Notes under the pieces: model-generated
Seen by the model: only the letters and a program-made list of their open reading frames with translations
Database searches by the model: none
Told to the model about the DNA's origin: nothing
Part shown: piece by piece, positions 1 through 64,000 of the stretch
How the letters are laid out: the number at the start of each line of letters is the position of its first letter
Position numbering within the stretch: the first letter of the stretch is position 1
NCBI RefSeq assembly: GCF_000980875.1
Contig: NZ_LAYO01000095.1
Coordinates: 1-64,000 of the forward strand
Direction of reading: 5' to 3'
Length of the DNA: 64,000 nt
Source of the DNA: Leucobacter sp. Ag1
GTDB lineage: Bacteria > Actinomycetota > Actinomycetes > Actinomycetales > Microbacteriaceae
Made by a program: the position numbers and the translations under genes

Positions 1-45
1 ACGTCGAAGGGGGCGGGGATCGATGATCCCCGCCCCCTTCGACGT
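1..45. terminator. Perfect 21-bp-arm hairpin after the M23 gene
   Basis: Positions 1-21 and 25-45 are exact reverse complements with a GAT loop. The hairpin lies 11 bases past the stop codon of the leftward M23 gene, so it is probably its transcription terminator. No T-run follows inside the window, so it could equally serve a gene to the left. The arms are G/C-rich, as in other actinobacterial terminators of this kind. Confidence 0.75.
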
Positions 46-56
46 ACCCGCCCGTC

Positions 57-1370
57 TTAGAAGTTGATGACGAACGCCGGGTTCACGAAGTCGTACCAGC
101 CGTTGTCCTGGTTGGGTCGCATCTCGAAGTGGAGGTGCGGGCCGGTGCTGCAGCCGGTGCTGCCGACGTAGCCGACGGTCTGGCCGCGCTGCACGGTCTG
201 GCCGTTGCCGACGAGCGACCAGCTCGCCATGTGAGCGTAACGGGTCTGCCAGCCGTTGGGGTGGTTGATGCTGACCATGTTGCCGCCGCAGGGATCCCAG
301 TAGGCGGACGCCACGGTACCCGACATCGCGGCGCGGATCGGGGTGCCGTACGCGGTCGCGAGGTCGATGCCGGTGTGGTCGGGGCGGCCCGGCGGGCGGA
401 AGCCCTCGGAGACGTAGTAGCCGGTGACCGGGATCAGCCAGCCGTTGCTGCTGCCGTTGTTGCCGCCGCCCCCGGGGTTGGGGTTGACGGGCGGGTTGCC
501 GCCATTGTTCCCGCCGTTGTTCTCTTGCTCACGGCGCCGCCGCTCTTCCTCCTCGGCCAGCCGGCGGTTCTCGGCCTCGATCCGCTTGCGCTCCGCCTCG
601 GCTTCCTGACGCAGGCGTTCCTGGTAGCCGGCGACCGTCTTGGTGGTCTTGTCCTGCAGGGCGGCGAGCTGGGTCTCGAGGACCTGGATCTGCGCCTCCT
701 GCTTGCGCACGACCTCGCCCTGGTTCTGCACCGCGGTCGCTGCGGCCTTCTCGGCGACGTCCGCCTCCTTGGCGAGGCGGTCCCGCTCGGCCTTCGCGGC
801 TTCGGCCTGCTTGCTCAGCGAGTCGGCGTTGTTGGTGCTCTGCTCGGCCTGCTCCGAGATCACGGTGTTGCGCTCGGTGGCCTTCGACATCGAGGCGAGG
901 CGACCGAGCAGCGCGTCGGCGGTGTCCTTGTTGGAGTCGAGGAACAGCTCGAGGTTGCGGTCGACGCCGCCCGAGCGGTACATCTGCGACACGAGCGCGG
1001 CCGCCTGCTCCTTCGCCCGATCGGCTTCCTTCTTGCTCGCCGCGGCCGCATCTTCGAGCGTCTTCGCCCGACCCGCGGCTTCGGCGAGCTTCTGCTCCGC
1101 GACTCGGCTGGCCTCGATCTTGTCGCTGTGCAGGTTGCGCAGCCGGTCGAGCTCCTTCTTCTGGCTCACGATGAGCTGCTCGATCTCCTTGACCTTGGCG
1201 TCGGTCGCGGCCTGGTTCGCCTTGGCGCGCTGCACGTCGTCCCAGGTCGGCAGGTCGACGGCGTGCGCCGCGGGCGGGGTCGCCGGCGGTGCCGTCAGCA
1301 GGGTCGCGGCGATGACGAGCGCGCCGAGGATCCCCCAGCGGGCGCGTTTGGCCTTGCGGCGCTCGGTCAT
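57..1370 (-). CDS. Secreted M23 family metallopeptidase with long coiled coil
   Basis: A 437-residue exported murein hydrolase-type protein. Residues 1-37 form a signal peptide (RRKAKRAR, hydrophobic core, then PAAHA). Residues about 40-275 are Ala/Glu/Lys/Arg-rich heptads typical of an EnvC/RipA-like coiled coil. A Gly/Asn/Pro linker covers about 280-308, and the C-terminus is an M23/LytM domain. Zinc ligands are visible at H332, D336 (HTGID) and H414 (HLH), with catalytic-type H380 and H412, so the domain looks active rather than a degenerate EnvC. Coiled coil plus M23 suggests peptidoglycan cross-bridge cleavage during division or wall growth. It is transcribed away from the ROK regulator and ends in the hairpin at 1-45. 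The exact wall bond cut is not predictable. Confidence 0.93.
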   Translation of the reverse strand: MTERRKAKRARWGILGALVIAATLLTAPPATPPAAHAVDLPTWDDVQRAKANQAATDAKVKEIEQLIVSQKKELDRLRNLHSDKIEASRVAEQKLAEAAGRAKTLEDAAAASKKEADRAKEQAAALVSQMYRSGGVDRNLELFLDSNKDTADALLGRLASMSKATERNTVISEQAEQSTNNADSLSKQAEAAKAERDRLAKEADVAEKAAATAVQNQGEVVRKQEAQIQVLETQLAALQDKTTKTVAGYQERLRQEAEAERKRIEAENRRLAEEEERRRREQENNGGNNGGNPPVNPNPGGGGNNGSSNGWLIPVTGYYVSEGFRPPGRPDHTGIDLATAYGTPIRAAMSGTVASAYWDPCGGNMVSINHPNGWQTRYAHMASWSLVGNGQTVQRGQTVGYVGSTGCSTGPHLHFEMRPNQDNGWYDFVNPAFVINF

Positions 1371-1603
1371 GCGGAACCCACCTCTAACTGCTCGTCGTAC
1401 ACGGATCCGCGGACGCCGAAAGCGAACGCAGACACCCGATCACGGTATCAAACGGCCCCGCTGCCCGCCGAGACCCCTCGCCGCAGCACTCTCGGCTCAC
1501 GTTCAGGTTCAAGGTGAAACTTCGGGGCCGGCGCCGGGAACGCCACGCCTCGGTCACGGTTCGGTCACGGATCAGAAATCTCCGCGACCGATATTGCTCA
1601 ATA

Positions 1604-1624
1604 TTAGTTTGTACGCTTTACTAA
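1604..1624. promoter_or_regulatory. Candidate ROK/XylR-type operator
   Basis: TTAGT and ACTAA form an inverted repeat separated by 11 bases, starting TTAGTTTG, which is the classical half-site of XylR-type ROK repressors. It ends five bases before the ATG of the ROK regulator at 1630, in an A/T-rich patch of an otherwise G/C-rich region. Binding there would block transcription of the regulator and possibly of the transporter genes behind it. The protein-site pairing is an inference from position and motif. Confidence 0.6.
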
Positions 1625-1629
1625 CTCGC

Positions 1630-2790
1630 ATGGACCCCGCAACGCAGCGCTCTTCCGCACCCGCTCGGCGTGCTCCCGGCGCGCTCCGCGTCGGAGCGAA
1701 GGCGCTCCCCGGCGACGCGCGACGGCACAACCGGACCCTCGTGCTCCAGACGGTCTACCGCAGCGGCCCCGCCAGCCGGGCCGACATCGCCCGGGCGACG
1801 CAGCTCACCAAGGTCACCGTCTCCGACCTTGTCTCCGAGCTCACCGCCGAGGGCCTCATGCTCGAACTCGGCACCCGCGAGGTCACCGGCCCCGGCAAGC
1901 CCGCCATGCTCGTCGATCTCGCGCGCACCACGCGCGCGATCGTCAGCCTCGACCTCAGCGACCACCGCCGGTTCCGCGGCGCCGTGCTCGACCTCGACGG
2001 CAGGATCCTGCACCGCGCCGACGCGCCGCTCGAGGGTGCGGTCGGCGACGCCGCGGTCGAGCGCACCGTCGCCCTCGCCGGTGAGCTCATCGCACGCACC
2101 GAGCTCTCGCTGCTCGGGCTCGGCGTCGGTACTCCGGGCGTCGTCGACGACGCGGGCACCGTGCGCACCGCCCCGAACCTCGGCTGGGCCGACGTGCCGC
2201 TCCAGCGGATCCTGCAGGAGCGCACGGGCCTCCCCACCGTCGTCGCCAACGACGGCAACGCCGGCGTGCTCGCCGAGCACAACTTCGGCGGCGCGGGCGA
2301 CGACCTCATGCTCATCGCCATCGGCCACGGCCTGGGCTCCGGGCTGATCGTCGGCGGCGTGCCGGTCGTCGGCAGCAGCTTCGCCGGCGGCGAGATCGGG
2401 CAGGTGATGGTCGGTTCCGACCTCCCGCTCGACGCCCCCTACTCCCGCGAGCAGGTGCTCGAGCACTGGCTGTCGGTCCCCGGACTCACGGCCGCGCTCG
2501 CGGAAGCCGGCGACGACGGGCGCGAGCGCGTGCTCCGCGAGGCGGGGCAGCGCCTCGGCACGGTGCTCGCGCCCGTCGTCGGCGCCCTGAACCTCTCCGA
2601 GATCGTCCTCTCCGGCCCCCAGGAGCTCGTCGGCGACGTGCTCGCCGACGCCACCCTCGAGATCCTGCAGCGGCGCACGCTCCCCGAATCGCACCGCGGG
2701 CTCGTCATCCGCACCAGCTCCCAGGGCGCGGACCTGATCCTGCGCGGCGCCACGGCGCTCGTGCTGCAGGCGCAGCTCGGCATCACCTGA
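1630..2790 (+). CDS. ROK family transcriptional repressor
   Basis: A 386-residue protein with an N-terminal winged helix-turn-helix (about residues 35-95, RADIARATQLTKVTVSDLVS) followed by a ROK sugar-kinase-fold domain. The ROK part keeps GVGTPGVVD, a DGNAGVLAEH stretch and GHGLGSGLIVGG. It lacks the CxCGxxGC zinc cluster, as some regulators do. The ATG at 1630 is chosen because the reading frame to its left is non-homologous and the operator at 1604-1624 abuts this start. It stands 95 bases ahead of the sugar-binding protein gene, so it is probably the local repressor, with an amino sugar or its phosphate as the inducer. The effector is inferred from neighbours. Confidence 0.9.
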   Translation: MDPATQRSSAPARRAPGALRVGAKALPGDARRHNRTLVLQTVYRSGPASRADIARATQLTKVTVSDLVSELTAEGLMLELGTREVTGPGKPAMLVDLARTTRAIVSLDLSDHRRFRGAVLDLDGRILHRADAPLEGAVGDAAVERTVALAGELIARTELSLLGLGVGTPGVVDDAGTVRTAPNLGWADVPLQRILQERTGLPTVVANDGNAGVLAEHNFGGAGDDLMLIAIGHGLGSGLIVGGVPVVGSSFAGGEIGQVMVGSDLPLDAPYSREQVLEHWLSVPGLTAALAEAGDDGRERVLREAGQRLGTVLAPVVGALNLSEIVLSGPQELVGDVLADATLEILQRRTLPESHRGLVIRTSSQGADLILRGATALVLQAQLGIT

Positions 2791-2885
2791 TCCACCGCCC
2801 GGGCCCCGGCCGCGGGCGCAGACCTCACCGACGCAACACCTCGCGGACCGGCACCGCCGGAACCGCACCCCAGAAAGGAATCACC

Positions 2886-4235
2886 ATGAAGAAGAGAACG
2901 CTCGTCGGCCTCGCCGCCGCGGCCGTCGCTTCGGCTCTCGTGCTCTCGGGCTGCTCGCAGGGCAGCGCGAACACCGCTGGCAGCGACAACAAGGGCAAGT
3001 CGATCACCATGTGGGTCATCGGCGCCGACACCCCCAAGGAGCTCCGCGACTACCTCAAGAAGGAGTTCACGAAGAAGACCGGGGCCGAGCTCAAGATCGA
3101 GGAGCAGACCTGGGGCGACATCGTCACCAAGCTGACCACCTCGCTGCCCGACAAGAACAACACCCCCGACGTCACCGAGATCGGCAACACCCAGTCGCCG
3201 ACCTTCACCAACGTCGGCGCGTTCCTCGACGTGAGCGACATCACCGACGAGCTCGGCGGCAAGAACCTGCTGCAGTCGTTCGTCGACGCCGGCAAGGTCG
3301 ACGGCAAGAACTACACGCTCCCCTACTACTTCGGGTCGCGCTACATGTTCATGCGCAAGGACATCTGGAGCGCCGCGGGCCAGCAGGTGCCCAAGACCCT
3401 CGACGAGTTCAACGCGGCGGTCAAGACGATCGCCGAGAAGAACCCGAAGGGCATCAAGAACTTCTCGGGCTTCTACCTGGGCGGCCAGGACTGGCGCGAC
3501 GGCGTCTCGTGGATCTTCGCCAACGGCGGCGACATCGCCCAGCTGAAGGACGGCAAGTGGAAGGCCACCCTCGACTCCCCCGAGTCGCTGAAGGGCCTCC
3601 AGCAGCTGCAGGAGCTCTACCGCACCGCCTCGAAGGCACCGAACGATGCCAAGGACGCGAACCAGTACCAGTTCCTCAACGACTCGGACGAGGTCAAGGA
3701 CGAGGCCGGCCAGGTCACGCAGAACCTGTCGCTGAGCGCCGCCACGATCATGGCGCCGGGCTGGGCGCACTGGTCGATCGGCGACCTGAAGAAGGACGAC
3801 AAGGGCGAGCCGACCCGCGTGTGGAACGACGCCACCTTCGGCACCTTCGTGCTCCCGGGCAACGACGGCAAGCCCGCCCCGGTCTTCGCCGGCGGCTCGA
3901 ACATCGGCATCTCGGCCGCGACCAAGGAGCCCGCGCTCTCCAAGGACCTGATGCGGATCATCTTCTCCAAGGAGTACCAGGAGATGCTCGGCAAGAACGG
4001 CCTCGGCCCGGCGAACCAGGAGTACACCTCCTCGCTCGGCGATGACCAGTTCGCGAAGGCCCTCGTCGAGTCGGCCTCGAACTCGAAGCTGACCCCGGCC
4101 GCGCCGGGCTGGGCGTCGATCGAGGCGAAGAACATCATGGAGGAGTTCTTCTCGCAGATCCGCGACTCGAACGATCTCGAGAAGCTGGCGAAGGACACCA
4201 ACGCCAAGCTCGACGCGCTGCTCAACCAGAAGTGA
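2886..4235 (+). CDS. Carbohydrate ABC transporter substrate-binding lipoprotein
   Basis: A 449-residue extracellular solute-binding protein of the maltose/chitobiose type (SBP_bac_1 fold). The signal peptide ends in the lipobox LSGC with Cys23 as the lipid anchor. The mature part shows ITMWVIGADTPKE and PDVTEIGNTQSPTF, patterns usual in actinobacterial oligosaccharide binders of the DasA/NgcE group. AAAGGA lies eight bases before the ATG. It is followed, after a 250-base repeat region, by two permeases, then a GH3 glycosidase and a sugar kinase, so the cargo is probably a beta-linked GlcNAc oligosaccharide or muropeptide sugar. No ATPase is encoded here; such systems often share MsiK elsewhere. 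The cargo is inferred. Confidence 0.9.
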   Translation: MKKRTLVGLAAAAVASALVLSGCSQGSANTAGSDNKGKSITMWVIGADTPKELRDYLKKEFTKKTGAELKIEEQTWGDIVTKLTTSLPDKNNTPDVTEIGNTQSPTFTNVGAFLDVSDITDELGGKNLLQSFVDAGKVDGKNYTLPYYFGSRYMFMRKDIWSAAGQQVPKTLDEFNAAVKTIAEKNPKGIKNFSGFYLGGQDWRDGVSWIFANGGDIAQLKDGKWKATLDSPESLKGLQQLQELYRTASKAPNDAKDANQYQFLNDSDEVKDEAGQVTQNLSLSAATIMAPGWAHWSIGDLKKDDKGEPTRVWNDATFGTFVLPGNDGKPAPVFAGGSNIGISAATKEPALSKDLMRIIFSKEYQEMLGKNGLGPANQEYTSSLGDDQFAKALVESASNSKLTPAAPGWASIEAKNIMEEFFSQIRDSNDLEKLAKDTNAKLDALLNQK

Positions 4236-4450
4236 CGCCGAGGGCGTAGCCCTCAGCGTCATCCTGCGCGAGCGAAGCGAGTCGCAGGATCCCGAGGGCG
4301 TAGCCCTCAGCGTCATCCTGCGCGAGGAACGAACCGTCATCCTGCGCGAGGAACGAGTCGCAGGATCCGATCGAGATCCTGCGACTCCTCCGTCGCGCAG
4401 GATGACGGGCCCCGTCGCGCAGGATGACGGGCCCCGTCGCGCAGGATGAC
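4236..4450. repeat. Cluster of GTCATCCTGCGCGAG hairpin repeats
   Basis: Three forward copies of a GTCATCCTGCGCGAG-type unit start at 4258, 4312 and 4336. Inverted copies ending in CGCGCAGGATGAC lie at about 4392-4405, 4413-4427 and 4435-4450. Within a unit, CCTGCG pairs with CGCAGG. A second motif, GAGGGCGTAGCCCTC, a small hairpin itself, appears at 4240 and 4294. The whole block can fold into nested stems. It separates the binding-protein gene from the permease genes, where hairpins commonly protect the upstream mRNA or reduce downstream expression. The same family recurs at 38608-38701. Confidence 0.85.
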
Positions 4451-4488
4451 GACCCCCTCCCCTCCCCCACATCAAGAAAGGCCGCTCG

Positions 4489-5409
4489 ATGAGCTCCGAA
4501 CCCACCGTTCGCAAGCCGCGCCGTCCGTCGACGTTCGTGCCGTACGCGCTGCTGCTCCCGGCGACCCTCATCGTGTTGCTCGCACTCGGCTACCCCATCG
4601 TGTGGCAGCTGATCACCTCGATGCAGCATTTCGGCCTCGCGCAGCAGTTCGGCAAGCCGCCGGAGTTCGTGTGGTTCGCGAACTACGCCGAGCTGTTCAC
4701 CTCCGCCGAGACGTGGATCGTCGTGATCCGCTCGGTGCTGTTCTGCCTCATCACGGCCGCCGTCACCATGGCCGTCGGCCTCGGACTCGCCCTGCTCATG
4801 CAGGCCGCGGCGACCTGGGTGCGGATCACCCTGCAGATCTCGCTGCTGCTCGCCTGGGCCACCCCTGTGGTCGCCGCCATGACCATCTGGAACTGGATCT
4901 TCGACTGGCGCCGCGGCCTCGTGAACTGGGTGCTCACCGGTCTCGGACTCCCGTTCGACGGCCACAACTGGCTGCAGAACCCGCTCTCGTTCTTCTTCGT
5001 CGCGCTCATCGTCGTGGTCTGGATGAGCGTCCCCTTCGTCGCGTTCTCGATCTACGCCGGCCTCACCCAGGTGCCCGGCGAGGTGCTCGAGGCCGCTCAG
5101 ATGGACGGCGCCTCGGCCTGGCAGCGCCTGCGCCTCATCATCCTCCCGGTCATCAAGCCGGTGCTCGGCATCGTCATGCTGCTCCAGATCATCTGGGATC
5201 TGCGCGTCTTCACCCAGATCAAGATGCTGCAGGATCGCGGCTCGATCGCCAGCCAGACCGACGTGCTCGGCACGTACATCTACCAGCTCGGGATCGGATC
5301 CAGCGACTTCGCGATGGCGAGCGCCATGTCGATCTTCGTCCTGCTGCTCACCATCGCCCTCAGCTGGGCCTATGTCCGCAATCTGATCAAGGAGGACGAG
5401 GGACGATGA
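4489..5409 (+). CDS. Sugar ABC transporter permease, first subunit
   Basis: A 306-residue inner-membrane permease of the MalF type, with six predicted membrane segments (first YALLLPATLIVLLALGYPIV). The cytoplasmic EAA loop reads EAAQMDGASAWQRLRLIILP, the docking site for the ATPase. An AAAGG precedes the ATG. It overlaps the second permease by four bases (ATGA), so the two are translationally coupled and form the heterodimeric channel for the binding protein at 2886. The repeat block just upstream may lower its expression relative to the binding protein. Confidence 0.93.
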   Translation: MSSEPTVRKPRRPSTFVPYALLLPATLIVLLALGYPIVWQLITSMQHFGLAQQFGKPPEFVWFANYAELFTSAETWIVVIRSVLFCLITAAVTMAVGLGLALLMQAAATWVRITLQISLLLAWATPVVAAMTIWNWIFDWRRGLVNWVLTGLGLPFDGHNWLQNPLSFFFVALIVVVWMSVPFVAFSIYAGLTQVPGEVLEAAQMDGASAWQRLRLIILPVIKPVLGIVMLLQIIWDLRVFTQIKMLQDRGSIASQTDVLGTYIYQLGIGSSDFAMASAMSIFVLLLTIALSWAYVRNLIKEDEGR

Positions 5410-6290
5410 GCATCGCAGCGCCCCGCCGCGCCACCGCCCCCGCCCGTCGCGGCACCAGCCGCCGCACCGCCCGAACGCTCTTCGCCGTGCTCGGCGTCGT
5501 GCTCTCGGCGATCTGGGTGTTCCCCGTCTACTGGATGCTGAACTCGTCGCTGCTGCCGGCGGTGACGCTCGATCAGACCACCCCGACGCTGCTGCCGTTC
5601 GGCGGCTCCTTCGCCAACTTCGCGAAGATCCTCGAGGGCGGCACGTTCTTCCCCGCGCTCGGCATGAGCGTTCTCATCGCGCTGGTCACCGTGATCGTCT
5701 GCCTCGCATTCGCGTTCCTCGCGGCGCTCGCGATCAGCCGCTTCCGGTTCAAGGGCCGCCGCAGCTTCGTGCTCGCCGTGCTCTTCATCCAGATGCTCCC
5801 CGCCGAGGGCATGTTCATCGCGCAGTACAAGCTGATGGACTCGCTGAACCTCCTCAACTCGGTGATCGGCGTCAGCATCATCTACATCGCTGCCGTGGTG
5901 CCGTTCACGATCTGGATGCTGCGCGGCTTCGTCGCCGGCGTCCCCGCCGACCTCGAGGAGGCGGCGATGGTCGACGGTCTGAGCCGCACGCAGGCCTTCC
6001 TGCGCATCACCTTCCCGCTGCTCGCGCCGGGCCTGGTGGCGAGCGGTGTCTACGCGTTCCTGCAGGCCTGGAACGAGTTCACGGTGGCGCTGGTGATCCT
6101 GCAGAACTCGGAGTCGCACACGCTGCCGCTCTGGCTGCGCGGCTTCGTGCAGCAGTCGGCCTCGCGCACCATCGACTGGGGTCAGGTGATGGCCGCGTCG
6201 ACCCTCGTCGCGATCCCCGTCATCATCTTCTTCCTGTTCGTGCAGGGCCGCATGACCAGCGGCCTCGTCAGCGGGGCGGTCAAGGGATGA
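5406..6290 (+). CDS. Sugar ABC transporter permease, second subunit
   Basis: A 294-residue MalG-type permease. The start ATG at 5406 overlaps the stop of the preceding permease; the open frame extends further left only as a shadow. Membrane segments begin with LFAVLGVVLSAIWVFPVYWM. The EAA motif is EEAAMVDGLSRTQAFLRITFPLL. The C-terminal VIIFFLFVQGRMTSGLVSGAVKG is the standard ending of this family. The gene overlaps the GH3 start by four bases (ATGA at 6287-6290), so transporter and glycosidase are one translational unit. Confidence 0.93.
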   Translation: MSIAAPRRATAPARRGTSRRTARTLFAVLGVVLSAIWVFPVYWMLNSSLLPAVTLDQTTPTLLPFGGSFANFAKILEGGTFFPALGMSVLIALVTVIVCLAFAFLAALAISRFRFKGRRSFVLAVLFIQMLPAEGMFIAQYKLMDSLNLLNSVIGVSIIYIAAVVPFTIWMLRGFVAGVPADLEEAAMVDGLSRTQAFLRITFPLLAPGLVASGVYAFLQAWNEFTVALVILQNSESHTLPLWLRGFVQQSASRTIDWGQVMAASTLVAIPVIIFFLFVQGRMTSGLVSGAVKG

Positions 6291-7821
6291 GCGAGCGGAG
6301 CACGGTCCTCCCGCCCGCCGAGGGGCTCCGCGCCGAGGTGCGCGCGACGCTCATGCCGGGGTTCCCGGGCCTCGAGGCGCCCGAGTGGATCCGCGACGCG
6401 CTGCGCGACGGCCTGCACTCGGTCTGCATCTACGGCGAGAACGTGCGCGATGCCGACCAACTGCGCGCGCTCGGCCGCTCGCTGCGCGAGGCCCGCCCGG
6501 ACGCGCTCGTCGCCATCGACGAGGAGGGCGGCGAGGTCACCCGCCTGCACTACGTGGACGGCGCTCCCTACCCGGGGCCGCGGTCCTCGGCCGCATCGAC
6601 GACCTCGACTACACGGCCGAGATCGGCGCCCGGGTCGCCCGCGCGGTGCGCAGCGCCGGCACCTCGCTCGTGCTCGCTCCCGACGCCGACGTGAACGCGA
6701 ACCCCCGCAACCCCGTGATCGGCACCCGCAGCTTCTCGTCCGATCCCGAGCGCGCCGCCGCGCACGTCGCGGCGTGGGTGCGCGGCGCGCAGGCCGCGGG
6801 CGTCGCGACCTGCCCCAAGCACTTCCCCGGGCACGGCGACACCGCGCAGGACAGCCACCTGGCACTGCCGGTGGTGGACGTCGCGCCCGAGGTGCTCGTA
6901 CAGCGCGAGCTCGTCCCCTTCCGCTCGGCCATCGCGGCCGGCGCGCAGACGATCATGTCGTCGCACATCCTGCTCCCCCGCATCGACCCCGACGCTCCGG
7001 CGACGTTCAGCCGCACGATCCTGCAGGGGATCCTGCGCGAGCGCCTCGGCTTCGACGGCGTCGTGGTGTCCGATGCGCTCGACATGCGCGGCGCCAGCGG
7101 CGAGATCGGGATCCCGGCCGCGGCCGCACGGGCTCTCGCGGCCGGCTGCGATCTGCTCTGCATCGGCCCAGGCACGACCCCCGCCCAGCTCGCCGAGATC
7201 GAGGATCGGATCCTCGCCGCGGTCGAGGCCGGCGAACTCTCGGCGGCGCGCGTGCGCGACGCCGCAGCTCGGGTTCGCGCGCTCGCGGAGGCCGTACCCC
7301 CGATCGCCGGGGACGCGCTCGCTGACCTCGCTGCAGAGGCCGAAGCGAGGGACGCGGTGACCGCGGACGAGCTGCTGCGCGTCGCCGACTCCTTCTCGGG
7401 CACCGACCGTGCGCACGGCTGGCTCCGCGCGCACCCGGGCGCCGCCGTGGTGCGCGTCGAGACCGTCGCGAACATGGCCGTCGGCTTCGCCCCGTGGGGC
7501 CCCTTCGCCGCGGCCGCGACGCCGATCGACGGCACCGGCCCGTCCGCCGAGGCGTTCCGCGCCCGCCCGGAGGTCCTCGTCGATGCCGAGACCCCCGGAA
7601 TCTGGACCGACGCGCCCGCGGCGATCGTCATCGGGCGGGAGCTGCACCGGCACCCCTTCGCCGTCGCCGGGATCGCGGCGCTCCGCGAGCGCGGCACGGC
7701 CGTGCTCACGGTCGAGATGGGGTGGCCCGACGCCGAGGTGCCCGCCGACCTCTCGACCTACGGCTCGTCCCGCCTCGTCGGAGCGGCGCTGCTCTCCGTG
7801 CTCGAAGCCCCGGCCGCATGA
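6287..7821 (+). pseudogene. GH3 beta-N-acetylhexosaminidase (NagZ-like), frameshifted
   Basis: A glycoside hydrolase family 3 gene split between two frames. Codons from ATG 6287 give the N-terminus with AIDEEGGEVTRL. After CCCGGGG at 6571-6577 the homology continues one base back, giving AAVLGRIDDLDYTAE and then KHFPGHGDTAQDSHLALPVV and VVSDALDMRGASG. The last two hold the catalytic His loop and nucleophile Asp of bacterial beta-N-acetylglucosaminidases. One more G in the run restores a 511-residue protein. Everything downstream is intact, so the shift is recent or a sequencing error. There is no signal peptide, so it would act in the cytoplasm on imported GlcNAc-containing oligosaccharides. 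It ends in an ATGA overlap with the sugar kinase. Confidence 0.85.
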
Positions 7822-8741
7822 GCGTCGGCGTCGCATCCGCCCGGCCGCGCATCGGTCTCGACATCGGCGGCACCAAGCTCGAGGCGATCTCGATCGATCC
7901 CGCGGGCGCGGTGACGGGAAGCCTGCGCCTGCCGACCGAGCCCGGCGAGGCCGCGGTGCTGCGGTCGAGCGAGCTCGCCGTGCGCACGCTGGCCGAACGC
8001 GCCGGCGTGCCGCTCGACGGCTTCGCATCGGTGGGGATCGGGATCCCCGGACGCATCGACCGGCGCAGCGGGATCGTGCACGACGCCGTGAACCTCGGTG
8101 TCCGATCGCTCGCGCTGGGACCCGACCTCTCCGCCCGGATCGGCCTGCCCGTGACCCTCGACAACGACGTGACCGCTGCCGCGGTCGGCGCCGTGTCGCT
8201 GCTGGGCCTGCGCGGCACCGCCGCCTATCTCAACCTCGGCACCGGCCTCGCGGCCGGGATCGTCGTCGACGGGGTCCCCTGGCGGGGCGGCACCGGCATC
8301 GCCGGCGAGATCGGGCACCTGCCCTTCGACTCCGCCGGGCTCCCCTGCGCCTGCGGCCAGCGCGGCTGCCTCGAGACCGCCGCGAGCGGTTCCGCGCTGA
8401 AACGGACCTGGCCGGCCGGCGGCGAGCATCCCGGACGCGTGCTCCTCGCCGCGATCGCGGCGGGCGATCCGGACGCGCGGCACGCCTTCGACCGGCTCGT
8501 CTCGGGAGCGGCGCACTGCGTGCAGCTGCTCGCGCTCTCGATCGACCCCTCGGCCATCGTCATCGGCGGCGGACTGCGCCTGCTCGGCGCTCCCCTGCTC
8601 GACGGGATCCGGGCGGAGCTCGCTGCGCGCGCAGCGACGTCGCCGTTCCTCGCCGGCGCGGCCCTCGCCGAGCGCGTGCGCCTGCTCGACGGGGACTCCC
8701 CCGCTGCCGCCGTCGGCGCCGCGCTGTCCGCCGACCGCTGA
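7818..8741 (+). CDS. ROK family sugar kinase, probably N-acetylglucosamine or glucose kinase
   Basis: A 307-residue cytoplasmic kinase. The phosphate-binding loop is GLDIGGTKLE at the N-terminus. The substrate and zinc region holds EIGHLPF and the CACGQRGCLE cluster (CxCGxxGC), both diagnostic of catalytically active ROK kinases. LDNDVTAAAVG carries the catalytic Asp. The start is the ATG overlapping the GH3 stop by four bases. As the last gene of the ROK regulator-transporter-GH3 unit, it most likely phosphorylates the monosaccharide released by the glycosidase. GlcNAc is favoured by context, but glucose or ManNAc cannot be excluded. Confidence 0.9.
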   Translation: MSVGVASARPRIGLDIGGTKLEAISIDPAGAVTGSLRLPTEPGEAAVLRSSELAVRTLAERAGVPLDGFASVGIGIPGRIDRRSGIVHDAVNLGVRSLALGPDLSARIGLPVTLDNDVTAAAVGAVSLLGLRGTAAYLNLGTGLAAGIVVDGVPWRGGTGIAGEIGHLPFDSAGLPCACGQRGCLETAASGSALKRTWPAGGEHPGRVLLAAIAAGDPDARHAFDRLVSGAAHCVQLLALSIDPSAIVIGGGLRLLGAPLLDGIRAELAARAATSPFLAGAALAERVRLLDGDSPAAAVGAALSADR

Positions 8742-8826
8742 CGACTCGTCGCCGACCGTTCACCGGAACACGCCGCGCGCACGCACGGGATCGGCATAGG
8801 CTGGAATCCCGACCGTGAGGACCCCC

Positions 8827-9783
8827 ATGAGCGAACCGTTGGACGCCGCGAGCTTCGTCGCCGCAGGCCCCGATCAGATCGACGTCACGCCCGAGATCGA
8901 CGAGCTCGGCGAACTGCGCCGGGCAGGTGCTCCGCGTCGCCTCGACGTGTCTCCGGAAGCGCCCTGGCGGCAGGGCTACCCGTACGACGTGAAGCTCTCG
9001 CGGTCCGCGTACGAGCGCGAGAAGCGCAAGCTACAGATCGAGCTCCTCAAGCTGCAGGCCTGGGTGAAGGAGAGCGGCCAGAAGATCGTGCTCCTGTTCG
9101 AGGGCCGCGATGCCGCGGGCAAGGGCGGCGCGATCAAGCGATTCATGGAGCACCTCAACCCCCGCGGCGCCCGCGTGGTCGCGCTCGAGATCCCGACCGA
9201 CCGCGAGCGCAGCCAGTGGTACTTCCAGCGCTACGTGCAGCACCTGCCCTCGGGCGGCGAGATCGTGATGTTCGACCGGTCCTGGTACAACCGGGCGGGC
9301 GTCGAGCGGGTCATGGGCTACTGCACGCCGCAGGAGTACCTCGAGTTCACGCGCTCCGCGCCCGAGTTCGAGCGGATGCTCGTGCAGTCGGGCGTGCACC
9401 TCATCAAGTTCTGGTTCTCGGTGGGTCGCGCCGAGCAGCACGATCGCTTCATGTCGCGATCGCAGGACGTGGTGAAGCAGTGGAAGCTGTCGCCCACCGA
9501 CCTCGCGAGCCTCGACAAGTGGGACGACTACACGGCCGCCAAGGAGGCCATGTTCTTCTACACGGACACCCCGCAGGCGCCGTGGACGGTCGTCAAGTCG
9601 AACGACAAGAAGCGCGCCCGCCTCGAGGCGATGCGCTGGGTGCTGTCGCAGTTCGACTACCCCGACAAGGACCGCAAGGTGGTCGGCACCCCCGATCCGC
9701 GGATCATCGGCGCGCCCGCGAGCGTGTACGACGAGGGCGAGACCCCCTCGGGCACGTTCCCCGTGGTGTCGGGCCGGAGCTGA
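8827..9783 (+). CDS. ppk2: Polyphosphate kinase 2 (PPK2) family protein
   Basis: A 318-residue PPK2 enzyme that transfers phosphate between polyphosphate and nucleotides. It has Walker A FEGRDAAGKGGAIKRF (residues about 91-106), a lid Arg-rich segment TDRERSQWYFQRY, and Walker B MFDRSWYNRAGVERVMG with D150. The length and single domain match class I PPK2 (NDP-phosphorylating), although class cannot be fixed by eye. ATG 8827 is preferred over the GTG at 8815, since AGGA at 8818-8821 sits five bases ahead. It appears monocistronic or co-transcribed with the small ORF at 9797. Confidence 0.93.
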   Translation: MSEPLDAASFVAAGPDQIDVTPEIDELGELRRAGAPRRLDVSPEAPWRQGYPYDVKLSRSAYEREKRKLQIELLKLQAWVKESGQKIVLLFEGRDAAGKGGAIKRFMEHLNPRGARVVALEIPTDRERSQWYFQRYVQHLPSGGEIVMFDRSWYNRAGVERVMGYCTPQEYLEFTRSAPEFERMLVQSGVHLIKFWFSVGRAEQHDRFMSRSQDVVKQWKLSPTDLASLDKWDDYTAAKEAMFFYTDTPQAPWTVVKSNDKKRARLEAMRWVLSQFDYPDKDRKVVGTPDPRIIGAPASVYDEGETPSGTFPVVSGRS

Positions 9784-9796
9784 TCGGGATCCCGCG

Positions 9797-10003
9797 ATGA
9801 CCCGCCCCGCGCCGCCGGATCCGACCCCGATGGAGATCGAGCGCTGGGAGGGCTTCGGCGGGACCTGGCGGGTCGAGTCGGTTGACGATCGCCGCTGTCG
9901 CATCGCGCTCTGCCGCTGCGACGGCGGCGAGATCGTCGACTACTTCGAGTCGGAGGAGCCCGCGATCGTGCGGTGGGCCGCCCGGAGGCTCAGCCCGCAC
10001 TGA
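9797..10003 (+). CDS. Small hypothetical protein, 68 residues
   Basis: A short ORF 13 bases after PPK2 with codon usage like its neighbours. The protein is acidic in the middle (CRCDGGEIVDYFESEEPAIVRWAARRL) and contains two Cys in CRC. I recognise no family. The close spacing behind ppk2 suggests co-transcription. It could be a spurious ORF, but no better reading exists in this stretch. Confidence 0.5.
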   Translation: MTRPAPPDPTPMEIERWEGFGGTWRVESVDDRRCRIALCRCDGGEIVDYFESEEPAIVRWAARRLSPH

Positions 10004-10009
10004 GCCCGA

Positions 10010-10546
10010 TCAGAGCTCGACCACGGAGTCCCAGGACAGGAACCGGCGATCCTGGTAGAGCAGCGGCGCCGCGCCATCGGCCCCGGGCAGCACCTCGAGC
10101 ACGTCCGCGAGGATCAGGTTCGACGGTCCGACGGGGTGCACCTCGCGGGCGACGCAGCGCAGTGCGACCGCGGCGCTCGGCAGGTACGGCTCGCCGGTCG
10201 GCAGCGTCTCCCAGCCCTGCGCGTCGGTGAACCTGGGGGCGCCGGTGCGGGCGAACGCCTCGGCGACCTCGCGCTGGCCGCTCGTCAGGAAGTGCACGAC
10301 GAAGCTCGGCGCGCTGAGGATCCCGCCGGCGCTGCCGGTAGCGCGCGTGACCGAGAACGACAGCACGGGCGGTTCCGCGCTGACCGACGCCACCGACGAG
10401 AGCGTGAGGCCGACCGGTCCGTCGGGCGCGACGCCCGACACGAGCGCCACACCCGCGGGGTGCAGGCGGAACGCGTTCTTGAATCGGTCGGTCGTCTCGG
10501 TCTGCGCAGCGGTATCGGTCACGGTGCTCCATTCTCGCGTATTCAT
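10010..10546 (-). CDS. Flavin reductase family protein
   Basis: A 178-residue protein with the split-barrel flavin reductase domain (PF01613 type). Visible features are RLHPAGVALVSGV near the start, GLTLSSVASVSAEPPVLSFSV and FVVHFLTSGQREVAEAFA, the usual FMN-binding pattern, and YQDRRFLSWDS at the end. Such proteins supply reduced FMN to two-component monooxygenases or act as FMN-dependent oxidoreductases. No partner monooxygenase lies adjacent, so the client is unknown. ATG at 10546 is the first Met; a second start lies eight codons in. Confidence 0.9.
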   Translation of the reverse strand: MNTREWSTVTDTAAQTETTDRFKNAFRLHPAGVALVSGVAPDGPVGLTLSSVASVSAEPPVLSFSVTRATGSAGGILSAPSFVVHFLTSGQREVAEAFARTGAPRFTDAQGWETLPTGEPYLPSAAVALRCVAREVHPVGPSNLILADVLEVLPGADGAAPLLYQDRRFLSWDSVVEL

Positions 10547-10618
10547 CTGGATGAACCGCGAGCGGAGCCTGCGTATTCCGGGTCCCGTCGGCCTGGAGCT
10601 CGCGAGGACCCGTCAGGA

Positions 10619-11026
10619 CTACGCCTGCTGGATGCGCAGCATGTTGCCCGCGGGATCCCGGAAGGCGCAGTCACGCGCGCCCCACTGCTGATCCATGGGC
10701 TCCTGCACGACCTCGGCGCCGGCCGCTTCGAGTCGGGCGAAGGTCGCGTCGAGGTCGGAGGCCGAGAGGTTCGCGCCGAAGTAGCTGCCCTTGGCGATCA
10801 GCTCCATCAGCGTGCGGCCCTCCTCCTCGGTGAGTCCGGGGTTCGCGAGCGGCGGGTGCAGCACGATAGCGGTGTCGGGCTGGTCGACCGGACCGACCGT
10901 GATCCACCGCATGTTCTCGTGGCCGACGTCGAGGCGCACCTCGAAGCCGAGCGCGTCGCGGTAGAAGGCCAGCGAGGCCTCGGCGTCGACGAGGGGCAGG
11001 AAACTGGAACGGATGGTGATGCTCAT
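10619..11026 (-). CDS. VOC (glyoxalase/bleomycin-resistance fold) protein
   Basis: A 135-residue single-domain vicinal-oxygen-chelate protein. It starts FLPLVDAEASLAFYRDALGF and ends DCAFRDPAGNMLRIQQA, the standard first and last strands of the fold. The sequence resembles the family often encoded beside an AraC regulator in actinobacteria; here the AraC gene ends 27 bases upstream on the same strand. Metal binding and substrate cannot be assigned. It is probably the last gene of a three-gene operon with the genes at 11054 and 11488. Confidence 0.88.
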   Translation of the reverse strand: MSITIRSSFLPLVDAEASLAFYRDALGFEVRLDVGHENMRWITVGPVDQPDTAIVLHPPLANPGLTEEEGRTLMELIAKGSYFGANLSASDLDATFARLEAAGAEVVQEPMDQQWGARDCAFRDPAGNMLRIQQA

Positions 11027-11053
11027 GGCTTCAGCGTAGGCACGCCGACGAGC

Positions 11054-11491
11054 TCACGCTTCTCGATTCCTGATCGGTCTCGAGATCTGTTTCACGATGC
11101 ACGGCGGCATGCCCGGCAGGGCCTCCGCGCCGCTCGCCCGGTACTCGCTCGGAGGCACGCCGACGAGCTCGGCGAAGCGGAGGCTGAACGTGCCGAGCGA
11201 CGAGTACCCGATCTCGAAGCAGATGTCGGTCACGCTGAGCTCGCTGTTCCGCAGCAGCACCATGGCACGCTCGATCCGCCGGGTCATCAGGTACGAGTAG
11301 GGCGATTCGCCGAAGGCGCGCTTGAACTGCCGGCTCAGGTGCCCGGCCGACATGTGGGCTCCCGCGGCGAGCGCCTCGACGTCGAGCGGGCTCGCGAACT
11401 CGCGGTCGATGCGATCGCGCACACGGCGGAGCGCGACGAGCGTCGCGAGGTCGGCTGGTTTCGCCCCGGGTCCCGGAGCGGGGTCGGTCAT
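11054..11491 (-). CDS. AraC-type regulator, HTH domain only
   Basis: A 145-residue protein made almost only of the AraC double helix-turn-helix: ALAAGAHMSAGHLSRQFKRAFG for the first HTH and ICFEIGYSSLGTFSLRFAELVGVPPSEYR for the second. It lacks a ligand-binding domain, so it may act constitutively or respond through a partner. The start at 11491 overlaps the stop of the membrane protein gene (ATGA). The VOC gene follows 27 bases later. AraC-VOC pairs are frequent in actinobacteria, and the regulator probably controls its own operon. Confidence 0.9.
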   Translation of the reverse strand: MTDPAPGPGAKPADLATLVALRRVRDRIDREFASPLDVEALAAGAHMSAGHLSRQFKRAFGESPYSYLMTRRIERAMVLLRNSELSVTDICFEIGYSSLGTFSLRFAELVGVPPSEYRASGAEALPGMPPCIVKQISRPIRNREA

Positions 11492-11931
11492 GTGCCGAGC
11501 ACCGGGCCGTGCTCGGCGACGGTGTTCGCGACGGCGAAGAACACCCCGAAGGTGATCCCTGGCCCGAGCACGGCGAGCACGATCGCGGCCACGCCGAACC
11601 ATCGACCGCGTCCGGTCGCGGTCGCGATGATGCCGAGGATCAGCGCGGCGAGGCCGAGCAGCGCCCACAGCCCCTGGGACAGACCGAGCCAGCCGAGGGC
11701 CGATGCTTCGGCATCGGGGATCGCTCCGGAGGCGCTGTAGCGGTACGTGAGGTCGACGATCCGGGTGGCTCCGATCCATGCGGTTCCGGCCGATGCGGCC
11801 AGCGCGACGAGCACGAGCACGAGCGCGGTGATGCCGAGGCCCGCGGGCCGGGCCGCCCGGGTGGGCGGGAGGACGGGCTGCGGGGGCATCGGGACCCAGC
11901 TCGGTCCGCTGGAGGGATAGGGGGCGCTCAC
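11488..11931 (-). CDS. Small membrane protein, 147 residues
   Basis: A Pro-rich N-terminus (about 30 residues) is followed by three to four hydrophobic segments, including GITALVLVLVALAASAGTAW, LWALLGLAALILGIIATA and FGVAAIVLAVLGPGITFGVF. The layout resembles DUF4190-type proteins, with a Pro-rich tail plus paired helices. Function unknown. It is the first gene of a leftward operon with the AraC and VOC genes, coupled by a 4-base overlap. Confidence 0.75.
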   Translation of the reverse strand: MSAPYPSSGPSWVPMPPQPVLPPTRAARPAGLGITALVLVLVALAASAGTAWIGATRIVDLTYRYSASGAIPDAEASALGWLGLSQGLWALLGLAALILGIIATATGRGRWFGVAAIVLAVLGPGITFGVFFAVANTVAEHGPVLGT

Positions 11932-12017
11932 CCTTCGAGGCTATCCGTCCAGCTTCGGCTTCGCCACGGCGGGTAGCATCGGGGGTTCGTGTCCGCCGCC
12001 AGCCCCGAGGAGCCCCG

Positions 12018-12953
12018 ATGCCCGAACCCGCTCGACGTCGCCGGCCTGCCGGGATCCTGATCGCGCTCTGCTCCGCGCTGCTCGGCGCTGCGATCCTCTG
12101 GCACGCCCAGGTTCCCGACCTGCTGGGGCTGGCGCTGCCCTTCGAAGCGGTCCTCCCCTGGTTGGGCGTTCCGATCGCGCTGCTGCTGCTCGCGGCCCTG
12201 TTCCGTCGGGCCTGGTTCGGGATCCTGATGAGCCTCGCCGCGGTGGCGGCGTGGAGCATCGTGTTCACCCCGCGGGTGCTGCCCCTCGAACCGGTCTCGG
12301 GCAGCGGCGCGGCCGCGATCACGGTGCTCAGCCAGAACCTGCACGGCGTCGACGGCTCGCCCGAGAAGAGCGCCCGGGCGGCGATCGGGCAGCAGGCCGA
12401 CATCGTCGCGTTCGAGGAGGTCGACGCGGCCGCTCGCGGCACCGTGGACGAGGTGCTCGGCGGCGCGTATCCGCACGCGGTCCGCGTGGGCACGGTGTCG
12501 CTGTGGAGCCGATTCCCGCTGTCGAACCTCGAGCCCCTCGATCTGGGGCTCGGGTGGAAGCGGGCGCTGCGCGTCACCGCCGAGACGCCGAGCGGGCCGG
12601 TTCGGGTCTACGCCGTGCACGCGGCTTCCGCCCGGATCGGAGCCCACGAGGAGCGCGACCGGATGCTCGACGAGCTGCGGCAGGAGATCCAGCAGGACGG
12701 CGCCTCGCGGATCATCGCGATGGGCGACTTCAATGCGGGCACCGACGATCGGGCCTTCGCCCCGCTGCTGGAGCTGCTCCGCGAGCCGCGCGATTCGAGC
12801 TGGGGCTTCGGTTTCACCTGGCCGGCCGAGTTCCCGTTCGTGCGGCTCGACCACGTGCTGGAGCGCGGCTTCGATCCGCGCGCGATGCGCACCGTCGAGC
12901 TCGGCGACAGCGACCACCTCGCGGTCGTGGCGACGCTGCGGCCGTCCGTCTAG
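12018..12953 (+). CDS. Membrane-anchored endonuclease/exonuclease/phosphatase (EEP) family protein
   Basis: A 311-residue protein with three N-terminal membrane helices (residues about 12-85) and an extracytoplasmic EEP domain. The domain shows VLSQNLHG (metal Asn), IVAFEEVD (metal Glu), VYAVHAAS, RIIAMGDFNAG (catalytic GDFN) and LGDSDHLAVVA (terminal SDH). All catalytic positions are present, so it is likely an active phosphodiesterase or phosphatase outside the membrane. The substrate is unknown. GAGGAGCCCCG precedes the ATG. Its stop overlaps the end of the convergent MFS gene by four bases. Confidence 0.88.
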   Translation: MPEPARRRRPAGILIALCSALLGAAILWHAQVPDLLGLALPFEAVLPWLGVPIALLLLAALFRRAWFGILMSLAAVAAWSIVFTPRVLPLEPVSGSGAAAITVLSQNLHGVDGSPEKSARAAIGQQADIVAFEEVDAAARGTVDEVLGGAYPHAVRVGTVSLWSRFPLSNLEPLDLGLGWKRALRVTAETPSGPVRVYAVHAASARIGAHEERDRMLDELRQEIQQDGASRIIAMGDFNAGTDDRAFAPLLELLREPRDSSWGFGFTWPAEFPFVRLDHVLERGFDPRAMRTVELGDSDHLAVVATLRPSV

Positions 12954-14212
12954 CGAGCGCGGCGCGCGCTCGCGGCCGAGCTCCTCCGGATGCGGAGGAT
13001 GCACGCGACGACGGCGAGCACGATCACGAACGCGCCGTACCCCGCGACGACCGGCCCGAGCCCGAGCACCGGCACCAGGAGGCCCGCGACGACGGTCGGG
13101 ATCCCGAACGCCAGGTACGAGAACAGGAAGATCACCGAGAACACGTCGGCGCGCTGCGTCGCGGGGATGTTCGGCGCGAGCGCGCTCACGACGCCGAAGA
13201 ACGCGGTGCCGAAGCCGGCGCCAGTGACCGCCGCCGCGGCGAGGTACCCGGGCAGGGAGCCGAGGCCGAGCGCGACGAGCGAGAGCGCGGTGCCGAGGGC
13301 GAGGGCCGCGGTGCCGAACACGGTCACGGTGCGCGGACTGCGGCGCCGGATCGCGAGCGCCGCGACGGCGCCGGTACCCGCGAGCAGCGCGACCGAGAGC
13401 CCCTGCGCGAGGTGCGCGGTGCCGCCGAGCTGCGCGCGCACGATGCTGGCGCCGAAGGACAGGAAGAGGCCGCCCGTCGCCCAGCCCGCGACGATGGCGG
13501 GCGCGCTGCGCCAGAAGTCGGCGCGGATGCCGAGCGGCAGCGAGAGCCGGAACGCGAGCGAGGCGAGCGCGCCCGGCCTGCGGGGCGCGGTCTCGGGCGC
13601 GAACACGAAGAGCAGCGCGAGCAGCACGTAGAGCGCCGCGAGCGGACCGAACACGTCGGCCATGGCCTCGCGGGTCAGGTCGAGCGCGATCCCCGAGACG
13701 AGCGCGCCCAGCGCGAGCCCGATGCCGGGCCCGAGTGCGTTCCAGATCGCGGCGGATCCGGGTCGCGAGGCGGGTTCGAGGTCGGTGATCGAGGCCGAGA
13801 GCGAGGAGAGCAGGAGGCCGCTCGCGACCCCCTGGATCACGCGAGCGACGACGAGCAGGGCGACCGAGTCGGCGTGCCAGAACACGGCGAGTCCCCCGGC
13901 CAGCACCAGCAGGCCGACGATCGCGACCGGGCGGCGCCCGATGTGGTCGGAGATCGATCCCGCGGTGAGCAGGGTGAGCAGCAGCGCGAGCGCGTAGACC
14001 GCGAAGACCGCCGAGATGGTCGATGGGCCGAAGCCGATGGACTCGGCGAGCACGGGGTAGAACGGCGAGGGCGCACTCGCTCCGGCCATCATCGCGATGA
14101 GCGAGACGACCGAGAGCGCGCGAGCGGCGCGTTCACCGCGCACCGCGGAGCCTGCGGGGCGCGCGGCGGCGACGGGGACGGATCCGGTCGCGGATGCGGT
14201 GTCTGCGGTCAT
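12950..14212 (-). CDS. MFS transporter, likely drug efflux
   Basis: A 420-residue, about 12-helix major facilitator. The first loop motif SDHIGRRPVAIVGLL matches the MFS A-motif G-x-x-x-D-x-x-G-R-R. The protein belongs to the Bcr/CmlA/AraJ-like efflux section. The start is set at ATG 14212, with GAGGGG five bases ahead; the extension to 14305 runs into the divergent regulator's operators. The ArsR-type regulator at 14319 is transcribed away from it, with two palindromes between, implying repression relieved by a ligand the pump exports. The substrate is not predictable. Confidence 0.9.
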   Translation of the reverse strand: MTADTASATGSVPVAAARPAGSAVRGERAARALSVVSLIAMMAGASAPSPFYPVLAESIGFGPSTISAVFAVYALALLLTLLTAGSISDHIGRRPVAIVGLLVLAGGLAVFWHADSVALLVVARVIQGVASGLLLSSLSASITDLEPASRPGSAAIWNALGPGIGLALGALVSGIALDLTREAMADVFGPLAALYVLLALLFVFAPETAPRRPGALASLAFRLSLPLGIRADFWRSAPAIVAGWATGGLFLSFGASIVRAQLGGTAHLAQGLSVALLAGTGAVAALAIRRRSPRTVTVFGTAALALGTALSLVALGLGSLPGYLAAAAVTGAGFGTAFFGVVSALAPNIPATQRADVFSVIFLFSYLAFGIPTVVAGLLVPVLGLGPVVAGYGAFVIVLAVVACILRIRRSSAASARRAR

Positions 14213-14252
14213 GGGATCCCCTCGCTCGGTCGACCGGTCGGCCAGCCATTCA

Positions 14253-14270
14253 GTTCGAAAATGCTCGAAC
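14253..14270. promoter_or_regulatory. Operator-like palindrome 1 between MFS and ArsR-type genes
   Basis: GTTCGA and TCGAAC form a perfect 6-bp inverted repeat around AAATGC. A related palindrome lies at 14299-14318. It sits about 40 bases upstream of the MFS start and is probably bound by the adjacent HTH regulator. Confidence 0.6.
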
Positions 14271-14298
14271 GATTGGAGCGTAGTCGACGCGAGCGAAT

Positions 14299-14318
14299 GG
14301 TTCAAGTATTATCGAACC
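14299..14318. promoter_or_regulatory. Operator-like palindrome 2 abutting the regulator start
   Basis: GGTTC and GAACC flank AAGTATTATC, and the extended arms GGTTCaA/TcGAACC resemble site 1. The site ends at the base before the regulator ATG, so binding would block its transcription directly. No ribosome-binding site exists between it and the ATG, suggesting a leaderless mRNA. Confidence 0.6.
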
Positions 14319-14642
14319 ATGTCGAATCCCAGCGACCTCGCGCACCCCGATCGGGCGCAGATCGCCCTGCCCGAGGTGCTGTTCGCGCTCAGCGACCCCG
14401 ACCGGCTCGCCATCGCGCGCCAGCTCGCCGACGGGCCGCTCGACATGGCGTCCTGCCACGCCACCGACCCGAACCTGCCGAAGTCGACGAAGTCCCACCT
14501 CATGAAGGTGCTGCGAGAGGCCGGCGTGATCCGCAACGAGCCCAACGGGCGCCGCCGACGGCTGACGCTGCGCCGGGAGGACCTCGACGCCCGCTTCCCC
14601 GGGCTCCTCGACGCCGTACTGCGCGACCCCGAGCAGGGCTGA
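14319..14642 (+). CDS. ArsR-type winged-helix regulator
   Basis: A 107-residue regulator. The HTH reads LFALSDPDRLAIARQLADG, then STKSHLMKVLREAGVIRNEPNGRRRRLTLR, the wing pattern of ArsR proteins. No metal-binding ELCVC motif is visible; the one Cys is in MASCHATDPN, so metal sensing is unlikely. It probably represses the divergent MFS gene and itself via the palindromes at 14253 and 14299. The start is the ATG immediately after the second palindrome, consistent with leaderless translation. Further upstream codons in frame would overlap the MFS gene. Confidence 0.88.
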   Translation: MSNPSDLAHPDRAQIALPEVLFALSDPDRLAIARQLADGPLDMASCHATDPNLPKSTKSHLMKVLREAGVIRNEPNGRRRRLTLRREDLDARFPGLLDAVLRDPEQG

Positions 14643-14655
14643 GCCGCGCACGAAG

Positions 14656-14696
14656 CGCGAACGGCGCCGACCCACGAGGGATCGGCGCCGTTCGCG
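14656..14696. terminator. Bidirectional hairpin between convergent genes
   Basis: CGCGAACGGCGCCGA at 14656 pairs exactly with its reverse complement at 14682-14696. It lies between the stops of the rightward regulator (14642) and the leftward CWB2 gene (14715), so it can end transcription from both sides. Confidence 0.75.
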
Positions 14697-14714
14697 AGCG
14701 GAGCCCCGCTCAGG

Positions 14715-17006
14715 TCAGCCGGTGTAGCCGCGCAGCTGCGCGAGCACGGCATCGGACACCACGCCCGAACCGCCCAGCACGACGATCTTGTCGATCTTGC
14801 GCCTCGACTTGAGCGTCTGCAGCGCCGTCGCAGTGCTGGACGGGATCGCACCCGCCTCGACGAGCAGGATCGGGGCGTTCTGCACCGCCGCGACCGGAGC
14901 CGCAGCCAGCGCGTCGGGCAGACCGAACCCGTTCGCCACGTAGACGGTGGCCGCGCCCGAACCGAACGCCTGGGTGGTCACGGTCGCCGTGGTCGAGTAG
15001 CGGTCGCTGCCGGCCCATCGGGCGATGCTCGGCTTCGAACCCGCGGCAGACGCCAGCTTCGACTCGAGCGCCTTCGGCACCACGCCGGTGCCGCCGAGCA
15101 GCACGATCTTCTTCGGCTTCAACGCCGCCAGCCGCGTCGCAGTCGCGCTCGGCACCGCGGTAGCGGAAACCAGCAGGATCGGCGAGTTCCCAATTCCGGC
15201 AACGGGCGCCGCAGCGAGCGCATCGGGCAGACCGAAGCCGTTGGCGATGTAGACCGTGTCGACCGCCCCGGGGAAGGCGCGCTTCGCCACGTCCGCCGCG
15301 GTCGCGTAGCGGTCGCTGCCGTTCCAGCGCTCGACCGCACTCGCGCCCGAGGCCGCCTTGACCTTGGCGATCATGGCGTCCGAGATGACCCCGGAGCCCC
15401 CGAGCAGGACGATCTTCGCGGGCTTCAGACGCTTCAGTTCGGCCGCGGTCGCCGCAGGGATGGTGTTCGCTTCGACCAGCAGGATCGGAGCCTTGCCGTG
15501 GCCCGCGACGGGTGCCGCAGCGAGCGCGTCCGGGAGACCGAAGCCGTTGGCGAGGTAGACCGTGCCGCCGGTCTGCGTGAACGACGCCTTCGAGACGTTC
15601 GCCGCGGTCTCGTAGCGCGAGCCCCCGGAGAGCCGGGTGGCGACCCCGGGAACCGGCGGGGCCTTCGGGGTGACCGCGGCGGAGGCGGCGGAGAGCCCCG
15701 ACGCACCGTACCCGGTGACCGCCTGCACCTTGAAGGTGTACGCGGTCCCGTTGGTGAGACCGGTCACGGTGACGCTCTTGGCGCCGGTGGTGGTGACCGT
15801 CTTCACCGCGGTCGCACCCGAGTAGGCGGTCACGGAGTACTGGTAGACGACGGCGCCGTTGAGGTCGGTCGGGGTGGTCCAGGAGACGGTGGCCTGCGCG
15901 TTGCCCGCGGTCGCCGAGACCGCGGCCGGTGCGTTGGGGCCGCCGCGGCGCATGGTGATGTTCGGCACCGTCTTCGTTCCGGGGGTGGTGGCGTTCAGAG
16001 CACTGCTGCTCGCCTGGTCCGGGACGACCGTCGCGGAGCCGCTCTTCCAGAAGCCGTAATCCCCGCGGCCGTTCTGGAAGGAGATGCGGTAGTTCGCGGC
16101 CGGCAGGTTGATGATGCTCCACTTGCCCGCCGCATCGGTCACCGCGGTGTGCTGACCGCTGTTCGTGCTGGCGATGTCATCCGCACCGACGTAGATCCCG
16201 GCGGCGGGCTTGCCGTCGGGATCGGTGACCGTTCCGGTCGCGACGATACCGGTGCCGGCGAAGACGAGATCGAGGCCGCTGCGGCCGCCGGCGGGCACAG
16301 TGAAGGTACTGCCGCCCGAGTAGGCACTGCTCGCACCGCCGACCCAGCCTTCGAGCGTGTAGTCACCGGGCAGAACGTACGCGCTCCACGCGGTGGAGCC
16401 GTTCGCAGCCTGGGCCTCGATGCCTCCGAAGTACTTGCCGGCGCTGCCGTTCTTGCCGGTGAACGCGGCCCAGGCCCGCGTGGGGGTCGGGTATCCCGAG
16501 AGCGTGAAGTTGCCCGAGACCTTCACTCCGGACTGCAGCGTCAGGGTTCCGAGCGCGAAGGTGCCGCCCCCGTCGAAGACGCGCATCTGGCTCGAATCGC
16601 CCGCCGCCAGCTTGCCGCTCGTGTCGAGCACCGATCCCGCGTAGGGGGCCGGACCGTCGACGGTCAGCACGAAGCGGGTCGACAGGTCGCTGACCAGGGT
16701 GAAGGTGCCGTCGGCTTTGGTGGTCGCCGTGCGCGGAGGCGGCGAGAAGGTGTCGCCCATGTTCGGGCTCGCGGTGAGCTTCGCGCCGGAGACCGGCTGC
16801 CCGGCCGAGTTCACGATCTTGCCGGAGATCGTCGTGATCTTCGCGATCTGCGGGTCCGAGGCGTGCGCCGGAGCGATGCCGACGCCTGCGCCCGTCGCGA
16901 TACCGCTCACCGCGAGGAGCGCTCCCAGCGCCCACGCGAATGCGCCGCGCGCGATTAGCCGACGCGGCGCGCTTCCCCGCGCGTCGTTCGTGCTCTTGAT
17001 CTGCAT
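14715..17006 (-). CDS. Secreted surface protein with three CWB2 cell-wall-binding repeats
   Basis: A 763-residue exported protein. Residues 1 to about 50 form a long signal peptide (ARGAFAWALGALLAVSGIATGAG, then PAHA). Next come carboxypeptidase-regulatory-like beta modules (about 55-350, with ISGKIVNSAGQPVSGAKL and TGTVTDPDGKPAAGIYVG). A fibronectin III domain covers about 360-445 (APAAVSATAGNAQATVSW). Three CWB2 repeats of about 100 residues fill 450-763, each with SDRY or SRY, NGFGLPDALAAAPVA, PILLV and KIVLLGGSGV. CWB2 repeats bind wall polymers non-covalently. The regulatory-like modules probably serve as stalks or ligand binders. No enzymatic domain is visible. Confidence 0.93.
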   Translation of the reverse strand: MQIKSTNDARGSAPRRLIARGAFAWALGALLAVSGIATGAGVGIAPAHASDPQIAKITTISGKIVNSAGQPVSGAKLTASPNMGDTFSPPPRTATTKADGTFTLVSDLSTRFVLTVDGPAPYAGSVLDTSGKLAAGDSSQMRVFDGGGTFALGTLTLQSGVKVSGNFTLSGYPTPTRAWAAFTGKNGSAGKYFGGIEAQAANGSTAWSAYVLPGDYTLEGWVGGASSAYSGGSTFTVPAGGRSGLDLVFAGTGIVATGTVTDPDGKPAAGIYVGADDIASTNSGQHTAVTDAAGKWSIINLPAANYRISFQNGRGDYGFWKSGSATVVPDQASSSALNATTPGTKTVPNITMRRGGPNAPAAVSATAGNAQATVSWTTPTDLNGAVVYQYSVTAYSGATAVKTVTTTGAKSVTVTGLTNGTAYTFKVQAVTGYGASGLSAASAAVTPKAPPVPGVATRLSGGSRYETAANVSKASFTQTGGTVYLANGFGLPDALAAAPVAGHGKAPILLVEANTIPAATAAELKRLKPAKIVLLGGSGVISDAMIAKVKAASGASAVERWNGSDRYATAADVAKRAFPGAVDTVYIANGFGLPDALAAAPVAGIGNSPILLVSATAVPSATATRLAALKPKKIVLLGGTGVVPKALESKLASAAGSKPSIARWAGSDRYSTTATVTTQAFGSGAATVYVANGFGLPDALAAAPVAAVQNAPILLVEAGAIPSSTATALQTLKSRRKIDKIVVLGGSGVVSDAVLAQLRGYTG
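14870..15600 (-). repeat. Three in-gene DNA repeats encoding the CWB2 modules
   Basis: Near-identical stretches encoding NGFGLPDALAAAPVA occur at about 14895-14940, 15208-15252 and 15504-15557, spaced about 300 bases apart. The nucleotide identity at this core is higher than in the rest of each module. Such repeats can recombine to change module number. Confidence 0.7.
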
Positions 17007-17112
17007 ATTCTGTCCCCACCTGGTTCGGTCGGCCGCGCAGGCGCCCGTGAGGGCCCGGCGAGCCGGAATGTCAGGAGCAGCCTAAGCGACGAAATCGCAG
17101 ATCACAGAGTCG

Positions 17113-17201
17113 AATCAGATTCAAGTAATTTGCGCTCGAATATCCCGCCCGGCGCATTCGGTATTTGCAATCAGATTCAACTGAATTGCAATCAGTTTCA
17201 A
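17113..17201. repeat. Three AATCAGATTCAA-type direct repeats in an A/T-rich promoter region
   Basis: AATCAGATTCAA occurs at 17113-17124 and 17169-17180, and AATCAGTTTCAA at 17190-17201. The last two are 21 bases apart, two helical turns. ATTCAACTGAAT at 17174-17185 is a near palindrome. The 237-base gap between the divergent CWB2 and hydrolase genes is strikingly A/T-rich, so these repeats are likely sites for a regulator controlling one or both genes. The regulator is not identifiable. Confidence 0.6.
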
Positions 17202-17243
17202 CTTTCCCCGCGCCTTCCGGAACCCCGGCGGTACGCTGAGGCC

Positions 17244-18038
17244 GTGGCCTCAGACTCGAACGATCGACGCGACCCGGCACCGGTGCGCTACGACCGCCGG
17301 TATCGGCACGACGGTGTCACCATCGCCTATACCGAGACCCTCGGTCCGAAGCCGACCGAGTTCGTCCTCGTCCACGGCATCGGCATGGGGCGCGCGGTCT
17401 ACACCGGAGTCGCGGAGACCCTCTCCGGGCACGGCCGCGTGCTCGCGCTCGACCTGCCCGGCTTCGGCGACTCCCCCGAGCCCGGCAGCGCCGCGACGCT
17501 CGAGCAGACCGCCAAGACGGTGGCCCGCTTCATCTCGGCGGAGACCGCCGGCGCCGTCGTGCTGGTCGGGCACTCCATGGGCACCCAGGTCGTCGCCGAG
17601 ATCGCACTGCGGCACCCCGAGCTCGTTTCGGCGCTCGTGCTGATCGCCCCGACGGTCAACCGATACGAACGCACGGCGTTCCGACAGGCCGCACGAATGG
17701 TGCAGGATCTCACCGGAGAACAACCGAAGGTTCTGCTGATGGGCCTCTGGCAGTACGCGAAGACGAGCCCGATCTGGTTCGCGAACAAGCTCCGTTTCAT
17801 GCTCGCGCATCACTTGGAGCGCATCTGCCCCGGAATCCGCACGCCGACCCTCGTTCTCCGCGGCGAGACCGATCGAGTGTGCCCGCGCGACTGGGTCTCG
17901 GAGGTCGCGGCGGCGATTCCGGACTCCACCATGGCGGAGATTCCGGGTCGCGGTCACGAGGCGATGATCCGTAGCGCGGAGCCGGTCGCATCGATGATTC
18001 TCGATTTCACGGCCGAATTCGATTCCCCCGACCGATGA
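17244..18038 (+). CDS. Alpha/beta hydrolase
   Basis: An alpha/beta-hydrolase-fold protein of about 264 residues. FVLVHGIGMGRAVY gives the oxyanion-hole HG. VVLVGHSMGTQVV is the nucleophile elbow with catalytic Ser. LVLRGETDRVCP carries the acid, and GRGHEAMI the catalytic His. There is no signal peptide. The family ranges from esterases to C-C hydrolases, so the substrate is open. GTG 17244 is chosen because upstream in-frame codons lie in A/T-rich repeat sequence. GAGG is only two bases before it, so the start is uncertain. It converges on the lipoprotein gene with 16 bases between stops. Confidence 0.85.
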   Translation: MASDSNDRRDPAPVRYDRRYRHDGVTIAYTETLGPKPTEFVLVHGIGMGRAVYTGVAETLSGHGRVLALDLPGFGDSPEPGSAATLEQTAKTVARFISAETAGAVVLVGHSMGTQVVAEIALRHPELVSALVLIAPTVNRYERTAFRQAARMVQDLTGEQPKVLLMGLWQYAKTSPIWFANKLRFMLAHHLERICPGIRTPTLVLRGETDRVCPRDWVSEVAAAIPDSTMAEIPGRGHEAMIRSAEPVASMILDFTAEFDSPDR

Positions 18039-18054
18039 GCCGGGCGGCCCGGAA

Positions 18055-18693
18055 TCAGTCCCGGATTCCCGCTGCGGCGTCGAGGGCGAACTGCGGTGTC
18101 TGCTCGCTCGAGACCTCGGTGAACCAGATATCCCCGCGGAAGAGGTAGGCCCGGAGCCACCCCGAGAGGCCGGTCTCCTCGTGCCGCGTGAACATCGGAT
18201 TGCCGTTCTGCTCGGATCGCTCGAATCCGGCGCCCTCGAGTTCCGCGATGACCTCCTTGCGCTGCGCGTCCGAGAGCCGCGCGACCAGCAACGAGGTGAC
18301 CTGACCGGTGTTGGGCACGCCCCAGGCGCACGCCTCCGACTCGGCCGCCGAGCCGTAGGCGGCCGCCGCGACAGGACGGAACTCGTGCTCCACGACCAGG
18401 GCCCGGTAGGGGGCGCTGTCGGACAGGAACACCATCCGATCGTCGCCGGAGATGCGGCGGACGTCCTCCAACGGCAGCAGTTCCTCGCACCCGGGCAGCT
18501 TCGCGGTGCCGGTCGGGCTCGGATCCACCGCGGGCGTCGCGGGCGCGGAGGTCGTCGGCTTCTCGCTCGGAGCCGGCTTCGCCGCTCCCCCTGCCGGATC
18601 GGCGGCGCACCCCGCGGCTCCGAGGACCGCACCGAACACCAGAACCGCACCGATTGCCGCGACGCGACGGCGAGAACCACGCACTGAGATCAT
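18055..18693 (-). CDS. Secreted lipoprotein of unknown function
   Basis: A 212-residue lipoprotein: Arg-rich n-region, hydrophobic stretch AAIGAVLVFGAVL and lipobox GAAGC with Cys29. A Pro/Thr/Ala linker (about 30-65) leads to a domain beginning LPGCEELLPLEDVRRISGD, which resembles the DUF3558-type lipoproteins of actinobacteria. Two further Cys (GCEELL and SEACAWG) could form a disulphide. The upstream 120 bases are unusually A/T-rich, suggesting a strong promoter. Function unknown. Confidence 0.8.
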   Translation of the reverse strand: MISVRGSRRRVAAIGAVLVFGAVLGAAGCAADPAGGAAKPAPSEKPTTSAPATPAVDPSPTGTAKLPGCEELLPLEDVRRISGDDRMVFLSDSAPYRALVVEHEFRPVAAAAYGSAAESEACAWGVPNTGQVTSLLVARLSDAQRKEVIAELEGAGFERSEQNGNPMFTRHEETGLSGWLRAYLFRGDIWFTEVSSEQTPQFALDAAAGIRD

Positions 18694-18816
18694 GTTCGAA
18701 TCATATGAGCGCGCGATCGCATTCCGATATTACAAAATAGTCACGTTATCCAGTTGATATGACCGCCGAAAAAGCGCCAATTCCGACGCGCATTTCAGGC
18801 TTCCCACCGGGACAGG

Positions 18817-19443
18817 TCAGGCCGGATCGCGCCAGTAGGTCTGCGCGCTCCCGCCGTCGTCGAGCCGGACCACGGCGTAGGGCGCGTACCCGAGACGCTC
18901 GTAGCGGGCGTCGTTCGCCGGGTTCGAGGACTCGAGGTAGGTGGGGATGCCCGCCGCGTCGTACCGTTCCAGGCCGGCCCGCAGCAGAGACATGCCGTAC
19001 CCGCCGCCCCGCGCGCCCGGCGCCACCGCGAGCAGCGTCAGGTAGGCGTGGGGATCCGTCGGCCGGGCCGCGCCGAACTGCTCGCCCGAGCGGAACATCG
19101 CCGGCGCCGCCTCGGGCCCGAGCAGATCCACGACCATCGTCTCGTAGGCGTCGTGCGCGTCCTCGGCGACCTCGTCGGCCCCGGGCGGCAGCCAGACCGA
19201 GATCGCGCGCAGCCCGCCCGCCTCGCCCTCGAGCACGAGGGAGTCGGGGTGCCGCAGCGCCTCGTCGACCATGAATCGCCAGTAGGCGCGGGTCTGGGCC
19301 TCACGGCGGGCGGGATCGGGCTCCGGGAACAGCGGGCCCCAGACCGGATCGGGGAGGAACGCGGCGCTGAGGATCCGTGCCATCTCGTCGGCGTCGTCCG
19401 CGGTCGCCGGGCGTACGCCCTCGGGCAGCTGAGGCTGGGTCAT
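18817..19443 (-). CDS. GNAT family N-acetyltransferase
   Basis: A 208-residue acetyltransferase. Residues about 125-165 hold the acetyl-CoA loop: LTLLAVAPGARGGGYGMSLLRAGLERYD (R/Q-x-x-G-x-G/A type). YLESSNPANDARYERLGYAPYAV is the usual last beta-alpha-beta unit. The start overlaps the stop of the upstream membrane protein gene by four bases (ATGA), so the two are coupled. The acyl acceptor is unknown. Confidence 0.88.
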   Translation of the reverse strand: MTQPQLPEGVRPATADDADEMARILSAAFLPDPVWGPLFPEPDPARREAQTRAYWRFMVDEALRHPDSLVLEGEAGGLRAISVWLPPGADEVAEDAHDAYETMVVDLLGPEAAPAMFRSGEQFGAARPTDPHAYLTLLAVAPGARGGGYGMSLLRAGLERYDAAGIPTYLESSNPANDARYERLGYAPYAVVRLDDGGSAQTYWRDPA

Positions 19444-20723
19444 CGATCGTTCCTCGGAGTCGTTCCATCGCCCGCCTCGAGTGCGACGGCGGGGCCCGAC
19501 GCCCCCGGCTTCGCCAGCAGCGCGTCACGCACCACGATAGCGCGCCGGATGTCGGCCATGATCGGGTCGAAGAAGCGCTCGCGGTAGCGCGCCTCGCTCA
19601 CCGCGGAGAACACGAACGGCAGCGTCGAGATGATCGACAGCACGGCCGCGGACTTGACGAGGTTGACGGTGATCGGCAGCGTCGCGCCGCCGACCACGAG
19701 CGGCTCTACGCGCAGCGGGTGCGCGGGAGTCCCCGGCCCCACCCACAGTTCCACCACCCCGACGGGAACCGCGATCCCGCCGATGATCATGAGCAGCGAC
19801 CAGAGCAGCGCGGCGAAGAGCAGGGCCTGCATGAGCTGGGCGACCGCCATCACGAGCAGCAGGTTGATCCGCTGGATCAGGCGCAGCGGCCGGGTCGGCG
19901 CCTGCTCCGCGCCGGGACGCCCCTCGACCGGGGTTCCGGTCAAGAGATGCCCGCGCTCATCCGCGCTGAGCACGCGACCCATGTCGTCGATCTCGGAGGC
20001 GCAGACGCGGAGCACGACGACGAGCGCCAGTGCGCCGACGACCAGCCCGACCAGGGCGATGCTGCCCCAGTGGAGCGCGGAGGACATCTGCCACACCTCG
20101 GCCGAGAAGAACGCGAAGACGACGAGCATGAGGATCACGGGAAGCGCGATCGAGGCCATGTGCCCCACCGCCGAGGCGTTGCGCACCGCGAGCCGGGTGC
20201 CCCAGGACAGCAGCGCACCGCCGCCCATGCCGGTGATGAGCATGCAGACGAGGACCGTCGCGATCGCGGAGAAGGCCGGGCCGACGGTGGCACCGGGCTT
20301 CGCCAGGTATCCGCCGACGATCAGCAGCGCCAGGCAGACGAGGATCAGGGCGACGCCGACCGCATTGCCGACCGCGGGCGAGAGTCGTCGCATCGCCGCG
20401 CGCACCAACCGGTATCCGGCCCAGGCGAGCAGCGCGAGGATCGCGAGCACCACGAGCACGATGGTGACGACGATCCACTGCCCGTCGTCGACCTCGGGCA
20501 CCAGGCGCACGGCCTCGTCGATCGCGCGTTCGAACTGGTCGTCGCTGAGCGCCGCCAGGATCGTGACGGCGGTGACGAGCGGCGCGACGCGGCGCGGCAG
20601 GTCGATGAACCATCGGCGCAGCGGCACGAAGGTGGGGAGACCGAGCTCGCGGAACCACCGGTCGATCCGGCGACCGGCGGCCCGTGCGCCGGTCCTCGGC
20701 GGCGATGACGATGCGGTGCTCAC
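19440..20723 (-). CDS. Multispanning membrane protein of unknown function
   Basis: About 427 residues with some eight hydrophobic segments (e.g. WIVVTIVLVVLAILALLAWA, VGVALILVCLALLIVGGYLA, IALVGLVVGALALVVVLRV). A short soluble loop between the fifth and sixth segments reads ASEIDDMGRVLSADERGHLL. I recognise no family. GTG 20723 (VSTASSSPP) is the most plausible start: homologous-looking sequence begins there and the frame further left lies over the divergent gene. No clear Shine-Dalgarno is present. It is coupled to the GNAT gene by a 4-base overlap. Confidence 0.7.
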   Translation of the reverse strand: MSTASSSPPRTGARAAGRRIDRWFRELGLPTFVPLRRWFIDLPRRVAPLVTAVTILAALSDDQFERAIDEAVRLVPEVDDGQWIVVTIVLVVLAILALLAWAGYRLVRAAMRRLSPAVGNAVGVALILVCLALLIVGGYLAKPGATVGPAFSAIATVLVCMLITGMGGGALLSWGTRLAVRNASAVGHMASIALPVILMLVVFAFFSAEVWQMSSALHWGSIALVGLVVGALALVVVLRVCASEIDDMGRVLSADERGHLLTGTPVEGRPGAEQAPTRPLRLIQRINLLLVMAVAQLMQALLFAALLWSLLMIIGGIAVPVGVVELWVGPGTPAHPLRVEPLVVGGATLPITVNLVKSAAVLSIISTLPFVFSAVSEARYRERFFDPIMADIRRAIVVRDALLAKPGASGPAVALEAGDGTTPRNDR

Positions 20724-20829
20724 GAGAGCGACACTACACAGCCCGACCTGGACCCTGTGCCGCGCAGCGTGCAGGATGAGGGGACCGACCCTCGGTATCG
20801 GGAATCGCCCGCGCCGGACAGGAGCAGAG

Positions 20830-21482
20830 ATGAGTCTCTCGAAGAACGAGGTGTGGGACATCGTGCACGACGAGCGTGTGCGGCTCGCGGACGACCTCGC
20901 GACGATCGCGGCGGCGGACTGGCAGCGGCCCTCCCTCTGCCCCGGCTGGAGCGTCCACGACGTCCTGGCGCACCTGCTCGACACCGCTCGCACCGGACGC
21001 ATCGCGTTCGTGCGGAGCATGATCGCCGCCCGAGGCGATTTCGACCGCGCCAACGCCGATGGGATCCGTCGATGCAAGGATCCGGACCCCGCGCGGACGC
21101 TCGCGGAGTTCCGCGCGTCCGCAGGACTCCGACGGACTCCCCCGGCGAACCTCGCGACCCGACTCGTCGAGGCGATCGTGCACGGCGAGGACGTGCGCCG
21201 ACCGCGCGGTCTCTCGGGCGACTCCCCGGCCCCGGCCGTGCGGGACGCGCTCGATTACCAGCTGCGCACCCTGTCTCGTTCGGCGGTGGAGCGGAACGCG
21301 CCGCCGGTCTCCGACTGATCTCCGCGGACTCCGGAGCAGCCCGGGGCGAGGGACCCGAGGTGCGGGGAACCGAGCTCGACCTGCTGATGGCGGTGTCAGG
21401 ACGCCCCGTGCCGGTCGCAGCGTTCGACGGCCCCGGGGCCGAGCTGCTCGCCGCCCGCTCGGCTCAGAGCTCGATCCAGTAG
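20830..21482 (+). pseudogene. TIGR03083-type (DinB/maleylpyruvate isomerase-like) protein, frameshifted
   Basis: The N-terminus from ATG 20830 (AGGAG ahead) reads LADDLATIAAADWQRPSLCPGWSVHDVLAHLL, the metal-binding start of the mycothiol-associated TIGR03083 family. In this frame the protein ends early at 21318. From about 21270 the frame one base back gives VSFGGGAERAAGLRLISAD and GEGPEVRGTELDLLMAVSGRP, the usual C-terminus of the family. One extra C in the CCC at 21269-21271 joins the halves into about 217 residues, a normal length. So the gene is either recently broken or affected by a read error. The restored end overlaps the convergent GNAT by 19 bases. Confidence 0.78.
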
Positions 21483-21994
21483 CGGCGCAGTCGCGGGTGC
21501 CCGACGTCGGACGCATCGATGAGGTCGCCCAGCACGCCTCCGGCGCCCTCGATGGTGCGCGCGGATCCCGGGTTGTCGTCGTCGCACGTGATCATCACCC
21601 GGTCGATCCCGCGCTCGCGCGCCTGGTCCAGCGCGAGCCGGAGCGCCGCACCGGCGTAGCCGCGCCGTCGGCTCGACGGCTTCACCGAGTAGCCGATGTG
21701 GCCTCCGGCGTGGGCGAGGTACGCGTTCAGCTCCCAGCGGAGTCCGATGAACCCGACGACCTCGTCGCCGTCGACGATCCAGAAGTGGTCCGCGTGGACC
21801 TTGTCGGCGGGGATCTCGGCGTCGGGATCCGCGAAGCGTTCCGCGAGTTCCACCAGCGCCGCGCAGCTCGCGCGGTCGGGAACCGTGCTCGCGTCCATGC
21901 CCATGCCGTGCACGTCCGCGCCGCCGAACTCCGCGAGCGCCTCCGCCCAGGCAGCGCAGAGATCCATCGTGGGGCGAACGAGCGTGACGGCCAT
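21464..21994 (-). CDS. GNAT family N-acetyltransferase
   Basis: A 176-residue acetyltransferase. The core reads HADHFWIVDGDEVVGFIGLRWELN, then GYSVKPSSRRRGYAGAALRLALDQARERG, the acetyl-CoA pyrophosphate loop, and MITCDDDNPGSARTIEGAGGVL. RYWIEL at the end is typical of the subfamily that acetylates small amines or amino acids. Start ATG 21994; the longer reading frame to 22312 overlaps the separate gene at 22003. Substrate unknown. Confidence 0.87.
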   Translation of the reverse strand: MAVTLVRPTMDLCAAWAEALAEFGGADVHGMGMDASTVPDRASCAALVELAERFADPDAEIPADKVHADHFWIVDGDEVVGFIGLRWELNAYLAHAGGHIGYSVKPSSRRRGYAGAALRLALDQARERGIDRVMITCDDDNPGSARTIEGAGGVLGDLIDASDVGHPRLRRYWIEL

Positions 21995-22002
21995 GCGACC
22001 AG

Positions 22003-22305
22003 TCAAGCAGACGCGCGCGCGGCGCGGACCCCGCGCTCCATCGCCCAGATCCCGCCCGCGAGCGCGGAGGCGCCCATGCCGTACGCGACCCAGCCCGCGA
22101 TGCCCGGCACGAGGAGCGACACGGCGAGCTCGCCGATCAGCACGCCGACCGTGAGGAGCGCCGGGAGGATCGCCGCACCCCGGGCCGCCGCCACCGCGAC
22201 GGGATCGGGCCGACCGTCCCGGGTGATCGCGCGTACGTAGCGGAGGAAGAAGACGAGGAACACGCCGACCGCGAACGCGGTCGCCCAGGGCCCGAATCCG
22301 CTCAT
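22003..22305 (-). CDS. Small three-helix membrane protein
   Basis: A 100-residue protein with three hydrophobic segments (ATAFAVGVFLVFFLRYV, AILPALLTVGVLIGELAVSLLV, GWVAYGMGASALAGGIWAM). The middle loop RAITRDGRPDPVAVAAARG is polar. It lies eight bases upstream of the GNAT gene on the same strand and is probably co-transcribed. No family recognised. Confidence 0.65.
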   Translation of the reverse strand: MSGFGPWATAFAVGVFLVFFLRYVRAITRDGRPDPVAVAAARGAAILPALLTVGVLIGELAVSLLVPGIAGWVAYGMGASALAGGIWAMERGVRAARASA

Positions 22306-22406
22306 GCCGCACGCCCTCGGTTCGCGGGACGGGACGGGTTCGCTCGGGTGGATGGGGCAGGCACCGTTCGACGGTAGCGCACCTCGGCGCGCGGGCCGGG
22401 GCGGGC

Positions 22407-23291
22407 TCAGTCGAGCACCGCGCGCAGCCAGCGCTCGGTGCGCGCGGCGGTCGCGCCGTCGGGGTCCAGCCGCGGGTTGAGGATCGACACGCTGATCCCC
22501 AGGAACCCGGGGTCGAGCGCCAGCGGGCGCACGATCTTCGTCAGCTGCTCCCAGTCGAGCCCGCCCGCGAGCGGGTAGTCGATCGCCGGGAACGCCGCGG
22601 TGCTCAGCACGTCGAAGTCGATGTGCACCCAGAACCCGTCGGACTCCGAGGCACCCAGCCGGGCGAGCGTCCGAGACGCCGCCTCGTCGACTCCGCCCCC
22701 TCGGAGCTCCGGCTCGTCGATCACGAGCACGACGGGGTGCGCCTCGGCGGGCAGCGGGGAACCGGAGTCCCGCATTTCGTCGTGGTCGCGGGGGCCGATG
22801 ACGACGAGCCGTTCGTCCTCGACGGACCGCTCCGCGCCCGAGAGCCCCGAGAGTTCGGCCGGGCCCGCTCCGAGCAGGATCCCGACCTCCATGTCGGCGG
22901 CCTCGCCCGTCTCGCTGCGGTGCGGCTCGTGCATGTCGAAGTGCCCGTCGATGAACACGAGCCCCGCGTCCGGTCGGATCCGCCGTACCGCGGCGAAGGT
23001 GCCCAGCAGGATGCTGCAGCAGCCACCCGTCACGAGCGGACGCTCGCCGGTCCGCAGCACGGGCTCCAACGCGTCGCGCACCACCACCGAGGCGTTCACC
23101 AGGTCGGCGAAGCCGATGATCCCGGTGTCGGGGTCGCGGCGCGGATCAGCGAGCACCGCCTGCACGTTGCCCCGATCCCGCACCGGCCAGCCCGCCATGC
23201 CGGCTTCCCGCAGCGCCGCGGGCATGAGCTCGCACCCCGCGAATCGGCCGGAGGAGTCCATGGGAATGCCGATGACACCGTCGATGATCAT
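22407..23291 (-). CDS. Arginase/agmatinase/formimidoglutamase-fold protein
   Basis: A 294-residue ureohydrolase-family protein. The metal-ligand motifs are present as GGCCSILLG, LVFIDGHFDMHEP (usual form DAHxD) and VHIDFDVLSTAAFP (usual DxDxxDP). The third motif deviates: the second Asp-Pro pair is missing, as in divergent actinobacterial members. It should bind two Mn2+ and hydrolyse a guanidino or amidino substrate, but which one is unclear. ATG 23291 is preferred over an in-frame TTG four codons upstream. Confidence 0.85.
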   Translation of the reverse strand: MIIDGVIGIPMDSSGRFAGCELMPAALREAGMAGWPVRDRGNVQAVLADPRRDPDTGIIGFADLVNASVVVRDALEPVLRTGERPLVTGGCCSILLGTFAAVRRIRPDAGLVFIDGHFDMHEPHRSETGEAADMEVGILLGAGPAELSGLSGAERSVEDERLVVIGPRDHDEMRDSGSPLPAEAHPVVLVIDEPELRGGGVDEAASRTLARLGASESDGFWVHIDFDVLSTAAFPAIDYPLAGGLDWEQLTKIVRPLALDPGFLGISVSILNPRLDPDGATAARTERWLRAVLD

Positions 23292-23322
23292 GCGTTCACG
23301 CAACCAGTCCGCGACGAACCGG

Positions 23323-23979
23323 TCAAGACCCGGAACCCGAGAACGCCCGACCGATCAGCTTCGCGTAGAGGGCCTCCAGCGGCCCCATCGCGAACATGAT
23401 GACCATCGAGTAGTAGCCGATGGGGGGCGACAGCACCGCGATGAGCAGCGAGAGCCCGAAGAGCGTGGCCATCGCCAGGTCGACGGCCGTGCCGTCGCGC
23501 AGCGTGGCCAGCGGGGTCGTGTGCAGTTCGGGGTTGCGGCGCAGATAGAGCCGGATCACGAGCGAGAGGAGCGCGGTGACGATCATGCTGCCGATGTAGA
23601 GCACGCGGGCGAGTGAATCCTCCCCCGACATCTGCCCCGAGATCGCTGTCGCGACCGGCAGCCAGACGATCGAGAGCATCCAGGCGGCGAGCAGCCACAG
23701 CAGCCGGTTCGACACGAGGTGCACGTGCGCGAACAGGCGGTGGTGGCTCATCCAGAACATCGCGATGATCACGAAGCTCAGGCCGAAGCTGAGCAGCTGG
23801 TCGCGATGGCCGCCGAGCCACTCGAGCGTGTCCTCGCCCGAGGATGAGGCCTCGCCCACGCTCTCCATGAGCGGCAGGATCAGCAGCGTCATGGCGATCG
23901 CGACGACGGCGTCCACGAAGGCCTTCGGCCGCTCGGCGGCGTAGTTGCGGGATTCTTCGTCGGGACGACCCTCGCTCAT
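23323..23979 (-). CDS. TMEM175-family potassium channel (DUF1211)
   Basis: A 218-residue membrane protein with six helices. The first holds the family signature RPKAFVDAVVAIAMTLLILPL (R-x-x-x-F-x-D-x-x-x-A-I). FVIIAMFWMSHHRLF follows, with the usual W-x-x-H-H pattern of the third helix. Bacterial members form tetrameric K+-permeable channels. Start ATG 23979 (MSEGRPDEE); the upstream extension overlaps the divergent antiporter promoter. It is transcribed away from the Na+/H+ antiporter at 24081, so two cation-transport genes share one promoter region. Confidence 0.88.
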   Translation of the reverse strand: MSEGRPDEESRNYAAERPKAFVDAVVAIAMTLLILPLMESVGEASSSGEDTLEWLGGHRDQLLSFGLSFVIIAMFWMSHHRLFAHVHLVSNRLLWLLAAWMLSIVWLPVATAISGQMSGEDSLARVLYIGSMIVTALLSLVIRLYLRRNPELHTTPLATLRDGTAVDLAMATLFGLSLLIAVLSPPIGYYSMVIMFAMGPLEALYAKLIGRAFSGSGS

Positions 23980-24080
23980 GCGACGGATGCTAGCACCGGC
24001 CGTCCGCATCGCACGGCAGCCCCGCTTGGATCCGGCCCGTGTTCGGTGCCATGCTGGGCGCGACACCGAGGAGGCCGCCC

Positions 24081-25799
24081 ATGGAATCGATCGCGCTGCT
24101 GTTCGTGCTCGGAGCCCTGCTCGTCATCGGGAGCAGCTGGCTCGCGCCGAAGATCGGCATCGCCGCGCCGATCCTCCTCGTAGTGCTCGGCATCGGCGCG
24201 AGCTTCATCCCCGGGCAGGAGCCGCTCGACATCCCGCCGGAGCTGATCCTCACCGTCGTGCTGCCACCGATCCTGTACGCCGCGGCCGTCAACGTGCCGA
24301 TGACCGACTTCCGCCGCAACTTCGGCGCCATCAGCGGCCTGTCGGTCGTGCTGGTCGTGCTCTCCTCCGTGCTCATCGGCTTCCTGCTCACCTGGCTGCT
24401 GCCCGGGCTGCCCCTGCCGATCGGCATCGCGCTCGGCGCGGTGGTCTCACCGCCGGACGCGGTCGCCGCGACCTCGATCGGCAAGCGCCTCGGACTGCCG
24501 CCGCGCCTCGTCACCGTGCTCGAGGGCGAGGGGCTCGTGAACGACGCGACCGCGCTGGTGCTGCTGCGCTCCGCGGTCGCCGCGGCGGCCGGTGGTTTCG
24601 CGTTCCTCGACGTCGCCTCCGACTTCGCGTTCTCGGTGGTCGTCGCCCTGCTCATCGGCGCCGTCGTGGGCGTCGTGACGGTCTGGGTGCGCTCGCGCAT
24701 CGACCAACCGACGCTCACCACCGCGATCTCGTTCGTCGTCCCCTTCCTCGCATTCCTCCCCGCCGAGGCGCTCGACGCCTCCGGCGTCCTCGCCGTCGTC
24801 GTCGCGGGGCTCGTCACCGGCTTCAAGGCGACCCGCCACCTCACGGCCCAGGACCGGATCAGCGAGCGGATGAACTGGCGCACGATCCAGCTCGTGCTCG
24901 AGAACGGCGTGTTCCTGGTGATGGGGTACGAGATCTCGACGATCATCGCCGAGGTGCAGCGGGACGGTCTGAGCGTGTGGGCCGCCGTCGGGATCGGTCT
25001 GATCGTCGTTCTCGCGCTGCTCATCATCCGGATGTTCTTCACCTGGCCGCTGCTGCTCTCCGCACGCAGGCAGCAGCGCAAGGCCGAACGGCACCTCGAG
25101 CGCGCCGACCAGTTCCTGCAGCGGATCGACGCCGCGCAGATCGACCTCGCCGACCGCGGCCCGCGCTGGGAGCGCTTCGGCGCTCGCCTGCAGCGGAGGC
25201 GCACCGAGTGGCAGGCGCTCGCGGGCGAGGGGCTCGGCTGGCGGGGCGGCGCGGTGATCGCGTGGTCGGGCATGCGCGGCGTGGTCACGCTCGCCGCAGC
25301 TCAGTCGCTGCCGGACACGGTGCCGTTCCGTCCGCAGCTGGTGCTGATCGCGTTCACGGTCGCGGTCTTCACGCTCGTGTTCTACGGCTCCACCCTGCCC
25401 CTCGTGATCCGGTGGCTCGGGATCTCGGGGCCCGATGAGGAGGCCCGCAACACCGAGGTGCAGGAGCTCGTGGACCTGCTCATCACCGCGGGATCCGAGC
25501 GGCTGAACAGCCCCGAGCTACGACGCGCCGACGGCGAGGCCTACGATCCCGAGCACATCGAGGACGTGACCGCGCGCCGGGCCCAGCTGGCGCAGGACTT
25601 CTGGGAGATCCGGTACGCGCCCGAGTCGGGATCCGCCGCGCAGCGCAACGCGCTGTTCCGCGAGATGCTGAGCGCCGAACAGGCGGCGCTCATCGATGCC
25701 CGGGCCTCGGGGCAGTACTCGTCGGAGGCGCTCGAGCTCGCGCAGATGGTGCTCGACACCGATCTCGCGCGCACCTCGCAGAACGGCACGATCGGGTGA
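24081..25799 (+). CDS. Na+/H+ antiporter, CPA1/NhaP type
   Basis: A 572-residue cation:proton antiporter. About 12 membrane helices fill residues 1-440. ILPPILYAAAV-type VVLPPILYAAAVNVP, VVSPPDAVAATSIGKRL (the ND/DD-region with the transport Asp) and LEGEGLVNDATALVL (second conserved Asp) are standard for the family. A soluble tail of about 130 residues (VQELVDLLITAGSERLNSPE onward) is probably regulatory. ATG 24081 follows a strong GAGGAGG; the ATG at 24039 has none. It exchanges cytoplasmic Na+ or K+ for protons in the plasma membrane. Confidence 0.93.
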   Translation: MESIALLFVLGALLVIGSSWLAPKIGIAAPILLVVLGIGASFIPGQEPLDIPPELILTVVLPPILYAAAVNVPMTDFRRNFGAISGLSVVLVVLSSVLIGFLLTWLLPGLPLPIGIALGAVVSPPDAVAATSIGKRLGLPPRLVTVLEGEGLVNDATALVLLRSAVAAAAGGFAFLDVASDFAFSVVVALLIGAVVGVVTVWVRSRIDQPTLTTAISFVVPFLAFLPAEALDASGVLAVVVAGLVTGFKATRHLTAQDRISERMNWRTIQLVLENGVFLVMGYEISTIIAEVQRDGLSVWAAVGIGLIVVLALLIIRMFFTWPLLLSARRQQRKAERHLERADQFLQRIDAAQIDLADRGPRWERFGARLQRRRTEWQALAGEGLGWRGGAVIAWSGMRGVVTLAAAQSLPDTVPFRPQLVLIAFTVAVFTLVFYGSTLPLVIRWLGISGPDEEARNTEVQELVDLLITAGSERLNSPELRRADGEAYDPEHIEDVTARRAQLAQDFWEIRYAPESGSAAQRNALFREMLSAEQAALIDARASGQYSSEALELAQMVLDTDLARTSQNGTIG

Positions 25800-25820
25800 C
25801 GACGCGTTGACCTGAGGGGC

Positions 25821-25859
25821 GGCCGGCTTGTCTGAGCGGGCACGACCCGCGCGCCGGCC
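25821..25859 (+). terminator. Hairpin after the antiporter gene
   Basis: GGCCGGC at 25821 pairs with GCCGGCC at 25853, and an inner GCGGG pairs with CCCGC. It stands 22 bases after the antiporter stop and before the GMC gene leader, so it is a likely terminator without a T-run. Confidence 0.5.
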
Positions 25860-25934
25860 TCGACGCACCGCGCGCCCGGATGCCAGCCTCGAAGGGAGTG
25901 CGCGGCAAGGGTGCCGCGACGGAGAGGAGTTCTC

Positions 25935-27521
25935 ATGTCGGAGCAGCTCGGCGAGGGCGTGCAGCCTCGCACCGCGATCGTGGTCGGAGCCGGATCCTCG
26001 GGGTCGGTGGTCGCGCGCAGGCTCGCGGACGCCGGGGTCGCGGTCACGGTGCTCGAGGCGGGCGGCGAGGACGGCAATCCCGCGATCCACGATCCGAGCC
26101 GCATGGGCGAGCTCTGGCACGGACCCGACGACTGGGACTACTTCACCGAACCGCAGCCCGGCGCGAACGGGCATCGCCTGCACTGGCCGCGCGGCAAGGT
26201 GCTCGGCGGATCCCATTCGCTGAACGCCATGATCTGGGTGCGCTGCACCCCGCAGGACTTCGACCATTGGGAATCGCTCGGCAACCCCGGCTGGGGCTGG
26301 AACGACGTGCTGCCCGTCTACCGCAGCATCGAGAACTTCCACGGATCGGGCGACCCGGCGCTGCACGGCACCGACGGCCTGCTCGACGTCACCGACGAGT
26401 ACCCCCTCTCCCCGATCCAGCGGTCGATCATCGACGCCGCGGTCGAGGAGGGGCTGCCGCTCAACCCCGATTACAACGGCGCCGAGATCGAGGGCGTCTC
26501 GCAACAGCAGGTGACGATCCGCGACGGCCGCCGCTTCAACACCTACATGGCCTATCTGAAGCCGGTGCGGGATCGCGTCGCGGTCGAGACCGGCTGCCAC
26601 GTGCACGAGCTGATCTTCGCCGAGGATGCGAACGCGGACCCCGCCGCGCGTCCGCGCGTGATCGGCGTGCGCTTCGCCCAGGCCGGCGAACTGCGGGAGC
26701 TGTTCGCCGACGAGGTGATCCTCTCGGCCGGCGCGATCGACTCCCCGCGGGTGCTGCTGCGCTCGGGCATCGGCCCGGCCGACGAGCTGCGCGAGGTCGG
26801 GATCGAGCCGCGGGTCGATCTGCCCGGCGTCGGGAAGAACCTGCACGACCACTACCTCGCGCCCGTCATCTTCGCCGCCGAGCGCCCCATCGACCCGCCG
26901 CGCGAGGGCGTCTCGGTGACCCAGTCGCACCTGTTCTGGAAGAGCCGCCCCGAACTCGACCGGCCCGATACGCAGCCGATCCTGTTCTCGGTGCCGATGT
27001 ACGGCGACTTCCTGGAGCCCGCGGGCGACAACGGATTCTCGCTCATGGGCGGGCTCGTGACGCCGAGCTCGCGCGGCTCCATCACCCTGTCGGGGCCGGC
27101 GCCCACGGATCCGCTGCGCCTCGACCCGCAGGCGCTCAGCCACGAGGACGACGTCGCATCGCTCGTCGCCTCGGTGCGGCAGTGCCGCCGGATCGGCACG
27201 CAGTCGGCGCTGGCCGCGGCTCCCGAGGACGGCGGCTGGGGCGCGACCGAGATCTACCCCGGTCCGGGGATCGGCGACGGCGAGGATCTCGTCGACTACG
27301 TGCGCAGCACCCTCGCGACCTACCACCACCAGGTCGGGACCTGCAAGATGGGCGTCGACGAGCTCGCCGTCGTCTCTCCCCGCCTCGCGGTGCACGGCGT
27401 CGACGGGCTGCGCGTGATCGACGCCTCGATCATGCCCCGCGTGACCACGGGCAACACGAACGCGCCCGCCGTGCTGATCGGCGAGCTCGGCGCGGGCTTC
27501 GTGCTCGCCGGCGAGCGGTAG
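25935..27521 (+). CDS. GMC family FAD-dependent oxidoreductase
   Basis: A 528-residue flavoprotein. The N-terminal dinucleotide fold reads AIVVGAGSSGSVVARRLAD. GMC signature 1 is GKVLGGSHSLNAMIWVRC. The C-terminal catalytic part has YHHQVGTCKMG and DASIMPRVTTGNTNAPAVLIGE, the latter with the conserved Asn. It probably oxidises a primary or secondary alcohol such as choline, a sugar or an aliphatic alcohol, with no clear subtype. GAGAGGAG lies six bases before ATG 25935, which rules out the upstream Met. An SDR follows eight bases later, suggesting a two-enzyme alcohol/ketone pathway. Confidence 0.92.
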   Translation: MSEQLGEGVQPRTAIVVGAGSSGSVVARRLADAGVAVTVLEAGGEDGNPAIHDPSRMGELWHGPDDWDYFTEPQPGANGHRLHWPRGKVLGGSHSLNAMIWVRCTPQDFDHWESLGNPGWGWNDVLPVYRSIENFHGSGDPALHGTDGLLDVTDEYPLSPIQRSIIDAAVEEGLPLNPDYNGAEIEGVSQQQVTIRDGRRFNTYMAYLKPVRDRVAVETGCHVHELIFAEDANADPAARPRVIGVRFAQAGELRELFADEVILSAGAIDSPRVLLRSGIGPADELREVGIEPRVDLPGVGKNLHDHYLAPVIFAAERPIDPPREGVSVTQSHLFWKSRPELDRPDTQPILFSVPMYGDFLEPAGDNGFSLMGGLVTPSSRGSITLSGPAPTDPLRLDPQALSHEDDVASLVASVRQCRRIGTQSALAAAPEDGGWGATEIYPGPGIGDGEDLVDYVRSTLATYHHQVGTCKMGVDELAVVSPRLAVHGVDGLRVIDASIMPRVTTGNTNAPAVLIGELGAGFVLAGER

Positions 27522-27528
27522 GCGCGCG

Positions 27529-28269
27529 ATGGACGGCGGTGCAGCGGCGTTCGCGCCCGGACTGTTCGCGGGGCGCACGGTGCTGGTCACCGGAGGGACC
27601 TCGGGCATCGGGCTCGCGGCGGCCGAGCTGTTCGCCGGGCTCGGCGCCCGGGTGATCGCGATCGGCCTCGGCGCCGATCGTACCCCGGTACCGTCCGGGG
27701 TTCCGATCGAGCTGCACGAGGTGGACGTCACCGACGAGGCCGCGGTGCGCGCCGTGATCGACGGGCTCGACCGGCTCGACGTGCTGGTGCCCGCCGCGGG
27801 GATCAGCCTGGGCGAGCGCGAGCTGGAGTGGGAGGCGTTCGAACGGGTGCTGTCGATCCAGCTCGGCGCCGTGTACCGGGTGGCCGAGCTGTCCCGCCCG
27901 CTGCTGCGCGCCTCGGGCGGATCGCTCATCACGATCGCGTCGATGTTCGCCTTCTTCGGCGGAGGATCGCGCGCGGCCTACTCGGCGGCGAAGGGCGGCG
28001 TGGTTCAGCTCACCAAGTCGCTCGCCGAAGCGTGGGCCGCCGACGGGATCCGGGTGAACTCGGTGGCTCCCGGGTGGATCGAGACGCCGCTCGCGGCCGG
28101 GCTCGACGAGCCCACGAAGGAGCGGATCCTGTCGCGCACCCCGCTGGGCCGCTTCGGCGCGGCCGACGAAGTGGCCGCAGCGATCGCGTTCCTCGCGTCC
28201 GATGCGGCGTCCTTCATCACCGGAGCGGTGCTGCCGGTGGACGGCGGGTATCTGACCGTCGCGATCTGA
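27529..28269 (+). CDS. SDR family oxidoreductase
   Basis: A 246-residue short-chain dehydrogenase. The cofactor loop is VLVTGGTSGIGLAA (T-G-x-x-x-G-I-G), followed by VLVPAAGIS (NNAG-equivalent), a Ser in ITIASMFAFFG, YSAAKGG with catalytic Tyr and Lys, and SVAPGWIETPLAAG. The ending FITGAVLPVDGGYLTVAI is typical. It starts eight bases after the GMC oxidoreductase, so both are likely co-transcribed and act on the same alcohol or ketone. The stop codon lies in a 14-bp tandem duplication. Confidence 0.92.
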   Translation: MDGGAAAFAPGLFAGRTVLVTGGTSGIGLAAAELFAGLGARVIAIGLGADRTPVPSGVPIELHEVDVTDEAAVRAVIDGLDRLDVLVPAAGISLGERELEWEAFERVLSIQLGAVYRVAELSRPLLRASGGSLITIASMFAFFGGGSRAAYSAAKGGVVQLTKSLAEAWAADGIRVNSVAPGWIETPLAAGLDEPTKERILSRTPLGRFGAADEVAAAIAFLASDAASFITGAVLPVDGGYLTVAI

Positions 28270-28283
28270 CCGTCGCGATCTGA
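28251..28283. repeat. 14-bp tandem duplication at the SDR stop codon
   Basis: TCTGACCGTCGCGA is repeated exactly at 28251-28264 and 28265-28278, then TCTGA again. The duplication covers the last five codons and stop of the SDR. Both copies give the same ending, so the protein is unaffected. It looks like a recent slippage or end-joining event. Confidence 0.85.
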
Positions 28284-28291
28284 GCGGAGGC

Positions 28292-29296
28292 TCAGACGCC
28301 GACCGTGCGGAAGCCCGCGTTGCCCATGGACGACCCCGGGGTGTTCCGCGAGCGTGCGGAGTTGCGGTAGCGGTTGCAGTACGACGGATGGCACAGGTGG
28401 CTGCCACCGCGCAGCACGCGCTCGGAGCCGCTCTCGGGGCCGCGCGGGTCCCGCACCGGCTCGGCCCCGGCTACACGCGCCGCGTACGTCTCGGGGTCGA
28501 AGCGGTCGGCGCACCACTCCCAGACGTTGCCGACGGGCTGCCACAGGCCGTAGCCATTGGGCGAGTAGCTGCGCACCGGCGCCGTGCCGATCCAGCCGTC
28601 TTCGGCCGTGTTGTGCGCGGGGAAGGATCCCTGCCAGACGTTCGCCCGCCACACCCCGTCGCTGCCGTCGATGGGCGCGTCGCCCCAGGGGTGCCGGGCG
28701 CCCTCGAGGCCGCCACGGGCGGCGCGCTCCCACTCCGCCTCCGTGGGCAGGCGCCGCCCGGCCCAGGCGCAGTACGCGTTCGCGTCGTTCCAGGTGACGT
28801 GCACGACGGGATGGTCCTCGAGCCCGACGAGCGAGGAGGCCCGGCCGCCGGGATGCCGCCAGTCGGCGCCGCGGACGCCGATCCACCACGGCGTGCCCGG
28901 GATTGGCCTAGTGATGTCGGCGGTGGGCGCGTCGACGAGCAGGTGGAACACCGCGGAGGCCCCGAGCCGCTCGGCCTCGGTGACGTAGCCGGTAGCCGAG
29001 ACGAAGCGGGCGAACTGCAGGTTCGTGACGGCGGTCGCGTCGATCTCGAACGCGCCCAGCTCGACCGCGTGCACCGGGTGCTCCCCGTCGGCCTCGATGC
29101 CGTCGCCGGAGGAATCCCCCATCGCGAAGACCCCGGCCGGGATCGCGCACTGCTCGGAGTCGTGCGCCGCCGTGCCCGTTCCGGGCATCGCGGGGGCCGG
29201 GAGCGGCACCGTCGGCGATGCGTGGCCGACCGCGGCTCCGGTGCCCTCCGCAGCGCGCGGCGAGCAGCAGGATCCGTGCGGCTCAGGCTGCGGCAT
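28292..29296 (-). CDS. Formylglycine-generating enzyme (sulfatase activator)
   Basis: A 334-residue aerobic FGE. It oxidises the Cys of sulfatase CxPxR motifs to formylglycine with O2 and copper. The FGE-sulfatase fold is clear from PAGVFAMGDSSGDGIEADGE, PVVHVTWNDANAYCAWAGRRLPTEAEWERAARGG and VGNVWEWCADRFDP. The copper-binding pair is present in GGSHLCHPSYCNRYR as Cys302 and Cys307, so it should be active. There is no signal peptide, so it acts in the cytoplasm. Its start overlaps the TetR gene by 14 bases. The client sulfatase, which carries CSPAR, is encoded at 33554 in the divergent operon. Confidence 0.95.
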   Translation of the reverse strand: MPQPEPHGSCCSPRAAEGTGAAVGHASPTVPLPAPAMPGTGTAAHDSEQCAIPAGVFAMGDSSGDGIEADGEHPVHAVELGAFEIDATAVTNLQFARFVSATGYVTEAERLGASAVFHLLVDAPTADITRPIPGTPWWIGVRGADWRHPGGRASSLVGLEDHPVVHVTWNDANAYCAWAGRRLPTEAEWERAARGGLEGARHPWGDAPIDGSDGVWRANVWQGSFPAHNTAEDGWIGTAPVRSYSPNGYGLWQPVGNVWEWCADRFDPETYAARVAGAEPVRDPRGPESGSERVLRGGSHLCHPSYCNRYRNSARSRNTPGSSMGNAGFRTVGV

Positions 29297-29915
29297 CCCG
29301 CGCCCCCGCTATCGCTGCCGGGCGCTCGCCGCGCAGCTCGGCGATCATTGCGTCGATGCTCGCGTGCATGGCGGGATCGGTCGCGGCTTCGGGCGTCAGC
29401 ACCGCCATCATCTGCCAGCCGGCGTTGTGCGCCGAGACGCGGTTCACCTCGTTCTCGATGTCGTGGTCCGGGGCGAGTTCGCCGTCCTCCCGCGCCTCGG
29501 CGAGGAAGCGGCGGATCAGATCGCGCCGCTTGAGGATGTTGTCGTGGTGGATCTCCCAGAGCTCCGGGTCCTGCGCAGCCCGGTCCCAGAACGAGAGCAC
29601 GACGCGGGACTTCTGGGGGCCGGCCTCCTCGAACGGCAGCAGCTCCTCCGACATCCGCCGCAGCGCCTCGAGCCCGCGCACCCCGGCGCAGCGCGCGATG
29701 GTGCGCTCGTGGGACCCGTTGAAGACGTGCAGGAACGCCGCGGTCAGCAGGCTCTGCTTGTTGGGGAAGTAGCGGGTGATGGCGCCGTGCGCGTACCCGG
29801 CCTCGGCGGCGATCTCCCGCATCGTCACGCGCTCGAAGCCGTGGTTGATGATGATCTGGGTCACCGCTTCGACGATGTGCGTACGGCGCTCGTCGTGATC
29901 GACAATCTTCGGCAT
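29283..29915 (-). CDS. TetR family transcriptional regulator
   Basis: A 210-residue regulator. The N-terminal HTH reads IIINHGFERVTMREIAAEAGYAHGAITRYFPNKQSLL, the standard TetR pattern. The C-terminal ligand domain is helical, with DPELWEIHHDNILKRRDLIRRFL. ATG 29915 is used because GGGAGGG lies five bases upstream; the ATG at 29933 has none. The FGE gene follows with a 14-base overlap. The divergent ABC-sulfatase operon starts at 30127, with a perfect palindrome between, so this protein most likely controls both directions in response to a sulfate ester or its product (inference). Confidence 0.9.
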   Translation of the reverse strand: MPKIVDHDERRTHIVEAVTQIIINHGFERVTMREIAAEAGYAHGAITRYFPNKQSLLTAAFLHVFNGSHERTIARCAGVRGLEALRRMSEELLPFEEAGPQKSRVVLSFWDRAAQDPELWEIHHDNILKRRDLIRRFLAEAREDGELAPDHDIENEVNRVSAHNAGWQMMAVLTPEAATDPAMHASIDAMIAELRGERPAAIAGARDAAA

Positions 29916-29987
29916 GCGTCCCTCCCGATGCATCGATCATAGGGAACCCGGTCCCCGGTACGACCGAGTTTCGGCCCGCGAACGGCT

Positions 29988-30011
29988 TTTCGTCACCAAT
30001 TGGTGACGAAA
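29988..30011. promoter_or_regulatory. Perfect 24-bp palindrome, likely TetR operator
   Basis: The sequence is a fully symmetric inverted repeat with half-site TTTCGTCACCAA and no spacer. It lies 73 bases upstream of the TetR start and 115 bases upstream of the binding-protein start. A related core CACC-T-GGTG at 30065-30073 may be a second, weaker site closer to the transporter. The size and symmetry match TetR-dimer operators. Confidence 0.8.
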
Positions 30012-30126
30012 CGTTACCGGACCGAAATCTTTCGCGGCCACTTGGAGATTATTCTTTGAGTCGCCACCTGGTGATTAAAAGGGTGCGAGCTCGCCGCTCT
30101 CCCCCACGTCGACGAAGGAGTCGCTC

Positions 30127-31137
30127 ATGAAGAAGTCCAACCGCCTGCTGGCCGCACTCGCCCTGATCCCCGCGGTCGCGCTCGCGCTCACCGCCTGCGC
30201 CTCGGGCAGCGGCGACGCGGGTGCCGAGGGCTCCGGCGGCTCCGGCGGCCTGACGAAGCTCAAGGTCGCCACGATCGGCCTCACGTCGGACGGCAGCCTC
30301 CTCACCGGCATCCAGCAGGGCTTCTTCACGGACGAGGGCCTCGAGATCGAGACCTCGATCGTCGCGAACCCGCCCGCAGGCCTCGCAGCGGTGCAGGGCG
30401 GCCAGGTCGACATCGCCTACTCGCCGAGCATCCCGCTGCTGAACGCGCTGAGCCAGGGCGTCCCGATCAAGGTGATCGGCGCGGCCGACGGCTACCCCGC
30501 CGACGCGTCGGCGGTGAAGGACCCCGCGGCGTTCGACGACACCGGCCTCTTCGCGAGCCCCGCGAGCGGCATCACCTCGGTCAAGGACCTGAAGGGCAAG
30601 ACCATCGCGATCCCCGCCCGCAAGGCGCAGCTCGAGGTCGTGATCGCCGGCGAGCTCGAGAAGGCCGGGATCGATCCCACCACCGGGGTCAACTGGGTGG
30701 TGCTCGATTTCACCTCCGCCGTCGCCGCGCTGAAGAGCGGCAAGGTCGACGCAGCAGGGCTCGTCAGCCCCTTCACCACCGAGGCCGCGTCCCTCGGCGC
30801 GAAGCAGCTCGCCGCACCCTCCATCGGATTCTTCGAGACCGGCGCGACCGGTCTCTGGACCGCGGGCAGCTCCACGGTCGAGCAGAAGAAGCAGGCCATC
30901 GAGGCGTTCCAGCGGGCCATCGTCAAGTCCAACGAGTACGCCACCGCGCACCCGAAGGAGGCCATCGAGGCGGGGCTGAAGTACACGGGATCGAAGCTGA
31001 CGGTCGATGAGGTCAAGGTGCCCGTCTGGCCCACCGCGGTGAAGCTCGAGGATCTGCAGCGCCCGAACGACAAGATGGTCGCGCTCGGCTTCCTCCAGAA
31101 GCCCGTGCAGCTCGACGGCGTGATCTTCGGAGGCTGA
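30127..31137 (+). CDS. ABC substrate-binding lipoprotein, NitT/TauT type
   Basis: A 336-residue binding protein with lipobox LTAC (Cys24). The mature part begins KLKVATIGLTSDGSLLTGIQQGFFTDEGLEIE, typical of SsuA/TauA/ThiY-like proteins. AYSPSIPLLNALSQGVPIKVIG and GKTIAIPARKAQLEVVIAGELEKAG follow the same fold. Such proteins bind alkyl- or aryl-sulfonates, taurine, nitrate or pyrimidines. Here the operon ends in a sulfatase, so a sulfate ester or sulfonate is likely. AAGGAG precedes the ATG. It is the first gene of a five-gene operon. Confidence 0.92.
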   Translation: MKKSNRLLAALALIPAVALALTACASGSGDAGAEGSGGSGGLTKLKVATIGLTSDGSLLTGIQQGFFTDEGLEIETSIVANPPAGLAAVQGGQVDIAYSPSIPLLNALSQGVPIKVIGAADGYPADASAVKDPAAFDDTGLFASPASGITSVKDLKGKTIAIPARKAQLEVVIAGELEKAGIDPTTGVNWVVLDFTSAVAALKSGKVDAAGLVSPFTTEAASLGAKQLAAPSIGFFETGATGLWTAGSSTVEQKKQAIEAFQRAIVKSNEYATAHPKEAIEAGLKYTGSKLTVDEVKVPVWPTAVKLEDLQRPNDKMVALGFLQKPVQLDGVIFGG

Positions 31138-31146
31138 TCCGGCACC

Positions 31147-31926
31147 ATGCGCTCACCCCGACTTCTGCAATTCGGCACCGGCGCCCTCGGCGTCGTGGCG
31201 GCGCTCGGCCTCTGGCAGCTCGCCGCCACGACGGGGCCGCTCGCCGACTCCCCGCTGCCGACCGCGACCGAGGCGATCGCCGCGCTGCTCGGCCTGCTCG
31301 GCACGCCCGCCATGTGGATCGCCACGTGGGACACCGTCGCCATGGCGCTCGCCGGGCTCGTCATCGCGGCCGTCGCCGGCATCCTGCTCGGCATCGGGAT
31401 CGGGGTCTCCCCGCTCGCGATGCACGCGACCCGGGTTCCCCTCGAATTCCTGAAGCCGATCCCGCCGATCGTGATCCTGCCCATCGTCGTGCTCGTGCTC
31501 GGCCCCACCGCAGGCATGGGGATCTTCCTCGTCTTCATCGGCTGCTTCGTCTCGATCGTCGTGCAGGCCTCCGCCGGGGTCTTCGACACCGATCCGGTCG
31601 CGACCGCGACGGGGCGCTCGTACGGTCTCGGCCGGAGCGAGATCCTCGCCCGGATCGTGCTGCCGAGCGCGCTCCCCTACATCGGTACCGCGATCCGCGT
31701 CGCCGCACCCACCGCGCTCATCGTCGCGGTCGTCGCCGGCCTCCTCGGCGGCGGGCCCGGCCTCGGCCAGAGCCTGCTGCTCACCCAGATCGCGGGCGAC
31801 CAGAGCAAGCTCTTCGCCTACGTGCTCGTGCTCGGGATCCTCGGGCTCATCGTGCAGGGCCTCAGCCAGTGGGGCGAGCGCCGGCTGCTGCACTGGCACC
31901 CCCAGCACCGGAAGCAGGTGGCCTGA
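31147..31926 (+). CDS. ABC transporter permease, NitT/TauT type, first
   Basis: A 259-residue permease with about six helices. The EAA loop lies around ATGRSYGLGRSEILARIVLPSALPYI, the usual SsuC/TauC form. LEFLKPIPPIVILPIVVLVLGPTAGMGIFLVF is another hallmark. It begins nine bases after the binding-protein stop and overlaps the next permease by one base. Together with the second permease it likely forms a heterodimeric channel, unlike the SsuC homodimer. Confidence 0.92.
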   Translation: MRSPRLLQFGTGALGVVAALGLWQLAATTGPLADSPLPTATEAIAALLGLLGTPAMWIATWDTVAMALAGLVIAAVAGILLGIGIGVSPLAMHATRVPLEFLKPIPPIVILPIVVLVLGPTAGMGIFLVFIGCFVSIVVQASAGVFDTDPVATATGRSYGLGRSEILARIVLPSALPYIGTAIRVAAPTALIVAVVAGLLGGGPGLGQSLLLTQIAGDQSKLFAYVLVLGILGLIVQGLSQWGERRLLHWHPQHRKQVA

Positions 31927-32762
31927 TGACCCTCACCTCGACCGTCCTCGTCCGCACGCGCGAGGCCCGCAGGCAGCGCCGCTCCGGTGTGCCGAGATGG
32001 GCGCTGATCGGCGCCGAGATCGCCGTCCCGATCCTGCTGCTCGCCGCCTGGTGGTTCGCCTCGGCGAACTCCACCAACACGTTCTTCCCGCCGCTCCGCA
32101 CGATCCTGACCCGGCTCGCGGAGCTCTCCGCGACCCCGGCGTTCTGGACGAACGTCGGCTCGTCCGTGGGCAATCTCCTGCTCTCCTTCCTGCTCGCCTG
32201 CGCGATCGGCGTCGGGCTCGGCATCGCCCTCGGCACCGTGCGCTGGCTGTCGTGGCTCCTCGAGCCGACGATCCACTTCTTCCGCGCGATCCCGCCGGTC
32301 GCCCTCGTGCCGATCTTCGTGTCGCTGCTCGGCTTCGGCAACGAGACCCGCATCCTCGCGATCACGCTCTCGGCGGTGTTCCCGGTGCTCATCTCGACGA
32401 TCGACGGCATCCGGGCACTCGATCCCGAGCGCGTGAGCGTCGGCCGGATCTACCGGATCGGTCGGTGGGACCGGATCGTCACGATCGCCCTGCCCGAGGC
32501 CAGCCCGCGGATTCTCTCCGGCGTGCAGGTGAGCCTCATCACGGCGTTCGTCGTCATGATCGCGAGCGAGATGCTCGGATCATCGCTCGGCCTCGGCGCG
32601 ATGACCCTGCTCGCGCAGCAGTCCTTCATGATCGCCGACATGTGGGTCGGCATCCTCGTCCTGGGCGTCCTCGGCTACGTCGCGAACGCCCTGCTCGTAC
32701 TCCTCCGGCGCCGCGTGCTGCGCTGGTACATCGCCATCCGACAGCAGGAGAAGAACCTATGA
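31926..32762 (+). CDS. ABC transporter permease, NitT/TauT type, second
   Basis: A 278-residue permease. It starts at ATG 31926, sharing one base with the preceding TGA. Helices include AEIAVPILLLAAWWFAS and VGNLLLSFLLACAIGVGLGIALG. FFRAIPPVALVPIFVSLLGFG and the EAA-type loop VGRIYRIGRWDRIVTIALPEASPRI match the family. It ends in a 4-base ATGA overlap with the ATPase gene. Two different permeases in tandem suggest a heteromeric channel for the cargo bound by the protein at 30127. Confidence 0.92.
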   Translation: MTLTSTVLVRTREARRQRRSGVPRWALIGAEIAVPILLLAAWWFASANSTNTFFPPLRTILTRLAELSATPAFWTNVGSSVGNLLLSFLLACAIGVGLGIALGTVRWLSWLLEPTIHFFRAIPPVALVPIFVSLLGFGNETRILAITLSAVFPVLISTIDGIRALDPERVSVGRIYRIGRWDRIVTIALPEASPRILSGVQVSLITAFVVMIASEMLGSSLGLGAMTLLAQQSFMIADMWVGILVLGVLGYVANALLVLLRRRVLRWYIAIRQQEKNL

Positions 32763-33550
32763 ACGCCACCGCACTCGACGCCCCCGCGCGGCTCAGCGTC
32801 TCGGGCCTCGCGAAGACCTACGAGACGAAGAAGGGCGCGGTCCCGGTCATCGCCGACCTCACGTTCGACGTGCAGGCCGCCGAGATCGTCTGCATCGTCG
32901 GTCCGTCCGGCATCGGCAAGACGACGCTGCTGAAGTGCCTGACCGGGCTGCAGTCGATCTCGTCGGGCTCGGCCCGGATCGACGGCAAGCCGATCGACGG
33001 GCCGCCTGAGGAGATGGCGCTCGTGTTCCAGGAGTACACGCGTTCGCTCATGCCCTGGCTGACGGTCGAGAAGAACGTGCGCCTCCCGCTCAAGCACCTC
33101 CGATTGCCGAAGGCCGAACAGGCGGAGCGCATCGCTTCGGCTCTGGCCGCCGTGGGGCTCTCGGGCGCCGAGGCGAAGTATCCGTGGCAGCTCTCGGGCG
33201 GCATGCAGCAGCGCGTCGCGATCGCCCGCGCCATCGCCTACCGCCCCGAGGTGCTCGTGATGGACGAGCCGTTCGCATCGGTCGATGCGCAGACCCGCTT
33301 CGAACTCGAGGACCTCTGCCTGCGCGTCCGCGAGCAGTTCGGCATGACCATCGTCGTCGTCACGCACGACATCGACGAGGCCGTGTACCTGTCGGACCGG
33401 ATCGTCGTGCTCGGCGAGCGGCCGGCCCGGGTGACCCGCATCATCGACGTCGGTCTCGAGGGCGCGCGGGATCAGATCGCGACCCGCGCGAGGCCCGAGT
33501 TCGCCGAGCTGCGCACCGAGGTCTTCGAGCTGATCCGGAAGGCGGGCTAG
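32759..33550 (+). CDS. ABC transporter ATP-binding protein, NitT/TauT type
   Basis: A 263-residue ATPase of the SsuB/TauB kind. Walker A is GPSGIGKTT, the Q-loop VFQEYTRSLMPW, the signature LSGGMQQRVAIARAI, Walker B VLVMDEPFASVD and the switch His THDIDEAV. All elements are intact. It starts at the ATG overlapping the second permease and is followed three bases later by the sulfatase, so transporter and sulfatase are one operon. Confidence 0.94.
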   Translation: MNATALDAPARLSVSGLAKTYETKKGAVPVIADLTFDVQAAEIVCIVGPSGIGKTTLLKCLTGLQSISSGSARIDGKPIDGPPEEMALVFQEYTRSLMPWLTVEKNVRLPLKHLRLPKAEQAERIASALAAVGLSGAEAKYPWQLSGGMQQRVAIARAIAYRPEVLVMDEPFASVDAQTRFELEDLCLRVREQFGMTIVVVTHDIDEAVYLSDRIVVLGERPARVTRIIDVGLEGARDQIATRARPEFAELRTEVFELIRKAG

Positions 33551-33553
33551 CCC

Positions 33554-35869
33554 GTGGCGGAACAGGAACGACGGGGGTACGAGGGTTTCGGCGGCCGCGT
33601 CGGCGAGTTCGCATCCGAGTCCGAACCCTGGTGGCGCCCCCGGTACACAGCCCGGGCCGACGCCCCCAACGTCGTGGTCGTGCTCATCGACGATCTCGGC
33701 TTCAGCGACCTCGGACCGTTCGGCAGCGAGATCCCGACACCCAGCATCGATCGGATCGCGGGCGACGGCTGGGTCTTCACCAACTACCGCACGGCCCCCA
33801 TGTGCTCGCCCGCGCGGGCCGCGCTCATGACGGGGCTGAACCCGCACCGCGCGGGCTTCGGCTACGTCGCGCACACCGATCCCGGATATCCCGGTTTCAC
33901 CTGCGAACTGCCGGAGGACGCCCCGACCCTCGCCGAGTCGCTGCGCGCCGGCGGCTACGCCACCTTCATGGTCGGCAAGTGGCACCTGACGTCGGAGTCG
34001 CGACTGCACGACGCGGCCGATCGCTCATCGTGGCCGCTGCAGCGCGGCTTCGACCACTACTTCGGCAGCATGGACGGCTTCACCTCGCTGCACCATCCGC
34101 ACCGGCTCGTGCGCGACAACTCGGTGGTCGACGTGCCGGAGTTCCCCGAGGGGTACTTCCTCACCGACGAGCTCACCGACGCGGCGCTCGCCATGATCGA
34201 CGAGCTGCGGGTCAACGACGCCGCGAAGCCGTTCTTCCTGTACTTCGCGCACACCTCGGTGCACGGCCCGATCCAGGCGAAGGCCCCCGACATCGCCAGG
34301 CACCGGGGTCGCTACGCGGACGGCTGGAACGCCCTGCGCGAGGCGCGCTTCGCGCGGCAGCGCGAACTCGGGATCGTGCCCGATCGCGCCCAGCTGCCGA
34401 GCGGCGATCAGGCCGACGACGACCGGATCCCCCGCTGGGAGTCGCTGAGCGCCGAGGAGCGCGAGCTGTTCGCCCGCCACATGGAGGTCTACGCCGCGGC
34501 GGTCGACGAGATCGACCAGAGCGTCGGCCGCCTCGTCGCGCGGCTGGAGGAACTCGGCGAGCTGGAGAACACGGTGATCGTGCTGGCGAGCGACAACGGC
34601 GGCACCGCCGAGGGCGGGTCGAGCGGCACGCGCAGCTACTTCGCCCAGTTCGGGCACGCCGCCGCACTGCCCGACGACTGGGTGCGCGACGTGCCGCGCG
34701 ATCCCGCCGAGATCGGCGGGCCGAAGCTCTTCAGCCAGTACCCGAGCGGCTGGGCGCGTGTCTCGAACACCCCGTTCCGCTCGTTCAAGTCGTCGACCTA
34801 CGAGGGCGGAGTGCACGCACCGCTCGTCGTCTCCTGGCCGGCCTCGGGCATCGACGCGCGCGGCCTCCGCGACCAGTTCGTGTTCGTCTCGGATCTCGCC
34901 CCGACGATCCTCGATCTCGTGGGCGTTCCGCCCCTCGAATCGCGGCACGGCCGGCCGGCTCAGCAGCCCGACGGCCGCAGCCTCGCCGCCGTGCTGGGCG
35001 ATCCCGGGGCGGAGGGGCGGGAAGCCCAGTACTTCGAGTGCGTGGGCCGCCGTGCGATGGTCGACGGCGACTGGAAGGCGCTGTCCAACGTGCCGCCGGC
35101 ACCGGCCGAGGGCGCCGCGGGCGGGTCCTGGGAGCTCTACCGGCTCTCGGAGGACCCGACCGAGACCCGCGACCTGGCCGCGGCCGAACCCGAACGCGTC
35201 GCGGAGCTCGCCGGGCGGTGGCACGAGGAGGCCTGGCGCAACACCGTGTTCCCGCTCGACGACGACGGCTCGCTCCACGCCAACCGCCCCGCCTCGGAGG
35301 CTCCGCTCTCGGATCCCGTGACGCTCGTGCCGTTCCGGCCGCCGCTCGAACGGTTCCGAGCGGCGAAGCTCACGGTGCTGCGATCCTTCGCGGTGGAGGC
35401 GTCGCTTGACCTGGACCGCGAAGCCGCCGGCGTCGTCGTCGCCCACGGCGACCAGGGCGGCGGCTACCTCCTCGCGTTCGAGGACGGCGCTCCCCTGCTC
35501 ACCTACAACGCCTACGGCGACATGCATCGCGCGCACGGCGCGGCGCTCTCCCCGGGACCGCACGAGCTGCTGCTGCGCGTCGACGAACTCGACGGCATGC
35601 GCTGGCGCCTGCGCCTCGACGTGGACGGCGCGACGGTGGCCGAGATCCCGGGGGTGCCGATGCTGCTCGGCATGGCGCCCTTCACCGGCATCAGCGTCGG
35701 CTACGACTACGGCGGCCCGGTCGACTGGGAACTGCACGAACGGCACGGGAGCTTCCGCTTCAGCGGCGGCACGATCCTGCGGCTCCGCTACGTGCCCGGC
35801 GCGCGTTCGCAGCACGACCGGACCGTGCTGCGCGAGATCGGCGCCGCGGTCGCCGCGATCGCCGACTGA
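33554..35869 (+). CDS. Type I sulfatase (formylglycine-dependent), cytoplasmic
   Basis: A 771-residue arylsulfatase-family hydrolase. Metal Asp residues lie in VVVLIDDLGFSDLG (D46, D47). The formylglycine motif is Cys84 in APMCSPARAALMTG (C-x-P-x-R). MVGKWHLT and VLASDNGGTAEGGS add the other metal and sulfate ligands. A 150-200-residue C-terminal beta domain follows the catalytic region. There is no signal peptide, so it should hydrolyse sulfate esters imported by the preceding ABC transporter. The start is a GTG three bases after the ATPase stop, with little Shine-Dalgarno. The FGE at 28292 would activate it. Confidence 0.94.
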   Translation: MAEQERRGYEGFGGRVGEFASESEPWWRPRYTARADAPNVVVVLIDDLGFSDLGPFGSEIPTPSIDRIAGDGWVFTNYRTAPMCSPARAALMTGLNPHRAGFGYVAHTDPGYPGFTCELPEDAPTLAESLRAGGYATFMVGKWHLTSESRLHDAADRSSWPLQRGFDHYFGSMDGFTSLHHPHRLVRDNSVVDVPEFPEGYFLTDELTDAALAMIDELRVNDAAKPFFLYFAHTSVHGPIQAKAPDIARHRGRYADGWNALREARFARQRELGIVPDRAQLPSGDQADDDRIPRWESLSAEERELFARHMEVYAAAVDEIDQSVGRLVARLEELGELENTVIVLASDNGGTAEGGSSGTRSYFAQFGHAAALPDDWVRDVPRDPAEIGGPKLFSQYPSGWARVSNTPFRSFKSSTYEGGVHAPLVVSWPASGIDARGLRDQFVFVSDLAPTILDLVGVPPLESRHGRPAQQPDGRSLAAVLGDPGAEGREAQYFECVGRRAMVDGDWKALSNVPPAPAEGAAGGSWELYRLSEDPTETRDLAAAEPERVAELAGRWHEEAWRNTVFPLDDDGSLHANRPASEAPLSDPVTLVPFRPPLERFRAAKLTVLRSFAVEASLDLDREAAGVVVAHGDQGGGYLLAFEDGAPLLTYNAYGDMHRAHGAALSPGPHELLLRVDELDGMRWRLRLDVDGATVAEIPGVPMLLGMAPFTGISVGYDYGGPVDWELHERHGSFRFSGGTILRLRYVPGARSQHDRTVLREIGAAVAAIAD

Positions 35870-35881
35870 GCGATCGCGGCG
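35851..35881. terminator. Hairpin that contains the sulfatase stop codon
   Basis: CGCCGCGATCGC at 35851-35862 pairs perfectly with GCGATCGCGGCG at 35870-35881, with the TGA of the sulfatase in the seven-base loop. The leftward amidohydrolase ends at 35928, so the hairpin can serve both genes. A terminating ribosome would cover the stem. Confidence 0.65.
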
Positions 35882-35927
35882 ACCGCAGGCCCGGCGATCG
35901 CCTGCCTCCGGCCTGCTCCCGCCCCGC

Positions 35928-37565
35928 CTACGCCTCCCGTGCGAAGACCCGCCGACCCGCGAACCAGGTCTCGTCGACGCGGGTGCGCACGAGCTCGTTC
36001 GCCGGGTGCGCGAAGGGATCGCGGTCGAGCAGGACGAAGTCGGCCGACTTGCCCACCTCGAGCGACCCCGTCTCCTCGGCCAGCCCCATCGCCTCGGCCG
36101 CGTTGATCGTGAACACCGCGATCGCCTCGTCGAGCGTGATCGCCTCCTCCGGCCATAGCGTGCCCGGGTACTCCCCGCTGGGGTCCTCGCGGGTCACGAG
36201 CCCGTGGATCCCCTCCCAGGCGTTCGGCGAGGCCGACACGGGCCAGTCGGATCCGCCGGCCACGATCGCCCCGGCATCGATCAGCGAGCGGTTCGGCTGC
36301 ATGCGGTCGGCGCGGTCCCGGGGCAGCACCTCGCGGATCGCCTCCACGATGGGGCCGGGTACCCAGATGAAGGGCGAGATGTCGGCAGAGACGCCGAGCG
36401 CCGCGAACCGCGGGATGTCGTCAGGGTGCACGAACTGGCCGTGCGCCACCTGGTACCGCGTCTCGGTGAAGCCCTCGCCGCGCAGCGTCTCGACCGCATT
36501 GAGCACGGCGTGCACCGAGGCGTCGCCCGTGCAGTGGATCTTGGCCGAGATGCCGACCTCGGCGACGCGGCGCAGCCAGTCGGTCAGCTCCGTCGGGTCG
36601 AGCAGCGTGTCGCCGTGGAAGTGGTCGCCGTGCAGTTCGTCGGGCAGGTAGGGCTCGAGGAACGCGCCCGTGCGGGTGGGCGGCACCCCGTCGAGGAAGA
36701 TCTTCACGAAGTCGGGTCGGTGGTGCTCGGTGCGGAACCGCTCGCCGCCGAAGACCAGCGCCTCCCCGATCACGTCGTGCCCGAAGATCTCGTCGTTCAC
36801 CAGCATGGAGGTCACGACCCAGGCGTCGAGCTCGCCGTCGGTGTCGAGCGCGCGCAGCGCCTCCAGCGTCTGCGTCGAGACGCCCGCGTCCTGGAAGGCC
36901 GTGATCCCGTACTCGCTGAGCATCGCCACGCCGCGGCGCGAGGCGGCGCGATCCTGCTCGGCGGTGAGCGCCCCCACGGCGCGGTGCGCCTGCGCGACCG
37001 GGATCCCCGCGGCCTCGATGAGCACACCGGTGGGCCGCCCCGCGGCGTCGAGGGAGACGCCGTCATCGCCCGCGGCGATCCCGGCGAGCTCCATCGCGCG
37101 CGAGCTCGCCCAGCGGTTGTGGTGCGAGTCGTCGGAGAGCATCACGGGGCGTCCGCCCGCGGCGGCGTCGAGCAGGGCCAGGCCCTCCGCGGTGTCGATC
37201 TCGCCGAGCCGGTCGCTCGCCCACGGCCCGCCCACGATCCAGGCGTCGGCCGGCAGCCCGTCGGCGTACGCGCGCACCGCGTCGGCGATCCCGTCGAGGT
37301 GCGCGCCGAGCGGCAGACGCAGCTCGAACAGGTCCTCCTGACCTGCGATCGCGTGGTGGTTGTGCACGTCGACCAGACCGGGCATCAGGAACGCGCCGTC
37401 GAGCGCACGGCGCTCGGTACGGGGTCCTGCCAGTTCCGCGACCTCGGCGTCCGTGCCGACGGCCGTGATCCGCCCGCCGGTCACCGCGATCGCCTCGGCC
37501 CACGGACGGGCCGGATCCGCGGTGTAGACGCGGGCGCCGGTGAGGATCAGATCGGGGTGGGTCAT
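35928..37565 (-). CDS. Amidohydrolase family protein (YtcJ-like)
   Basis: A 545-residue metal-dependent hydrolase. The N-terminal beta sandwich and first metal motif read GAFLMPGLVDVHNHHAIAG (H-x-H). Internal ligands lie in FVKIFLDGVPPTRTGAF, SAKIHCTGDASVHAVL and VAHGQFVHPDDIPRF. The last Asp is in IVAGGSDWPVSA. The family ending SLEVGKSADFVLLDRDPF is clear. The YtcJ group acts on amides or exo-cyclic C-N bonds, with unknown substrates. AGGAG lies six bases ahead of ATG 37565. It is divergent to the SDR at 37764 and convergent with the sulfatase, so a link to the sulfate-ester pathway is possible but unproven. Confidence 0.92.
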   Translation of the reverse strand: MTHPDLILTGARVYTADPARPWAEAIAVTGGRITAVGTDAEVAELAGPRTERRALDGAFLMPGLVDVHNHHAIAGQEDLFELRLPLGAHLDGIADAVRAYADGLPADAWIVGGPWASDRLGEIDTAEGLALLDAAAGGRPVMLSDDSHHNRWASSRAMELAGIAAGDDGVSLDAAGRPTGVLIEAAGIPVAQAHRAVGALTAEQDRAASRRGVAMLSEYGITAFQDAGVSTQTLEALRALDTDGELDAWVVTSMLVNDEIFGHDVIGEALVFGGERFRTEHHRPDFVKIFLDGVPPTRTGAFLEPYLPDELHGDHFHGDTLLDPTELTDWLRRVAEVGISAKIHCTGDASVHAVLNAVETLRGEGFTETRYQVAHGQFVHPDDIPRFAALGVSADISPFIWVPGPIVEAIREVLPRDRADRMQPNRSLIDAGAIVAGGSDWPVSASPNAWEGIHGLVTREDPSGEYPGTLWPEEAITLDEAIAVFTINAAEAMGLAEETGSLEVGKSADFVLLDRDPFAHPANELVRTRVDETWFAGRRVFAREA

Positions 37566-37763
37566 CGTCGACTCCTGTCTGGGTTCGGAAGCTCGTGGGT
37601 GCGCGCGAACGGCACTCCGCCCCAGTATCCCGACGACGGCTCCGGTGACGTTGACCGTGAGGACAGCGCTGTTGCGCATGCGGGACCGATCCGCGCGCGG
37701 ACCCCCGGGCGGCGGCAGGATGAGGGCACGGCAGAGTCGCCGACGAACGAGAGGGAGAGCCGG

Positions 37764-38591
37764 ATGACCGGAAGCACGGACGTACAGGGGCGCGTGGTCG
37801 CCATCACCGGAGGCGGCACCGGCATCGGCGCCGCGGTCGCCGAGCGGTTCGCCGCCGAGGGCGCCACCGTCGTGGTGCTGGGCCGACGCCGCGAGCCGAT
37901 CGAGGCGGTGGCGCAGCGCATCGGCGGGACCGCGATCGTCGCCGACGCGGCCGACGGCGCGTCCGCCCGGGCCGCCGTGGCCGAGATCGTCCGCCGCTTC
38001 GGCCGCCTCGACGTGCTCGTCGCGAACGCCGGCGGCCACGGATTCTCGTCGGTCGGCGAGACGAGCGACGCCGACTGGGACGCCGCGATCAGCGTCAACC
38101 TGTCGACGGCCTTCGTGATGGCCCGCGAATCGCTGCCCGCGCTGATCGACGCGGCCGCGGAGCACGGCGGCGCCCAGATCGTCATCGTGTCATCGCTCGC
38201 CGGGCTCTTCGCCGGTCCCTCCGTCGCGGGCTACACGGTCGGCAAGCACGCCCTCATCGGCCTGACGCGCAGCCTCGCCCGCGACTACGGCGCGAAGGGC
38301 GTGCGCGTCAACGCGATCTGCCCGGGGTGGGTGCGCACGCCCATGGCCGATGCCGAGATGGACGAGTTCGCACAGGCCGCTCCCGAGATCGCGGACCGCG
38401 CGGCCGGGTACGCCGCGGTGACCCGGGACGTCCCCCTCGGCCGACCGGCGGAGCCCGCCGAGATCGCGTCCATCGCGCGTTTCCTCGGATCCGCGCAGTC
38501 GTCGTACGTCACCGGTTCGGTGCTCGTCGCCGACGGCGGCGCCCACGTCGTCGACCTGCCCACCATCGCGTTCGAGCACGCGGGTATGTAG
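37764..38591 (+). CDS. SDR family oxidoreductase
   Basis: A 275-residue short-chain dehydrogenase. It has VVAITGGGTGIGAAVAERFA for NAD(P) binding, VLVANAGGHG, a catalytic Ser in VIVSSLAGLF, YTVGKHALIGLTRSLA with Tyr/Lys, and NAICPGWVRTPM. YVTGSVLVADGGAHVVD closes the fold. GAGGGAGAG precedes the ATG at 37764. It runs divergently from the amidohydrolase. The 13-residue extension after the usual VDGG ending is slightly long for the family. Substrate unknown. Confidence 0.92.
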   Translation: MTGSTDVQGRVVAITGGGTGIGAAVAERFAAEGATVVVLGRRREPIEAVAQRIGGTAIVADAADGASARAAVAEIVRRFGRLDVLVANAGGHGFSSVGETSDADWDAAISVNLSTAFVMARESLPALIDAAAEHGGAQIVIVSSLAGLFAGPSVAGYTVGKHALIGLTRSLARDYGAKGVRVNAICPGWVRTPMADAEMDEFAQAAPEIADRAAGYAAVTRDVPLGRPAEPAEIASIARFLGSAQSSYVTGSVLVADGGAHVVDLPTIAFEHAGM

Positions 38592-38607
38592 TCGGCATCA
38601 ACAATCC

Positions 38608-38701
38608 GTCATCCTGCGCGAGCTCGCACCGTCATCCTGCGCGAGCTTGCGAGTCGCAGGATCCAGTGAGATCCTGCGACTCGTTCCTCGCGCAGGATGA
38701 C
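38608..38701. repeat. Second copy of the GTCATCCTGCGCGAG hairpin repeat
   Basis: A forward unit starts at 38608 and a full one at 38631-38663. The inverted unit at 38670-38701 matches it across a six-base gap, so the region folds into a stem of about 30 bp. Local CCTGCG/CGCAGG hairpins also exist. It lies between the convergent ends of the SDR and the LivF-type gene and can act as a two-way terminator. It is clearly the same family as the block at 4236-4450. Confidence 0.88.
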
Positions 38702-38715
38702 GGAGGGCGGGGCGT

Positions 38716-39411
38716 TCAGCCGCCCAGATAGGCCCGCCGCAGCAGCTCGGGATCCTGCTCCAGCGCCTTCGCCGGCCCCTGCGCGTGGCTGACGCGACCG
38801 CTCGCGAGCACCATCGCCTCGTCGGCGATCCCGAGCGCGAGGTGGGTGAACTGCTCGACGAGCAGCACCCCGACCCCGGTCGCCGCGATCTGCTGGATCA
38901 GCGGCAGCAACCGCATGAACACCACCGGTGCGAGGCCGAGCGACATCTCGTCGATCAGCAGGAACCGCGGCTTCGACGCGAACGCTCGCGCCAGCACCAC
39001 CATCTGCTGCTCGCCGCCCGAGAGCAGCGCCGACTGCGCGTCGATGCGCTTCTCGAGCTCGGGGAACGACGCCAGCACCTCCTGCACGCCCGCGTCGTTC
39101 TTCGCGGTGAGCAGCAGGTTCTCGCGCACGGTGAGCGACGGGAAGATCGCGCGACCCTGCTCGATGTGCGCGATCCCCGCGCGGGCGCGCTGCACGCGGC
39201 CCCACTTCGCCATCGACCGGCCGTCGACCGAGATGTCGCCCGCCGAGTGCGGGATCACGCCCGACACCGACTCGAGCAGGCTCGTCTTGCCCGCTCCGTT
39301 CGGCCCGACGAGCGCGAGGATCTCGCCCTCGCGGAGCACGAGGTCGACCCCCGAGACCACGGGGCCGGCTCCCCGGCTCACGGTCGTTCCGCTCAACTGC
39401 AGTTCGCTCAC
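38716..39411 (-). CDS. Branched-chain amino acid-type ABC ATPase (LivF-like)
   Basis: A 231-residue ATPase. Walker A is GPNGAGKTSLLE, the Q-loop IEQGRAIFPSLTVRENL, the signature LSGGEQQMVVLARAF, Walker B FLLIDEMSLGLAP and the switch-like HIS position is in VEQFTHLAL. The Q-for-H change (VEQ) is normal for LivF. It begins at a GTG overlapping the stop of the LivM-LivG fusion (GTGA). It is the last gene of the six-gene operon that starts with MoaF at 44213. Confidence 0.92.
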   Translation of the reverse strand: MSELQLSGTTVSRGAGPVVSGVDLVLREGEILALVGPNGAGKTSLLESVSGVIPHSAGDISVDGRSMAKWGRVQRARAGIAHIEQGRAIFPSLTVRENLLLTAKNDAGVQEVLASFPELEKRIDAQSALLSGGEQQMVVLARAFASKPRFLLIDEMSLGLAPVVFMRLLPLIQQIAATGVGVLLVEQFTHLALGIADEAMVLASGRVSHAQGPAKALEQDPELLRRAYLGG

Positions 39412-41165
39412 TGCGTCACCTCCGCGTCTCCCATGTATGCGGCCACGACGGCCGGATCCTCCAGCACCGCTCCGGCCTCGCCCTGGGCGAGCACCCGGCC
39501 GAAGTCGAGCACGGTGAGCTCGGTGCAGACGGTGCGCACCAGGTCGAGGTCGTGCTCGATGATCACGATCGCGGTGTCGAAGCGCGACGGGATCCGTGTG
39601 AGGCGCTGCCCGAACTGCAGGTGCTCCTCGTGCGACAGGCCGGCGGCCGGCTCGTCGAGGATCAGCACGCGCGGGCCCGAGAGCACCGCCGCGGCGACCT
39701 CGATCAGTCGGCGGGTGCCGACGTCGACGTTGGCGAGCTGCTCCTCGGGCGGCGGGCAGCCGAGGAACGCGAGCGCATCGGCCAGCTCGTCGCGGTCGAG
39801 CGCCCGGCGGGCGACGAAGCGCACGTAGGCCTCGACCGTGAGCTGGGGCGGCACCCGGTCCTGCTGGAAGGTGCGGCGCAGGCCCCTGCGGGCCCGGGAT
39901 ACCGGGGACAGCCGGCTGATGTCGGTGCCGTCGAGCTCGACCGCGCCCGTGTGCTGCGGCAGGAAGCCGCTCACCGCGTCGACGAAGGTCGACTTCCCGG
40001 CGCCGTTCGGGCCGATGAGGCCCATGATCGAGCGCGGGCGCACCCGGAGGGACACGTCGTCGAGCGCCTTCAGCGCGCCGAACTGCACGCCGAGCCCGCG
40101 CACCTCCAGCACGGGCGGCGCGTCGGCGGGGATCGGCTCCTCGGCCTCGGGCACGGCGAACACGTCGAGCACGCTCGTCGTCACCGACCCCGGGTCGACC
40201 GCCTCCGCCTTCCGTCGTTTGGCCCGCTTGCGGATCCCGGCGCGGATCGCCTCGCCGAGGTTCGATCCGCTCGTGAGCGCCTGGATGCCCAGCACGCCGA
40301 AGACGACGAAGCCCCAGTCCTGGGGCACGCCCCAGCGCTTCAGCAGCTCGGGCACGAGCACCCACAGGATCCCGCCGAAGATGGCCATGTCGATCAGGTA
40401 GGCGCCGCTCATGATCGCGAGGATGTAGAGGGCGAGCGACTGGATCGGAGTGAAGCTCGAGGCGTACGGGATCCCGACCTGGCCGGCCAGCAGACCGCCC
40501 GAGATGCCGCCGAGCGCGGCGCTGACCGCGAACGCCGACAGCTTGGCCGCGCTGACGCTCTGGCCGACGGCCGCGGTGCCGCGCTCCGAGAACGCGACGG
40601 CCTTCCAGCTGCTGCCGATGCGGCTGCGCTGCAGCAGGAACACGCCGAGCGCGCAGATCACGAGCACGATGATCGCGAAGAAGAAGAACTGCCGATCGCT
40701 CGAGAACATGGCGGGCCGCTCGATCTGCGCGCCGTCGGCCTGGCCGGGGAACTGCGTCTGCACGAGCAGCACGTCGAACGCCGCCGCGAAGCCGAGGGTG
40801 ACGACCGCAAGGTTCACACCGCGCAGGCGCAGGGCGGGCAGGCCGATGATCACGCCGGCGATGCCGGCGCCGATGCCGCCCGCGACGAGCCAGACGATGA
40901 AGCCGCCGGGAGCGTGCGACACGTTGAGCCAGGAGACGATCCAGGCGCCGATCGCGCCGAAGGTGAGCTGGCAGAGCGCGATGATGCCCGCCGAGCCCGT
41001 GACGATGCCGAGACCGAGGATCGCGATCGTCGCCGTCACCATGCTGATGGCGAGGTAGACGACGTAGCCCGAGAGCCCGACGCTCAGAGCCCAGCCGACG
41101 CCGAGGGCGAGCACCGCCACCACGAACGGCAGCGCGACGCGGAGGGAGCGGTTAGCGAGCAGCAT
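39408..41165 (-). CDS. LivM-LivG fusion: permease joined to ATPase
   Basis: A 585-residue two-domain protein. Residues 1-310 are a LivM-type permease (e.g. ILGLGIVTGSAGIIALCQLTFGAIGAW). After a charged linker (AIRAGIRKRAKRRKAEAVD), residues about 345-585 are a LivG-type ATPase. That domain has Walker A GPNGAGKSTFVD, Walker B VLILDEPAAGLSHEEH and switch His IIEHDLDLV. Its signature is NVDVGTRRLIEVA rather than LSGGQ; actinobacterial relatives often read STGTRR there. Fusion of channel and ATPase is a known actinobacterial arrangement. It overlaps LivH by 14 bases and LivF by four. Confidence 0.92.
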   Translation of the reverse strand: MLLANRSLRVALPFVVAVLALGVGWALSVGLSGYVVYLAISMVTATIAILGLGIVTGSAGIIALCQLTFGAIGAWIVSWLNVSHAPGGFIVWLVAGGIGAGIAGVIIGLPALRLRGVNLAVVTLGFAAAFDVLLVQTQFPGQADGAQIERPAMFSSDRQFFFFAIIVLVICALGVFLLQRSRIGSSWKAVAFSERGTAAVGQSVSAAKLSAFAVSAALGGISGGLLAGQVGIPYASSFTPIQSLALYILAIMSGAYLIDMAIFGGILWVLVPELLKRWGVPQDWGFVVFGVLGIQALTSGSNLGEAIRAGIRKRAKRRKAEAVDPGSVTTSVLDVFAVPEAEEPIPADAPPVLEVRGLGVQFGALKALDDVSLRVRPRSIMGLIGPNGAGKSTFVDAVSGFLPQHTGAVELDGTDISRLSPVSRARRGLRRTFQQDRVPPQLTVEAYVRFVARRALDRDELADALAFLGCPPPEEQLANVDVGTRRLIEVAAAVLSGPRVLILDEPAAGLSHEEHLQFGQRLTRIPSRFDTAIVIIEHDLDLVRTVCTELTVLDFGRVLAQGEAGAVLEDPAVVAAYMGDAEVTQ

Positions 41166-42027
41166 CCCACACCGCCTTTCTCTGGGACCACAGAAGGAGG
41201 ACGACGATGAACACGAGCGGCACGAAGCTGCGCACGAGCGTCAGCTCGGACACCTGCGCCACCATGCCACCGACGAGGCCGAGCAGCAGACCGCCGACGA
41301 CCGCGAGGTCGAGCCGTTTGAAGCCGCCGAGCAGCGCCGCGGCCGCGGCGGGGATGATGAGCATCGACAGGCTCACCGCATCGTTCGACTGCGTCGGAGC
41401 GATGATCAGCACCGTGACCGCGCTCACCGCGCCGGTGACGGCCCAGACCCCGATCGACAGCGGCTTCGACGCGATGCCGATCAGCTCCGCCGTGGTGGGG
41501 CGGTCCGACAGCGCGCGCAGCTTCGTGCCGATGGTGGTCCTGCGCAGCACGATCGCGGCGGCGAGCGCCACGAGGATCGCGAGCGAGACGGTGACGACGG
41601 TGACCCAGCTCACGACCACTCCGGCGACGCTGAACGCGGCGCCGTCGAAGATCGGGGCGAAGGGCTGGGGCTTGTTGCCGAACATGATGTACGAGAGCGA
41701 CATGAGCAGCAGGAACGGGGCGACGGTCATGGCCGATCGGGTCGACAGGTCGGCCTCGGCGAGCCAGGTCGCCGCGATCCAGCCGATGAGTGCGCTGAGC
41801 AGGGCGCCGACGATGACGCCGGCGATCGTCGCGAGCCAGACGGGGATCCCGAGCTTGCTCGCGAACCAGACGGAGATGAACGCGGCGAACATGCCGGTGG
41901 CCGCCTGCGCGAAGTTGACGACGCGCACGAGACGGGACATGAGGGTGAGCGTGACGGCGAAGACGGCGTAGACGCCGCCCGCGGCGAGTCCGGAGAGCGC
42001 GCCCTGGAGGAGCGCGCCGCCGTTCAT
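41152..42027 (-). CDS. Branched-chain amino acid-type ABC permease (LivH-like)
   Basis: A 291-residue permease with about eight helices. The start GALSGLAAGGVYAVFAVTLTLMSRLVRVVNFAQAATGMFAAF is the classic LivH N-terminus, with N-F-A-Q standing for the usual NFAHG. The EAA-like cytoplasmic loop is LRALSDRPTTAELIGI. It pairs with the LivM half of the fusion protein. Its end overlaps the fusion gene by 14 bases. The cargo may be an aromatic acid, amide or amino acid; Liv systems are broad. Confidence 0.92.
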   Translation of the reverse strand: MNGGALLQGALSGLAAGGVYAVFAVTLTLMSRLVRVVNFAQAATGMFAAFISVWFASKLGIPVWLATIAGVIVGALLSALIGWIAATWLAEADLSTRSAMTVAPFLLLMSLSYIMFGNKPQPFAPIFDGAAFSVAGVVVSWVTVVTVSLAILVALAAAIVLRRTTIGTKLRALSDRPTTAELIGIASKPLSIGVWAVTGAVSAVTVLIIAPTQSNDAVSLSMLIIPAAAAALLGGFKRLDLAVVGGLLLGLVGGMVAQVSELTLVRSFVPLVFIVVLLLWSQRKAVWDAAR

Positions 42028-42107
42028 GCGCGCCCCCGGGTGCGGGGGCCGCGCGATGCGGGGGTGTGGTGCATGGGAACCTCTGCGGTGGGATCGATGG
42101 GACCGGA

Positions 42108-42150
42108 GCGCCCGGTGCGGCGGAACCCGAGGTTCTGCCGCACCGGGCGC
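42108..42150 (-). terminator. Strong hairpin between binding protein and permease genes
   Basis: GCGCCCGGTGCGGC at 42108-42121 pairs perfectly with GCCGCACCGGGCGC at 42137-42150, leaving a 15-base loop. It lies 14 bases past the stop of the LivK-type gene and about 80 bases before LivH on the same operon. It is likely a partial terminator or mRNA stabiliser that makes the binding protein more abundant than the membrane parts. Confidence 0.75.
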
Positions 42151-42163
42151 GGGAGCGGAGCGG

Positions 42164-43342
42164 TTACTTCGACGGCAGCTTCAGCCAGTCGTCCGCGGCC
42201 TTGGCCCAGGCGTTCGTGCCGGACTTCAGCACGACCGGCCAGCCGCCGGGCTCGTAGTCCTGCGCGGCGACCTGCTTGAACTGGTAGGGGTAGGCGATCA
42301 TCTTGTTCTCGATCGGCTTCATCTCGTCGAGCGCCTTGGCGACGCTCTCGCGGGTGATGTCGCCCTTGATGCTCTTGAGCACCTCGACCATGAAGGTCGC
42401 CGAGAGGTAGCCGCCCTGGCTGAACGAGGTCAGGGTGATGTCGTTCTTCTTCATCAGCGCCTTCCAATCGGCGTTGATGTCGCTGTCCTCGGTGAAGGGG
42501 TAGAACTCGGCGGGGACGTAGACGCCGGCCGCACTGTTCGACACGGCCTTCGCGAAGCTCTCGCTGTAGGTCGAGGTGAGGAACAGGAAGGTGACGTCGT
42601 CCCAGCCCTGCTGGTTCGCGGCCTTGATCTGGCCGATCGCGTCGGGCTCGACGGCGTTGCTCACGATGGCCGTGCAGCCGGCCTTCTTCGCCTTCACGAT
42701 GTAGGGGGTGTAGTCGGCGCCGCCGTAGGGCACGGTGTCGTCGACGAGCACGGGCTTCTTCCCGGTGATCGAGCTCCAGCGGTCGACGGCGGCCTTGTAG
42801 GCGGGGCCGGTCGAACCGATGACGCTCGTGAACACGCAGAGCTTGTCGAGGCCGAGCTTCTCGGATCCGTAGAGCATCGTCAGCGTGGTGTCGTTGAAGG
42901 GGCCGATGTTGACCGGCGCGATGTTCGGCGACTTGAAGCAGCCGGGATCGACGCCGATGCCCTGGATCGAGCGCACCTTCTCCTGCTCGTAGTACTTCGC
43001 GTTGATCTCGCAGTCGAGCAGCGATGCCGATCCGACCAGCGCGACGACCTCGTCGCTGCCGATCAGCTGGCGGGCCGATGCCGTGGCCGTCGCGGGGTCG
43101 GCCTTGTCGTCGGTGATCTTGTATTCGATCTTGCGGCCGTTGATGCCGCCCTTGGCGTTGACCTCGTCGAAGACGGCCTTCGCGGCCTGCGAGGCCTCGG
43201 GGAAGGTGGCCGGGCCGCTGATGGTGTTGACGGAGCCGAGCTTGATCGGCCCGCCACCGCCGCCGTCGCTTCCGGCGCAGCCGCTGAGCGCGAGCGCTGC
43301 GGCCGCGGTCAGGGCCGCAGCCGCCAGGAGTCGTTTCTTCAT
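42164..43342 (-). CDS. Branched-chain amino acid-type ABC substrate-binding lipoprotein (LivK-like)
   Basis: A 392-residue periplasmic-binding-protein type I lipoprotein. Lipobox ALSGC gives Cys22. The mature start IKLGSVNTISGPATFPEASQAAKAVFDEVNAKGGINGRKIE is the standard LivK opening, followed by VALVGSASLLDCEINAKYYEQ and PFNDTTLTMLYGSEKLGLDKLCVF. GAGAGGA lies eight bases before the ATG. It follows the MoaF gene by 43 bases and is separated from LivH by a strong hairpin. The ligand cannot be inferred from sequence alone. Confidence 0.93.
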   Translation of the reverse strand: MKKRLLAAAALTAAAALALSGCAGSDGGGGGPIKLGSVNTISGPATFPEASQAAKAVFDEVNAKGGINGRKIEYKITDDKADPATATASARQLIGSDEVVALVGSASLLDCEINAKYYEQEKVRSIQGIGVDPGCFKSPNIAPVNIGPFNDTTLTMLYGSEKLGLDKLCVFTSVIGSTGPAYKAAVDRWSSITGKKPVLVDDTVPYGGADYTPYIVKAKKAGCTAIVSNAVEPDAIGQIKAANQQGWDDVTFLFLTSTYSESFAKAVSNSAAGVYVPAEFYPFTEDSDINADWKALMKKNDITLTSFSQGGYLSATFMVEVLKSIKGDITRESVAKALDEMKPIENKMIAYPYQFKQVAAQDYEPGGWPVVLKSGTNAWAKAADDWLKLPSK

Positions 43343-43385
43343 GTCGGTTCCTCTCGGGACAGGTGAGGGTGAGGTGATGCGGGAG

Positions 43386-44213
43386 TCAGACCGGTTGCAC
43401 GTCGGGGTAGGCGACCGATCCGAGGGGGTAGATGTGCCCGCCGGCGCGGGAGTGCTCGGCGCGGCCGTCGCCCGTGATCCCGAGGAAGATCCCCGTGGTC
43501 ATGAGCTGGGTGCCGAGGTCGTGCAGCCAGACGCTGGCGACCGCGATACGGAACTCGCGGAAGCAGAACAGGTAGAGGCCGTCCGCGAACTTCCACACGG
43601 TCGACAGGTCCATGTCGCCGTGGCCGCGCTGCACGCCCTGGACGCACTGCCAGGCGTAGCGCTCGCTCGACACGTACATGTGCTCGTAGAGGTGCTCGGG
43701 GCTGTAGCGGTACAGGTTGCGGCGGCCGATGAGGTCGCGCGACGGGCCGGGGACCTCGCCGGTGGCGGTGCCGCGGTCGGTCGTCGCGGCCCAGAACGTC
43801 TGCCCGACCCGGGGCTCCCCCTCGGTCTCGGACTCGGCGATCTCGGACCGGGTCACGAGCGCCCGGTGGGTGCGCTCGGAGTAGACGACCGTGATCGCCT
43901 CGCGCTCGCGCGTCTCGACGGGCAGGTTGAGGAACACGACGTCATCGCGCACCCGCACTGCGTCGTAGGGATCCCGCAGCTCGCCCGCGGTCGTGATGGA
44001 GCCGCTCGCCGACCAGGCGACCTCGCCGTCCTCGAAGGCGAGGCGCAGCTCGGTACCGTCGTCGAGCAGCAGGGCGAGCGTCTGCCCGTCGAGATCGATG
44101 CTCGGCAGGCGGTAGGTGTCGATCCCGGCCGCGAACTCGTCGTAGCTCCGCCACTCGTTCGGATCCGCGGCGGTCAGCTCGGCTGCGGTGGGTGCTGCTG
44201 CGGGGGTCGTCAT
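43386..44213 (-). CDS. MoaF-like protein (MoaF N- and C-terminal domains)
   Basis: A 275-residue cytoplasmic protein. The C-terminal half matches the MoaF pattern: NLYRYSPEHLYEHMYVSSERYAWQCVQG, then FADGLYLFCFREFRIAVASV and a Gly-rich HIYPLGSVAYP. The N-terminal half, with ELRLAFEDGEVAWS and DDVVFLNLPVETREREAITVVYSE, forms a lipocalin-like beta barrel. Despite the old molybdenum cofactor F name, members accompany catabolic and sulfatase/amine regulons, with no proven reaction. It heads the LivKHMGF operon and follows an AraC regulator gene, so it may bind or convert the imported compound (inference). Confidence 0.8.
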   Translation of the reverse strand: MTTPAAAPTAAELTAADPNEWRSYDEFAAGIDTYRLPSIDLDGQTLALLLDDGTELRLAFEDGEVAWSASGSITTAGELRDPYDAVRVRDDVVFLNLPVETREREAITVVYSERTHRALVTRSEIAESETEGEPRVGQTFWAATTDRGTATGEVPGPSRDLIGRRNLYRYSPEHLYEHMYVSSERYAWQCVQGVQRGHGDMDLSTVWKFADGLYLFCFREFRIAVASVWLHDLGTQLMTTGIFLGITGDGRAEHSRAGGHIYPLGSVAYPDVQPV

Positions 44214-44313
44214 CGTCCCGGGGTCCTTTCAGCGCGTCGGTCATGAGGACGTCGCATCGCGCGCCCAGCCGTCGACTGGAGAGCTTCGATGCTCGTCTTG
44301 CGCTCACTGTAGG

Positions 44314-44344
44314 GAGCGGTGAGCCGACCCGGACCGCACCGCTC
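44314..44344 (-). terminator. Hairpin after the AraC regulator gene
   Basis: GAGCGGTG at 44314-44321 pairs with CACCGCTC at 44337-44344. It is 40 bases past the AraC stop, and 100 bases of leader remain before MoaF. It probably ends regulator transcription and leaves MoaF with its own promoter. Confidence 0.55.
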
Positions 44345-44383
44345 GCGCAGCGACAAGGGGCGTGGCGCTCCGGTCAATCCGGG

Positions 44384-45361
44384 TCACGAAGCGGTTGCGG
44401 AGCGCTCCCCGAGACGCAGCTCGCTCGGCGAGACGCCGAACGCCGCCTTGAACGTGCGGCTGAAGTAGGCGGCCTCGGTGAAGCCCCAGCGCGCCGCGAT
44501 GCTCGCGACGGTGCGGTCGGCGAACACGGGATCCAGCAGGTCGGCGCGGCAGCGGTCGAGCCGACGCGACCGGATCCAGGCGGACACGGTGGTGCCGGTG
44601 CGACGGAAGACCGCGCTCAGGTGGCTCGTCGAGACGTAGTGCGCCGCCGCGATGCGCCCGGGCGAGAGGTCCGGCGACGCGAGATGGTCGTCGATGTAGG
44701 CGTAGATGCGCTGCAGCAGCTGGTGGTGCGGGTCCCGCTGCACCGGATCCGTGTCGGCGATCCCCGAGACGAGCGTGGTGACGAGGTCGAGCGCGGTGCG
44801 GGCGAGCTTGCCCCGCAGCGGATCGCTCATCGCGGTCAGCTGGGCGGGGAACTGCGCGAGGAACGCCGTCGCGACCGAGGCGAGCGCGGGATGCCGCTCG
44901 CCGAGCACCACCGCGGTGAGCTGCTCGGCGTACGGCACGGGCAGCAAGTGCTTCGGGAACATCATGACGAGGTTGCGGAAGCTCTCGTCGAGCAGCAGCG
45001 AGTACGGCTGTGAGGTATCGGTGATGGTCAGGGATCCCGGCCCGAGCGCCGCCTCGCGACCGTCCTGCACCAGGATCCCGCTGCCCTGCTGCAGCAGCCC
45101 GATCTTGTAGTACCCGCTGCCGCCGTTCGCGATCGTCTCGGGCGTGCGTTCGACGAGGTGCGGGCACGCCGTCACCTCGGTGAACACGATGTCGCCGGCC
45201 GAGACGGAGTGCATGCGCGCCGCGAACGGCGTCTCCCGCTCCGTGGTGATCCGCAGCGGGACGAACGACGCGGAGACCATGCTGCGGAACGCGGCGAGGC
45301 TGTCGGTCTGGGCGACGCCGGACCCGCCCCACGCGCCGTGCGGTGCGGTCGTGCGCTGCAT
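44384..45361 (-). CDS. AraC family regulator with FeaR/AtsR-like sensor domain
   Basis: A 325-residue regulator. Residues 1-190 are an AraC_binding_2-type domain (SLAAFRSMVSASFVPLRITT, SGYYKIGLLQQGSGILVQDGREAALGPGSLTI, FRNLVMMFPKHLLP), usual in regulators of aromatic or amine catabolism. The DNA-binding part holds IAAAHYVSTSHLSAVFRRTG and IAARWGFTEAAYFSRTFKAAFGVSPSELR. ATG 45361 follows GGAG. It is upstream of, and in line with, the MoaF-Liv operon, which it most likely activates when the transported compound binds. Confidence 0.9.
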   Translation of the reverse strand: MQRTTAPHGAWGGSGVAQTDSLAAFRSMVSASFVPLRITTERETPFAARMHSVSAGDIVFTEVTACPHLVERTPETIANGGSGYYKIGLLQQGSGILVQDGREAALGPGSLTITDTSQPYSLLLDESFRNLVMMFPKHLLPVPYAEQLTAVVLGERHPALASVATAFLAQFPAQLTAMSDPLRGKLARTALDLVTTLVSGIADTDPVQRDPHHQLLQRIYAYIDDHLASPDLSPGRIAAAHYVSTSHLSAVFRRTGTTVSAWIRSRRLDRCRADLLDPVFADRTVASIAARWGFTEAAYFSRTFKAAFGVSPSELRLGERSATAS

Positions 45362-45554
45362 CTGCTCCACCCGCCTTCGGGCCGCCGCCCGAGGGCGGGC
45401 GCGGGGTCGCCGACGCGCGTCCTCGCGGCGCCGGAGCCGCTGTGCACGCGAGCGTACACGCACGCGACCGCGGTGTCTGCGGCTGCGGCCGGACCGGGGC
45501 CGCTGGGTCAAGGGGTCGGCGTGGAGAGGCAAGGGTGCGGCGGGTTCGGGTTCG

Positions 45555-45624
45555 GAAGGAGATTCGCGCTCAAACGGAGATTCTGAGCGATTTCGTCCTT
45601 CTGAACGCGGATCTCCTCCCGAAG
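45555..45624. repeat. 70-bp direct repeat, copy 1
   Basis: The sequence matches 46931-47000 at about 63 of 70 positions. It begins GAAGGAGATTCGCGCTC and ends ATCTCCTCCCGAAG, with an internal GGAGAT/ATCTCC inverted pair. It lies five bases after the AlkD-like gene. Together with copy 2 it brackets the AlkD-MarR pair. Confidence 0.88.
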
Positions 45625-45628
45625 AGCG

Positions 45629-46396
45629 TCACGGTCGCGCGTCGTCGAGCGAGCGGAGACCGCGGCGCAGGATCCGACGGGTTTCGGGCCCGGGGCTCTC
45701 CCGCACCCATCGGATCGCGAGATCGCGCGCCCACTCGGGACTCGACTTCGCCGCGTCGTTGATCCAGTTCGCGACCGAGTCCTGCACGTACGTCGACGGG
45801 TCGGCGCGCAGCGGCTCCAGGATCGGCAGGCCCCGATCCGGTTCCGCTCCGAGCACCGCGATGCGCTTCGCCCACACCCCGCGCGGACGCAGGGTCTCGC
45901 TCGCGAAGCGGCGGATCCGCTCCGATGGATCGCTCGTCAGCTCGGCGAGCGCGGCGATGCCCTCCTCGAGTTCGGCGGCGAGCCGATCCCGCACGGCCAT
46001 CCAGGCCCACTCGCGCACCCCGAAGTGCGAGTCGTCGGCTGCCGGCAGGATCAGCGCGACGAGTTCGCGCGGGGATCCCGGCTCCGCGGCGAGGGCGAAC
46101 CAGGCCCACCCGCGCACCGTGTCCGAAGGGTGCCGCGTGAGGTCGGAGCAGGCCGATGCCTCGAGGTGGGCGCGGAGCGCTGCGCCGATGGCGCGCATCC
46201 GAGCCAGGATGCCGAGCTCTCCTGCCGCTCGCACCTCGGCCACGAGCTCGGAGGACGCGTCCGGGATCGCGTGCGCGAGCAGCACCGCATGGTCCAGCGC
46301 GGTGATCTCGACGAGCGTGCGCGACTCGATGAGGCCGCGCTGCACCTCGTCGCGCGGCGCGGACGGGCGGTTCCGGGATCCGGTCGCCAGGCTCAC
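45629..46396 (-). CDS. DNA alkylation repair-like HEAT-repeat protein
   Basis: A 255-residue alpha-helical protein. The C-terminal half has the AlkC/AlkD-type HEAT pattern: SDPSERIRRFASETLRPRGVWAKRI and DPSTYVQDSVANWINDAAKSSPEWARDLAIRWV, ending ETRRILRRGLRSL. Family members remove or bind alkylated DNA bases. Here the N-terminal part seems short and no catalytic Asp can be assigned with confidence. The GTG start overlaps the MarR stop (GTGA), so the pair is coupled. Confidence 0.8.
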   Translation of the reverse strand: MSLATGSRNRPSAPRDEVQRGLIESRTLVEITALDHAVLLAHAIPDASSELVAEVRAAGELGILARMRAIGAALRAHLEASACSDLTRHPSDTVRGWAWFALAAEPGSPRELVALILPAADDSHFGVREWAWMAVRDRLAAELEEGIAALAELTSDPSERIRRFASETLRPRGVWAKRIAVLGAEPDRGLPILEPLRADPSTYVQDSVANWINDAAKSSPEWARDLAIRWVRESPGPETRRILRRGLRSLDDARP

Positions 46397-46872
46397 GCCG
46401 TGGCCGCCGCGTTGCGCTGGATCGTGGCGAGGGCATCGACGCAGACGGTCGCGGTATCGGATCCGATGCCATCCGTGAGCCGCTGGAGCCAGGTCCCGTA
46501 GCGCGGGGCGAGCTCGGCCAGCAGCGCCTCCCCTGCCGGGGTGGAACGCAGGATGAGCGCGCGGCGGTCGCTCGGATCGGGTTCGCGGGCCGCCCACCCC
46601 GCACGGGCGAGCCCGTCGACGAGTCCCGTGACCGTGGCCCGGGTCACTCCCAACCGCTCGGCGATCCTCGCGGGTGCCGCCCCCGGCTCCGCCGAGATCG
46701 CGAGGAGTGCGGCGAAGCGCCCCTCGGAGAGTCCGTACGGTTCGAGGAGTGCAGCGCACTCGGCGTCGATGCGGCGCGCCGTGGTGAGCAGTCCCATCAC
46801 CAGCTCCGCTGCGAGCCCGCCGCCCGCGCGCTCGAGGAGCAGGGCGTGCTTGGTGTCGATCATCGCGTTCAT
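46393..46872 (-). CDS. MarR family transcriptional regulator
   Basis: A 159-residue winged-helix regulator. The recognition region reads APARIAERLGVTRATVTGLVDGLARAGWAAREPDPSDRRALILRSTPAG, with the D-x-R-x-x-x wing of MarR. It contains Cys only in ECAALLEP and VCVDAL, so redox sensing is uncertain. The leader on the minus strand has GGTGG four bases before the ATG and a CACC-GGTG inverted repeat just upstream, likely its own operator. It is coupled to the AlkD-like gene. Confidence 0.88.
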   Translation of the reverse strand: MNAMIDTKHALLLERAGGGLAAELVMGLLTTARRIDAECAALLEPYGLSEGRFAALLAISAEPGAAPARIAERLGVTRATVTGLVDGLARAGWAAREPDPSDRRALILRSTPAGEALLAELAPRYGTWLQRLTDGIGSDTATVCVDALATIQRNAAATA

Positions 46873-46930
46873 TAGCCACCAAACTATCAGGTGACTGACT
46901 TACTGCTCACACTGCCACGGTCGCTGCTGA

Positions 46931-47000
46931 GAAGGAAATTCGCGCTCAAACGGAGATTCTGGGCGTTTTCGTCCGACTGAACGCGGATCTCCGTCCGAAG
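46931..47000. repeat. 70-bp direct repeat, copy 2
   Basis: It is the same orientation and length as 45555-45624 with about seven mismatches. It lies just upstream of the MarR promoter, 1,376 bases from copy 1. Such paired elements may be intergenic repeats or scars of an inserted segment. Confidence 0.88.
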
Positions 47001-47031
47001 CCGACTCGAACCGATCCGGATGCGGCGGCGA

Positions 47032-47226
47032 TCACCCGTAGGGGTTGGCGGTCTTCTTGTCGGCGTCGATATCGCGGATGAGTGCGGGATCGGCCAAGCC
47101 CTTGCGCGGGTCGACGTTCTCGCCCTCGTGTTCGGTCGCGCCATCCAGGACGGGCTCGTCCACGGTCTCGGAAGTCTTCGGGTCGCGGTCGGCGGGCTGC
47201 TTTGTGGGTTCGCTCGTGTCGTTCAT
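47032..47226 (-). CDS. Small acidic hypothetical protein, 64 residues
   Basis: A hydrophilic ORF, MNDTSEPTKQPADRDP onward, ending GLADPALIRDIDADKKTANPYG. It has no Cys, no membrane segment and low complexity, so it may be intrinsically disordered. TAGCGT, a possible -10 element, lies close upstream of the ATG. I recognise no family, though short proteins with this acidic make-up are frequent in Microbacteriaceae. Confidence 0.5.
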   Translation of the reverse strand: MNDTSEPTKQPADRDPKTSETVDEPVLDGATEHEGENVDPRKGLADPALIRDIDADKKTANPYG

Positions 47227-47301
47227 GCGCCCTACGCTAAGGGCGCCGCGGCTCAGCATCACCCCCTTGAATTCTCAGGGATACCCCTTGGGGGGCGAGG
47301 A

Positions 47302-47547
47302 ATGTCGGATCCGCGCTCTACACTCCATGCCGTGAGCATCCGCGAGAGGCACGACCTCGGCCCCGAGCGCTCCCGCTTCGACGCGGGAAGCGCCGCCGAG
47401 ACCATCGCCGAACTCGACGCGCAGTACGCCGCCGGCGAGATCGATCGGCACGCCTACTTCGAGAAGAAGCAGAGCCTGGTGCGGCTCTTCCTGAAAGCGA
47501 CGACCACCCCGACCCGGCGGTCGCGGCGCTGGGAGACGGAGCTCTAG
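47302..47547 (+). CDS. Small SHOCT-like protein
   Basis: About 71-81 residues. IAELDAQYAAGEIDRHAYFEKKQSLVRLFL matches the SHOCT-type helix pair seen at the ends of many short proteins. The basic tail is RRSRRWETEL. ATG 47302 has GAGGA almost touching it. GTG 47332 with TACACT eight bases upstream is an alternative leaderless start. Function unknown. The gene overlaps the convergent membrane ORF by four bases. Confidence 0.6.
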   Translation: MSDPRSTLHAVSIRERHDLGPERSRFDAGSAAETIAELDAQYAAGEIDRHAYFEKKQSLVRLFLKATTTPTRRSRRWETEL

Positions 47548-47747
47548 GCCGTAGCCCGCACGCGCTGGACGACGACCGGGCGCACCGCGCTCGGCTGCGA
47601 CCTGGTCCGGCTCGCGAGCTCCACCAGCACGAAGAACACCAGCGCGAGCCAGAGCGCCGTCGGAGCACCGGCCCCCGTCACCCAGAGGAACCAGAAGTAG
47701 GCGCAGATCCCCCACACGATCGATTCCAGCGTGCCACCCCGACTCAT
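47544..47747 (-). CDS. Small membrane protein, 67 residues
   Basis: A short ORF with two hydrophobic stretches (IVWGICAYFWFLWVTGAG and TALWLALVFFVLVELAS) and a basic tail. Start ATG 47747 (MSRGG). No family recognised. Its stop overlaps the SHOCT-like gene. Confidence 0.55.
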   Translation of the reverse strand: MSRGGTLESIVWGICAYFWFLWVTGAGAPTALWLALVFFVLVELASRTRSQPSAVRPVVVQRVRATA

Positions 47748-47858
47748 GCCCCGATCATCTCGCGACCGGGCCGGCGATGCAAGATCCACATCCGGTTTCA
47801 TCCGGCGAGCACACCGAAGCCTCTTCCCTACGCCTCGAACCCGAGTGCGCTCACAGCA

Positions 47859-47914
47859 AAAGTATCTTGACGTCGAGATACTTTCGGCGTCTAATGAAGG
47901 TAAACCTAACTTTC
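47859..47914 (+). promoter_or_regulatory. Promoter with 26-bp palindrome and iron-box-like site
   Basis: A -35 TTGACG (47867-47872), a 17-bp spacer and a -10 TCTAAT (47890-47895) form a near-consensus promoter for the mmgE-comA pair. The -35 is inside a 26-bp near-perfect inverted repeat (47859-47884) with arms AAAGTATCT and AGATACTTT, so binding there would repress. At 47896-47914 the sequence GAAGGTAAACCTAACTTTC matches 13 of 19 positions of the DtxR/IdeR box and covers the expected start site. Two regulators are therefore possible. Which proteins bind is inferred from motif shape. Confidence 0.65.
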
Positions 47915-47936
47915 ATCGGATGATTGGAGTCGAGGC

Positions 47937-49337
47937 ATGACCGAAGTGCAGGATCTCGCCCGTTTCGTGGGCCGCGCGCGCATCGAGGACCTGAGCGCGG
48001 AGGCGCTCGAACAGCTCAAGATCCGGGTGCTCGACACCCTCGGGGTCGCGATCGGAGCGCTCGACGCCGAACCGATCGCAGCGATCCGCGGGCTGCTCGA
48101 GGATCTCGGCGGCACCCCCACCGCCACGCTCATCGGCGGCGGCGCGACCAGCCCCGAGCGCGCCGCGTTCTTCAACAGCGCGCTCAGCCGCTACCTCGAC
48201 TTCATGGACTCCTATCTCGCCCCGGGCGAGACGAACCACCCCTCCGACAACCTGGGCGCGGTGCTCGCCGCCGCAGAATCCGTCGACGCCACCGGAGCCG
48301 AATTCCTCACGGCGCTCGCGGTCGCCTACCAGGTGCACACGCGCCTCTCCGACGAAGCACCGGTGCGCGCCCGCGGCTTCGACCACACCACGCAGGGTGC
48401 GTTCGCGGTCGCCGCAGGCGCGGCCAAGGCGCTCCGCCTCACCGAGGAGCAGACCGCGAACGCGGTCGCCATCGCCGGCACCGCGAACGTCGCCCTCCGC
48501 GTCACCCGCACCGGCAACCTGAGCCACTGGAAGGGACTCGCCTACCCGCACGTCTCGCAGACGGGCACCTTCGCGGCGCTGCTCGCCGGTCGCGGGATCA
48601 CCGGCCCCGAGGCCGTGTTCGAGGGGAACAAGGGTTTCGAGGACTCGGTCTCGGGCCCCTTCGACCTGGACTGGTCGCAGGAGGACCTGGAGCGGGTCCG
48701 CCGCACCATCGTCAAGAAGCACAACGCCGAGATCCACTCGCAGTCCGCGCTCGACGCGGCGCAGGACATCCGGGCACAGGATGGCTTCACTCCGCGGGCC
48801 ATCGCGCAGGTGCGGCTCACGACCTTCGACGTCGCGCACTCCATCATCGGCGGCGGCGAGGAGGGCGACAAGCGGCTGGTGCGCACGAAGGAGGAGGCCG
48901 ACCATTCGCTGCCGTGGATGCTCGCCGTCGTGCTGCTCGACGGCCGGCTGACGCCCGAGCAGTACGCACCCGAGCGCATCGTCGCGGCCGACGTTCAGGG
49001 CCTCATGACCCGCGTCGTGATCACGCCCAGCGACGAGCTCTCGGCCCGGTTCCCCGCGCATATGCCCGCCGACCTGGAGGTCGAGCTGGTCGACGGCACG
49101 GTGTTCCGCTCCTCGCAGGACAGCTACCACGGCTTCCACGACGACCCGCTCGACTGGGAGGCCGCACGCGCGAAGTTCGACGCGCTCGCCTCCCCCTTCG
49201 CGCCCGCGGCGCTGCGCGACGAGATCGCCGGGATCGTGCGCGAGCTCGACCGCCGCAGCACCCGGGAGCTGACCGCGGCGCTCGCCCGCGTCCCGCGCAC
49301 CCGCAGCGGCGCGCACAGCGCCGGCGGCGCCCACTGA
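47937..49337 (+). CDS. MmgE/PrpD family protein
   Basis: A 466-residue all-helical MmgE/PrpD protein, a family with 2-methylcitrate dehydratase, cis-aconitate decarboxylase and iminodisuccinate epimerase activities. Visible family features are LKIRVLDTLGVAIGALDAEP, FFNSALSRYLDFMDSYLAPGETNHPSDNLGAVLAAAE and KGLAYPHVSQTGTFAALLA. KKHNAEIHSQSALDAA marks the start of the second domain. GGAG precedes the ATG by ten bases. It is followed after 31 bases by a ComA-family gene. The reaction is not set by sequence, and no propionate genes are nearby. Confidence 0.9.
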   Translation: MTEVQDLARFVGRARIEDLSAEALEQLKIRVLDTLGVAIGALDAEPIAAIRGLLEDLGGTPTATLIGGGATSPERAAFFNSALSRYLDFMDSYLAPGETNHPSDNLGAVLAAAESVDATGAEFLTALAVAYQVHTRLSDEAPVRARGFDHTTQGAFAVAAGAAKALRLTEEQTANAVAIAGTANVALRVTRTGNLSHWKGLAYPHVSQTGTFAALLAGRGITGPEAVFEGNKGFEDSVSGPFDLDWSQEDLERVRRTIVKKHNAEIHSQSALDAAQDIRAQDGFTPRAIAQVRLTTFDVAHSIIGGGEEGDKRLVRTKEEADHSLPWMLAVVLLDGRLTPEQYAPERIVAADVQGLMTRVVITPSDELSARFPAHMPADLEVELVDGTVFRSSQDSYHGFHDDPLDWEAARAKFDALASPFAPAALRDEIAGIVRELDRRSTRELTAALARVPRTRSGAHSAGGAH

Positions 49338-49368
49338 CCGACTCGACCCACCGCAGAAAGGAGCTCCC

Positions 49369-50217
49369 ATGAGCACCGCAGTCCCCCACGACGTCTCCTT
49401 CAACTTCGTCCCCCGCGCCTACCGCCCGGCGAAGCCACGCAACTTCGGCATCACCGAGATCCGCGCCCCCTATTACGACACCTTCGGTACCCGGCACCTG
49501 CAGGACGTGTTCGACGTCGCCGGCCAGTGGGTCGACGGCATCAAATGGGCGGGCGGATCCTTCGCCCTGCTGCCGCAGGATCAGGTCCGCGCCTTCAGCG
49601 ACATCGCCCACGAGCACGGCTCCTACGTCTCGTCGGGCGGCTGGATCGAGACCGTGCTCCGCTACGGCGACGACGCGGTCGATCACTACCTGAAGGAGGC
49701 GAAGGAGGTCGGATTCGACGTCATCGAGATCTCCACAGGCTTCATCATGCTCAATACTTCGGGTCTGCTCCGTCTCGTCGACAAGGTCGTGAAGGCCGGT
49801 CTGAAGGCGAAGCCCGAGCTCGGGATCCAGATCGGATCCGGCGGCGATTCGGGTGAGGCCGAACTCGCCGTCGAGGGCGCGAAGGACATCGGCGACCTCA
49901 TCGACCGCGGCCGCCGAGCGCTCGACGCGGGCGCCTCGATCATCATGATCGAATCCGAGGGCATCACCGAGAACGTGCGCGAGTGGAACACGGGCGCGGC
50001 GGCGTCCGTGATCAACGGGCTCGGGCTCGAGAACGTGATGTTCGAGGCCGCCGACGGCCCCGTGTTCGAGTGGTACGTCAAGAACTACGGCAACGAGGTG
50101 AACCTCTTCGTCGACCACAGCCAGGTGCTGCAGCTCGAGGGGTTGCGGCAGAACATCTGGGGCAACACGAGCACCTGGGGCAGGGTGATCAATCCGGCCC
50201 CGTCCGCCGAGAGCTGA
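49369..50217 (+). CDS. ComA (phosphosulfolactate synthase)-family protein
   Basis: A 282-residue TIM-barrel protein resembling ComA, which adds sulfite to phosphoenolpyruvate in coenzyme M synthesis. Matching strands are VDGIKWAGGSFALLP, YVSSGGWIETVL, FDVIEISTGF, ASIIMIESEGITENV and VNLFVDHSQVLQLEGLRQNIWG. Coenzyme M itself is not expected here and other com genes are absent, so the acceptor may differ. AAAGGAG is seven bases before the ATG. It is co-transcribed with mmgE/prpD and ended by the hairpin at 50253. The overall match to the family is good; the activity is inferred. Confidence 0.8.
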   Translation: MSTAVPHDVSFNFVPRAYRPAKPRNFGITEIRAPYYDTFGTRHLQDVFDVAGQWVDGIKWAGGSFALLPQDQVRAFSDIAHEHGSYVSSGGWIETVLRYGDDAVDHYLKEAKEVGFDVIEISTGFIMLNTSGLLRLVDKVVKAGLKAKPELGIQIGSGGDSGEAELAVEGAKDIGDLIDRGRRALDAGASIIMIESEGITENVREWNTGAAASVINGLGLENVMFEAADGPVFEWYVKNYGNEVNLFVDHSQVLQLEGLRQNIWGNTSTWGRVINPAPSAES

Positions 50218-50252
50218 TCGAGTCGGAGAAATCCGCATCGACCTGGCATTTT

Positions 50253-50285
50253 CCGGCCGGCTACCCCGCAGGGGTGGCCGGCCGG
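50253..50285 (+). terminator. Hairpin ending the mmgE-comA transcript
   Basis: CCGGCCGGCTACCCC and GGGGTGGCCGGCCGG pair with one G-T wobble around a three-base loop. It is 36 bases past the comA stop and 127 bases before the mevalonate kinase start, so the two operons are separate. Confidence 0.75.
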
Positions 50286-50411
50286 GTCGCATCTTTCGGC
50301 AGACGGGCGTATCGTAAGAGATTTGAGGCGGAGAGGGACGGGGCAGTCCGGCCCTCTTCACGTGTGCCCGGGGGTGAAATCGCGCTTCCGGGTCGACTGA
50401 AACGGATCCGA

Positions 50412-51425
50412 ATGCCCCTGACCCCCGATGCGGAGACGAGCGACGCCCCGGCGCCCCCGTCCCCCTCACGCGCACCGCTCCGCGGGGTCGGCGCATCGCA
50501 CGCCAAGGCGATCCTGTTCGGCGAGCACGCCGTGGTCTACGGGGCTCCGGCGATCGCGATCCCGGTCGACAGCCTGACCGCGGAGTCCGTGATCGAGCGC
50601 GGCGCACCGGGCCTCCGCATCGAGAGCTCCCTCTTCACCGGCCCCGTCGAGGACGCGCCCGCGCGCCTCGCCCCGGTGGTCACGGCGATCCGCGCCTCGC
50701 TGGAGCGCGCCGGGCTCGGCGGACTCGCGAGCGGCGTCGACGCGCAGGGCGCCACCGTGCAGATCCGCAGCACGATCCCCCACGAGCGCGGGCTCGGTTC
50801 GAGCGCGGCGGTGGCCGCGGCGATCACGCGCGCCGCATTCGACCTCGCGGGGAGCGAGCTCGACGACGAGACCCTGTTCGAACTGATCCAGACCGCCGAG
50901 AAGGTCGCCCACGGCACCCCGAGCGGCATCGACGCCCGCACCGTCGCGGCGACGGGCGCCATCCGCTTCAACCGCGGCGCGGTCGCCCCGATCCGCATCG
51001 GCGCACCGCTCACCCTCGCCTTCGCGGACTCCGGCCACCCGGGCTCGACCGCGAAAGCCGTCGGTTCGGTGCAGGCCCTGCGCGAACGCGAGCCGGAGAC
51101 GACCGATGCGCTGCTCTCCCGCCTCGCCGAGATCGCCGAGGGCTCGATCGCCGACCTTGCCGCGGGCGACCGCGCAGCGATCGGCGCGGCGATGACCGAG
51201 GCGCACGGGATCCTGAACCGTGTGGGCGTCAGCTCCGAGCGGCTCGACGCGATCACCGAGGCCGCGCGCGAGGCCGGCGCGGCCGGCGCGAAGCTCACCG
51301 GCGGCGGGCTCGGGGGCTGCGTGATCGCGGTCGCCGACGACGCCGCGCACGCCGACCGGATCGGGGCGGCCATGCGCCGCGCCGGCGCCGAACGCACCTG
51401 GACCGTGGAGGTACCCGCCGCATGA
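50412..51425 (+). CDS. mvk: Mevalonate kinase
   Basis: A 337-residue GHMP kinase that phosphorylates mevalonate at C5. The opening GVGASHAKAILFGEHAVVYGAPAIAIPV (active-site Lys and Glu-His) and the ATP loop PHERGLGSSAAVAAAI are diagnostic. A catalytic Asp lies in GTPSGIDARTVA. KLTGGGLGGCVIAVA closes the fold. ATG 50412 follows the -10-like TATCGT leader about 85 bases downstream of the comA terminator. It is the first gene of the mevalonate operon and overlaps mvaD by four bases. Confidence 0.94.
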   Translation: MPLTPDAETSDAPAPPSPSRAPLRGVGASHAKAILFGEHAVVYGAPAIAIPVDSLTAESVIERGAPGLRIESSLFTGPVEDAPARLAPVVTAIRASLERAGLGGLASGVDAQGATVQIRSTIPHERGLGSSAAVAAAITRAAFDLAGSELDDETLFELIQTAEKVAHGTPSGIDARTVAATGAIRFNRGAVAPIRIGAPLTLAFADSGHPGSTAKAVGSVQALREREPETTDALLSRLAEIAEGSIADLAAGDRAAIGAAMTEAHGILNRVGVSSERLDAITEAAREAGAAGAKLTGGGLGGCVIAVADDAAHADRIGAAMRRAGAERTWTVEVPAA

Positions 51426-52375
51426 CGACCGCTACAGCTCGCGCTTTCCCGAACATCGCCCTGGTCAAGTACTGGGGCAAGCAGGACGAGGACCTGATCC
51501 TCCCCGTCGCGGGCAGCCTGTCGCTGACGCTCGATGCGTTCCCCACCACCACGACCGTCTCGCTCGATGACGCGGCGGACGACGACGCCTTCACGCTGAA
51601 CGGGGCCGCGGCCTCCGCCGACGCGACCGGTCGGGTGACCCGCTTCCTCGACCGCGTGCGCGAGCTCGCGGGATCCGAGACCCGTGCCTCGGTCGTCTCG
51701 ACCAACGAGGCGCCCACCGGCGCCGGTCTCGCCTCCTCCGCATCGGGCTTCGCCGCGCTCGCGACCGCCGCGGCGAGCGCCTACGGACTCGACCTCGACC
51801 AGCGCGACCTCAGCCGGCTGGCCCGCCGCGGATCCGGCTCCGCCTCGCGCAGTCTCGTGCCCGGTCTCGCCGTCTGGCACGCGGGCGAAGACGCGAGCTC
51901 GTACGCGGAGGCCGTGACGGGCCCCGACATGCGCATGGTCATCGTCACGGTCGATACGGCCCAGAAGGCCGTCTCGAGCCGCGCGGCCATGCGCCGTTCG
52001 GCGCTCACCTCCCCGTTCTTCCCCGCGTGGATCTCGTCGACCGAGGAGTCGCTCGCGGCGATGCTCGAGGCCTGCGCGGCCGAGGACTTCACGCGCGTGG
52101 GCCGCATCACCGAGTCGCACGCGCTGCGCATGCACGCCGTGATCCAGGCCTGCGATCCGCCCATCCGCTACCTGGCGCCCGCGAGCATCGCGATCTTCGA
52201 CGCCGTGGCCGCGCTGCGCGACATGGGCCTCGAGGCGTACTCGACCGCCGACGCGGGCCCCAACGTGGCCGTGATCGTGCGCCCGGAGCAGGCGGAAGAT
52301 CTGGTCGCCGCGCTGCAGGGATTCGGCTCGGTGCGCCTCGTGGGCCCGGGTGCGGGCGCGGAGGTGCTCGCGTGA
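51422..52375 (+). CDS. mvaD: Diphosphomevalonate decarboxylase
   Basis: A 317-residue GHMP enzyme that makes IPP from mevalonate 5-diphosphate with ATP. NIALVKYWGKQDEDLILPVAGSLSLTLD is the family hallmark. EAPTGAGLASSASGFAALATAA is the ATP loop. The catalytic Asp lies in the later segment SASRSLVPGLAVWHAG region. It sits between mevalonate kinase and phosphomevalonate kinase with 4-base overlaps on both sides, as in other actinobacterial mevalonate operons. Confidence 0.95.
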   Translation: MTTATARAFPNIALVKYWGKQDEDLILPVAGSLSLTLDAFPTTTTVSLDDAADDDAFTLNGAAASADATGRVTRFLDRVRELAGSETRASVVSTNEAPTGAGLASSASGFAALATAAASAYGLDLDQRDLSRLARRGSGSASRSLVPGLAVWHAGEDASSYAEAVTGPDMRMVIVTVDTAQKAVSSRAAMRRSALTSPFFPAWISSTEESLAAMLEACAAEDFTRVGRITESHALRMHAVIQACDPPIRYLAPASIAIFDAVAALRDMGLEAYSTADAGPNVAVIVRPEQAEDLVAALQGFGSVRLVGPGAGAEVLA

Positions 52376-53466
52376 TCGAGCACCGCGCGCCGGGCAAGCT
52401 CTACATCGCCGGCGAGTACGCCGTCGTGGATCCGGGGCAGCCCGCCGTGATCGTCGCCGTCGATCGCTACATCACGGTGCGTCTCACCGAGGGCTCCGAG
52501 GTGGGTCGCGTGCGCTCGAGCGCGTACGGCCGCTCGCCGCTCGTCTGGGTGCGCGACGACGCGAGCGACCGGATCGTGATCGAGCACCAGCCGTCGGACT
52601 ACGTCTTCGCGGCGATCACCGTGGTCGAGCAGCTGCGCTCCGAGCTGCGGCTGCCGCCGCGCTACTACGATCTCGACATCGGCAGCGAGCTCGACGACGT
52701 GAGCGGCCGCAAGTTCGGCCTCGGGTCCTCCGCGGCGGTCACCGTCGCCGTCGTGGCCGCGCTCGACGAGTTCTACGGCCTCGACCTCACCCGCACCGAG
52801 CGGTTCAAGCTCGCCCTGCTCGCGACCTGCGAGGTCGCGCCCGCGGCCTCCGGCGGCGACCTCGCGGCGAGCACCTTCGGCGGTTGGATCCGCTACTCCT
52901 CGCCCGACCGGGGCGCGCTCCGCACCCACCGCGCCGTGCACGGGGTCGCCGCGACGCTCGCGGCGACGGCCGAGTGGGCGGGATGCGGGGTCACGCGCCT
53001 GCCGAACCCGGACTCCCTGCAGCTGCTCGTCGGCTGGACCGGGTCCCCGGCCTCCACCGAGCGCCTCGTCGAGCAGGTGCGGCACTCCGACGGGCGCCGC
53101 CCGCTGCAGCCGTACCCCGAGTTCAGCACCGACAGCCGGGCCTGCGTCGACGACCTGGTCGCCGCGTTCGAGCAGCGCGGCGCGGGAGCGCCCGCGGTGA
53201 TCAGCCGGGCCCGCCGGGTGCTGCAGCGCCTGAGCGAGACGTCGGGGATCACGATCGAGACCTCGCAGCTGCGCGCGCTCTGCGACATCGCCGAGCGGCA
53301 CGGTGCGGCGGGCAAGCCGTCCGGCGCCGGCGGCGGCGACTGCGGTATCGTGCTCGCGAACGCAGAGCTCTCGACCGATCCGGTCCTGCGCGAGTGGGAG
53401 GCGAACGACATCCGTCGCCTCAGCCTCGCCCCGCACCCCGCATCAGGAGGCATCGATGCATTCTGA
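52372..53466 (+). CDS. Phosphomevalonate kinase
   Basis: A 364-residue GHMP kinase of the bacterial phosphomevalonate kinase type. APGKLYIAGEYAVVDPGQPAVIVAVDRYITV and KFGLGSSAAVTVAVVAALDEF identify it, and ASGGDLAASTFGGWIRY holds the catalytic Asp. SGAGGGDCGIVLAN is the C-terminal loop. It starts with a GTG overlapping the mvaD stop (GTGA). It overlaps the following IPP isomerase by 11 bases, with AGGAGG for the isomerase inside its coding end. Confidence 0.94.
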   Translation: MIEHRAPGKLYIAGEYAVVDPGQPAVIVAVDRYITVRLTEGSEVGRVRSSAYGRSPLVWVRDDASDRIVIEHQPSDYVFAAITVVEQLRSELRLPPRYYDLDIGSELDDVSGRKFGLGSSAAVTVAVVAALDEFYGLDLTRTERFKLALLATCEVAPAASGGDLAASTFGGWIRYSSPDRGALRTHRAVHGVAATLAATAEWAGCGVTRLPNPDSLQLLVGWTGSPASTERLVEQVRHSDGRRPLQPYPEFSTDSRACVDDLVAAFEQRGAGAPAVISRARRVLQRLSETSGITIETSQLRALCDIAERHGAAGKPSGAGGGDCGIVLANAELSTDPVLREWEANDIRRLSLAPHPASGGIDAF

Positions 53467-54589
53467 TCACCGCGAGATCCCGGGATCCCGAGCCGCCCGC
53501 AAGGACGAGCACGTCGACCTCGCCCTCGACCAGCGCGGCGCGGCCACGCGCAACGAGTTCGACGAGCTCGACTTCGTGCACCAGGCGCTCGGCGGGGTGG
53601 ACGCCGACCGCATCGACCTCGGGGTGACGATCCCCTTCGGCGCGGGTGCCCGGCACGACGCCGGCGAGTGGCACTGGCGGACCCCGTTCTACGTGAACGG
53701 CATGACGGGCGGCACCGAGCGCACCACGCGGATCAACCGCGAGCTCGCGATCGCCGCGCGCGAGACCGGCATGCCGATGGCCTGCGGCTCCGTCTCGGTC
53801 GCCCTCGACGATCCCGATGCCGCCCGCGGCTTCGCCGTGATCCGCACCGAGAACCCCGACGGCTTCGTCATGGCGAACGTCGGCGTCGGTCGGCCCGCCG
53901 CGGACGCGCCCCGCGCAGTCGAGCTGCTCGGCGCCGACGCGCTGCAGGTGCACGTCAACGCGGTGCAGGAGACGGTGATGCCCGAGGGCTCCCGGGACTT
54001 CTCCTCTTGGCTGTCCTCGGTCGAGCAGCTCGCGGCCGCGTCGCCCGTGCCCGTGGTCGTCAAGGAGGTCGGCTTCGGCCTGAGCCGGGCCACCCTGCGC
54101 CGGCTCTCCGACATCGGCGTGCGCCTCGCCGACGTGAGCGGCCGCGGCGGCACCGACTTCCTCCGCATCGAGAACGCCCGGCGCGAGGCCGGCGAGTACG
54201 CGATGCTGACGGGCTTCGGCCAGTCGGCGCTCGCGAGCCTGCTCGACGCCCCTACGGACTCCCCCACGCTGCTGGCGTCGGGCGGGGTCCGCACCCCGTA
54301 CGACGTCGTCAAGGCGCTGGCCGCCGGTGCCCGCGCCGTCGGCGTCGCCGGAGCGTTCCTCGAGGCCATCGGCCCCGACGGCACCGGCGGCGGCGCGGAG
54401 CGCCTCATCGCCCTCGTCGAGGACTGGAAGGCGCGCACGCGCGCCGTCTACGCGCTGCTCGGCGCCACCACCCGCGACGAGCTGCTCGCCGCCGACCTCA
54501 TCCTCCGCGGCCGGCTCCGGGAATTCTGCGCCGACCGCGGCGTTGACCTCCGTGGCCTCGCCTCCCGCTCCGAGGCGCCCCGCGCATGA
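53456..54589 (+). CDS. fni: Isopentenyl-diphosphate delta-isomerase, type II
   Basis: A 377-residue FMN-dependent TIM-barrel isomerase that converts IPP to DMAPP. RKDEHVDLAL at the start, FYVNGMTGGTERTTRINRELA, PMACGSVSVAL, MANVGVGRP, ALQVHVNAVQETVMPEGSRDF and VVVKEVGFGLS are all standard. The FMN phosphate site is LLASGGVRTPYDVVKALAAGA. The strong AGGAGG five bases before ATG 53456 settles the start. It is unrelated to the type I Nudix isomerase and is characteristic of the mevalonate cluster in Gram-positive bacteria. Confidence 0.95.
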   Translation: MHSDHREIPGSRAARKDEHVDLALDQRGAATRNEFDELDFVHQALGGVDADRIDLGVTIPFGAGARHDAGEWHWRTPFYVNGMTGGTERTTRINRELAIAARETGMPMACGSVSVALDDPDAARGFAVIRTENPDGFVMANVGVGRPAADAPRAVELLGADALQVHVNAVQETVMPEGSRDFSSWLSSVEQLAAASPVPVVVKEVGFGLSRATLRRLSDIGVRLADVSGRGGTDFLRIENARREAGEYAMLTGFGQSALASLLDAPTDSPTLLASGGVRTPYDVVKALAAGARAVGVAGAFLEAIGPDGTGGGAERLIALVEDWKARTRAVYALLGATTRDELLAADLILRGRLREFCADRGVDLRGLASRSEAPRA

Positions 54590-54644
54590 CCCGCGCGCAC
54601 CGCCCCGGCACCCCGATCCTCACCCCTCTCTCCCGAAGGAAGCC

Positions 54645-55712
54645 ATGAGCGTCCCCGACTCCACCCACCGCGAGACCGTCACCGAGATCCCGACCAGCTG
54701 GGTCGGCCCGATCCGGATCACGGGATCCTCGGTGTCCGGCGAGATCTCGGTCCCCCTCGCCACGTACGAGACCCCGCTGTGGCCGTCCGTCGGCCGCGGT
54801 GCGCGCGTCTCGCGCGCCGTCGAGGGCGGGATCCGCACCGTCGTCACCGGCGAGCGCATGACCCGCTCGGTGCTGTTCACCGCGCGCGGCGCCGTGGGCG
54901 CCCAGATCGCCTCGCAGACCATCGAGGAGCGCTTCGGCGAGCTGCAGGAGGTCGTCTCCGCCGGCAGCCGCCACGCGAAGCTGCTCGAGGCGCACCCCGA
55001 GATCGTCGGCAACCTGCTCTTCGTGCGCTTCGCCTTCACCACGGGCGACGCCTCGGGCCACAACATGGTCACCAACGCGGCCGACGCGCTCATGGAGCGG
55101 ATCCTGTCGTGGGGCCTCGAGATCGAATACGGCTCGATCTCGGGCAACTTCTGCTCCGACAAGAAGGCCACCGCGGTCAACGGCATCCTCGGCCGCGGCC
55201 GCAGCGTCGTCGCCGAGATCCTGATCCCCCACGACCTCGTCGCGAGCGGCCTCCGCACCGACGCGCAGCGCGTCGTCGACCTGGTCGTGCGCAAGAATCT
55301 CGTGGGCAGCACCATCGCGGGCGCGCTCCGCTCGGCAAACGCGCACTACGCGAACATGCTGCTCGGCTTCTACCTCGCCACCGGCCAGGACGCCGCCAAC
55401 ATCGTCGAGGGCTCGCAGGGCATCACCTACGCCGAGAACCGCGAGGACGGCCTGTACTTCTCGTGCACCATCCCGCACCTCATCGTCGGCACCGTCGGCA
55501 ACGGCAAGCACCTCCCCCACATCGAGGAGGCGCTCACCCGCATCGGCTGCCGCGAGGATCGCGAATCGGGCGAGAACGCCCGCCGCCTCGCCGAGCTCAT
55601 GGCCGCCACGGTGCTGTGCGGCGAGCTCTCGCTCATCGCCGCGCAGACGAACCCCGGCGAACTGATGGCTGCGCACCTGCGCATCGAACGGAACGGAGCA
55701 CAGCAGGCATGA
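54645..55712 (+). CDS. HMG-CoA reductase
   Basis: A 355-residue hydroxymethylglutaryl-CoA reductase that forms mevalonate with two NAD(P)H. The catalytic Glu lies in the RGMTRSV-like stretch GERMTRSVLF; the cofactor motif is FTTGDASGHNMVTNAADAL. Lys is in GNFCSDKKATAVNG and Asp in ATGQDAANIVEGSQG. GTVGNGKHLPH replaces the usual GTVGGGT. The single domain and lack of helices match bacterial soluble enzymes. AAGGA is ahead of ATG 54645, and it overlaps the HMG-CoA synthase by four bases. Confidence 0.94.
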   Translation: MSVPDSTHRETVTEIPTSWVGPIRITGSSVSGEISVPLATYETPLWPSVGRGARVSRAVEGGIRTVVTGERMTRSVLFTARGAVGAQIASQTIEERFGELQEVVSAGSRHAKLLEAHPEIVGNLLFVRFAFTTGDASGHNMVTNAADALMERILSWGLEIEYGSISGNFCSDKKATAVNGILGRGRSVVAEILIPHDLVASGLRTDAQRVVDLVVRKNLVGSTIAGALRSANAHYANMLLGFYLATGQDAANIVEGSQGITYAENREDGLYFSCTIPHLIVGTVGNGKHLPHIEEALTRIGCREDRESGENARRLAELMAATVLCGELSLIAAQTNPGELMAAHLRIERNGAQQA

Positions 55713-56854
55713 CCGCGATCGGCATCCACGATCTGGAGCTGGCGACCACGCATCACCTCCTGGACCTCGGCGTCCTCGCCGAGCGCACCGGAGTCGACCC
55801 CGACAAGTACCGTCTGGGGCTCGGCCAGGACGAGATGAGCTTCCCCGCGCCCGACGAGGACATCGTGACGATGGGCGCCACCGCCGCCCTCGCGCTGCTC
55901 GACCGCAACGGCATGGAGGGCGTGCGCACGCTGCTCTTCGCGACCGAGTCCGGCCTCGACCACTCGAAGGCCGCCGGCGTGTTCGTGCACAAGCTGCTCG
56001 GGCTGCCCGCTCAGGTGCGCGTCGCCGAGATCAAGCAGGCCTGCTACGGCGGCACCGCCGCGATCCAGGCCGCCGTCGGCATCGTGCAGCGCAACCCGCG
56101 CGAGCGCGTGCTCGTGATCGCGAGCGACATCGCCCGCTACACCCTCGACTCCCCCGGCGAGCCCACGCAGGGCGCCGGAGCCGCGGCCATGCTCATCGCG
56201 GCCGACCCCGCGCTCGTCGAGATCGAGCCCGCCTCGGGCCTGTTCTCCGACGACGTCGACGACTTCTGGCGGCCCAACGACTCGACGACCGCGATCGTCG
56301 ACGGCCGCCTCTCGATCTCGGCCTACCTCGACGCGCTCACGGGCGCGTGGGACGACCTCGCCGGGCACGACGGCCCCGCGATCGGCGACATCGACCGCCT
56401 CGTCTACCACCAGCCCTACACGAAGATGGCGCGCAAGGCGCAGGCCCGCCTCGGCGAGCACCTCGGCGTCGACCTCGGCGACGACGGGCTCGTGCCCGGG
56501 GCGATCTACAACCGCCGCCTCGGCAACGCCTACACGGCGTCGCTCTACGCCGGCGTCGCGTCGGTGCTCGATCACGAGAGCGACCTCGTCGGCAAGCGTT
56601 TGGGTCTCTTCAGCTACGGATCGGGCAGCGTCAGCGAGTTCCTCACCGGCGTCGTGCAGCCGGGCGCAGCTTCGCGCACCGACCGCTTCACCGCGGCCCT
56701 CGACGCTCGGGTGCCGCTGACCATCGACGCGTACCGCGGGCTGCACGCCCGGGAACTGCCGAGCGCGCAGGACGTCGAGACGCCCCGCGTCACCGAGGCC
56801 CCGTTCCGCTTCGCCGGGATCCAGGGCAGCGCGCGCCGGTACGAGCGCCGGTAG
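55709..56854 (+). CDS. mvaS: HMG-CoA synthase
   Basis: A 381-residue thiolase-fold synthase that condenses acetyl-CoA with acetoacetyl-CoA. Cys112 in EIKQACYGGTAAIQAAVG is the acetyl-binding nucleophile, Glu80 lies in FATESGLDHSK, and His is in VYHQPYTKMARKAQ. GLFSYGSGSVSEFLTGVV is the C-terminal hallmark. The start overlaps HMG-CoA reductase (ATGA). As the last gene of the six-gene operon, it gives a full route from acetoacetyl-CoA to IPP and DMAPP. Confidence 0.95.
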   Translation: MTAIGIHDLELATTHHLLDLGVLAERTGVDPDKYRLGLGQDEMSFPAPDEDIVTMGATAALALLDRNGMEGVRTLLFATESGLDHSKAAGVFVHKLLGLPAQVRVAEIKQACYGGTAAIQAAVGIVQRNPRERVLVIASDIARYTLDSPGEPTQGAGAAAMLIAADPALVEIEPASGLFSDDVDDFWRPNDSTTAIVDGRLSISAYLDALTGAWDDLAGHDGPAIGDIDRLVYHQPYTKMARKAQARLGEHLGVDLGDDGLVPGAIYNRRLGNAYTASLYAGVASVLDHESDLVGKRLGLFSYGSGSVSEFLTGVVQPGAASRTDRFTAALDARVPLTIDAYRGLHARELPSAQDVETPRVTEAPFRFAGIQGSARRYERR

Positions 56855-56874
56855 ACCGGCCCGAATCGCGCGTT

Positions 56875-56952
56875 CACTCAGCCGGATCTGAGCATTCAGT
56901 CGGACGGATCCCCGTGATCCGATCCGGCTGAGCGCCCGGATCCGGCTGAGTG
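56875..56952. terminator. Long inverted repeat between convergent mvaS and MarR genes
   Basis: CACTCAGCCGGATC at 56875-56888 pairs perfectly with GATCCGGCTGAGTG at 56939-56952. Inner copies of CGGATC/GATCCG give further stems. It lies 20 bases beyond mvaS and 18 bases beyond the MarR stop, so it probably ends both transcripts. Confidence 0.75.
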
Positions 56953-56970
56953 CGTTGCGGGCTCCTCGGT

Positions 56971-57426
56971 CTAGGTGCCGGCCGGCCCGCGATCGACCGC
57001 GTCGATCACGACCGAGAGCTCGTCGCGCAGTGCCATGAGCCGGTCGATCGGCAGGCCGAGACGGGCGACCACCGCCGGCGGCACCCCGAGCGCCTGCTGG
57101 CGCAGATCCCGGCCCGCGTCGGTGACGACGAGCGCGAAGGTGCGGTCGTCGCCGTCGACCGGCACCCGCTCGACGAGCCCGGACTGCTCGAGCCGCTTGA
57201 TGATCGGCGAGAGCGTCGCGGGGTCGAGTCGCAGCATCTCAGCGACCTCCTTGAACCGCAGCGGGGCGTCGCCCCAGAGCGCGAGCATCACCAGGTACTG
57301 CGGATGCGTGAGGCCGAGCGGTTCGAGGATCGGCCGGTAGATGCCGATGACGCTGCGGCTGGCGACCGCGAGTGCGAAGCACACCTGGCGCTCGAGTTCG
57401 AGGGCGTCGTCCGGCAGCTGTTCCAT
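56971..57426 (-). CDS. MarR/OhrR-type transcriptional regulator
   Basis: A 151-residue winged-helix regulator with the OhrR-like layout. It starts DALELERQVCFALAVASRSVIGIYRPILEPLGLTHPQYLVMLALW, with a single N-terminal Cys (QVCFAL) in the position of the redox-sensing Cys of OhrR. LRFKEVAEMLRLDPATLSPIIKRLEQSGLVERVPVDGDDR is the DNA-binding wing. No ohr gene is adjacent, so the target is unknown. Start ATG 57426, as the frame further left enters the operator region. Two palindromes at 57441 and 57472 separate it from a divergent small gene. Confidence 0.9.
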   Translation of the reverse strand: MEQLPDDALELERQVCFALAVASRSVIGIYRPILEPLGLTHPQYLVMLALWGDAPLRFKEVAEMLRLDPATLSPIIKRLEQSGLVERVPVDGDDRTFALVVTDAGRDLRQQALGVPPAVVARLGLPIDRLMALRDELSVVIDAVDRGPAGT

Positions 57427-57440
57427 GCCCAGCAGTCTAT

Positions 57441-57460
57441 ATCGTTCGTGGGCCAACGAT
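57441..57460. promoter_or_regulatory. MarR/OhrR-type operator 1
   Basis: ATCGTT and AACGAT flank CGTGGGCC as a perfect 6-bp inverted repeat, 15 bases upstream of the MarR start. The spacing and A/T-rich ends suit a MarR dimer. Confidence 0.6.
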
Positions 57461-57471
57461 CTGTGCTAGCA

Positions 57472-57493
57472 TTTCGTTTGTGCGCGAACGAAA
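57472..57493. promoter_or_regulatory. MarR/OhrR-type operator 2 over the divergent start codon
   Basis: TTTCGTT and AACGAAA form a perfect 7-bp inverted repeat spaced by eight bases. The GTG start of the divergent small gene lies inside it, so a bound regulator would cover that transcription start. It shares the CGTT/AACG core with operator 1. Confidence 0.65.
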
Positions 57494-57746
57494 AAGACGA
57501 CTGTGGCATGAGACCCCGTGGGACGGCGAGCCCGGCTTCTGGGCCGCGTGGCGCCGCTTCTTCTACCAGTTCGAGGGGACCTCGCAGATGGGCGACCCCA
57601 ACGAACCGCCGTACATCCCGCCGGCGAACCCCAAGTGCCCTATCTGCGCGGCACCGGTGAAGGATCACCAGATCGACCGCGGCGGCCCCGGCAAGCCCAC
57701 CTACATGAGGTGCCCCACGCCGGGCGAGGAGCGGGCGGCGGCCTGA
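57480..57746 (+). CDS. Small zinc-ribbon-like protein
   Basis: An 88-residue protein with basic start VRERKRRLW and an aromatic stretch GFWAAWRRFFYQFEG. A Cys pair in NPKCPICAAPVKDH and a further Cys in YMRCPTPGEE follow. The CxxC...C layout may bind zinc, although a fourth ligand would have to be His. The GTG start inside the operator palindrome, with TAGCAT as a possible -10 eight bases before it, suggests a leaderless transcript. Homologues of unknown function are common in actinobacteria. It is controlled with the MarR gene. Confidence 0.65.
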   Translation: MRERKRRLWHETPWDGEPGFWAAWRRFFYQFEGTSQMGDPNEPPYIPPANPKCPICAAPVKDHQIDRGGPGKPTYMRCPTPGEERAAA

Positions 57747-57802
57747 TCCCGTGCGCTTCGGCGCGGTCTCGGCGCGGTCGCCGTCACGCCCTGGCTCGCG
57801 GG

Positions 57803-57836
57803 AGCACCCTGGGGCGCCGGACGCGCCCCGGGTGCT
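57803..57836. terminator. Hairpin between convergent genes
   Basis: GAGCACCC-GGGGCGC pairs with GCGCCCC-GGGTGCTTC apart from a one-base bulge. It occupies the gap between the zinc-ribbon-like gene (ends 57746) and the leftward gene (ends 57837), so it can end both transcripts. Confidence 0.6.
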
Positions 57837-58367
57837 TCAGAGCCCGCGAAAACCGAGCAGCCGGGCCACGACCCCGGGTTTGCGCTCCCCGCGCCCTGAG
57901 AGACGGTCGTAGAGCTGCGGCGTGCCCGGTGGGAACGCGTCGAGGATCCGCCCGGCGCCGATCCGCGCTTCTCCGCTCTGCTTCGCTTCGGAGACCGATC
58001 CGCGCCACCCGCTCACGAGCAGGTACCAGCCCGGCCCGAGCTGCGGGTGCCCCGCGGGCGGCGGATCCAGGACGGCGTCGACCTCGACTTTGCCCGCGGT
58101 GAGCCGCACGCGTTGCCGGCGGTCCTGTCCAGGGGCGTCGGCTCGGCCCGGCTCGTTGATCTCACCGGGCGCGCCGACCTCGCCGACCTCGCCGACGAGG
58201 ACGATCTCCGCGGTGGGGTCGCTGGTCCAGTTGATCGCTTTCGACCAGCGCAGCGCGAGCCGGCGCTCCTTGCGCTCGCGCAGATCCTGCAGGGTCCAGA
58301 ACACGACGAGCAGCGCGACGAGCGCGGCGACACCGCCCCACAGCCAGACCTGGAACATGTGATTCAT
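57837..58367 (-). CDS. Single-span membrane protein of unknown function
   Basis: A 176-residue protein with one N-terminal helix (VWLWGGVAALVALLVVFWTLQ), then a positively charged stretch RERKERRLALRWSK. The soluble part has VRLTAGKVEVDAVLDPPPAG and WYLLVSGWRGSVSEAKQSGEARIGAG, with low-complexity Gly/Glu/Val repeats (VGEVGEVGAPGEINEPG). No family recognised. The promoter region to its right holds a long palindrome. Confidence 0.65.
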   Translation of the reverse strand: MNHMFQVWLWGGVAALVALLVVFWTLQDLRERKERRLALRWSKAINWTSDPTAEIVLVGEVGEVGAPGEINEPGRADAPGQDRRQRVRLTAGKVEVDAVLDPPPAGHPQLGPGWYLLVSGWRGSVSEAKQSGEARIGAGRILDAFPPGTPQLYDRLSGRGERKPGVVARLLGFRGL

Positions 58368-58398
58368 CGTAGGGCGGGTCGCGCGGCTGCCCGAGCCT

Positions 58399-58460
58399 CG
58401 CCGAGATGACCCTTTCGCGGGTTAAGGAGCCGCATAACCCGCGAAGGCGTCATCTCGGCG
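58399..58460. repeat. 62-bp palindrome in the divergent region
   Basis: CGCCGAGATGAC (58399) pairs with GTCATCTCGGCG (58449), and TTCGCGGGTT (58414) pairs with AACCCGCGAA (58436). The structure is a near-perfect stem with two short internal loops. It lies between two divergent genes, so it is not a simple terminator and may be a mobile or regulatory element. Confidence 0.8.
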
Positions 58461-58509
58461 GGAGTGCCGATGCGTGACGAGCCCCGGGGCATCTGGCAGA
58501 CTCCGTTCC

Positions 58510-59010
58510 ATGAACGAGAGCCAGTCGAGCGGCGCCGTCGCCACGGGGATCGCCCTGATCCTCGCCCCGGTCATCGCGCTCGTCATCAAGGCCGCGGTGT
58601 TCCCGGGGTGGATGCTGTTCATCATCGTCATGGCGTCGATCCCGCTGCTGCTGGGATACGCGCTGCAGATCGTCATCGCCGCGAACGGCATGCTGCGAAC
58701 GCGGGGCGTGTTCCACACGGCGCCGGGCCGGCAGCGCGGGATCGCCGCGGCGTGGACCACGTCGACCGGAATCCTGCTCGTCGGGGTATTCCTCGTCGAC
58801 GGCGGGGACGACGGCATCTACGGGTCGGCGTTCACCGAGCTGCTCGGCACGTCCTCGACGTCCGGCGGCGAGCAGCTGTCGACCCTGCTCATGCTCGCCT
58901 CGGCCCTGCTCTGGATCGGCGGCTGGCTGTGGCTCGTCGTCGAGTGGATCGTGCTGCTGGCTCAGCGGCGACGAGCGAACGGGATGAGCCGAGGAGTGCG
59001 ATCGACGTAG
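58510..59010 (+). CDS. Membrane protein of unknown function
   Basis: A 166-residue protein with about four hydrophobic helices (GIALILAPVIALVIKAAVF, LFIIVMASIPLLLGYALQIVIA, GILLVGVFLV, LWIGGWLWLVVEWIVLLAQ). No conserved catalytic motifs. ATG 58510 is chosen over the ATG at 58474, which sits beside the palindrome. Its last 49 bases overlap the end of the DUF1295 gene on the other strand. Confidence 0.65.
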   Translation: MNESQSSGAVATGIALILAPVIALVIKAAVFPGWMLFIIVMASIPLLLGYALQIVIAANGMLRTRGVFHTAPGRQRGIAAAWTTSTGILLVGVFLVDGGDDGIYGSAFTELLGTSSTSGGEQLSTLLMLASALLWIGGWLWLVVEWIVLLAQRRRANGMSRGVRST

Positions 59011-59837
59011 GCCCGGTACTCCGGATCATCGCCCCACTTCCGCTCGGCCTTGGCCTCGAGCAACGGGATCCCGCTCACTCGGGTGAGCAGCAGGATCACG
59101 AAGAGCGGCGAGAGCAGCGCGATCCACTGCCAGCCGCGGAGCGCCGGCGCCGCGGCGACGAGCACCCCGCTCCACAGCAGGATCTCGCCCAGGTAGTTCG
59201 GGTGTCGCACGACCGACCACAGACCCGAGCGGATGAAGCGTCCCTCGTTGACGGGATCCCGCTTGAAGCGGGACTTCTGCAGATCGGCGACCACCTCGAT
59301 GGTGAAGCCCACCGCCCAGATCACGAGCCCGGCCCACAGCATCCCGTCCGCGCTCGCACCGACGCCCGAGGTGATCGCGATCCAGGCCGCCGCCGCGGTG
59401 AGGCTGACCCAGAGTCCCTGGATGCTCCAGACCGAGAGGAACCGCACCGGATCGCCGATGATGTCCGCGAAGCGGTCGTCCCCGCCCGAACGGATATTGC
59501 GAACCAGGAGGAACGAGCCGAGCCGGAGCGCCCAGACGATCACCATGACGCCCAGGACGATCCCGCGCGTTCCCGTGCCGGGTGCGAGCAGCAGGAGCAG
59601 CGCGGTCACCACGATGTAGGTGAGGCTGCCCGTGGCGTCGAAGTAGCGGTCCGTGCGCCCGAGCGCCGCGGGGATGAAGGCGATCCACTGCACGGCGAAC
59701 GCCAGGAGCACGGCGAGCGCGAACAGTGGGAAGCCGCCGAGCGCCGCACCGTGCTGGCTGCCGCCGAACGCCAGCAGCGCCCCCAGCACGATGCTCGCCG
59801 AGATGAGCGCGATCGAGCGACCTCGAGACTGCTGCAT
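58962..59837 (-). CDS. DUF1295 (steroid 5-alpha-reductase-like) membrane protein
   Basis: A 291-residue membrane protein. The C-terminal half carries the DUF1295/ICMT-like motif: LQKSRFKRDPVNEGRFIRSGLWSVVRHPNYLGEILLWSGV. VRHPNYLGE is the conserved NADPH- or SAM-binding site of steroid reductase-like proteins. LIPFARRR ends it. The ATG at 59837 is two bases beyond the stop of the upstream acyl-CoA ligase, so the two are co-transcribed. A role in lipid or isoprenoid reduction or methylation is likely. The substrate is unknown. Confidence 0.87.
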   Translation of the reverse strand: MQQSRGRSIALISASIVLGALLAFGGSQHGAALGGFPLFALAVLLAFAVQWIAFIPAALGRTDRYFDATGSLTYIVVTALLLLLAPGTGTRGIVLGVMVIVWALRLGSFLLVRNIRSGGDDRFADIIGDPVRFLSVWSIQGLWVSLTAAAAWIAITSGVGASADGMLWAGLVIWAVGFTIEVVADLQKSRFKRDPVNEGRFIRSGLWSVVRHPNYLGEILLWSGVLVAAAPALRGWQWIALLSPLFVILLLTRVSGIPLLEAKAERKWGDDPEYRAYVDRTPRLIPFARRR

Positions 59838-59839
59838 GT

Positions 59840-61795
59840 TCAGTTCCCTTTCCGGATGGTGTCCCGTCGACGCGGGGATGCTGCTGAGGAATAGAGCTCG
59901 TCGATCAGGGGCATCCCCGCTTTGAGGAGCGCGCCGCGCCTCAGTTTCATGGTCGGCGTGACGAAGCGTTCCGGCTGCTCGACGGGGAGCACGATCGCCC
60001 GCCAGTGCTGCGCGCGATCGCCGGGCGATCGCGTCGCGTTGGCCAGCGCGACCGTCCGCTCGATCTCGTCGTGCACGACGGAACCGGCTGCGAGGTCGAG
60101 GATCCCGAGCTCGGTCCCGGTGGGTTCTGGCAGCGCATGGGGCGTGGAGGCGAGCGCCTCCGCGTCTACGACGACGATCCCGGTGAGGTAGGGCCGGTCG
60201 GTGCCGACGAGCATCGCGTGCGCCACCCAGGGGTGCGCTTCCACCGCCTGCTCCCAGGTCTCGGGCGATACGGTCCGGCCGGTCGACGTGATGATCACGT
60301 TCTTCGCGCGGCCGAGCAGCGTCAGCGCGCCGTCCTCGTCGAGCGCACCCAGGTCGCCGGTGCGGAAGTAGCCGTCGACGAACGCGGCGGCGGTGTGCTC
60401 GGGATTCCGGTATCCGGCGAACACGCCGACCCCTCGAGCCAGCACCTCACCGCCGGGGCCGATCGCGACGCTGTTGCCGGGGAGCGGACGCCCGACCGAA
60501 CCGGCACGGAGTTCTCCCGGCCGCCCACCCACGAGCGGAGCCGTGGTCTCGGTCAGTCCGTACCCTTCGATGACGGGAACGCCGATCCCTCGGAAGAAGA
60601 GGGAGAGTTCCGGGTGCAACGTCGCCGCGCCCGAGAGGAGGTATTCGAGGCGCCCACCCATCACCGCCCGCAGCCGGCCGAAGAAGAGCCGATCGAAAAG
60701 CGCGTGTCTGACCCGCAGAGCACGGCCGCTCCGCACGCCGGGGTCCCGGTCGCGTTCCTCGAGGTGCGCGCCCCACTCGACGGCGGTGCGCGCCGCGGCG
60801 CTCCAAACGCCGCTCAGGTGCTTCTCACGCGCCGAGGTCTCGGCCGCCGCCTGGATCTTCTCGAGCACGCGCGGCACGACGACGAGGAAAGTGGGCCGCA
60901 GCACCCGGAGCGCCGCGACGACGTCCTTCGGGTTCGACAGGTGGGCGACCCGCATGCCCTCGGAGACGCAGATGAGCTGCAGGGCTCGTCCCAGCACGTG
61001 CGTGAGCGGCAGGAACAGGATCGTGTTGCCGGTCTCGCGCACCACCTCCCGGTAGGCGGCCGCGGTGTTCAGCACCTGACCGGCCAGGTTGCGATGCGTG
61101 ATGAGCGCGCCCTTCGGCTCCCCCGTCGTGCCCGAGGTGTAGACGACCGTCGCCACGTCGTCCAGGGTCGCGCCGCGTCGCCGGTGCTCCAGTTCGTCGT
61201 CGGACACGTCGAAGCCGCCGCGAACGAGCTCGCCGATGCCCTGCGCTCGAGACGGATCGGATGCGTCGGGCGTCTGGATGTCGTCCGCGTCATCCAGCGT
61301 CCAGACCCTGATCGAGAGGTCGGCGCGGTCCGCCGCGGCAATCACCCGCTCCCCGAGCGCACCGTCGCCGACGAACGCGGCCGCCGGGCGCATATCGGTG
61401 AGCACCGCCTCGATGTGCGCATCGACGGAGGTCTCGTAGATCGGGACCACGACCGCGCCGACGAAGAGGACCGCGAAGTCGGCGACCGCCCACCGGTACT
61501 GCGTCGGGGCCGCGATCAGCACGGCGTCCCCGTGCTCCACACCGGTCGCGATGAGCCCCTTTGCCCACGCCGACACCTGCTCGACGAACTCCCGGGTCGT
61601 GATCGGCTTCCAGTCGCCTGCTCGTTCTCCGGAGGCGGCGGGGGTTTCGAACGCCACGTGGTCGGGCGCGTCCCGCAATCGCTGCATCACGAGATCGGTG
61701 ACGTTGCTGAGATGCGACAGATCGACGAGCGACGGCGAGGTCGAAACGGCCTCGATCGGGTTCGAGCCCACGGGATCATCTGCGGCAGGTGGCAT
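59840..61795 (-). CDS. Long-chain fatty-acid-CoA ligase-like AMP-binding protein
   Basis: A 651-residue ANL-superfamily ligase. The ATP motif is TVVYTSGTTGEPKGALITHRN, and the others are VIEGYGLTETTAPL (A5-like) and YFRTGDLGALDEDGALTLLGRAKNVI (A7/A8). The layout and length match long-chain acyl-CoA synthetases of the FAA/FadD15 type, which form acyl-CoA from fatty acid, ATP and CoA. ATG 61795 follows GGAG by six bases. On the minus strand a TACACT -10 lies about 35 bases upstream, with a GTTTAGTAAAAC palindrome beside it. It precedes the DUF1295 gene in one unit. Confidence 0.92.
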   Translation of the reverse strand: MPPAADDPVGSNPIEAVSTSPSLVDLSHLSNVTDLVMQRLRDAPDHVAFETPAASGERAGDWKPITTREFVEQVSAWAKGLIATGVEHGDAVLIAAPTQYRWAVADFAVLFVGAVVVPIYETSVDAHIEAVLTDMRPAAAFVGDGALGERVIAAADRADLSIRVWTLDDADDIQTPDASDPSRAQGIGELVRGGFDVSDDELEHRRRGATLDDVATVVYTSGTTGEPKGALITHRNLAGQVLNTAAAYREVVRETGNTILFLPLTHVLGRALQLICVSEGMRVAHLSNPKDVVAALRVLRPTFLVVVPRVLEKIQAAAETSAREKHLSGVWSAAARTAVEWGAHLEERDRDPGVRSGRALRVRHALFDRLFFGRLRAVMGGRLEYLLSGAATLHPELSLFFRGIGVPVIEGYGLTETTAPLVGGRPGELRAGSVGRPLPGNSVAIGPGGEVLARGVGVFAGYRNPEHTAAAFVDGYFRTGDLGALDEDGALTLLGRAKNVIITSTGRTVSPETWEQAVEAHPWVAHAMLVGTDRPYLTGIVVVDAEALASTPHALPEPTGTELGILDLAAGSVVHDEIERTVALANATRSPGDRAQHWRAIVLPVEQPERFVTPTMKLRRGALLKAGMPLIDELYSSAASPRRRDTIRKGN

Positions 61796-62111
61796 CTCGG
61801 TCTCCGATCCAAGTTTTACTAAACCAGAGTGTACATTACGCCAGGCATACGAAATAGTCCTCCTTCGAGAGCTCGCTCGGGGCACGCCGGACCGCGACGG
61901 CAGGGCCGCAGCGGGCCCATAGCCGGGCCGACGGCCGCAGAAACCATCACCGTGAAAGGATGCTGCACACCACCGGACCCGAAGTCCGCCAATGGTGCAG
62001 GAGCTGTCACCGGAGCGCACGCGCACTCGACGGGATACAGATTCGCGCGATACCGCAGGGTTCAGCGCGGAGGAACCGCTCGGAACCGAGCGATCGCAAG
62101 AACTGCGTGAG
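61796..62111. other. Non-coding gap upstream of the ligase
   Basis: This stretch holds the leftward ligase promoter (TGTACACT near 61831 and an A/T palindrome at about 61811-61822). I see no gene in the rest. Short ORFs in it lack a ribosome-binding site and typical codon usage. Confidence 0.5.
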
Positions 62112-62154
62112 AATACAAAAGAACCCCCACCATGTAGAAGCTAGGTGGGGGTTC
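62112..62154 (-). terminator. Rho-independent terminator of the tRNA operon
   Basis: On the minus strand GAACCCCCACC and GGTGGGGGTTC form an 11-bp stem, followed by TTTTGTATTC. It lies 24 bases past tRNA-Phe. Confidence 0.88.
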
Positions 62155-62178
62155 GGAGCGGGCGTAATACTCCCGCAG

Positions 62179-62251
62179 TGGCTCCGACGGGCGTCGATCC
62201 CGTGACCTCACGATTTTCAGTCGTGCGCTCTACCAACTGAGCTACAGAGCC
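62179..62251 (-). tRNA. tRNA-Phe (GAA)
   Basis: A 73-base cloverleaf on the minus strand. The acceptor stem GGCTCTG pairs with CGGAGCC, the anticodon loop CTGAAAA gives GAA, and the T-arm has GATCGAC. CCA is not encoded. It is the last tRNA of the Glu-Asp-Phe operon. Confidence 0.95.
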
Positions 62252-62280
62252 GAACGATCACATGGCGATCGCCGGAGATG

Positions 62281-62310
62281 AAGAAACCCTTCCAAGGGAA
62301 GGGTTCTTCA
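62281..62310. other. Hairpin between tRNA-Asp and tRNA-Phe
   Basis: GAAGAAACCCTTCC and GAAGGGTTCTTC pair around AAGG with one A bulged. It lies in the transcribed spacer between the two tRNAs and is probably a processing or partial termination signal. Confidence 0.6.
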
Positions 62311-62317
62311 TCATGGC

Positions 62318-62391
62318 GACCCTGACGGGACTTGAACCCGCGACCTCCGCCGTGACAGGGCGGCGCGCTAACCAACTGCGCCACAGGGCCA
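62318..62391 (-). tRNA. tRNA-Asp (GTC)
   Basis: A 74-base cloverleaf: GGCCCTG acceptor pairing with CAGGGTC, anticodon stem CCGCC/GGCGG with loop CTGTCAC (anticodon GTC), and T-loop TTCAAGT. CCA is not encoded. Confidence 0.95.
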
Positions 62392-62420
62392 TGGTGTATT
62401 CAATTGTAGTTTGGTGCTAG

Positions 62421-62493
62421 TGACCCCAACGGGATTCGAACCCGTGCTGCCGCCGTGAAAGGGCGGTGTCCTAGGCCGCTAAACGATGGGGCC
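62421..62493 (-). tRNA. tRNA-Glu (TTC)
   Basis: A 73-base cloverleaf: GGCCCCA acceptor pairing with TGGGGTC, anticodon loop CTTTCAC (anticodon TTC) and T-loop TTCGAAT. It is the first tRNA of the operon, with a promoter about 35 bases upstream. Confidence 0.95.
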
Positions 62494-62527
62494 GAGAGGC
62501 TTTCGCCTCACTGGCTACCGAGTAGAT

Positions 62528-62557
62528 ATCTTATGCAGGGTTCGGCCGTCGATGCAA
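62528..62557 (-). promoter_or_regulatory. Promoter of the tRNA operon
   Basis: On the minus strand TTGCAT (62557-62552) and TAAGAT (62533-62528) are spaced by 18 bases, a good sigma-70-type promoter. It stands upstream of tRNA-Glu, and the predicted start is about 62520. Confidence 0.7.
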
Positions 62558-62661
62558 ATCGGGCCCCCTTCGGCCGGGATCCCTGGCGTGTCGCGGCTCT
62601 ATGACTGGGATCGCGCCGTTCGGACTCAGCCGTGTCCAGAGCGCCCCTCCCCCGCCGCAGC

Positions 62662-62696
62662 GGAACGCCCCGGGCGGAAGGAGCCCGGGGCGTTCC
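62662..62696 (-). terminator. Distal hairpin downstream of the surface-protein gene
   Basis: GGAACGCCCCGGGC and GCCCGGGGCGTTCC are exact reverse complements around a seven-base loop. It lies 107 bases past the DUF11 protein stop and is the second of two such hairpins. Confidence 0.7.
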
Positions 62697-62742
62697 AGTC
62701 GGGAAATCTCAATCAGGAGGGGAAGCCGAGGCCCCGGGAGCT

Positions 62743-62766
62743 CCGGGGCACCTCACGGTGCCCCGG
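62743..62766 (-). terminator. Proximal hairpin downstream of the surface-protein gene
   Basis: CCGGGGCACC and GGTGCCCCGG pair perfectly around TCAC. It lies 37 bases past the stop of the gene ending at 62803. The two hairpins in tandem probably block read-through into the tRNA operon. Confidence 0.65.
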
Positions 62767-62802
62767 GCGCCCCAGGTGCCCCCAGCGGCCCCAGGAGCCC
62801 GC

Positions 62803-64000
62803 TCAGCGCTCCTGCGAGCGACGGCGCAGGGCGGAGGCCCAGCAGAGCGCCAGCAGGCCGGAGAGGGCCAGCAGCGACTCCAGCGCGACCAGCGCCCCGT
62901 TCGAGTCGCCACCCGTCACTGCGAGCCCGCTCTCGGGCGTCGACGCCACCACCGTCGTGTGCACCGCCGTGGTCACCGGCGGGGTCGTCGCCTTCGGCGG
63001 CGTCGTGGTCGGCGGCGTCGTCGTGGGCGGCGTGGTCCGCGGCGTCGTCTTCACCGGCGTCGTCGCCGAGGAGCAGTCGTTCCCCGGGTTCGAGTCGACC
63101 GCCGCTGCCGCGGGCGAGGCCAGCAGCGTCGACGGGGCGGAGGCGAAGGCGAGTTCCGGCATCGGAACCTCCTCGGTCGGCGCCGGATCACCGGCCACGC
63201 AGGCCGTGTTGGTCAGCGTCGCCGAGTCGGAGGACAGTGAGTCGACCGTCACGTCGAACACCAGCGTCGCACTGTCGCCCGAACCGAAGGTCCCGCCGAA
63301 CGATGCCGATACCGATCCGCCGCTCCCGCTGAGGCTCCAGCCGGAGGCCGTGCTCACCGTCGAGGCGAACGAGAGTCCGGCGGGCAGCGAGTCCGTCACG
63401 GTGACGTTCGACGCCGCAGCCGGACCGTTGTTCGTCACGACGAGCGTGTACTCGATGGTGTCGCCCACCTGCACGCCGCCCTCGGGAGCCGAGGCCGTCT
63501 TGACGATCCCCAGGTCGAAGGGCTCGGGCTTCGGGCACTCGGCGACGGTGATCGTCGCCGTGTCCGCCGGGCTCATCGCCGGGCCGCCCGCGAGGGCCAG
63601 CTCCACCGTGTAGCTCTCGGCCGTGTCGACGTAGAGCGTCCGGGTCGCCGAGCTCCCGCCCGCCACGAAGGTGTCGGTCGAGATCGCGCCGCCCGAATCG
63701 CTGAGGTTCAGCGCGTAGCTCGTGCCGGCCTGCAGGTCGCCCATCGTGACCGTGATGGCTCGGATCCCGTCGTTCTCCTCCGAGTCCGGAGCCGGGCACT
63801 CGGAGACCGAGAGCTGGATGGTCGGCCGATCCGGGCAGGGCGCCAGCTGCACCGTGAACGGCACCGCCGAGGCTTCGTGCGTCGTATCGACGAGGCTCGC
63901 CGTGTAGCTCCCGGCGCCCGTCAGCGGAACCGAGAGCGTCTTGCTCGTCGCGGTCGCGGTGAACGTGTCGCTCCAGGGTCCGCCGCTCGGTCGCGTGACC
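62803..64000 (-). CDS. Surface protein with DUF11 domain and LAVTG sorting signal (partial)
   Basis: The 3' part (398 residues) of a large wall protein whose start lies beyond the right edge; the frame is open to base 64000. Beta-rich modules (e.g. TIQLSVSECPAPDSEENDGIRAITVTMGDLQAGTSYALNL, shown in part) precede a DUF11 domain with LGIVKTASAPEGGVQVGD, YTLVVTNNGPAAASNVTVTD and LPAGLSF. A Thr/Pro tract (about TTPPTTTPPTTTPP) is the wall spanner. The C-terminus has LAVTGG, a hydrophobic helix and RRRSQER. LAVTG is an LAXTG-type motif for class E sortase, not the usual LPXTG. It is presumably a covalently anchored adhesin or stalk protein. Confidence 0.85.
   Translation of the reverse strand, partial: VTRPSGGPWSDTFTATATSKTLSVPLTGAGSYTASLVDTTHEASAVPFTVQLAPCPDRPTIQLSVSECPAPDSEENDGIRAITVTMGDLQAGTSYALNLSDSGGAISTDTFVAGGSSATRTLYVDTAESYTVELALAGGPAMSPADTATITVAECPKPEPFDLGIVKTASAPEGGVQVGDTIEYTLVVTNNGPAAASNVTVTDSLPAGLSFASTVSTASGWSLSGSGGSVSASFGGTFGSGDSATLVFDVTVDSLSSDSATLTNTACVAGDPAPTEEVPMPELAFASAPSTLLASPAAAAVDSNPGNDCSSATTPVKTTPRTTPPTTTPPTTTPPKATTPPVTTAVHTTVVASTPESGLAVTGGDSNGALVALESLLALSGLLALCWASALRRRSQER

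Follow-up and report, generated by a model that had tools for sequence, protein, structure and literature searches.

An iron-linked pair of MmgE/PrpD and ComA-fold genes as a candidate iron–sulfur-free substitute for aconitase

Introduction

What might an enzyme of the MmgE/PrpD family do beside a protein of the ComA fold? The question is raised by two neighbouring genes in a stretch of 64,000 nucleotides from Leucobacter sp. Ag1 (contig NZ_LAYO01000095.1, positions 1 to 64,000; hereafter the window). A preliminary description had suggested a possible two-step sulfonate or C–S bond pathway, with MmgE/PrpD supplying an unsaturated acceptor to which the ComA-like protein would add a nucleophile such as sulfite. 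From comparison of sequences we consider it, on balance, probable that the pair is instead an iron-starvation operon that substitutes for aconitase with two enzymes free of Fe–S clusters.

The gene pair and its surroundings

The two-gene operon of the preliminary description is real. Its genes are co-directional and separated by 31 bp. The features that concern us are these:

33554-35869, sulfatase (PF00884); it ends about 12 kb upstream of the pair
47863-47880, no strand assigned, operator-like palindrome TATCTTGACGTCGAGATA, overlapping the presumed −35 element just upstream of the iron box
47867-47895, plus strand, presumed promoter, placed by eye: TTGACG (47867-47872), a 17-bp spacer and TCTAAT (47890-47895)
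47896-47914, predicted DtxR/IdeR-type iron box GAAGGTAAACCTAACTTTC, ending 22 bp before the MmgE start
47937-49337, plus strand, MmgE/PrpD family protein, 466 aa (PF03972, 5.9e-75; PF19305, 4.2e-39)
49369-50217, plus strand, ComA-fold protein, 282 aa (PF02679, 3.7e-71), with the ComA motifs absent

Elsewhere in the genome there is only one other match to the MmgE family, 31% identical and on another contig. Among the 19 window proteins scanned with Pfam, the pair included, there are no propionate or coenzyme M genes, as had been claimed; a comparison with PHROGs gave no match.

The sulfatase does lie about 12 kb away, as had been noted. The connection drawn from this is unsupported, and we dropped it on account of the distance and of the finding that no sulfatase is conserved beside the pair in the 81 loci compared. 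Downstream of the pair (50400-54589), Pfam matches indicate a mevalonate-pathway cluster, made up of three genes of GHMP-kinase/MVD type and one for an FMN-dependent dehydrogenase-like protein. By eye, a gene resembling that for mevalonate kinase comes after the pair in the window and in four listed loci (two Leucobacter, Agrococcus and Microbacterium), being absent from the others, so that this link too was dropped. Since the gene follows so few loci, the place after the pair looks like an insertion site. Before the pair, a MoaF-like protein and an AraC-type regulator, with a branched-chain-type ABC transporter and its binding protein (43386-45532 and 39408-43342), look like a separate uptake or catabolic unit. 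A gene for a MarR-type regulator (46393-46872, minus strand) stands about 1 kb before the pair.

Conservation of the pair

Is the pair peculiar to this genome? To answer this, we took the loci of the 80 best among 109 relatives of the ComA-like protein. In 71 of these 80 the gene immediately 5′ of the ComA-like one is MmgE, at a median distance of 39 bp; the isolated two-gene unit of the preliminary description is thus conserved and, far from being found only here, recurs widely. The 71 include one locus with MmgE in two pieces (L068) and one with MmgE cut by the contig end (L102). Nine of the best 80 have no MmgE nearby; L027 and L028 are also without it. The closest named record within this set is Leucobacter sp. 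OLIS6 (L029), at 98% identity for ComA and 97% for MmgE.

The paired loci come from Actinomycetota, from alpha-, beta- and gamma-Proteobacteria and from one Bacteroidota metagenome-assembled genome, and several of them are metagenome-assembled. The pair occurs on plasmids of Salinibacter and haloarchaea as well. We opened 19 plasmid records with a 45–64% identical ComA; 18 were annotated, and in the stretches fetched MmgE was present in 16 of the 18. The two genes adjoin in nine of these 16; in the other seven, all haloarchaeal, genes intervene.

Within its groups the pair is patchy. It was found in 3 of 60 relatives, the window's own genome counted. A class sample (n = 394) yielded our genome and two with a ComA copy of 50–56% identity and no MmgE nearby. 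In a genus sample of Corynebacterium, 13 of 242 genomes hold a near-full-length copy and 17 hold any match. The flanking genes vary between genera. Across genera no third gene is conserved with the pair: the largest shared cluster, shadow ORFs set aside, covers at most 10 of 81 loci, and those 10 are Brevibacterium. Nor is any exporter or regulator conserved beside it in the 81 loci. Patchy spread with changing neighbours is what one expects of a small function, complete in itself, that acts on a metabolite common to most cells.

Some copies are decaying. In Gulosibacter chungangensis (L068) MmgE lacks its middle part, and three genomes of the Corynebacterium group hold the pair in pieces or as remnants (L163/L167, L164/L168 and L165).

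The two proteins

Does the ComA-like protein catalyse the ComA reaction? It has both the PF02679 domain and the ComA fold. ComA itself is thought to work by enolase-like chemistry. Against the phosphosulfolactate synthase equivalog TIGR03849 our protein scores 69.1 bits, far below the cut-off of 280. The proteins of Methanocaldococcus jannaschii (1qwg), Bacillus subtilis (1u83) and Xanthobacter (Xaut_5069), all called phosphosulfolactate synthase, have two motifs in common, EVGxK and RESG. Neither occurs in any of 98 pair-type sequences, one of which is a 6-residue remnant. The preliminary description had named loss of the phosphate- and metal-binding residues as the finding that would tell against it; at the level of sequence motifs, the phosphate-binding part of that loss appears to have occurred. 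A literature search found no paper joining 'phosphosulfolactate synthase' with MmgE.

The MmgE/PrpD protein has the N- and C-terminal domains and the fold of its family, which it has in common with the PrpD/MmgE 2-methylcitrate dehydratases and cis-aconitate decarboxylase. It is set apart from PrpD by its scores, which at 139.6, 109.4 and 96.8 bits fall far below all three equivalog cut-offs (950, 575 and 458), and by having a ComA-like gene, not prp genes, as its partner. Comparison of profiles placed 2-methylcitrate dehydratase (PrpD) first and the decarboxylase second; comparison of folds left the two tied. The invariant H101 aligns with H103 of the decarboxylase, and in the alignment the motifs HPSDN and AEIHSQ look, by eye, nearer those of PrpD. 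One element of the earlier proposal survives: MmgE/PrpD probably makes an unsaturated acid that the ComA-fold enzyme uses.

An iron box before the pair

How is the pair controlled? We scored sites with a DtxR matrix built from 25 other published sites, the cg2796 site of Corynebacterium glutamicum being left out, and counted those scoring at least 10. At 14.5 the box at 47896-47914 is the best site of the 64 kb, the next non-overlapping one reaching 6.8. The promoter that it adjoins was presumed by eye; a promoter and terminator scan, which applies a stricter promoter consensus, called neither a promoter nor a terminator. The genome carries a DtxR gene (NF053665, 315 bits against a cut-off of 290, contig C41). 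With a 19-bp box in the promoter and a DtxR gene in the genome, we predict that the pair belongs to the DtxR regulon. In this genome the DtxR gene is followed by one for NADP-glutamate dehydrogenase (L220, 700-1416 and 984-2840).

Among actinobacterial loci, 36 of 54 have such a site before the pair. For the other called genes of these loci the corresponding count is 22 of 648 upstream regions (Fisher 9.5e-32, a value that overstates independence because loci of one genus are related). The other 18 have no box at the cut-off. The box is the best site of its locus in 37 of the 54, and 17 of 24 genus-level groups have it in at least one locus. Among Corynebacterium copies it is strong in L150, L151, L152 and L162 and missing in L156–L159.

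Outside the actinobacteria the evidence for iron control is thin. DtxR-like palindromes precede both genes in Halorientalis only, one of 16 haloarchaeal loci. A scan with a Fur consensus gave weak Fur-like sites in 3 of 16 paired non-actinobacterial loci (L071, L078 and L108; nominal, uncorrected p = 0.003, 0.007 and 0.013), and none at 0.05 in the other 13 or in two ComA-only loci. No iron boxes were found in the alpha-Proteobacteria tested.

A palindrome common to the pair, acnA and icd

What else might act at this promoter? Of 72 regions upstream of MmgE, 27 match a strict pattern for the palindrome that overlaps the presumed −35 element here. In the whole genome of Leucobacter sp. Ag1, with at most one mismatch allowed, it occurs at four places, and a reversed control at none. 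These are the pair itself, a site about 105 bp before the AcnA open reading frame, a site before the NADP-dependent icd and a site beside gdhA; the last lies 78 bp after gdhA and before a protein without an NCBIfam match. Neither leuC nor the prp genes are among the four.

We then compared acnA upstream regions from 40 genomes, a non-random set with relatives included, of which 22 were picked with the strict palindrome at the pair and 18 without it. At a cut-off of 13 of 16 positions, fixed after the acnA scores had been seen, the palindrome stands at both the pair and acnA in 25 genomes, at the pair only in 1, at acnA only in 3 and at neither in 11 (Fisher p = 1.7e-6; Spearman 0.78). Of the regions before other genes in the pair loci, 439 in number, none reaches this cut-off. 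Brevibacterium daeguense (L080) has a ComA-like gene but no MmgE; there the palindrome is found some 200 bp upstream of ComA.

A shared operator is evidence for joint control but not for a joint reaction. We think it highly probable that in many actinobacteria iron controls the pair, and that in many of these the pair is also tied to the citrate–isocitrate segment.

The cg2796–cg2797 operon of C. glutamicum

Has such a pair been met before? In the published passages available to us, cg2796–cg2797 of C. glutamicum are described as an operon of an MmgE/PrpD gene and a ComA homologue, repressed by DtxR and of unknown function, a DtxR site standing immediately upstream of its first gene; this 19-bp site lies 18 bp upstream of cg2796, whose expression rises 1610-fold in a dtxR mutant (PMC1382209). 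The same passages give no reaction and no link to an acnA/icd palindrome. This operon is very probably orthologous to our pair; in the Corynebacterium copy L150 the site, likewise at 18 bp, differs from that of C. glutamicum in a single base. At odds with the ComA homologue described in the papers, the C. glutamicum genome that we used as a control had no match to PF02679. The literature search found no paper joining DtxR with 'mmge prpd'.

According to published work, RipA represses aconitase when iron is limited (PMC6701010), and C. glutamicum at pH 6 responds as to iron starvation, with citrate raised, 2-oxoglutarate lowered and cg2796–97 listed among the DtxR genes that respond (PMC2807442). 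Substitution for aconitase agrees with this physiology as there reported. Two reported results count against it: citrate accumulated at pH 6 despite the raised expression of the pair (PMC2807442), and neither deletion nor overexpression of cg2796–97 changed indole tolerance (PMC7764795).

Discussion

What, then, would the pair do? Its promoter region links it to iron and bears an operator-like site that recurs at acnA and icd; hence the pair may convert citrate to isocitrate without an Fe–S enzyme. MmgE belongs to a family of dehydratases acting on citrate-like acids and, to our knowledge, not in need of an Fe–S cluster, and the ComA barrel family adds a nucleophile to an enol acid, which makes citrate to cis-aconitate to isocitrate the simplest chemistry. 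When iron falls, DtxR would leave its box and the pair would be expressed, while a second regulator at the palindrome would tie it to the segment from citrate through isocitrate to 2-oxoglutarate. MmgE/PrpD would dehydrate citrate, and the cis-aconitate so formed would pass to the ComA-fold enzyme. This second enzyme is probably a barrel dependent on Mg; it would stabilize an enolate, as has been supposed for ComA, and add water where ComA adds sulfite, to give isocitrate. Sequence evidence supports four elements of the scheme: the pair is conserved, a DtxR box precedes it, its palindrome recurs at acnA and icd, and the ComA motifs are lost. Others have measured repression of cg2796 by DtxR in C. 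glutamicum. Occupancy of box and palindrome here, both substrates, the metal and the hydration step with its direction are what we infer.

AcnA is a single [4Fe–4S] protein of another family, whereas the pair would carry out the same overall reaction with two proteins of other folds and no known Fe–S cluster. AcnA was present in all 50 pair- or ComA-bearing genomes searched and also in that of Leucobacter sp. Ag1. This rules out the pair as the sole aconitase and makes it at most a backup.

Could the product be something other than isocitrate? On failure of aconitase, citrate or aconitate might be turned into itaconate, trans-aconitate or a metal chelator derived from citrate, either to detoxify the acid or to capture iron. 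We regard this as unlikely: the MmgE motifs lean, by eye, towards PrpD and away from the decarboxylase, no exporter or regulator is conserved beside the pair, and the palindrome stands also at icd and therefore points to the production of isocitrate and 2-oxoglutarate. A stand-in for another two-step Fe–S hydro-lyase, either LeuCD (isopropylmalate isomerase) or the one that acts on methylaconitate in the 2-methylcitrate cycle, would follow the same two-enzyme logic and suit the closeness of MmgE to 2-methylcitrate dehydratase; some Corynebacterium loci have neighbours resembling, by eye, ilvC, serA or leuB. Those neighbours are absent from other genera, however, and the palindrome marks acnA and icd with leuC and the prp genes missing from its four places, so that we judge such a role quite improbable.

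It is also conceivable, if rather doubtful, that the pair serves some other end in iron starvation, its substrates left unspecified, and that the palindrome merely reports carbon or nitrogen state. Operators can unite enzymes of different steps, and at one of its four places the palindrome is flanked by gdhA and the protein without an NCBIfam match; yet there are only these four at one mismatch or fewer, two of them precede acnA and icd, and MmgE belongs to a citrate/aconitate-type family. The addition of sulfite to the unsaturated acid or to phosphoenolpyruvate, perhaps as a sulfite sink when the iron-dependent sulfite reductase fails, retains in its favour the ComA fold and sulfur-related genes near some copies (DsrE in Salinibacter, a sulfurtransferase in Halorussus and, by eye, a YeeE-like gene in Brevibacterium). 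These genes are not conserved neighbours across genera, the motifs and the equivalog score speak against ComA activity, and the regulation indicates iron and citrate. We find the sulfite proposal unsupported and highly improbable, and no longer hold it as the best reading.

What would substitution for aconitase mean? Aconitase is a classic Fe–S enzyme, and we know of no Fe–S-free aconitase; fumarase has an iron-free form. In literature on iron-independent aconitase, and on aconitase, 2-methylcitrate dehydratase, iron starvation and C. glutamicum, the function was not proposed in the titles and opening lines of abstracts among the matches listed. We see an even chance that the pair constitutes an Fe–S-free aconitase made of an MmgE/PrpD dehydratase and a ComA-fold hydratase unrelated to it, present in bacteria and haloarchaea, under DtxR in many actinobacteria and under the acnA/icd operator in many of those. 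Such an enzyme would be of great benefit where iron is scarce or where oxidants or copper act on the cell. A widespread pair annotated as propionate and coenzyme M enzymes would prove to spare iron by bypassing an early step of the citric acid cycle, the ComA fold would gain a new reaction, and an operon that DtxR strongly represses in an industrial model bacterium, and that has so far gone unexplained, would gain a function.

Other copies of the pair

The surroundings of several distant copies may be recorded. Ten Brevibacterium loci (L043, L044, L047, L051, L053, L055, L060, L062, L065 and L086) share a divergent gene 5′ of the pair, which by eye we take to encode the YeeE-like membrane protein. 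At least seven Bradyrhizobium-type plasmids with a distant ComA-like gene are among the matches listed; the one opened (L114, 5367-8795) holds MmgE, PrpF and the distant ComA-like gene (27%), with a binding protein of a tricarboxylate transporter nearby. In the Salinibacter ruber plasmid copy (L111) Dps and DsrE genes flank the pair, and FeoA and ZIP genes lie within 10 kb. Copper damages Fe–S dehydratases; genes for a copper P-type ATPase, a cupredoxin or a plastocyanin-like protein lie near the haloarchaeal copies L145, L146 and L144.
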